Made by a program: the position numbers and the translations under genes
Part shown: piece after piece, positions 1-25,401 of the stretch
Numbering within the stretch: position 1 is the first letter of the stretch
Layout of the letters: each line of letters starts with the position of its first letter
Virus record (IMG/VR): IMGVR_UViG_3300042455_000345
Span: 1 to 25,401 of that record
From: a virus
DNA length: 25,401 nt
Reading direction: 5' to 3' (one strand)
The notes under the pieces: generated by a model
What the model saw: the letters and a program-made list of their open reading frames with translations, nothing else
Database searches by the model: none
What the model was told of the DNA's origin: nothing

Positions 1-590
1 TAGACATAGTACTCAGCAATAGATTTAATAACCGATGCACCAGTTTTGGGGTCACGATCTTTTTGTACTTCTCGAACCTTACGAATTTTACGTGGGTCGA
101 TGTACCTTAATTCTTTAATGCCTTCTTTTGGATTCTTTTCATTGACGACAATGTGATAGTAAATTCTACCATCAATGTACCATCGCTTGAATAAATCATC
201 GGCAAGATTTGCAAAGTTCAACATACGCATAACGTTGTTAAACTCCTCACGAATCTTTTTCTTAATCGATTCTGGTTGTTTCAGATTATCCATAACGATA
301 TCAAGAATCTTACCCTCCTCAGAACGAGTAATAGCTTCATTGACAATTTCGTCAATAGCCATCTCAAGCTCAGGATGATTCGACATTTCACGGTAACGTG
401 TGATTAGTTCCAACTCATTACGAATTGAACCTTCTAAATCAACATACGTACCATAGTGTGCGTTACCTGTGATAGTAACTGCACCATCATCTATTGCATT
501 TGTCGGTAGAGCAAAAGAAGATTCGTTCGGGTTTTGAACCTGAACGACCTCTTTGTCACCAAAAGTAAAACCAAAAAGTTTAATTGCCAC
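1..590 (-). CDS. gp20: Portal vertex protein, T4 gp20-like (partial, C-terminus beyond left edge)
   Basis: Only the first 196 codons are present. In T4-like phages gp20 forms the dodecameric ring at the unique capsid vertex through which DNA is packaged and to which the neck binds. The visible translation starts (M/V)AIKLFGFTFGDKE and contains a portal-like helical stretch, SNHPELEMAIDEIVNEAI at about residues 89-106, then YIDPRKIRKVREV. This matches my memory of T4-type portals, and the gene's place after gp18 and gp19 fits. The start is GTG at 588-590: an in-frame TAG lies 12 bases upstream, no ATG is available before residue 80 or so, and AGGA at 601-604 gives a ribosome site at 10 bases. 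The identification rests on family pattern plus gene order. The full length cannot be judged. Confidence 0.93.
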   Translation of the reverse strand, partial: MAIKLFGFTFGDKEVVQVQNPNESSFALPTNAIDDGAVTITGNAHYGTYVDLEGSIRNELELITRYREMSNHPELEMAIDEIVNEAITRSEEGKILDIVMDNLKQPESIKKKIREEFNNVMRMLNFANLADDLFKRWYIDGRIYYHIVVNEKNPKEGIKELRYIDPRKIRKVREVQKDRDPKTGASVIKSIAEYYV

Positions 591-611
591 TGTATAATAA
601 TCCTATATTAA

Positions 612-637
612 GAAAGAAGAGCCTAGGCTCCTCTTTC
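612..637 (-). terminator. Hairpin between gp19 and gp20, probable terminator or attenuator
   Basis: Two 12-base arms (612-623 and 626-637) pair with a single G·U. The hairpin starts one base after the gp19 stop codon and is followed on the minus strand by a short T-rich run (TTCTTTCTT overlaps the descending arm). It is the strongest inverted repeat I see in the intergenic DNA. The tail is not a long poly-U, so it may be a partial terminator or an mRNA-stabilising structure that lowers portal expression relative to the tube protein. Confidence 0.6.
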
Positions 638-638
638 G

Positions 639-1184
639 TCAAACCACGTTATCTTCTACGGATTCCCACCATTGATATGATAGAGTCACCGTGAATTCTT
701 CAATTGCATCATTGGAACCCCAGTCAACATCAATTGGAGAAACGTCTGTTGGAAATAAACCAATAAACTTATATTTCTTCAATGTGTCACCGTTCTTGGC
801 GAATTGTTTAACTTCTCCGTCAACAGTATAACTGCCTGGAGTTTGTGCCAATGGGTTACGAACGTTTAAACTGTGGCTGTTCAAGCCATTCATCCATCTT
901 TCAAATGCATTACGCACCACAAAGTCTTCATCATTGATGATCGAAAGTGTCCAGTCAGTGAAGGTTCTGTTGCCTACAAACTTCAACTCACGGCCGAAGT
1001 ATTGAACAGGCACAGTGCCAACAGTAGAACCTGGAAGTTGTGCGGTCTTACACATGAATGATAATTTCGTTTGTGCATTACCAGGTAAAGCAAATGCCGG
1101 AAAAGGCATGGTTACCTCAAAGAGGTTTGGTCTCGCACCATCACCCTGCATTTGAGAGCGGAATTCGTTAATATTAAATGCCAT
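639..1184 (-). CDS. gp19: Tail tube protein, T4 gp19-like
   Basis: The 181-aa protein would polymerise into the inner tail tube through which DNA passes. It has the family's layout: an N-terminal segment MAFNINEFRSQMQ, then a beta-rich core with CKTAQLPGSTVGTVPVQYFGRELK at about 45-68, FTDWTLSIINDEDF at about 76-89 and the C-terminal strand EEFTVTLSYQWWE. The length is close to T4 gp19 (163 aa). It lies directly after the sheath gene, as in T4. GGAG at about 1193-1196 gives a well-spaced ribosome site for the ATG at 1182-1184. A late-promoter-like box lies just upstream. The product should be abundant, which fits the hairpin that follows. Confidence 0.95.
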   Translation of the reverse strand: MAFNINEFRSQMQGDGARPNLFEVTMPFPAFALPGNAQTKLSFMCKTAQLPGSTVGTVPVQYFGRELKFVGNRTFTDWTLSIINDEDFVVRNAFERWMNGLNSHSLNVRNPLAQTPGSYTVDGEVKQFAKNGDTLKKYKFIGLFPTDVSPIDVDWGSNDAIEEFTVTLSYQWWESVEDNVV

Positions 1185-1204
1185 TTAATTTTCTCCTATC
1201 TCTC

Positions 1205-1212
1205 TATTTATT
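1205..1212 (-). promoter_or_regulatory. Late-promoter-like box AATAAATA upstream of gp19
   Basis: On the minus strand the box reads AATAAATA and overlaps the gp18 stop codon. It lies 20 bases before the gp19 ATG. It matches seven of eight bases of the T4 late promoter TATAAATA. I infer promoter function from similarity and position only. Confidence 0.5.
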
Positions 1213-2887
1213 AGAATCGTCCAACGATTTCATTGAATGCAACACCAGTACGGACTGCAACAAAGTTTAGTTGGATGAAGTTGATGGAACGGGCTGGTTT
1301 GACATAAATGTCACCAACAAACTCATTGCGGTCGATGACTTCCGGTGTATTATTTGTAGTATCACAAACAACACGGAAGTCATAGATGCCACGTCGGCCT
1401 TGGATTTCACGTAAATACGGTTCAACCAAGTTAACAAACTGAGCACGTGTAAATTCATCGTTGAATTCAAACAACGAAGAACGTGAAGCACGAGCAACTG
1501 TTTTCTCTAGTACAATAAACAGTCTACGAACGTTAATTCTGTCCATTGCTTCTGGTCTGTTCAATAGAGTCTTATCACCGAACAATACAGTACCTTCACC
1601 TGGGAAGGTTACAACAGGGTTAATACCTGAATTGTACAATGAATCTCTTTCGGCTTTGGTTGGATTCCATGCCAACTTAACAACGTTCTTAACTTGACCT
1701 CTATTCAAACCAGCTGGTGAGAACCATGGGTCACGGTCAACGTCAGTTCTAACCAATAGACCGGCAATATCACCGTTCAATGGCAACCAACGATATATGT
1801 CATTGTACTTGTCGTATTGATATTTCCATCCACAATCCATAACTGCGTATGAAGAAGATGTGATAGTATCACGATATGTTTTAACAGTTGATGCTTCTAA
1901 ACCTGAGTTATTCAACACAGCAGTTAGTGGTGGAGAAATGAACACCATGCAATCTTTGCGTGACTCGGCAATAGAAATTAGTCTGTCCGGTACTACATCA
2001 TCTGCAGTTTCACCGGCCATCAATAGAGAAACATCAACAGAGTCAACATTGTTAAACAAATCATAAGATGTGTTTCTGTTACCTGCAGTTGGTGCAGTAT
2101 CTTTACCTGCAGACAAGTCAAAGTTATTGACTGCCAAGCCATTGTAAGCACCAGTTGTTGCTACTTGAATAGCAGTTTGACCCCAGTTGGCACCAGTGTC
2201 AGGATGACCCATCCACCAGATGTACTTAGATTTGCTATTGATAACGTCTTTATAGTAGTTTGAAGAACCGTCTGTATTCTTAGCATCGCCTGCTTTAGAA
2301 ACAAAACCAAATTTTTCAATAACTGTATTTGCTGTACCTGTAATTGCACCTGTCATGTCAACAACAACAATATGAATTTCGTCATTTGATGCTGCTGCTC
2401 TGGATGCATATGTGGATGTAGTAGGTGTTGTACTGAATTCACCTGAGTATGTCCAACCTGTTGCAACGTTGGCGTCAGCCATCGAAACACGTAGTCCATT
2501 ACCTAGAGAACCTGGATACTTTGATGCCCATTGAATAGAATTGTTTCCTGCTGCAAAGTTTTGTTCATAGTTTGTTTTGTTAAGAATTCTTACAGGTGTT
2601 CCAATGTTTGTTGCGTTATTCGCTGTAGAACCTACTGAACGAACAACTCTCAAATCTGAACCATATTGTAAAAAGTTTGCTGCGGTGAAGAATGATGTTG
2701 CGGTGTTGCTGTCTGGTTTACCGAATATTTCTACTAATTGGACTTCATTACTAATTGTGATAATCTCATTCACTGGTCCCCAGTTAAAATTTCCTGCAAA
2801 ACCACCAATAGTTGTTGCTGTGGAAGGCACAACTGTTGTAAGGTCAACTTCTGAAACATTCACGCCTGGTGATAATTGAAAAGCCAT
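1211..2887 (-). CDS. gp18: Tail sheath protein, T4 gp18-like
   Basis: The 558-aa protein would form the contractile sheath around the tail tube. It begins MAFQLSPGVNVSEVDLTTVV, the typical SPGV-x-V-x-E-x-D opening of contractile sheath proteins. It ends with the conserved C-terminal domain region (about 440-558), including RRLFIVLEKTVARAS, a segment of the kind FEFNDEFTRAQFVNLVEPYL, and the final FIQLNFVAVRTGVAFNEIVG. It is shorter than T4 gp18 (659 aa), as is usual for marine relatives, which lack part of the surface domains. AAGGAG at 2896-2901 lies 8 bases before the ATG, a near-ideal ribosome site, and a late-promoter-like box precedes it. Both agree with high expression of a major virion protein. 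Confidence 0.96.
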   Translation of the reverse strand: MAFQLSPGVNVSEVDLTTVVPSTATTIGGFAGNFNWGPVNEIITISNEVQLVEIFGKPDSNTATSFFTAANFLQYGSDLRVVRSVGSTANNATNIGTPVRILNKTNYEQNFAAGNNSIQWASKYPGSLGNGLRVSMADANVATGWTYSGEFSTTPTTSTYASRAAASNDEIHIVVVDMTGAITGTANTVIEKFGFVSKAGDAKNTDGSSNYYKDVINSKSKYIWWMGHPDTGANWGQTAIQVATTGAYNGLAVNNFDLSAGKDTAPTAGNRNTSYDLFNNVDSVDVSLLMAGETADDVVPDRLISIAESRKDCMVFISPPLTAVLNNSGLEASTVKTYRDTITSSSYAVMDCGWKYQYDKYNDIYRWLPLNGDIAGLLVRTDVDRDPWFSPAGLNRGQVKNVVKLAWNPTKAERDSLYNSGINPVVTFPGEGTVLFGDKTLLNRPEAMDRINVRRLFIVLEKTVARASRSSLFEFNDEFTRAQFVNLVEPYLREIQGRRGIYDFRVVCDTTNNTPEVIDRNEFVGDIYVKPARSINFIQLNFVAVRTGVAFNEIVGRF

Positions 2888-2934
2888 GGTTTAATCTCCT
2901 TTTAAGGGCTGAATTATTTTTTTAATGTATGTTG

Positions 2935-2942
2935 TATTTATG
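2935..2942 (-). promoter_or_regulatory. Late-promoter-like box CATAAATA upstream of gp18
   Basis: On the minus strand CATAAATA begins three bases after the gp17 stop and lies 47 bases before the gp18 ATG, leaving room for a leader with the strong ribosome site at 2896-2901. Seven of eight bases match the T4 late promoter. The 58-base gap is otherwise AT-rich with nothing else recognisable. Confidence 0.6.
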
Positions 2943-2945
2943 TTT

Positions 2946-4586
2946 TTAAAAATTTGAGGATATATAACCTCGGCTTCTAACATCATCTTGCCATACTGTA
3001 CCACCAGAATCAATTACTGGTTCTGGTCTGCCATCGTCAATGATACCTACTGGTGCCAAATCTTCGTCACCTAACATATTTTGTTCCTCTAACATCATCT
3101 TACGGATGTCGATATTGGTATCTTCTTTAAAATAACTCTGTGCAGTTAACCAAGAGAATAACACCAGACCCATAACTAAGTCATCGTTGTTACCTTCTTC
3201 TGCCTCATAACTGTCTCGAACTCGCACAAACGTATTAAGTTCGGCAATTGTGTCAAAGTCATTGATAATTAACTTGTCATTTTCAATCAAGGTCTTCAAG
3301 TTGGCACAACCAATCTTTTTGACTGATTTTGTGGTCTTGATACCGAATGATGTAGAACGCTTGAAACCACCTGAAATTGATTGTCCTTTAATATGATGGT
3401 GTTCTAGCTTATATATGTTCTCATATTCCAGATCATAGTGTAGAATGTCCACGACCTGTTGGCCAATATTGTTAGTCTCAATCAACGCAAATGCTGTATT
3501 GTATCTTTTACATAATGCATAAACAACTGTAGGTAAAAATAACAATGGTAGTTTATTGTTTCGATATTTGGCAACTTGCCTATATGGAACTTGAGACACA
3601 TCAAGTATATTAATCGTTGAGTAATCTTGTGCAACACCTTCAGAACAATCTACACAACCAATGTATAGGTGTCCTGGTATTGGGTCTTGGTAGATATCTA
3701 AACAATCTTCTTGTTTCAATGGGTCAAAGAATGCCAGTGACCTCAATTTAGAACCAGTGATTAATGTTGCCGATGAACCAATAAATTCTGTCTCAAACTC
3801 TTGTCGGAACTGTTCTTCTGATGTGTTACGTATGGTCTCTTCTTTCCATGCGGCATCACGTCCTGGCACCTGTGACCAATGAACCTCCAATGGTTTATAG
3901 GTCGACCGTTTCTCTGTTGCATCAACCCACATCTTATAGAAGTGGTTCAGTCCATATGGGGTAGAAACAATAATAACTTTGGTAGTCTTACCAGATGAGA
4001 TAACAGGATAGGTTGACGTAAAGAATTCGTCAGCCATATTCTTTGGAACGAACGCAAATTCGTCCAAGAAAATTAAGTTATAAGAACCACCTCGAACACC
4101 AGATGCTGATGTTGCAAAGGCTGCAATCTTTGATTTGTTTTCTAGTTCAATATTACCTTTGTTCCAAGTAATGATACCTTGTTGCAACCAAAGTGGTAAG
4201 TATTCATATGCATATTGCACACGACCTAAAATTTCACGTGCAAGTGAACCTTTGTTGGCAAGAATGGCAATACTGTAATCGTCTTGAAATAGAATCGACC
4301 ATAACATAAAACCTACAGTCGTAGTTGTTTTACCAACCTGACGAGGCATCTTTGCAATACAGAATCGATTTTCGTGGAATGTTCGTACCATGTCCTCTTG
4401 GAATGGCCACATTTTGAAAGGCACAAGGCCATGGTCAACGTTAACAATTTTAACGTATGACTTAATGAAGTAAACTGGATCTTCAGTACATTTTATAATC
4501 TCGGCAACTTGTTCTTCGGTGTAAGATAGTTCTACACCAGTTCGTTTTAAGTTTGCGTTGCCGAGGTAACCACCTGCGTCAATCAT
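2946..4586 (-). CDS. gp17: Terminase large subunit, T4 gp17-like packaging ATPase/nuclease
   Basis: The 546-aa motor protein cuts concatemeric DNA and drives it into the prohead. All key motifs can be read. They are an adenine-binding Q-type motif (PFQ at 61-63), Walker A PRQVGKTT at 81-88, Walker B LIFLDEFAF at 171-179 with D175 and catalytic E176, and the coupling motif STPYG at 208-212. The RNase-H-like nuclease acids are D313 (in VDCSEG), E370 (in ALIETNN) and D468/D469 (in GNNDDLVMG). It is shorter than T4 gp17 (610 aa). The ATG overlaps the stop of the preceding Dps-like gene in a TAATG junction, which suggests coupled translation. In T4 the preceding gene is gp16, so the Dps-like gene interrupts the normal pair. 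Confidence 0.98.
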   Translation of the reverse strand: MIDAGGYLGNANLKRTGVELSYTEEQVAEIIKCTEDPVYFIKSYVKIVNVDHGLVPFKMWPFQEDMVRTFHENRFCIAKMPRQVGKTTTTVGFMLWSILFQDDYSIAILANKGSLAREILGRVQYAYEYLPLWLQQGIITWNKGNIELENKSKIAAFATSASGVRGGSYNLIFLDEFAFVPKNMADEFFTSTYPVISSGKTTKVIIVSTPYGLNHFYKMWVDATEKRSTYKPLEVHWSQVPGRDAAWKEETIRNTSEEQFRQEFETEFIGSSATLITGSKLRSLAFFDPLKQEDCLDIYQDPIPGHLYIGCVDCSEGVAQDYSTINILDVSQVPYRQVAKYRNNKLPLLFLPTVVYALCKRYNTAFALIETNNIGQQVVDILHYDLEYENIYKLEHHHIKGQSISGGFKRSTSFGIKTTKSVKKIGCANLKTLIENDKLIINDFDTIAELNTFVRVRDSYEAEEGNNDDLVMGLVLFSWLTAQSYFKEDTNIDIRKMMLEEQNMLGDEDLAPVGIIDDGRPEPVIDSGGTVWQDDVRSRGYISSNF

Positions 4587-5020
4587 TATTTAATAAAACT
4601 TCTTAACATCCATGCATGTTTTTGGTGTTGGTCTAACAAGTCTTGCAGAAAATTACCAACAGCTGGTTCTCCTGCTTGGTCAGCAGCCACAATACCTGCA
4701 CGTAAATGAACAATTAATCTATCGTTATCTCTTTTCAATTCTGCCAACATTGAAATTGGAGAAGGAATAATTACTGATTCTTCTAAGTCAGCCAACTCTA
4801 ACATTCTCAACAAAGAACCTGGTGCATATGAATCCAACATACGAATCTTCTCTGCAATTAAATCGGTATTATTGAATATAGAAGTGTATAGTTCACCAAA
4901 GAAATCGTGATATTCAGAGAAGTCTGATCCTTCTACGTTCCAGTGAAACCCGTGAGTCTTAAAATACAAGGCAAAATTTGTACCTAATATTACTTTCATT
5001 TGTTGAATTAATTGATCCAT
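4586..5020 (-). CDS. Dps/mini-ferritin-like protein inside the packaging operon
   Basis: The 144-aa protein looks like a Dps-type ferritin-like four-helix protein. Dps forms 12-mers that oxidise and store iron using peroxide, and some also bind DNA. Seen here: the signature HWNVEG at 26-31 after a hydrophobic helix, then YHDFFGELY at 37-45, D53 and E57 in NTDLIAEKIR, and the typical C-terminal helix ending HQKHAWMLRSFIK. Aligned by spacing to E. coli Dps, the ferroxidase ligands H51, H63, D78 and E82 correspond to H26, H38, D53 and E57. The D67 equivalent is G42. The lysine-rich N-terminal tail that E. coli Dps uses for DNA binding is absent. It lies one base after the gp16 stop (TAATATG) and overlaps the gp17 start, so it should be made with the terminase. 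The biological role in the phage is unknown. Confidence 0.88.
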   Translation of the reverse strand: MDQLIQQMKVILGTNFALYFKTHGFHWNVEGSDFSEYHDFFGELYTSIFNNTDLIAEKIRMLDSYAPGSLLRMLELADLEESVIIPSPISMLAELKRDNDRLIVHLRAGIVAADQAGEPAVGNFLQDLLDQHQKHAWMLRSFIK

Positions 5021-5021
5021 A

Positions 5022-5417
5022 TTATTTCTCTTTATTTGACTTTAAAAACTTTACCAATTCTGTGGTTGAACCAACAAACACAGCTTTATCTATGTTCATT
5101 GATTTATCATTCATAGATTTTGGTGCTAAATCTTTTTTGCGTTTTTGAATTTCCATTAGGTCTTTATTTAGGTCAGACATATTTTTAAGCATTGTGGCCA
5201 CAACCTCGAATGCTCTTGGGTGATGCGTGTCTTTAGCAACGTGTATCAAAGTGTCCATTGCAGAGTTACCTTTGGTAATCATCTCACGTATATTCTGCCG
5301 AGCAAACTCAGCATCATCGGCAATATCTGGTGTTAAGTCAGTGTGTACTAACTGACCAGCAGATTCCAATGGTTCGATCTCCAATAATTGAGAAAGATTT
5401 TCATCCATTTTTTTCAT
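5022..5417 (-). CDS. gp16: Terminase small subunit, T4 gp16-like
   Basis: The 131-aa protein is assigned as the small terminase, which recognises DNA and regulates the gp17 motor. The central region ADDAEFARQNIREMITKG at about 34-51, followed by SAMDTLIHVAKDTHHPRAFEVVATMLKNMSD (52 onward) and a charged helix with QKRKKDL, matches the helical core of T4-type gp16, where I recall an equivalent xARxNI..LI..G..AL..L...A...E.PRA pattern. Length is somewhat below T4 gp16 (164 aa). The start could be either the ATG at 5417 or the second Met three codons later. Neither has a convincing ribosome site. Its normal partner gene gp17 is displaced by the Dps-like gene. Confidence 0.88.
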   Translation of the reverse strand: MKKMDENLSQLLEIEPLESAGQLVHTDLTPDIADDAEFARQNIREMITKGNSAMDTLIHVAKDTHHPRAFEVVATMLKNMSDLNKDLMEIQKRKKDLAPKSMNDKSMNIDKAVFVGSTTELVKFLKSNKEK

Positions 5418-5433
5418 AATTTATTTTAAATGT

Positions 5434-6084
5434 TTATAAATTTGCAATTGCGGTTTGAAAATCAGCATAAGTTGCACTGTTTGCAGCTAAACTTTTTAGA
5501 CTTGTTATGGTAATAGTTGTATTACTTGTTGTATTTGCTTTATTAAACGCAGCTTGTGCTTGAGTTAGAGATAGTGTGGTATTAGATGCAACGAAAGAGG
5601 CAGGCTGTTGAATAATAACATTACCAACCATACCGGCATGGTTTTGGCATTGGTAAACATATGTTGAACCTACTAGACTAAAAGGAACTTTCCAATAAAG
5701 AGTGCCGTTTATCTGAGCTTGTGCGTTAGAACTCGTTGAAACTGTACCAGTATTGCTAACGTGTGTTAGTCCTATATTGAAACTAGAACCACCTGATGAT
5801 GTCCGTATCATAAACGGATGACCATCTAAATTATTTAAAACAAATGCTATGGTTTCACCACCAGAAACATACACTGTAGGATTGTTTCCTGAATATTGAT
5901 CGATTAGATAAGCACTTGATCCAGAAGCTGTTACAGATAATCCGGTAACAGCACTCGTATAATTAGAGTTAGTTGTGTTATAAACTTCTGTAAAATTTTC
6001 GTTGAGTTTGGTGAAAGCCGTTCGCAGAGGATCACCTGTGCCAGTATTTGGTCCTGTTCCTATATCAATTGTTTGTTGTGTCAT
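5434..6084 (-). CDS. Virion-associated cupredoxin-domain protein
   Basis: The 216-aa protein has three parts. Residues 1-40 carry a phage fibre-type motif (TGDPLRTAFTKLNENFTEVY, a pattern I know from T4-like structural proteins of aquatic phages). Residues about 41-162 form a cupredoxin-like beta domain. Residues 163-216 are Ala/Thr/Asn-rich and resemble the fibre repeats (AQAAFNKANT). A complete set of type 1 copper ligands is visible: H89 in DGHPFMI and C146, H149 and M152 in YQCQNHAGMVG. The C-x2-H-x2-M spacing is the same as in amicyanin. The gene overlaps the gp15 stop (TAATG) and precedes gp16, so it should be a late structural product. No signal peptide is visible. The same domain occurs in the giant fibre at 21871-22262. 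Copper binding is inferred from the residues only; the fold may have been co-opted for adhesion. Confidence 0.8.
   Translation of the reverse strand: MTQQTIDIGTGPNTGTGDPLRTAFTKLNENFTEVYNTTNSNYTSAVTGLSVTASGSSAYLIDQYSGNNPTVYVSGGETIAFVLNNLDGHPFMIRTSSGGSSFNIGLTHVSNTGTVSTSSNAQAQINGTLYWKVPFSLVGSTYVYQCQNHAGMVGNVIIQQPASFVASNTTLSLTQAQAAFNKANTTSNTTITITSLKSLAANSATYADFQTAIANL
5581..5972 (-). repeat. Cupredoxin-domain duplication, copy 1
   Basis: This 392-base stretch aligns end to end, with no net length change, to 21871-22262 inside the giant fibre gene. Long runs are identical, for example around the GHPFMIR codons at 5806-5824. The two encoded segments differ at roughly 29 of 130 residues by my count by eye. 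Confidence 0.88.
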
Positions 6085-6971
6085 TATAGTTTATCCGTTT
6101 TAATTAATGTTGAATCAGTAAATACTAAAGTAGTATCTGAAGTAGTAAAAATAACTTGAGGTTCATATGTAGAACCAAATGATGTAAACGTTTCTGCAAA
6201 TCCATATTCATCATCTGGACCAGCAGTGTTTGGATTTGGTCTAGTTTGCACAGAAGATATAATTGAATTTTGTGTGAATGTATTTGATGTGATAATGTCA
6301 CCATTTGCCGAGTTGGCAAAATTCATATGTGTGTTTGCAGTAGATGTTGTAATCATCTCACTTGTCTTAACTGGTGGCCAAATATATGCTTTGGCTGTGA
6401 ATGTCAAGTCCCATAGAATCAAACGAGTACTCATCATATCACCTTCATAATCTGTAGTTGTCGATACAGAATTTAATATAATTGGCATGTCGTACTTTTG
6501 ATCCATACCAGGAATAAAATCCATCGTTACAGTAAAATCTGGTGTGAAGAATGGAAGTATTTGTTCCATAATCTGAGCACCATCTTCTGTATTACGAACA
6601 TATACTGATAAGTTAAAATCAAAGTTATATGGTATTGGTCCGTATTGTGACTTTAATGAACTGTTATTTGCACCAACTGAAAAGTTTCGGTTAGTAGTAA
6701 CACCTTTGCGACTAGAATCATATGACATACCTACCATATCAAATGAAATTCTAGGCACAGATATTGCAATAGATTTTGTTAAGTCTGGATCGGAGGCCAA
6801 ACGAGTTAAGTATTTTTCTTTGGCACCATAAGACAAAGGCACTTTAAATCTTTCGACCTCTGTTGCCATATCTCTGGTGTAACGAATCAACTGAATGTCG
6901 TTAAATAGTGTGCCAAAACCTACGACAACTTTTCGTATGGTTCTGTTATAGAAGTGTGCATTACCTAGCAT
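6084..6971 (-). CDS. gp15: Tail completion / sheath stabiliser protein, T4 gp15-like
   Basis: The 295-aa protein is assigned as gp15, the hexameric ring that caps the tail and joins it to the neck. The N-terminus (MLGNAHFYNRTIRKVVVGFG, FNDIQLIRY, then FKVPLSYGAKEKYLTRL and VPRISFDMVGMSYDSSRK) follows the T4 gp15 pattern of FYNxxFRR, LFxxIxIxR, RVPIxYAxKE and LPRIxxxxxxxxY. The length is close to T4 (272 aa). The C-terminal 70 residues, rich in Thr, Ser and Asn, look less conserved. The start overlaps the gp14 stop in TAATG and the stop overlaps the cupredoxin gene's ATG, so the three genes look translationally coupled. Confidence 0.94.
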   Translation of the reverse strand: MLGNAHFYNRTIRKVVVGFGTLFNDIQLIRYTRDMATEVERFKVPLSYGAKEKYLTRLASDPDLTKSIAISVPRISFDMVGMSYDSSRKGVTTNRNFSVGANNSSLKSQYGPIPYNFDFNLSVYVRNTEDGAQIMEQILPFFTPDFTVTMDFIPGMDQKYDMPIILNSVSTTTDYEGDMMSTRLILWDLTFTAKAYIWPPVKTSEMITTSTANTHMNFANSANGDIITSNTFTQNSIISSVQTRPNPNTAGPDDEYGFAETFTSFGSTYEPQVIFTTSDTTLVFTDSTLIKTDKL

Positions 6972-7915
6972 TAAGGTTCACCAAATGGGTTATGTTCAGT
7001 GAAGTCTAGTACATCGTCACCTTCATCTTGAATAATGTTGTTGTCTGCCACATCTTCAAACACACTGTCTGTTGGCATATCGTCTGCTGCAGTTTCTAAT
7101 GCCCATGTTGCACCACTGGTTGCACCAATAATAGTTACACCAACTGTAAACTGACCTTTGACATTAACAACATCCAAGTGTCGACCAGGAACCGTTGTGT
7201 GTACGGTAGCTTTGGCGTTTGCAGTTGCCAATGATGAACCTTGATAAACAAACTCACCAACTGTAAATTTGCCTGTGCCATTGACAGGTACATCTAAACG
7301 TGTTCTCTTGTATGAATCAAATGCTTGTTCGTCTATCTCTGTGCGACCAGTTTGAATCAACTCATCAGATAATACGAACTGTTTCAGTTTCAATGCATAA
7401 ACATAAACATTGCCACCACGTCCACGACCTAATGTGTAGAACATTGCTTGGTCATTTTCATGTTCAACAAAAGTTATTTCAAAAAAGTTTTGCATCAATG
7501 GAATGTAAATTAAATCACCTTCCATTGGGCGGTTTGGTCCAGTGTTAATAACTAAGTCACCAAGTCTAGGTATACTATAGTTTGTGGCACCAGAGGCATA
7601 TTTAAATCTACGGCGAGAAATCAGTAGTGTTATTTCATCTCGAATCTCAAGACCAAACTTAGAAATAAAGTCTTGTTCACCATCCATGCCTGTAACATTT
7701 TCCAAGTAGACTTCAATTGGAAATGCAACTGTATATTGTTTTAGTGGGTCTTCACCATACAAAGGGTCTGCACCATTCGGGTCTGCACTAGATCGTGGTA
7801 GATAAAACACGTCCATACCATACTGTTGCATGGCCTCAATTACCAAGTCTTCAACTAGTAGTTGTTCTTGAGTAATTCCTGTTGGAAATGGTTGAAAGTA
7901 AAAATTTGTAGGCAT
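6971..7915 (-). CDS. gp14: Neck protein, T4 gp14-like, with an inserted beta domain
   Basis: The 314-aa protein is the second neck protein, which joins the filled head to the tail. Its N-terminus MPTNFYFQPF, with EQLLVEDLVIEAMQQYGMDVFYLPR following, is typical of gp14. The conserved core continues through LGDLVINTGPNRPMEGDLIYIPL at about 118-140 and the C-terminal tail DNNIIQDEGDDVLDFTEHNP fits marine relatives. It is longer than T4 gp14 (256 aa). The extra length includes residues about 205-275, a Gly/Val/Thr-rich segment (GEFVYQGSSLATANAKATV ... GVTIIGATSGATW) like domains found in other phage structural proteins. The gene lies 3 bases after the gp13 stop. Confidence 0.94.
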   Translation of the reverse strand: MPTNFYFQPFPTGITQEQLLVEDLVIEAMQQYGMDVFYLPRSSADPNGADPLYGEDPLKQYTVAFPIEVYLENVTGMDGEQDFISKFGLEIRDEITLLISRRRFKYASGATNYSIPRLGDLVINTGPNRPMEGDLIYIPLMQNFFEITFVEHENDQAMFYTLGRGRGGNVYVYALKLKQFVLSDELIQTGRTEIDEQAFDSYKRTRLDVPVNGTGKFTVGEFVYQGSSLATANAKATVHTTVPGRHLDVVNVKGQFTVGVTIIGATSGATWALETAADDMPTDSVFEDVADNNIIQDEGDDVLDFTEHNPFGEP

Positions 7916-7918
7916 TCA

Positions 7919-8872
7919 TCAACCAGTCAAAATTTCTGGAGGTAGTACGTTGTAGGCTTGCATCTCAGTTTCAATCTTATCGATTTCGACTTGTGCTTCA
8001 GCCATAATTCGAGGACCATCTAACGTAACTCCACCTGGCATCTGAACACCAGCAAATTTTGACAGGTTGGTACCCCACTGGTATTTAATCAAAGCCGTGG
8101 CATACTGTTTTAAAAATCTATCATCCCAAACATCAGATACACCAGTCTTTGTGGCTGTTGCAGTGGTTACACTTGTTGCTAAGTTTGTGGTTAGATATGC
8201 TTGTGTTGGTGAAATGATACGATTAACTTGTGCATCTTGTCCACTAATTGTAATGATATCACCTTCAATAATTTGTTGGTCAAATGTTGTACCAGTACCT
8301 GTGATTAGGTTTGATGTGTTTGTTGCCGTTACTGTACCAGTTAACGTTATAGTATCAGGCACTAACTTACGATAACATTCAATAACCACATATTCACCTA
8401 AAGTTGCATCACGTGACCAATCAATGTCTAAGAAGATTTTGTTTTGGTGACGATTGAATCGGTGCTGTGGGTAACCAGAGAACAACATGTTTAATGTTGT
8501 GATATGTTGCATTGTGATTTCATATGACACATAAGATACCGATGTGAAGTCATACAAATCATGTAGACGCAATTGGTAACGAAGGTCAAACATATTGATT
8601 GATGAATTAGAATCATCAAACGGAAATATTTTAGTTACAAAGATAACTGGATCAGGACAGTAAATGAATTTGCGGTCAATATCGTCTTGTGTAATTCTGT
8701 GCTTCATGTAAATCTTTTCAACACCATCAAAATGATAGTCGTGAAAAAACTGTAGTGCATCATCAATTCGGTCGTCAACTTGGTCATCATCCACGTTAAT
8801 TTGAATAACGGGAAACCCTAGTCTACGAAGACAATAATCTTTAAATTCGGTTCTTGTTACTGGTGCAGCCAT
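7919..8872 (-). CDS. gp13: Neck protein, T4 gp13-like, with an inserted Ig-like/beta domain
   Basis: The 317-aa protein is the first neck protein, which docks to the portal after packaging. The N-terminus (RTEFKDYCLRRLGFPVIQIN, then DDQVDDRIDDALQFFHDYH) and the C-terminus (VWDDRFLKQYATALIKYQWG, LPGGVTL-like MPGGVTLDG) are the standard gp13 pattern. Between the core segments IECYRKLVPD (164-173) and VWDDRF (248-253) sits an extra stretch of about 74 residues, rich in Thr, Gly and Ile (TGTVTATNTSNLITGTGTTF ... GDIITISGQ), which looks like an inserted beta-sandwich. In other gp13 proteins I recall these core segments being nearly adjacent. TATAAAAG lies upstream but overlaps the preceding stop. 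The ribosome site is weak (GAG about 8 bases upstream). Confidence 0.94.
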   Translation of the reverse strand: MAAPVTRTEFKDYCLRRLGFPVIQINVDDDQVDDRIDDALQFFHDYHFDGVEKIYMKHRITQDDIDRKFIYCPDPVIFVTKIFPFDDSNSSINMFDLRYQLRLHDLYDFTSVSYVSYEITMQHITTLNMLFSGYPQHRFNRHQNKIFLDIDWSRDATLGEYVVIECYRKLVPDTITLTGTVTATNTSNLITGTGTTFDQQIIEGDIITISGQDAQVNRIISPTQAYLTTNLATSVTTATATKTGVSDVWDDRFLKQYATALIKYQWGTNLSKFAGVQMPGGVTLDGPRIMAEAQVEIDKIETEMQAYNVLPPEILTG

Positions 8873-8883
8873 TTTTTACTCTT

Positions 8884-10110
8884 TTATACATTACCGGTGT
8901 TTGTTGATGGGAATGAACGACCTGAACCCCATATAATTCTGACTGCTCCATCAGCACCGAAAGATCCTCGTCTTCCACCACCGTTAGTGGAACCGCCGCC
9001 GCCACCACCATAAGCACCACCGGCACCGCCAGCATTCCCATCATTATTGTAAATTCCGCCGCTGGATTGGCCAGTGGCGCCGCCTGATCCGCCAAATCCG
9101 CCGCCACCTTGTGGCGATCTTGCTGTTGCACTGGCACCTTCACCCAATATACCTGTGCCACCTCCACCTCCACCAGCATTACCAGTTGTACCACCGCCTG
9201 CGCCACCACCATAACCTCCGCCAGCTGTACTGTTGGCCTCATATCCTGCTGCCCCGTAACCGCCGCCACCTGAATATCCACCAGCACCACCGCCACCGCC
9301 AGGATAATAACCGTACTGTGGTGCGTCTCCGCCATTACCACCGTTGCCGCCGCCATCGCCAGTATAACCACCACCGCTGCCACCAGAGGCTCCACCACCA
9401 CCACCATTGAACTGTCCGCCGCCGCCGCCATTACCAGCAACTGTACCGCCAGATATAAAGTAACTTTGGTTTCCCTGGCCTTCATTGCCGTAAGAACCAA
9501 CTACAACAGTATAAGAAGATCCTGGTGTTACTGATATATTATTTTTCCAACCAAGTCCACCTCCACCACCGCCGGCCGAGTCGTAATTAGAGTTCACACC
9601 GCTTGCGCCACCTCCGCTACCTATTGCAACTGCAGACACCGAAGTAACTCCAGCTGGTGCAGTCCACGAATATGTTCCAGCAGTAGTGTATGCTGTTTGA
9701 CCTTGAACTACTGTTATACTTGTATCATTGATTGTCAAGTTTGATGTTGTAGCTAATATTGTTCCAGAGGTAGAACCAGACCGGATAGAAACTGTAAATG
9801 TCTCAGCACCTTCAGTTGAAGAATCTGCAGTTGGCGTTACTGTGAAAGAACCAGCATTTGATGTGATGCTGAAAGAACCAGAAGATGTAGAAAAGTCGCC
9901 GGCATTTGAGTCTATAGACCAATAGTATGTTCCATTGGTTATATTTGCACCAGAAACATTAAGTGTTAAAGATGAACCTTCATTAATATTATTAGCTGCA
10001 GCAGTTAATGTATATGTTGGAGGTGGTGGAGCCACAGTGGTTGGCCACAAACCATCTGCTCGTAGGTCATTCATTTTACGTAATGTAAAAATATCGTTTA
10101 AAAGACTCAT
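8884..10110 (-). CDS. Glycine-rich tail-fibre adhesin with one Calx-beta-like domain
   Basis: The 408-aa protein is a probable receptor-binding tip. Residues 1-25 hold the GLWPT motif shared with two upstream genes. Residues about 33-131 form a Calx-beta-like domain (NNINEGSSLTLNVSG ... GAETFTVSIRSG). Residues about 132-210 hold PAGVTSVSAVAIGSGG and GLGWKNNISVTPGSSYTVVVG, and the rest is tens of glycines in runs ending in GADGAVRIIWGSGRSFPST. The GAVRIIWG-GR-FPS ending is common in fibre proteins of aquatic T4-like phages. Glycine runs of this kind form a polyglycine II sandwich in the gp38 adhesins of T-even and S16 phages; I infer a similar fold. It is a shorter paralogue of the 534-aa protein at 10468-12072. 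Codons for glycine make the minus strand G-rich here. Confidence 0.85.
   Translation of the reverse strand: MSLLNDIFTLRKMNDLRADGLWPTTVAPPPPTYTLTAAANNINEGSSLTLNVSGANITNGTYYWSIDSNAGDFSTSSGSFSITSNAGSFTVTPTADSSTEGAETFTVSIRSGSTSGTILATTSNLTINDTSITVVQGQTAYTTAGTYSWTAPAGVTSVSAVAIGSGGGASGVNSNYDSAGGGGGGLGWKNNISVTPGSSYTVVVGSYGNEGQGNQSYFISGGTVAGNGGGGGQFNGGGGGASGGSGGGYTGDGGGNGGNGGDAPQYGYYPGGGGGAGGYSGGGGYGAAGYEANSTAGGGYGGGAGGGTTGNAGGGGGGTGILGEGASATARSPQGGGGFGGSGGATGQSSGGIYNNDGNAGGAGGAYGGGGGGSTNGGGRRGSFGADGAVRIIWGSGRSFPSTNTGNV
9718..10016 (-). repeat. Calx-beta-like domain repeat, copy in 408-aa adhesin
   Basis: This is a 299-base unit with two further copies of exactly the same length at 11377-11675 and 11686-11984. 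It encodes the segment from AAANNINEGS to SNLTINDTS. Confidence 0.88.
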
Positions 10111-10156
10111 TTGTTTTGCTCTGTTGTTTTGTTATTGATTAATCAAATCACATTTT

Positions 10157-10453
10157 TTATATCTGTGTGGCCAAAAATTCTTCTAGTTTTTTCTTTTGAT
10201 TATCATATTCTGTTTTTTCTTCTTCGGTCATTTCTCGCACTGACCAAACATCCATGCAAACACCATCTACTATTGTATAAACAGGCGTATCATCTAAAAC
10301 AATTTGGTAACTACTAGGTTTAGGACGCTCAACACGGGTGAACGGTATCCAATTGGATGGTACTGAACCAAAAGATTGAATTAAATTACTTTCATACGCA
10401 GGATGGTTTTTTATTAAACCGTTTTCAGTTTCAATATAAAGTTGTTCTTGCAT
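10157..10453 (-). CDS. 98-aa protein between the two glycine-rich adhesins, possible fibre-assembly factor
   Basis: The small soluble protein starts MQEQLYIETENGLIKNHPA and continues with NLIQSFGSVPSNWIPFTRVERP, a Tyr/Val-rich middle, VDGVCMDVWSVREMT, and a charged helix EEEKTEYDNQKKKLEEFLA at the C-terminus. It has no signal peptide or membrane segment. The pattern (a short protein with a charged C-terminal helix next to tail-fibre genes) recalls small tail-fibre assembly/chaperone proteins, and I recall similar HPA-x-x-x-NL-x-x-x-FG-x-x-P proteins beside fibre genes of aquatic myoviruses. The reading frame stays open to 10516, but the ATG at 10451-10453 is chosen because AAGGAG at 10460-10465 lies 6 bases upstream. 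This start also removes the overlap with the preceding gene. Function is inference from context. Confidence 0.82.
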   Translation of the reverse strand: MQEQLYIETENGLIKNHPAYESNLIQSFGSVPSNWIPFTRVERPKPSSYQIVLDDTPVYTIVDGVCMDVWSVREMTEEEKTEYDNQKKKLEEFLATQI

Positions 10454-10459
10454 TTTGTT

Positions 10460-10465
10460 CTCCTT
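10460..10465 (-). promoter_or_regulatory. Start-deciding ribosome binding site AAGGAG
   Basis: This perfect Shine-Dalgarno sequence, 6 bases before the ATG at 10451-10453, fixes the start of the 98-aa protein and excludes the upstream in-frame ATG at 10516. Confidence 0.85.
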
Positions 10466-10467
10466 TT

Positions 10468-12072
10468 TTATTGATCTGTGGTAAGTGTAGATGGGAATGA
10501 ACGACCGGTGCCCCATATAATTCTGACTGCTCCATTTGCGCCGGCGCCAGTTGTCCCACCGTAAGTGCCACCGCCGCCACCGCCGTAGCCGCCGCCTGAA
10601 TTATTTACTGTATAATAATTTGGCGGAGAATATGTAGTTCCAGTACCGTTGGTTCCTCCGCTACCAGCATTGCCTCCATACACTGTTCCACTCGACTGCC
10701 CATTTACTGGAGTAGATGTTCCTGATCCAGATGCCCCTTGTCCTAGAATGCCCACTCCGCCGCCACCGGCTGCAGAATTAGGATACCCGCCGCCGACTCG
10801 AACGCCGGAACTGCCACCACCTGCTCCGCCACCACTTGGTGCTGCTTGACCCGATTCTACTCCTGCTACATAAGTTCCATTTCCTCCTCGGCCACCATCG
10901 CCAGCATATCCGGCGGCACCACCACCACCGCCACCTACTCCAGTGCCTTCGCCTCTGCCGCCGCCGCCGCCGGAACCACCACCATCCCCTGTGTAGGATC
11001 CGCCTGCAGTAGTTGCAGTTTCACCGGTACTGGTGAAAGACGAGCCACCTGCACCGCCTGCGCCACGAACCGTACCCGAATTAATGAAATAACTTTCACC
11101 ACCCCCATTACCATTTGCTGGGCCAGTAATTGAAGTTCCGCCTGTACCAACTACTACTGTATAACCTGTTCCTGGTGTTACTGATATATTATTTTTCCAA
11201 CCTAATCCACCGCCACCGCCACCGCCTCCTGCAACTTGAAACGAGGCGCCAGCGCCTGAACCTCCCGAACCACCAGCGCCAACAGCAACGACACTAACGG
11301 CAGTAACACCAGCTGGTGCTATCCAAGTATAAGTTCCTACTGATGTGTATGCTGCTTGACCAATAACTGCAGTTATACTTGTATCGTTAATTGTTAAGTT
11401 TGATGTTGTAGCCAATATGGTACCAGAAGTAGAACCAGACCTAATTGATACTGTGAATGTTTCAGCACCTTCAGTTGAAGAATCGGCCGTTGGTGTTACT
11501 GTAAATGAACCAGCATTTGATGTTATGGTGAATGAACCAGAAGATGTTCCAAAATCACCAGCGTTTGAATCAATAGACCAATAGTATGTTCCATTAACAA
11601 TATTTGAACCAGAAACATTAATTGTTAGTGCCGATCCTTCGTTAATATTATTAGCTGCAGGAGTTAATGTATATGATGGTGTCAAACTTGTATCGTTAAT
11701 TGTTAAGTTTGATGTTGTCGCTAATATTGTTCCAGAAGTAGAACCTGATCTAATTGATACTGTAAATGTTTCAGCACCTTCTGTTGTTAAGTCAGCCGTT
11801 GGTGTTACTGTAAATGAACCAGCATTTGATGTAATCGTGAATGAACCGGAAGATGTTCCAAAATCACCAGCGTTTGAATCAATAGTCCAGTAATATGTTC
11901 CATTAGTAATACCATCACCTGTTACGTTAAGTGTTAAGGCTGAACCCTCATTTATGTTGTTTGCTGCTGGAGTTAATGCATATGAAAGTACCGCAGTTGG
12001 CCACAACCCAGCAAGTCTTCTGCTTCGGTGTTCGTAACCCCAAAGAGGGCCTGTAATATTTGTTTCTGCCAT
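10468..12072 (-). CDS. Glycine-rich tail-fibre adhesin with two Calx-beta-like domains
   Basis: The 534-aa protein is a longer paralogue of the 408-aa protein at 8884-10110. The N-terminus ends in RRLAGLWPT at about 17-25. Two nearly identical Calx-beta-like domains follow (about 30-131 and 133-234), each with NNINEGSALT and GAETFTVSIRSGSTSGTI. Next come PAGVTAVSVVAVGAGG, a glycine-rich region with GLGWKNNISVTPGTGYTVVVG, and a long glycine-run body ending in GANGAVRIIWGTGRSFPST. The likely role is a surface-exposed receptor-binding fibre tip. The duplicated domain acts as a length spacer, and its copies are similar at the DNA level, so copy number probably changes by recombination. There is no recognisable ribosome site before the ATG, six bases after the stop of the propeller gene. 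Confidence 0.85.
   Translation of the reverse strand: MAETNITGPLWGYEHRSRRLAGLWPTAVLSYALTPAANNINEGSALTLNVTGDGITNGTYYWTIDSNAGDFGTSSGSFTITSNAGSFTVTPTADLTTEGAETFTVSIRSGSTSGTILATTSNLTINDTSLTPSYTLTPAANNINEGSALTINVSGSNIVNGTYYWSIDSNAGDFGTSSGSFTITSNAGSFTVTPTADSSTEGAETFTVSIRSGSTSGTILATTSNLTINDTSITAVIGQAAYTSVGTYTWIAPAGVTAVSVVAVGAGGSGGSGAGASFQVAGGGGGGGGLGWKNNISVTPGTGYTVVVGTGGTSITGPANGNGGGESYFINSGTVRGAGGAGGSSFTSTGETATTAGGSYTGDGGGSGGGGGRGEGTGVGGGGGGAAGYAGDGGRGGNGTYVAGVESGQAAPSGGGAGGGSSGVRVGGGYPNSAAGGGGVGILGQGASGSGTSTPVNGQSSGTVYGGNAGSGGTNGTGTTYSPPNYYTVNNSGGGYGGGGGGTYGGTTGAGANGAVRIIWGTGRSFPSTLTTDQ
11377..11675 (-). repeat. Calx-beta-like domain repeat, second copy in 534-aa adhesin
   Basis: A 299-base unit, very similar to 11686-11984 (offset 309 bases, i.e. 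103 codons) and to 9718-10016 in the paralogous gene. Confidence 0.9.
11686..11984 (-). repeat. Calx-beta-like domain repeat, first copy in 534-aa adhesin
   Basis: A 299-base unit. The most divergent part is at its right end (GDGITNGTYYWTI against SNIVNGTYYWSI in the other copy). Confidence 0.88.
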
Positions 12073-12078
12073 TGTTTA

Positions 12079-13458
12079 TTATACCGTTGTAGTTGAAGAA
12101 GTTGCAGTATGGTCACTTACAGTAAACGTAACCGATCCAACAGTTAATCCACCTGTGATAAGTGTATGTGAAGGATTGCTACCAATACTAAGAGAAACCG
12201 CTTGGGTTGGAAAATCAGCACTGCCATAAACAATAGATCGGCCACCAACTGTATATGTACCTGTTTTTGTACCATCCGTAGGCAACTTATAAACAATAGA
12301 ATCTTGATCGGTAGTATTAGTTGCAGATCCTGCACCATAAAAATCACCAGTATTATCTAAATCTAATACTGTTCTGAAATCACTATCGGTTGTATTAACT
12401 TTATTAACAACTCTTTGCCATTGGAGTGTGCCACTTGAATCGTGTTTCATTATGACTGACCGATTGTCACTCCCAGAAGGATAATACGAACCAGTATAAG
12501 AATTGCCTGTGTTATCAGTAACAGTAGCTGATCCAAATGAGCCAGCAGCATCGTAAATTTTTCCCCAAACTACAGATGATCCACTCGAATTTACTTTGGC
12601 TGTATATACTGAATAATATGAACCGTAATGACCACCAGTGATATATATGTTATTACTACTATCTAATGATATACCTTGGCCAAGCACATAACCACTGCTG
12701 GAAGATATACCAGCTTGCCACACTGAACTGCCAGCTGAATTAATTTTTACAATATAATGTTGGTTAACAGTGGAACTGCCACCACCAGAAGTGGAATATC
12801 CAGACATTAAAACATTATCTGAAGAATCTATAACCAAATCAGAGCCAGTACTTGTGCGAGCATCAAAATTTATTGACCATTGACCTGTTCCACTCGAATC
12901 AAGTTTAAGTAAATATGCAATTTGACCACTGTTTATTGGAAATCCTTGAGAAGTACCTATAATATAAGCATTTCCTGTACTATCAACAGCTATTCCATTT
13001 GCCTGCAAGTTTTCAGCACTAGATGCTGCATAAAAACGTTTTTGGTATAAAATTGATCCAGTAGAATCTGTTTTAATTACAAATCCAGAGTAGTATCCAC
13101 CAAGAACATAACCACCAGTCATATAAACATTATTGGAACTATCAATAAACAATGAACCTCCAGAAAAGCCAAAAGATGTGCTTGAAGAAGAATTTGTATA
13201 TTTTTTTTGAAATTGTATAGTACCAGCTGAATTATATTTTACTAAAACTATATCAGTAGAATTTAAAAGGCTAAGACAATAAACGTTTCCAGAAGAGTCT
13301 ACTTTTACAGAACCATAAAATTCATTAGTGCTAGTTGTTGATAAAGTTGAAATCCATTGTGTATTTGGTAAAGCTGCACTAGTAAAAATAGTTGGCCACA
13401 ACCCACTAGCTCTCTGATTATAGTGATTTTGAGTTGTTAATATTCCACTAATTGCCAT
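12079..13458 (-). CDS. Predicted seven-bladed beta-propeller fibre protein
   Basis: In this 459-aa protein, residues 17-23 read ASGLWPT, the motif also found at the N-terminus of the two glycine-rich adhesins. Residues about 48-396 contain seven repeats, each with a core like hydrophobic-x-D-SS-x-N-hydrophobic-Y-hydrophobic-x-G followed by hydrophobic-x-K-hydrophobic-(N/D)-S-x-G. The blades begin near residues 48, 99, 153, 205, 259, 308 and 361. This is the SBBP-type beta-propeller repeat pattern. Residues about 400-459 are a Thr/Ser-rich beta tail ending in many threonines. The likely role is a receptor-binding or carbohydrate-binding virion protein. No enzymatic residues are recognisable. 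The next gene starts within 6 bases of its stop. Confidence 0.82.
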   Translation of the reverse strand: MAISGILTTQNHYNQRASGLWPTIFTSAALPNTQWISTLSTTSTNEFYGSVKVDSSGNVYCLSLLNSTDIVLVKYNSAGTIQFQKKYTNSSSSTSFGFSGGSLFIDSSNNVYMTGGYVLGGYYSGFVIKTDSTGSILYQKRFYAASSAENLQANGIAVDSTGNAYIIGTSQGFPINSGQIAYLLKLDSSGTGQWSINFDARTSTGSDLVIDSSDNVLMSGYSTSGGGSSTVNQHYIVKINSAGSSVWQAGISSSSGYVLGQGISLDSSNNIYITGGHYGSYYSVYTAKVNSSGSSVVWGKIYDAAGSFGSATVTDNTGNSYTGSYYPSGSDNRSVIMKHDSSGTLQWQRVVNKVNTTDSDFRTVLDLDNTGDFYGAGSATNTTDQDSIVYKLPTDGTKTGTYTVGGRSIVYGSADFPTQAVSLSIGSNPSHTLITGGLTVGSVTFTVSDHTATSSTTTV

Positions 13459-13468
13459 AATGATTCTC

Positions 13469-15220
13469 TTATGTTGTACGTTTAGCTGAAGCGAACACCG
13501 ACACTACGTTGGCGTATGATGAATATATATCTAGTTTATCACCAGAGTACAAATATTTTGGTGCCTCACATAACTCGATTGTGGAGTTCGCAGGTAAAAT
13601 AATGTCTTTGGCAATGTAACCTTGTATCGTATTGCTTGAGTTTGTCCAGATAATACTGATTGCGTGGTTACCAAATGCAGTATCTTGATTAACAATTTTG
13701 ATACTCTCAATAACTGCTGGACTACCTGTTGCAGTATAAAGTGTGGAGTAACCTGTACCAGCCAATGCAGTTGCTCTATCAAACGAAGACAACGCAGTAG
13801 TTTCATATACAATAGTTACGTGTGCATTAGAGTTTGCAGCTGCACCATTGACAAACGACTGCATTTTGATAATGTCATTTGCCTTAACAACTTGTGGTTT
13901 CTTCAACATTTCTACAGAAGAACGAGATGGAATTGGAATATTTCTGAACATCGAAACGTTTGCAGAAGAACCTGTTGGTGTAAAGTCAGCAGTAACAGTC
14001 ACGGCAGCATTAACATCTGGACCAATGTTTGTTACATAGATCGAATAGATTGTCGCATTGGCAGAGAACACTACAGCGTTTGCCAAAGAACTTGTAACTG
14101 CATAACCAGTTGCTACGTTGATTGCAGAGTTGAATAGTCCTGAACCACCGCCTGTGTTAGCCTTGGCATATGCAGAGTTGGCATATGAACTGGCTGCATT
14201 GGAAGCTTGGAAAGCACCGTTCGCATATGAAGACGCAGAAGTACCGTTATTAAATGCAGAGTTTGCCTGTGTAAAAGCACCATTAGCATATGAACTTGCA
14301 GAGTTAGCAACACCATATGCAGCATTGGCATATTCACCGGCCGTTACTGCACGTTGATCGGCTGTTGCTGCATTTGTTGTAGCAGTATTAGCAACACCAA
14401 AAGCACCATTGGCATAAGACGATGCTGAGTTGGCAGCTGCTCGAACCCATGTATCTACTGAATTGTTGGCTGCCGTGAAAGCAGCATTAGCATGAGTGTA
14501 CGCAACGTTTGTGTGATTAATTGGATCGTAACCACGGATAGTTGCTACATCAGTAATCAAGTTGGCCGTTAAGTTAGCAATTCTAAATGTGGCATGACCT
14601 GTGTCGATATACGGAGATGCATCTGGTTCTGGATCGTAGTTATAAAAGAACTTCCAAGTACCATCAGTTGCATCACGGAACATACCTGTGTGGTGATAAG
14701 CACCATCATTATAATTACCTGCAAATCCAAGGTCTGGATTGGCAACAGTATTATTTGCGTTCAGATAAATCATATTATCTTCAACGTTTAGATTTGTTGC
14801 ATCAACGTTGAACACATTACCAGAAACACTCAAGTTACCAGTGACAACAACGTCACCAGAAATAGTGCCGCCAGAAGCAGAGAACTTGGCATTAGCCGCA
14901 GCAAAAGCCGCATTAGCATAGGCACCAGATGTTACAGCACGTTGGTCGGCCGTAGTTGCATTTGTCGCAGCTGTGTTTGCCGTTGAGTATGCAGAGTTAG
15001 CATATGAACCAGCAGATGATGAACCAGTTGATGTAGCATTGGCAGCATCAAATGCCGCTTGAGTGTGATTAGCACGTGCAAGAGGAATACCACCAGCAGA
15101 AGCACCATCGTGTACAACAACGACTTTCTTATCGGTATCTACTGTAATCTCACCAGCTGCGCCAGTAAAGGTAGACGTTTGTACAGTACTACCTCTTCTT
15201 AATTGTATCTGTGTTGGCAT
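13469..15220 (-). CDS. Tail fibre with LRRG N-terminal motif, YANSAY repeats and two C-terminal beta domains
   Basis: Residues 1-50 of this 583-aa protein (MPTQIQLRRGST ... AAGEITVDTDKKVVVVHDG) form the well-known phage fibre N-terminal motif, IxLRRG...GEIxxDTD...xVxxHDG. Residues about 51-112 and 238-362 are Ala/Asn/Tyr-rich repeats of the type SYANSAYxxANT, likely a trimeric fibrous shaft. Residues 117-195 hold a GGTISGDVVVTGNLSVSG cassette related to two cassettes in the giant fibre. Residues about 365-583 are two beta-rich domains with a common pattern (hydrophobic SI-x-V-x-N ... IP-x-P-x-x-SS-x-E ... GD-x-hydrophobic), also resembling the 119-aa protein at 20392-20751. AAGGA lies about 8-12 bases before the ATG and a late-promoter-like box precedes it. 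Confidence 0.85.
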   Translation of the reverse strand: MPTQIQLRRGSTVQTSTFTGAAGEITVDTDKKVVVVHDGASAGGIPLARANHTQAAFDAANATSTGSSSAGSYANSAYSTANTAATNATTADQRAVTSGAYANAAFAAANAKFSASGGTISGDVVVTGNLSVSGNVFNVDATNLNVEDNMIYLNANNTVANPDLGFAGNYNDGAYHHTGMFRDATDGTWKFFYNYDPEPDASPYIDTGHATFRIANLTANLITDVATIRGYDPINHTNVAYTHANAAFTAANNSVDTWVRAAANSASSYANGAFGVANTATTNAATADQRAVTAGEYANAAYGVANSASSYANGAFTQANSAFNNGTSASSYANGAFQASNAASSYANSAYAKANTGGGSGLFNSAINVATGYAVTSSLANAVVFSANATIYSIYVTNIGPDVNAAVTVTADFTPTGSSANVSMFRNIPIPSRSSVEMLKKPQVVKANDIIKMQSFVNGAAANSNAHVTIVYETTALSSFDRATALAGTGYSTLYTATGSPAVIESIKIVNQDTAFGNHAISIIWTNSSNTIQGYIAKDIILPANSTIELCEAPKYLYSGDKLDIYSSYANVVSVFASAKRTT

Positions 15221-15243
15221 TTAAAAGTCCTTTTTTTATATTC

Positions 15244-15251
15244 TATTTATG
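15244..15251 (-). promoter_or_regulatory. Late-promoter-like box CATAAATA upstream of the 583-aa fibre gene
   Basis: The minus-strand sequence CATAAATA lies 23 bases before the ATG and directly after the 94-aa gene. It is the same octamer as at 2935-2942. Confidence 0.58.
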
Positions 15252-15252
15252 T

Positions 15253-15537
15253 TTAGAGTGGCCCAAGGTCCACTACTAGGAAGAAATTTGCTGGTGATGT
15301 AGGTTCAGTCTTTAAATCATATATGACAACGGTTTCTTCATCTAAAGTACCTACAGCCGGTAAAACGGAACCATAGTCTCCGGTTGGAAAATAATTGCTA
15401 GCTGCAGTTGCAGCATCATTCGTTGCGGTGTTTGCTTGTACGTATGCTGAGTTTGCAATTGCGAATACTGAGGTGACCAATGAGGAGAAGTCATTAGCTG
15501 AGTTTAAGTTTTCTGGTTGTATTTTTGTTAGTGCCAT
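15253..15537 (-). CDS. 94-aa fibre-associated protein
   Basis: The small protein opens MALTKIQPENLNSANDFSSL. It then has a single Ala/Asn-rich unit like the fibre repeats (ANSAYVQANTATNDAATAA at about 29-47) and a C-terminal part with GTLDEETVVIYDLKTEP and a hydrophobic end FFLVVDLGPL. It sits between the LamG protein and the 583-aa fibre and is probably a virion component or a short fibre part. There is no good ribosome site before its only ATG, and a CATAAATA box begins four bases upstream of that ATG, so the start is somewhat uncertain. No specific function is recognised. Confidence 0.75.
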   Translation of the reverse strand: MALTKIQPENLNSANDFSSLVTSVFAIANSAYVQANTATNDAATAASNYFPTGDYGSVLPAVGTLDEETVVIYDLKTEPTSPANFFLVVDLGPL

Positions 15538-15541
15538 GTAC

Positions 15542-15549
15542 TATTTATG
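15542..15549 (-). promoter_or_regulatory. Late-promoter-like box CATAAATA next to the 94-aa gene start
   Basis: This has the same octamer as the other boxes, but it ends four bases before the ATG. A transcript from it would begin at or within the start codon, so it may be leaderless, inactive for this gene, or chance. Confidence 0.35.
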
Positions 15550-15598
15550 CTTATTTGGTTTTAAATTTTAGAGGTGATACCGTAAAGTTTTATTGTTA

Positions 15599-15606
15599 TA
15601 TTTATC
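15599..15606 (-). promoter_or_regulatory. Late-promoter-like box GATAAATA upstream of the 94-aa gene
   Basis: The minus-strand GATAAATA directly follows the stop of the LamG gene and is 61 bases upstream of the 94-aa gene ATG. With the box at 15542-15549 it accounts for most of what is recognisable in the 70-base gap, the longest in the window. Confidence 0.5.
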
Positions 15607-15607
15607 T

Positions 15608-18600
15608 TTACTTGATTTTAAATGATCCGGCCGGCGGTGAAAAGTTGGCGGTGTACCGAGCATAACCTTTGGTGATGCGTAGGTCATCTATGTAACCATT
15701 AAGCCTTCTGTCATTTCCAGAAGATTTACCAACAAGTAAAGGCCCGACTGGAGTGTAAGTGTTTGTATTTCCGGAATTTGAACCTATTTGTACGCCATCA
15801 ACAAATGCTCTTGCTATTCCGTTATTGCGGGTAAATGCAATGTGATACCAAACATTAGCGGTAGGCGTCCATGATGAAAATATGCTATCCCATGATAGGT
15901 CAATTCTGCCAATGCGTAATGTCGATCCCGTATACGAAAAGTCCATACTGCCCTGATTAGTGCCGCCGACAAAACCGCCTTCCGCTACAGGCGAATTCCA
16001 ATACGCCCACAATTCAACTGTAAAATCACCTGTGCCAAAGCGAAGATTTGTAATATTTGGAACAGACAACCAATCTGTTGAGCCATTAAAACTCATACTA
16101 GTACCGCCGAACTTACTTATTGATGTACTTAGTTTTGCATCACCGACAGTTTCCATGTTATTCATCATTGCGGCATCGTAGATACCAGCACTGGTCATAT
16201 TGGTTAGTAATACTGTATTTTGTACTGCTGTTAGTGTTTGTGCTGGCGGTACAAAGTTAGATTTATATAGTGCTGTGCCTTTAATTACTCGCAAATCAGA
16301 TATATAACCAAGCATATAGCCTGAGGCCGCAAATCCAACTCGCCCAATAATACCATTATTTTGTGTAATGTTAAAACTTGGTGTTGCAGTACCACCACTT
16401 ACACCATTTATATATCCAGTAAGTGTTGTTCCGTTATAGACCCATGCAACATGATTCCATGTGTTAGCTGTAATTGCAGTTGAAGTAAGAAGATTATTTG
16501 AACTTCCAGAGTAATACAATTTACCATCAGACCAAATATTACAACCTATGCCAGCAGTAGATGCACCACTTCTTGTGTCAAAAAGAAGAATTTCTTGGAG
16601 TGTTGTTACATATACCCATGCTTCAACAGTCCATGATCCAGTTCCAAATGCATATGCCGGTTTTGCACCTGCATCTAGATAATCTCCAGTACCATCAAAG
16701 TATCCACTACCGCCTATTGTACTTACTGTATAACCTTCTGTAGTTGCACTAGTAAAACCGAATGGGTTTTGTTGTGTTGGCTGACTATTACCAAATGCAG
16801 ATATAGTAAAGTTGTTTGTACTGTTATCTATAAATGTTGGTGATTGTAATGTTAACAGGGATGTGTTTGCTATAGCGGTTAGTGGTGTTGTAGGAACAGT
16901 GATTGATGTATTGCTCACTCCATAGACATCAGACCTCACAAATCTAAATTGCGATATGTACCCCGTAAAATACTTATTTGCTGTCACTGTGTCCCAGCCA
17001 ATATAAAAAAGAGAAGTTACAGCAAAAGTATCTGTAACTGTTCCATTTGCAACCCTGGTTCCATTCAACCAAATACTAGTTTGATTTGTTCCAGTACTAG
17101 CCCGTCCCACAACAATATGATTCCACGCATTAACTGTAGGAAGTGTAGTTGTAGTTAACCTATATGCAACACCACTAGATGCTAATCCCCAAGCAGTAGA
17201 ACTTTGGTAAGCAATTGCGATTCCACCATTTCCAGGGGTTGATGAACACAAAATCGTATCTGTTATACCGGCTGCTGTGTAATAAAACCATCCTTCTAAT
17301 GTAAACGCTGGTCCGTACATCAGAGCATTACTTGCAACTTGTAAATAATCCCCAGTACCATCAAAGTATCCACTATAACTTGTTGGTGTTACTGATGATG
17401 GATTGAATGGACTAAAACGCTGTACTGAAACATCTCCGTTCTTTGTAATAGCAAAGTTGTTTATACTAGTATCTACTATACGATTACTTTGGCAAGTCAA
17501 CAAAGATGTACCAGAAATTGCCGTAAGGGGTGCAATTGGTGGTGTAAGACTGGCTGATGTTGCGTCATATCCTGAAGGGAGTGAACCTTTGGTCATTCTA
17601 TAATTACTCATGTAACCCAATATAGGATTACCACCACGAGCTTGACCAACAAATTTAGTTGCTGTTGATGTAATATCTGTTGTGCAAGCAGTAGATGAAA
17701 CAGCGCCTACTCCATTGAGATATAAACGAATCACGTTGCTATTTCTAACTACAGCAACATGATTCCATGTATTAAGTCCTAGTGTGCCACCAGTTATTGT
17801 TGTTCCTCCGGTGCCATTCCAAATAAAAGATAACACTAAAGCGTCAGTTACAAATAATGTATATCCATCTGTGCTCGGAGTTCCTTTACCATTGATACCT
17901 TGATTGTTACCTGTTGTACCTGTAAGATATACCCATGCTTCCATGACGAAATCTTGTGTTCCTGGATTTAAATTTGCATTGTCAGCTAAAGAAAGATAAT
18001 CTCCAGTACCATCAAAGAAATTACTCCAGTTACCACCATAAGGACTAAATGTACCTTGAGTTGCATTACCATATCTGTCTATTAAAAAGTTATTTGTACT
18101 GTTATCTAAAAACAGATTGTTGTTTACTGGTTGATTGTTTTGTAATGTTAATAAACTTGTATTTGCAATTGCTGTTAGTGGTGCTGTAGGTGGTGTGAAT
18201 GCGGCTGTGTATATTGCTGTACCTTTGACCACACGAAGATCGGATATGTACCCTATCATCATGTTACCTGACCCAGCATATGCCGAACCTATAAAACCAT
18301 TTTGTTGAGAAAAATTTGTTGATACTGTACCAGACCCAACCGACACACCATTTAACCAAAGATTTACAGTTGTGCCGCTTCTAGTTACTGCAACATGATT
18401 CCAAGTATTTACTAACAATGCAGTTGTTGCTGTAACTACCGGAGCATTGGTGTAGAAGGATAACATTCCTGAACCAGTTATATAAAAAAGAACACCAGTA
18501 TCCGGTGCGCCAGCTGTTCTTGTGTCAAACACAGCGCAGGTACCAGTATAATTTATTACGGATACCCAAGCTTCAATAGTAAAATTACCAGTACCAAAAG

Positions 18601-20392
18601 CAAATGCTGCATTACTTGTTGATGATAAATAATCTCCCGTACCATCAAAGTAAGCACTACCATATGTACTATAACTACTGTTTGGTACGAAAGGGTCAAA
18701 TCCTTGTACAGAAACATCACCAGTTCGTGTGATCGTAAAATTGTTAGAGCTATTGTCTTTAAACCGACCAGCTTGGCAGGTTAATAAACTTGTATTTGTT
18801 ATTGCGGTTAGCGGTGTTGTGCTTGGAGTAAAGTTTGATGTGTATACCGCAGTACCTTTAACAATACGCAAGTTTGATATGTAACCAGTGTAGTAAGTTG
18901 CCTGTGCACCACCGATATTTAAAGTAGATCCTGATGGAGCTTGTGGAGTACCAGATTTTGCAACAGAAAATGCTTCTATTCCATTAATATAACCTTTCAT
19001 TATACCTGTTGAGTTAGTATAAACCATTGCTATATGGTTCCATGCATTCGCAGTCACTGTTATTGAACTAACAGCATTAGTTACAAGACCACCATTATAG
19101 TAATAAAAATATACATTACCCGCTACGTTAGTACCAAATGCCCAATAAGTTGCATCTGATGTTGGTGTGCCGTATGCAATTTGAAGAGGTAAAGCGTTTA
19201 TAGTAGATACTTTTGGCGTAATAACATAAGTCCACATTTCAATAGTATAATCTGCATTAAACCATTCAACAGTTGATGCACTAAAGGGTGCCGTCAAATA
19301 ATCACCAGTACCATCAAAATAGTTACTATAATATCCTAGTTCATATGGATTAGCATTGTTTGGTCTAGTATTACCAAAAATACTTACTGCAAAGTTATTT
19401 GTACTAGCATCATCCACAAATGTCGTACTTGCACCAGGTATCAATAATGTATTGTATTTCCAGAAAGCATCTGCAAGTTGTACAACCCAAGAAACAAAAC
19501 GAGTCGCAGTTCTTCCTGTTTGAGTTGCAGTAGCAGTAATTGCCGTATAAACTGTTTCTTCAACTGTTGGTGTTCCAAAGATTGTATTACCAGACAAAGA
19601 TACACCAGTTGGCAGTGTGTTGGCTGCAAATGTAACCGCTGAGTTTGAATTAGCAGAACTTGTTGCACTCAATGCCACATTAGACATTGCAACACCACCA
19701 TCCAATGCGTATACTGTATTGTTTGCTAAACTAAAAGACAATACATCGGTATTAATTGTCAATGAAAATGCACGTGTCGAATCTTGTAATTGTCCGTCAG
19801 ATGCTTGAATAGTAAATGAATATGTTGTACTAGAACCATCAACTGGTGCAGTACCTGTGATTGTTCCGTTTGAATTAATATTTGCGCCAGCTGGTAATGT
19901 TCCTGATAACAATGTGTATGTGATCGGTGCATCACCAGTTGCAACAACGGCAGTATTGATGTTTGCAGTTTCGTAGATTGTACCTAATGTTCCTGCAGTT
20001 GTTGTGAATGTTGGTAGTCCAGAATAAACTAAACCAGACAATAAAATACCCGTACCACCATTACTGTTAGTGACATAGATTGTGTAACTACCAGAACTGA
20101 GTGCTGGTGCTGTAAATGCCAATCTACCTTGGTCAATGAATGTTACTGAACCAATTGTTGTGGCACCAACTTGAACTGTGGCACCAGGAGCAAAACCTGA
20201 ACCATTAATAACAATCGTTTGACCACCAGCAGTATCAACGGCAGTGTCATCCAGTGGAACATAAGAAACATCAGTAACCGAAAACGAAGTTACTGTTGGA
20301 ACAAGAAAACTCTTTTGGTTAAACTGTTCGGCTGTTGATAAAAAACCAACACCGTCTTTTGCTCTTTTACCACGAACACCAGCATTAAACAT
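15608..20392 (-). CDS. Giant LamG-domain virion protein (IPT/TIG, Ig-like, six LamG domains)
   Basis: The 1594-aa protein is probably a carbohydrate-binding surface fibre. Residues 1-31 form a short N-terminal anchor (RGKRAKDGVGFLSTAEQFNQ). Residues about 32-125 are an IPT/TIG-like domain (GGQTIVINGSGFAPGATVQVG). Residues about 126-310 are two putative-Ig (He_PIG-like) domains (LSGTLPAGANINSNGTITGT). Six concanavalin-A/LamG-type units follow, five of which open with FDGTGDYL near residues 363, 584, 794, 1012 and 1236, and the sixth with FNGSTDWL near 1434. Each has the NTWNHVA, LNGV and GYISDLRVVKGTAIY hallmarks. The unit period is about 200-224 residues. LamG domains of this kind usually bind glycans. 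Its ATG overlaps the stop of the 119-aa gene (TAATG). No catalytic site or signal peptide is visible. Confidence 0.9.
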   Translation of the reverse strand: MFNAGVRGKRAKDGVGFLSTAEQFNQKSFLVPTVTSFSVTDVSYVPLDDTAVDTAGGQTIVINGSGFAPGATVQVGATTIGSVTFIDQGRLAFTAPALSSGSYTIYVTNSNGGTGILLSGLVYSGLPTFTTTAGTLGTIYETANINTAVVATGDAPITYTLLSGTLPAGANINSNGTITGTAPVDGSSTTYSFTIQASDGQLQDSTRAFSLTINTDVLSFSLANNTVYALDGGVAMSNVALSATSSANSNSAVTFAANTLPTGVSLSGNTIFGTPTVEETVYTAITATATQTGRTATRFVSWVVQLADAFWKYNTLLIPGASTTFVDDASTNNFAVSIFGNTRPNNANPYELGYYSNYFDGTGDYLTAPFSASTVEWFNADYTIEMWTYVITPKVSTINALPLQIAYGTPTSDATYWAFGTNVAGNVYFYYYNGGLVTNAVSSITVTANAWNHIAMVYTNSTGIMKGYINGIEAFSVAKSGTPQAPSGSTLNIGGAQATYYTGYISNLRIVKGTAVYTSNFTPSTTPLTAITNTSLLTCQAGRFKDNSSNNFTITRTGDVSVQGFDPFVPNSSYSTYGSAYFDGTGDYLSSTSNAAFAFGTGNFTIEAWVSVINYTGTCAVFDTRTAGAPDTGVLFYITGSGMLSFYTNAPVVTATTALLVNTWNHVAVTRSGTTVNLWLNGVSVGSGTVSTNFSQQNGFIGSAYAGSGNMMIGYISDLRVVKGTAIYTAAFTPPTAPLTAIANTSLLTLQNNQPVNNNLFLDNSTNNFLIDRYGNATQGTFSPYGGNWSNFFDGTGDYLSLADNANLNPGTQDFVMEAWVYLTGTTGNNQGINGKGTPSTDGYTLFVTDALVLSFIWNGTGGTTITGGTLGLNTWNHVAVVRNSNVIRLYLNGVGAVSSTACTTDITSTATKFVGQARGGNPILGYMSNYRMTKGSLPSGYDATSASLTPPIAPLTAISGTSLLTCQSNRIVDTSINNFAITKNGDVSVQRFSPFNPSSVTPTSYSGYFDGTGDYLQVASNALMYGPAFTLEGWFYYTAAGITDTILCSSTPGNGGIAIAYQSSTAWGLASSGVAYRLTTTTLPTVNAWNHIVVGRASTGTNQTSIWLNGTRVANGTVTDTFAVTSLFYIGWDTVTANKYFTGYISQFRFVRSDVYGVSNTSITVPTTPLTAIANTSLLTLQSPTFIDNSTNNFTISAFGNSQPTQQNPFGFTSATTEGYTVSTIGGSGYFDGTGDYLDAGAKPAYAFGTGSWTVEAWVYVTTLQEILLFDTRSGASTAGIGCNIWSDGKLYYSGSSNNLLTSTAITANTWNHVAWVYNGTTLTGYINGVSGGTATPSFNITQNNGIIGRVGFAASGYMLGYISDLRVIKGTALYKSNFVPPAQTLTAVQNTVLLTNMTSAGIYDAAMMNNMETVGDAKLSTSISKFGGTSMSFNGSTDWLSVPNITNLRFGTGDFTVELWAYWNSPVAEGGFVGGTNQGSMDFSYTGSTLRIGRIDLSWDSIFSSWTPTANVWYHIAFTRNNGIARAFVDGVQIGSNSGNTNTYTPVGPLLVGKSSGNDRRLNGYIDDLRITKGYARYTANFSPPAGSFKIK

Positions 20393-20751
20393 TAAGAAAT
20401 CTCCTCAAATGAACACACAGCTTGAAGTCTGCTGTTATTGCCAGCGGTCAAACGTAGTGCATCACCCTCCATTAAGTAGAGTGCCAATGTTTTATCGATT
20501 GCAGTGAATGAACTGTCAGCGGCAACAGAAACGGTATTGACAATTTTATATGATGTTGAGTCTCGATATAAGTCAACAGTAATGTCAGATGCATTTGTAC
20601 CATCAACGTTAGCAATAATCAAACAGTTAATCTTATAAACTTTACCACTACTGGAACCATTCTCAACAATCGCAGTTGCAGCTGTGGTTACTGATTGAAC
20701 AGTTGTGTTTCCGTTAATTGTCGTTACCGCTACTATGTTCGGGTTTGCCAT
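20392..20751 (-). CDS. 119-aa beta-rich virion protein, single fibre-tip-like domain
   Basis: The short protein MANPNIVAVTTINGNTTVQS continues with KVYKINCLIIANVDGTNASDITVDL, an acidic loop and LALYLMEGDALRLTAGNN. The pattern of paired strands and the GD-x-hydrophobic turn resemble each of the two C-terminal domains of the 583-aa fibre, and similar short proteins occur beside fibre genes of aquatic T4-like phages. I infer a structural component rather than an enzyme. AAGGA about 8 bases upstream supports the ATG at 20749-20751. It is coupled to the LamG gene by TAATG. Confidence 0.8.
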   Translation of the reverse strand: MANPNIVAVTTINGNTTVQSVTTAATAIVENGSSSGKVYKINCLIIANVDGTNASDITVDLYRDSTSYKIVNTVSVAADSSFTAIDKTLALYLMEGDALRLTAGNNSRLQAVCSFEEIS

Positions 20752-20760
20752 TTTATTTCC

Positions 20761-23700
20761 TTAGAATCCAAATACTATTGCCATTGCAATAGCTTTACCA
20801 GTTGACGCTTTTGTGTTTGCAGTACTAAATGCAGAGTTAGCTTGTATGTAGGCTGAGTTGGCATACGAAGCTGCAACAGATGCATCATCACTGCCATAAG
20901 ACAATTCTCTAATCTGAACTTTTGTACCAGTTGTTGGTGCAGCTGCAAATGTTAATGTTGTTCCAGTCAATGTGTAATCGGTGATTGGTGTCTGTACAAT
21001 ACCATTCTCCATTACCATGACACTATTTGCAGATGTTCTTGCTGAGACTGTGTAGTTTACAGTTGTTCCGTCACCAGTATAGTTTCTAGTTTGATATTGA
21101 CCAGAACCTTGTTGGCCACCATAGAAAGTAGAAACATCAATCGCAACACCAGTATCAGGTGCGGCAGAGAATGTCAATATGTTACTACTGACATTGTATG
21201 CAGACTTGTGTTGTGAGATACCATCTAGTGTAACGATGGTGAAGTTTTCATTGAATGGAGTTGCACTCAGTGTGAATGCTGTGTTTGATCCATCACCAGT
21301 GAAACTATCAACGGCAACATTTAACGACAGAGAAGTGTTTGCTTGTATGAATGCGGCGTTAGCAGTATTTCTGGCATATGTGTCAGTACCTGCACCGCCA
21401 GTATTAGCAGCTGCAAAGGCTGCATTAGCTTGGATGAATGCAGCATTAGCAGTATCTCTGGCATATGTGTCAGTACCTGCGCCGCCGCCTGTGTTAGCCA
21501 CGGCAAAGGCTGCATTTGCATGAATGTATGCTGAGTTAGCTTGTCCTCTAGCAAACGCATCTGTTCCTGCACCGCCACCAGTATTAGCAACCGCAAATGC
21601 CGCATTTGCATGTAGATATGCCGCATTTGCATATACACTTGCAGAGTTAGCAGTACCAATTGCAATGAAGTTTACAGAAGCATTAGCAGTTGCAAAGGCT
21701 GAGTTAGCATATGAACCAGATGTTACTGCTTTCTGGTCAGACGTATTGGCTGCCAAGTAAGCTGAGTTAGCATATAAAGATGCAGCATTGGCGGTACCAA
21801 TTGCAAGAAAGTTTACAGAAGAATTGGCAGCTGCGAAGGCTGCATTTGCATGAATAGAAGCTAATGCAGTATTAGATGCAACAGAAGAAACGGGTTGTTG
21901 AATAACAATGTTACCAACCATACCTGAGTGTGCTTGACATTGATACACATAAGTTGAACCTGCCAGATCAAAAGGAACTTTCCAATAGAGAGTACCATCT
22001 ATTTGAGCTTGTGCGCTAGAACTTGTTGATACTACACCACCAGTACTAACGTGTGTTAAACCTGTGTCGTAATTAGAACCTCCTGACGACACCCGTATCA
22101 TAAACGGATGACCAGTTACATTATTTAAAAGAAATGCTATTGTTTCACCAGCTGAAACATATATCGCAGGATTGTTTCCTGTATATTGATCTATTAAGTA
22201 AGCACTTGCGCCTGAGTTTGTTACTGTAAGTTTAGTGACAGCACTTGTGTAATTGGAGTTAGCTTGCGTGTAAGCAGAGTTGGAATAAGAACTTGCGGCA
22301 TTTGCGGTAGTTAATGCTAAGTTTGCTGTACCTAAGGCAATAAAATTAACTGATGCATTTGCGGCAAGATATGCGGAATTGGCGTAAGATTCAGAAGCTG
22401 CAGAAGCTATGTCACTATAGTTGGTACCATCATTTGTGAACGTCCACTTGTCTGTGGTTTCGTTCCAGAGTATCGATGTATTTGTAGAACTTCCACGTGC
22501 AACTTCGAAACCGGCATTCTCTGTTGGCGCAGTTGCCATTGGAATGTCAGCGTTCAAGGTAATAATATTATCACCTAAAAGCACTGTTGTTGTATTTGCG
22601 TAAGTTGTCTGGCCAGTAATTGTCAAGTTACCAGTGATATTAACATCACCAGAGATTGTACCACCTGCAGAAGCAAACTTATTATTCGCTAATGTGTAAG
22701 CTGAGTTGGCGTAAGAACCTGATGTGACTGCTCTTTGATCTGCAATGTTAGCAGCTGCAAAAGCAGAGTTAGCATAGACACCAGATGTAACAGCTCTTTG
22801 ATCTGCAACGTTAGCGGCCAAGTATGCAGAGTTAGCGTATGAACTTGCGGCATTGGCAGCCAATCGAACCCATGAGTCAATCGCAGAACCAGAAGCAATG
22901 GTATTTGCAAATCCAAACGCCGCATTAGCCTGAATGTAGGCTGAGTTGGCATAAGAACCAGATGTTACTGCACGTTGGTCAGCAGTAGCTGCATTTGTTG
23001 TAGCAGTGTTAGATTGTACAAAAGCACCGTTTGCATAAGAACTGGCAGAGTTAGCAACACCAAATGCACCATTAGCATAACTAGAAGCACTGTTTGCGGC
23101 ATTTCTTACCCATGTATCGACCGCATTGTTAGCAGCTGCAAAAGCTGCATTAGCATATACACCAGCTGACACTGCGGTAGTGTTAGCGGTGTTGGCAGTA
23201 ATAAATGCACTGTTAGCATAATCACTAGCTGAGTTTGCAGCTGAACGAACCCAAGTATCTACAGAGTTGTTGGCAGCTGCAAAAGCTGCATTGGCATATA
23301 CGCCGGCACTTGTTGCCTTTTGGTCAGCAGTATTTGCTTGAATGAAAGAAGCGTTGGCGTAAGAACTTGCCGCATTAGCTGCGTTTCTTACCCATGTATC
23401 TACCGCATTATTGGCAGCTGCAAAAGCTGCGTTAGCATAAACACCAGCAGAATTTGCGGCCAAGTATGCAGAGTTAGCATAAGAACCGGAAGTATCTGTG
23501 GTGCCATAGTAAGTTACCACATCAATTGGCAAACCTACAGAAGGTGCTTCTGAGAAAGTAATTACATTGCCAGTTAATGTGTATGCAGACTTATGCTGAG
23601 TTACACCATTCAATGTAATTAATGTGTAGTTCTCACTTATTGGCGTTGTTGATAAAGTAAATGTTGTATTATTTCCATTAGCAACAAAAGAATCTAACGC

Positions 23701-25401
23701 AACACTTAAGTTAAATGCACCACCAGAAGCTGAGTTAGCCGCATTGAAAGCAGCATTAGCCTGGTTTCTAGCAAATGTATCAGTAGTACCACCACCAGAA
23801 TTAGCAGCTGCAAAGGCTGCATTGGCGTGAATGTATGATGCATTGGCTTGATTTCTAGCAAAAGCATCAGTAGTAACACCACCACCTGTGTTGGCAACCG
23901 CAAAGGCTGCGTTAGCATGAATATATGCGGCATTAGCATATGCACCAGATGTTACACCAATCTGACTTGCAGTTGCTGCATTTGTGTTTGCGGTATTAGC
24001 CTGTGTATAACCAGAGTTAGCATAACTAGAAGCACTGTTTGCGGCATTACGTACCCACGAATCAGTTGCATTATTGGCAGTTGCAAAGGCCGCATTAGCA
24101 TGTAAGTATGATGCGTTAGCATAAACACTTGCTGAGTTTGCTGTACCTAATGCTATAAAGTTAATCGATGCATTAGCGGCAAGATATGCGGCATTGGCAT
24201 AAGCCTCGGAAGATTCGGAACCTATGTTAATGTAGTTGGTACCATCATTAGTGAATGTCCATTTATCAGTTGTTTCATTCCACAACAATTGCACGTTTGC
24301 GGAAGACCCACGTGCAATTTCAAAACCGGCATTCTCTGTTGGTGCAGTTGCCAACGGAATATCGGCGTTCAAGGTAATAATGTTATCACCTAAAAGCACT
24401 GTTGTTGTATTGGCGTAAGTCGTTTGACCGGTGATAGTTAAGTTACCTGTAACATTAACATCACCAGAGATTGTACCACCAGTAGAATTAAACTTAGTAT
24501 TAGCTAATGCGTATGCGGAGTTAGCATATGAACTTGCAGCATTAGCAGAATTTCTAGCAAAACCATCTGTTGAAGAACCACCAGATAATGCGTTGGCTAA
24601 ATCATAAGATGCTTGCGCTAAAATTGTTCCAGTGTTTGCTTGAGTGTATGCTGAATTGGCGTATGAACCACTAGTTACTGCTTTCTGGTCTGCGGTATTG
24701 GCTGCACCAAAAGCACCATTAGCATATGATGAAGCAGCTGCAACATTAATTGATGTTGTATTTGCCAATGCGTATGCAGAGTTGGCATATGAACCAGAAC
24801 TTACACCTTTTTGGTCTGCAATGTTAGCAGCTGCAAAGGCTGCATTGGCATATACACTAGCACTCGTTGCAGTTAAATTGGATGTATTAGCAACCACATA
24901 AGCTGAGTTGGCATAAGAACCAGCAGACACCGCTTTTTGGTCAGCCGTATTAGCTGCGACAAAAGCACCATTAGCATAAGAACCAGCTGAAACAGAATTT
25001 AAGTTGGCTGTGTTAGCAACATCAAATGCACCATTTGCATAACTAGAAGCACTGTTTGCGGCATTTCTTACCCATGTATCTACCGCATTATTAGCAGCTG
25101 CGAAGGCTGCATTAGCATATACACCAGCTGAATTTGCGGTTAAGTACGCAGAGTTGGCATATACACCAGCAACATCTGTAGTACCATAATAAGTTACTAT
25201 ATCAATTGGCAAACCATTTGGTGGTGCTTCTGTGAATGTGATTACATTACCACTTAGTGTGTATGCTGATTTATGCTGAGTTACACCATTTAAAGTTATC
25301 GATGTATAATTTTCATTTGTTGGTGTCGTTGACAGTGTAAATGTTGTATTATTTCCATTAGCAACAAATGAATCTAATGCGATACTTAAGTTAAATGCAC
25401 C
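20761..25401 (-). CDS. Giant repetitive tail fibre with cupredoxin domain (partial, N-terminus beyond right edge)
   Basis: At least 1546 residues are visible and the frame is open to the right edge, so the start lies outside. The protein is made mostly of units like SYANSAYTQANTA and YANAAFAAANN, several dozen in number, predicted to form an elongated shaft. Interspersed are three copies of a beta domain (SFVANGNNTTFTLS ... HKSAYTLTGN ... IDVVTYYGTT) near 25401-25190, 23722-23505 and 21313-21120. A fourth divergent copy (GDGTTVNYTVS ... VQIRELSYG) lies near 21090-20895. There are two GGTISGDVNVTGNLTITGQT cassettes and one cupredoxin domain at 21871-22262. The C-terminus ends KASTGKAIAMAIVFGF, an ending I recall from fibre proteins of aquatic T4-like phages. 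The likely role is a long tail fibre or a related adsorption structure. Confidence 0.87.
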   Translation of the reverse strand, partial: GAFNLSIALDSFVANGNNTTFTLSTTPTNENYTSITLNGVTQHKSAYTLSGNVITFTEAPPNGLPIDIVTYYGTTDVAGVYANSAYLTANSAGVYANAAFAAANNAVDTWVRNAANSASSYANGAFDVANTANLNSVSAGSYANGAFVAANTADQKAVSAGSYANSAYVVANTSNLTATSASVYANAAFAAANIADQKGVSSGSYANSAYALANTTSINVAAASSYANGAFGAANTADQKAVTSGSYANSAYTQANTGTILAQASYDLANALSGGSSTDGFARNSANAASSYANSAYALANTKFNSTGGTISGDVNVTGNLTITGQTTYANTTTVLLGDNIITLNADIPLATAPTENAGFEIARGSSANVQLLWNETTDKWTFTNDGTNYINIGSESSEAYANAAYLAANASINFIALGTANSASVYANASYLHANAAFATANNATDSWVRNAANSASSYANSGYTQANTANTNAATASQIGVTSGAYANAAYIHANAAFAVANTGGGVTTDAFARNQANASYIHANAAFAAANSGGGTTDTFARNQANAAFNAANSASGGAFNLSVALDSFVANGNNTTFTLSTTPISENYTLITLNGVTQHKSAYTLTGNVITFSEAPSVGLPIDVVTYYGTTDTSGSYANSAYLAANSAGVYANAAFAAANNAVDTWVRNAANAASSYANASFIQANTADQKATSAGVYANAAFAAANNSVDTWVRSAANSASDYANSAFITANTANTTAVSAGVYANAAFAAANNAVDTWVRNAANSASSYANGAFGVANSASSYANGAFVQSNTATTNAATADQRAVTSGSYANSAYIQANAAFGFANTIASGSAIDSWVRLAANAASSYANSAYLAANVADQRAVTSGVYANSAFAAANIADQRAVTSGSYANSAYTLANNKFASAGGTISGDVNITGNLTITGQTTYANTTTVLLGDNIITLNADIPMATAPTENAGFEVARGSSTNTSILWNETTDKWTFTNDGTNYSDIASAASESYANSAYLAANASVNFIALGTANLALTTANAASSYSNSAYTQANSNYTSAVTKLTVTNSGASAYLIDQYTGNNPAIYVSAGETIAFLLNNVTGHPFMIRVSSGGSNYDTGLTHVSTGGVVSTSSSAQAQIDGTLYWKVPFDLAGSTYVYQCQAHSGMVGNIVIQQPVSSVASNTALASIHANAAFAAANSSVNFLAIGTANAASLYANSAYLAANTSDQKAVTSGSYANSAFATANASVNFIAIGTANSASVYANAAYLHANAAFAVANTGGGAGTDAFARGQANSAYIHANAAFAVANTGGGAGTDTYARDTANAAFIQANAAFAAANTGGAGTDTYARNTANAAFIQANTSLSLNVAVDSFTGDGSNTAFTLSATPFNENFTIVTLDGISQHKSAYNVSSNILTFSAAPDTGVAIDVSTFYGGQQGSGQYQTRNYTGDGTTVNYTVSARTSANSVMVMENGIVQTPITDYTLTGTTLTFAAAPTTGTKVQIRELSYGSDDASVAASYANSAYIQANSAFSTANTKASTGKAIAMAIVFGF
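21871..22262 (-). repeat. Cupredoxin-domain duplication, copy 2 (inside giant fibre)
   Basis: This 392-base segment is homologous over its full length to 5581-5972. It encodes GHPFMIRVSS and YQCQAHSGMVGN, so the four type 1 copper ligands (His, Cys, His, Met) are kept in the same spacing. It is flanked by SNYTSAVT on the N-terminal side, also shared with copy 1. Confidence 0.88.
22420..22665 (-). repeat. TISGDV cassette, copy 2
   Basis: A 246-base unit matching 24235-24480 at the same length with many identical runs. It encodes GGTISGDVNITGNLTITGQT through WNETTDKWTFTNDGTNY. A more diverged relative lies near 14650-14870 in the 583-aa fibre. Confidence 0.88.
24235..24480 (-). repeat. TISGDV cassette, copy 1
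   Basis: A 246-base unit, offset 1815 bases from its partner at 22420-22665. The offset is an exact multiple of three (605 codons). Confidence 0.88.

Follow-up and report, generated by a model that had tools for sequence, protein, structure and literature searches.

A Dps mini-ferritin gene almost fixed between the terminase genes of an uncultured clade of T4-like phages

Dps genes have been reported from gut phages (Gratiaviridae, Flandersviridae) and from Lactobacillus phages, and were read there as helping the host against oxidative stress (PMC8008677, PMC6669764). The g15–g18 interval of marine cyanomyoviruses has been described as a hypervariable (hyperplastic) cargo region that holds 4 to 14 inserted genes (PMC2984593). 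Phage Dps genes and the cargo interval are both, then, already known; what is new, within the literature searched, is the near-fixation of Dps between the small (TerS) and large (TerL) terminase genes across a diverse uncultured clade, with repeated exchange in place. We found no description of a TerS–Dps–TerL arrangement in the open-licence literature that was searched; a match in the Lake Baikal literature turned out to be a Pithovirus-like protein, not a phage.

In T4 the terminase pair, gp16 and gp17, overlaps by 17 nt. The locus described here has the two genes, their order and the neck and tail cluster in common with T4, but its clade has Dps between them. The earlier note on this DNA took the pair to be adjacent and usually overlapping in T4-like phages; this is so in T4 itself, but in aquatic relatives the two genes are usually separated. 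S-PM2 has three genes between gp16 and gp17, HTVC008M an oxygenase and a halogenase, and Mosig a small ORF; among the aquatic T4 relatives, the Kyanoviridae have this junction inside the g15–g18 cargo region. Since the pair is often split and the cargo region is published, an insert at gp16/gp17 is unsurprising by itself, and its position alone is therefore weak evidence for a role in packaging. Like the hyperplastic region, the interval studied here holds cargo among late structural genes, and Dps is, as expected of cargo, an extra gene between g15 and g18 that varies among relatives: sister clades lack it or have other genes, with a 2OG-Fe(II) oxygenase, a tryptophan halogenase, a nuclease-like ORF, a ParB-like ORF or nothing at the same junction. 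The content of the hyperplastic region differs from phage to phage, however, whereas the present clade almost always has the same function between gp16 and gp17. In the Mosig-type clade, inspection by eye showed that the TerS–TerL gap (L082:6050-6337, L362-L401) contains a small ORF bearing a ParB/sulfiredoxin-like motif (YSVFRGSQRVQAA), frequently together with a 2OG-Fe(II)-oxygenase-like ORF.

The window, by which we mean the whole stretch of DNA analysed (25,401 nt, positions 1 to 25,401 of IMG/VR record IMGVR_UViG_3300042455_000345), carries the Dps gene at 4586..5020 on the minus strand, on which the earlier note was silent. TerS (gp16-like; 5022..5417, minus strand; PF11053 42 bits, phrog_445 106 bits) lies directly upstream, and TerL (gp17-like; 2946..4586, minus strand; PF03237 105 bits, PF17289 45 bits, phrog_5989) directly downstream. 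Dps is tightly coupled to both, as had been claimed. The TerS stop codon TAA is followed by one base and the Dps ATG (TAATATG, 5018..5024, minus strand, in the context AAATAATATGG), and the Dps stop codon overlaps the TerL start (TAATG, 4584..4588, minus strand, in the context AAATAATGATT), an arrangement that suggests translational coupling of Dps and TerL. The same 1-nt overlap with TerL was present in 33 of 132 distinct homologues, and nearly all were spaced by -4 to +15 nt. Genes for gp15-, gp14- and gp13-like neck and sheath-stabiliser proteins (6084..8872, minus strand; PF16724, PF11649, phrog_227, phrog_460, phrog_211) belong to the same co-directional late-type cluster as Dps, and genes for a gp18-like tail sheath and a gp19-like tail tube (639..2887, minus strand; Pfam and PHROG profile matches) lie downstream of TerL. 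In T4, genes 13-19 are of the late class. The T4 late promoter consensus TATAAATA does not occur in the window, so the late timing of Dps is read from gene order alone.

By both sequence and fold, the ORF at 4586..5020 encodes a Dps-family mini-ferritin of 144 aa. It matched PF00210 (Ferritin) with 78.7 bits (E 5e-22; the Pfam cut-off is 24.5 bits) and PHROG 3636 'DNA binding protein' with E 2e-30, and its top PDB sequence match was P. aeruginosa Dps (8ff9, E 2e-19). An AlphaFold (AF2) monomer model, predicted from 21 homologues (the window protein and IMG/VR), had a pLDDT of 95.6 and formed a ferritin-like four-helix bundle with a short helix in the BC loop (helices at residues 2-28, 34-61, 70-76, 88-115 and 119-143). 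The leading PDB fold matches of this model were all Dps, with a TM of 0.94-0.96 to the best bacterial Dps. The earlier note had called the product Dps-like and had staked this on a profile match and a four-helix fold, both of which were found; the motifs that it named are also all present (HWNVEG at H26-G31, H38, D53, E57 and the end HQKHAWMLRSFIK). A chance ORF or mis-call is ruled out by the profile matches, the predicted fold and the purifying selection described below, and a one-off insertion or assembly chimera by the 132 distinct full-length homologues at the same junction.

With the window Dps as query, IMG/VR yielded 80 loci (67-100% identity), in which TerS and TerL adjoin Dps wherever the contig extends far enough. 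An alignment-based IMG/VR search gave further junction loci, down to 62% identity, and the distinct full-length Dps proteins from the TerS–TerL junction numbered 132. At L133 and L599, which are on the same contig, a gp15-like ORF reaches Dps and no separate TerS was seen. To avoid bias from the Dps query, the survey was re-anchored on TerL. Within the window-type TerL clade, Dps precedes TerL in 54 of the 57 informative loci (a count that leaves out six loci ending too early to tell), the exceptions being L271, L275 and L292. With a second anchor, the TerL of L022 (46% identical), Dps was present in every one of the 34 informative loci from close relatives (L532-L565 and similar; identity of at least about 69-71%) and in none of 39 more distant relatives, in many of which TerS abuts TerL. 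Using the TerL of Mosig, from a marine/Pelagibacter-type sister clade, Dps was found in 0 of 70 informative loci. Dps is almost fixed at the gp16/gp17 site of an uncultured T4-like clade, and the insertion that the earlier note saw in one genome recurs in two TerL clades. Auxiliary phage genes usually come and go; the near-constant retention of this one suggests that it is important late in infection. Ten large partial genomes of Dps-bearing relatives contained no second Dps copy, and psbA was absent from the same 10, so there was no cyanophage signal and a cyanophage origin was rejected.

Dps occurs in the genomes of other tailed phages too, namely those of the gut and of Lactobacillus and the cyanophages S-SRM01 and S-EIVl. 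Only six of 50,697 phage records contained a Dps similar to that of the window, and the isolate proteins differ from it in being only 26-31% identical and in not lying at the terminase junction. Among the isolates in these records there was no TerS–Dps–TerL arrangement, the context being seen for four of the six Dps-bearing records: S-SRM01 (two records), BS162P1 and S-EIVl all have Dps elsewhere than at the terminase junction. In S-SRM01, Dps lies at 187 kb and TerL at 128 kb.

Two Dps lineages, A and B, occupy the junction in the uncultured clade. They are about 45% identical and had clade support of 100 and 97 in a quick tree, in which L341 alone formed a third junction lineage. Types A and B are interspersed in the TerL tree, where B needs seven changes, at least 4 of them forced by well supported branches. 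Compared with the window, L079 and L080 have a nucleotide identity of about 90-100% in the TerS and TerL flanks, which falls to 60-75% over a block that coincides with Dps. Local cassette swaps thus occur, between flanks that are 95-100% identical. The L022-type loci (L022, L057, L063, L077, L532-L565) encode a TerL that is 44-47% identical to that of the window, with Dps at about 70% and gp13, gp18 and gp19 at about 60-85% identity, and more distant relatives of the L022-type TerL lack Dps; in these loci TerL has probably been replaced and Dps retained. The interspersion of A and B, together with the cassette swaps, thus suggests that place and function persist while the alleles, and TerL itself, are exchanged. 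Exchange of one Dps for another is the trace expected from selection for Dps activity itself. The dN/dS of Dps was about 0.1 over several pairs, showing that the junction Dps is under strong purifying selection. The phage Dps stood apart from the sampled bacterial Dps (SH-aLRT 89) in a short tree that left many forks open, and the nearest sampled bacterial-labelled gene was 47% identical.

Nuclease-like ORFs were seen by eye beside Dps in several loci: GIY-YIG-like ORFs directly behind it (L021:3011-3427, L244:4112-4690, L287:1561-2136) and, in one locus, an HNH-like ORF preceding it (L295:6025-6555). Homing nucleases in these positions would be a plausible route for local allele exchange.

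When the window Dps is aligned with what we take to be the E. coli Dps sequence, E. coli H51, W52, H63, D78 and E82 fall on H26, W27, H38, D53 and E57, and the phage protein carries the two-His/Asp/Glu signature of the inter-subunit ferroxidase site. H26/H38, D53/E57, W27 and W137 did not vary in any of the 45 junction representatives or among the other phage groups, so that four of the five ferroxidase ligands are invariant. The fifth ligand, the carboxylate at E. coli D67, which is usual in Dps but not found in all, is absent, the window Dps having Gly42 there. Among 132 junction homologues this position is G in 66, N in 45, D in 13 and E in 1, while in bacterial relatives it is E in 40 and M in 34 of 80. 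A carboxylate is missing at this position in 11 of 39 bacterial representatives too, and we therefore did not count it as defining for Dps. Of the two iron sites, one seems intact and the other changed; with Gly or Asn at the D67 position, the second site may be weak and the activity altered. B. anthracis Dlp-1 (1ji5) and the B. brevis protein (1n1q), both of them Dps that have no DNA-binding tail, and P. aeruginosa PA0962 (8ff9) share with the window Dps the fold (TM 0.94-0.95), the His/Asp/Glu ferroxidase residues and the W-M-L-R end, at about 28-30% identity. Unlike these bacterial proteins, phage Dps usually has Gly or Asn at the D67 position and is encoded in a phage packaging cluster.

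We think it fairly probable that the phage-type Dps at the gp16/gp17 cargo slot is a late-made catalytic detoxifier of iron and peroxide, and not a packaging or virion protein. Dps would be translated from the late structural transcript, alongside the terminase, and would assemble into the usual 12-mer shell. In the infected cytoplasm it would take up Fe(II) and oxidise it with H2O2 inside the shell, so that Fenton chemistry would be held down at a time when host iron proteins are breaking down and replicated DNA awaits packaging. It would protect phage DNA chemically instead of coating it, and it would be tied to the terminase not as a physical partner but through the timing of expression and an insertion site that tolerates extra genes. 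Of the roles suggested in the earlier note, the handling of iron and peroxide at a late stage of infection is still the most convincing. Such a role suggests that these phages regularly face iron and peroxide stress late in infection. One redox-protection function is here nearly fixed between two essential packaging genes while its alleles and the neighbouring terminase are swapped, so that selection for function can be separated from selection for sequence.

Pairwise distances were correlated over 37 loci with eight full-length genes. Dps distances gave r values of 0.10 with TerL, 0.29 with TerS and 0.08 with gp19, compared to 0.75 for TerS with gp15, 0.49 for TerL with TerS and 0.33-0.49 for TerL with other neighbouring genes. 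Within the main clade, taking type A only, Dps tracks gp13 (0.79) better than TerL (0.47). These values speak against a specific physical partnership between Dps and the terminase, while leaving room for a weak one; a co-evolving Dps–terminase pair is unsupported at a distance correlation of 0.10.

The window Dps is acidic (pI 5.08, net charge -8; the median pI of the junction set is 5.24) and has no Lys-rich N-terminal tail: helix A begins at residue 2, and some 25 residues present in E. coli Dps are lacking. Its N-terminus (MDQLIQQMKVILGT) is unlike the capsid-targeting sequence of T4 (IPIII MKTYQEFIAEA), as are those of the aligned homologues. With no tail, an acidic composition and no capsid-targeting N-terminus, DNA coating and T4-style encapsidation are both unsupported, although Dps could enter a virion by another route. 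The earlier note had proposed that Dps could protect DNA by binding it or be packaged with it; the missing basic tail, the pI of 5.08, the missing T4-type targeting N-terminus and the r of 0.10 with TerL all argue against this.

Other phage Dps genes have different surroundings. A second group (L299-L321, L326-L327, L332, L335, L338 and similar) lies away from T4-type terminases, with neighbours that have T4-like capsid-targeting N-termini, beside a PHROG virion structural protein. A third (L448-L526) is found on large viral contigs of up to 320 kb, where many neighbours start with MRAxEFIxE or similar. T4-like capsid-targeting N-termini were present in 29/197 neighbours of other phage Dps versus 6/1697 ORFs of bacterial loci, and a second N-terminal pattern in 46/292 versus 4/1683; near-copies are among the ORFs counted, and the patterns were picked with the data already in view, which makes the signal a lead only. 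Five predicted viral proteins of 333-763 aa in BFVD (A0A6J7WPK9, A0A6J7XDU5, A0A6J7WIS1, A0A6J7WVS4, A0A6J5RFH1) contain a Dps fold, and some are named prohead protease. A Dps fused to a capsid-targeting extension was not found in the fetched loci, where the longer ORFs (L316, L323) look, by eye, like upstream start-codon artefacts.

The main rival to the detoxifier reading makes Dps part of the virion or prohead: it would accompany the DNA inside the capsid, or bind while packaging proceeds, and would guard the genome within the particle or as it enters the cell. The place of the gene between packaging genes fits this, as do the Dps genes of other phages that stand among T4-like capsid-targeting N-termini and beside the virion structural family phrog_1645, and so does the Dps fold in viral structure entries that bear the name 'Prohead protease'. 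However, those phages are of different lineages, their neighbours are partly near-copies, the patterns were picked post hoc and the entry names are annotations, while the window Dps and its junction homologues begin at helix A and have no targeting sequence ahead of it. As the window protein is also acidic, has no Lys tail and shows nearly no co-divergence with TerL, we regard a virion role as unlikely. That a mini-ferritin works in DNA packaging or in the virion across the T4-like clade, for example by keeping iron-driven damage away from DNA ends at the motor or by riding in the capsid, is a slim prospect; a Dps in the virion would, if true, be a new kind of capsid passenger.

Dps could instead be a passenger of the hypervariable gp15–gp18 cargo site, kept by frequent transfer, only loosely tied to its place, with any stress gene serving as well. 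Sister lineages do have other genes or none at the same junction, and the g15–g18 hyperplastic region is published (PMC2984593). Unlike usual cargo, however, Dps is close to fixation in a clade that is diverse, and it is replaced by another Dps, not by other genes, which makes this explanation improbable.

The ORF adjoining TerS (window 5434-6084, minus strand) contains a cupredoxin-like stretch that shows the type-1 copper pattern H...C-x-x-H-x-G-M (HPFMI...YVYQCQNHAGM), and there is another in a 1483-aa ORF (20761-25212, minus strand); matches to plastocyanin and Copper-bind were weak. The ferritin fold stores iron, there is a literature on iron in phage tails, and a metal site adjoins TerS, so Dps might store host-released iron for metal-bearing tail or fibre proteins or for phage iron enzymes such as ribonucleotide reductase. 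We consider this very unlikely, as the metal motif adjoining TerS is of the copper type and its ORF is missing in many loci that retain Dps. That Dps compacts or shields the host nucleoid, or counters host defence, is most improbable: DNA binding is known for some Dps proteins, but this one has no basic tail and an acidic composition, had no match in the anti-phage defence library PADLOC and is encoded in a late gene cluster. Upstream of gp13, the window (8884-20392, minus strand) encodes glycine-rich, repeat-bearing and LamG-like proteins that, judged by eye, are probably adhesins.
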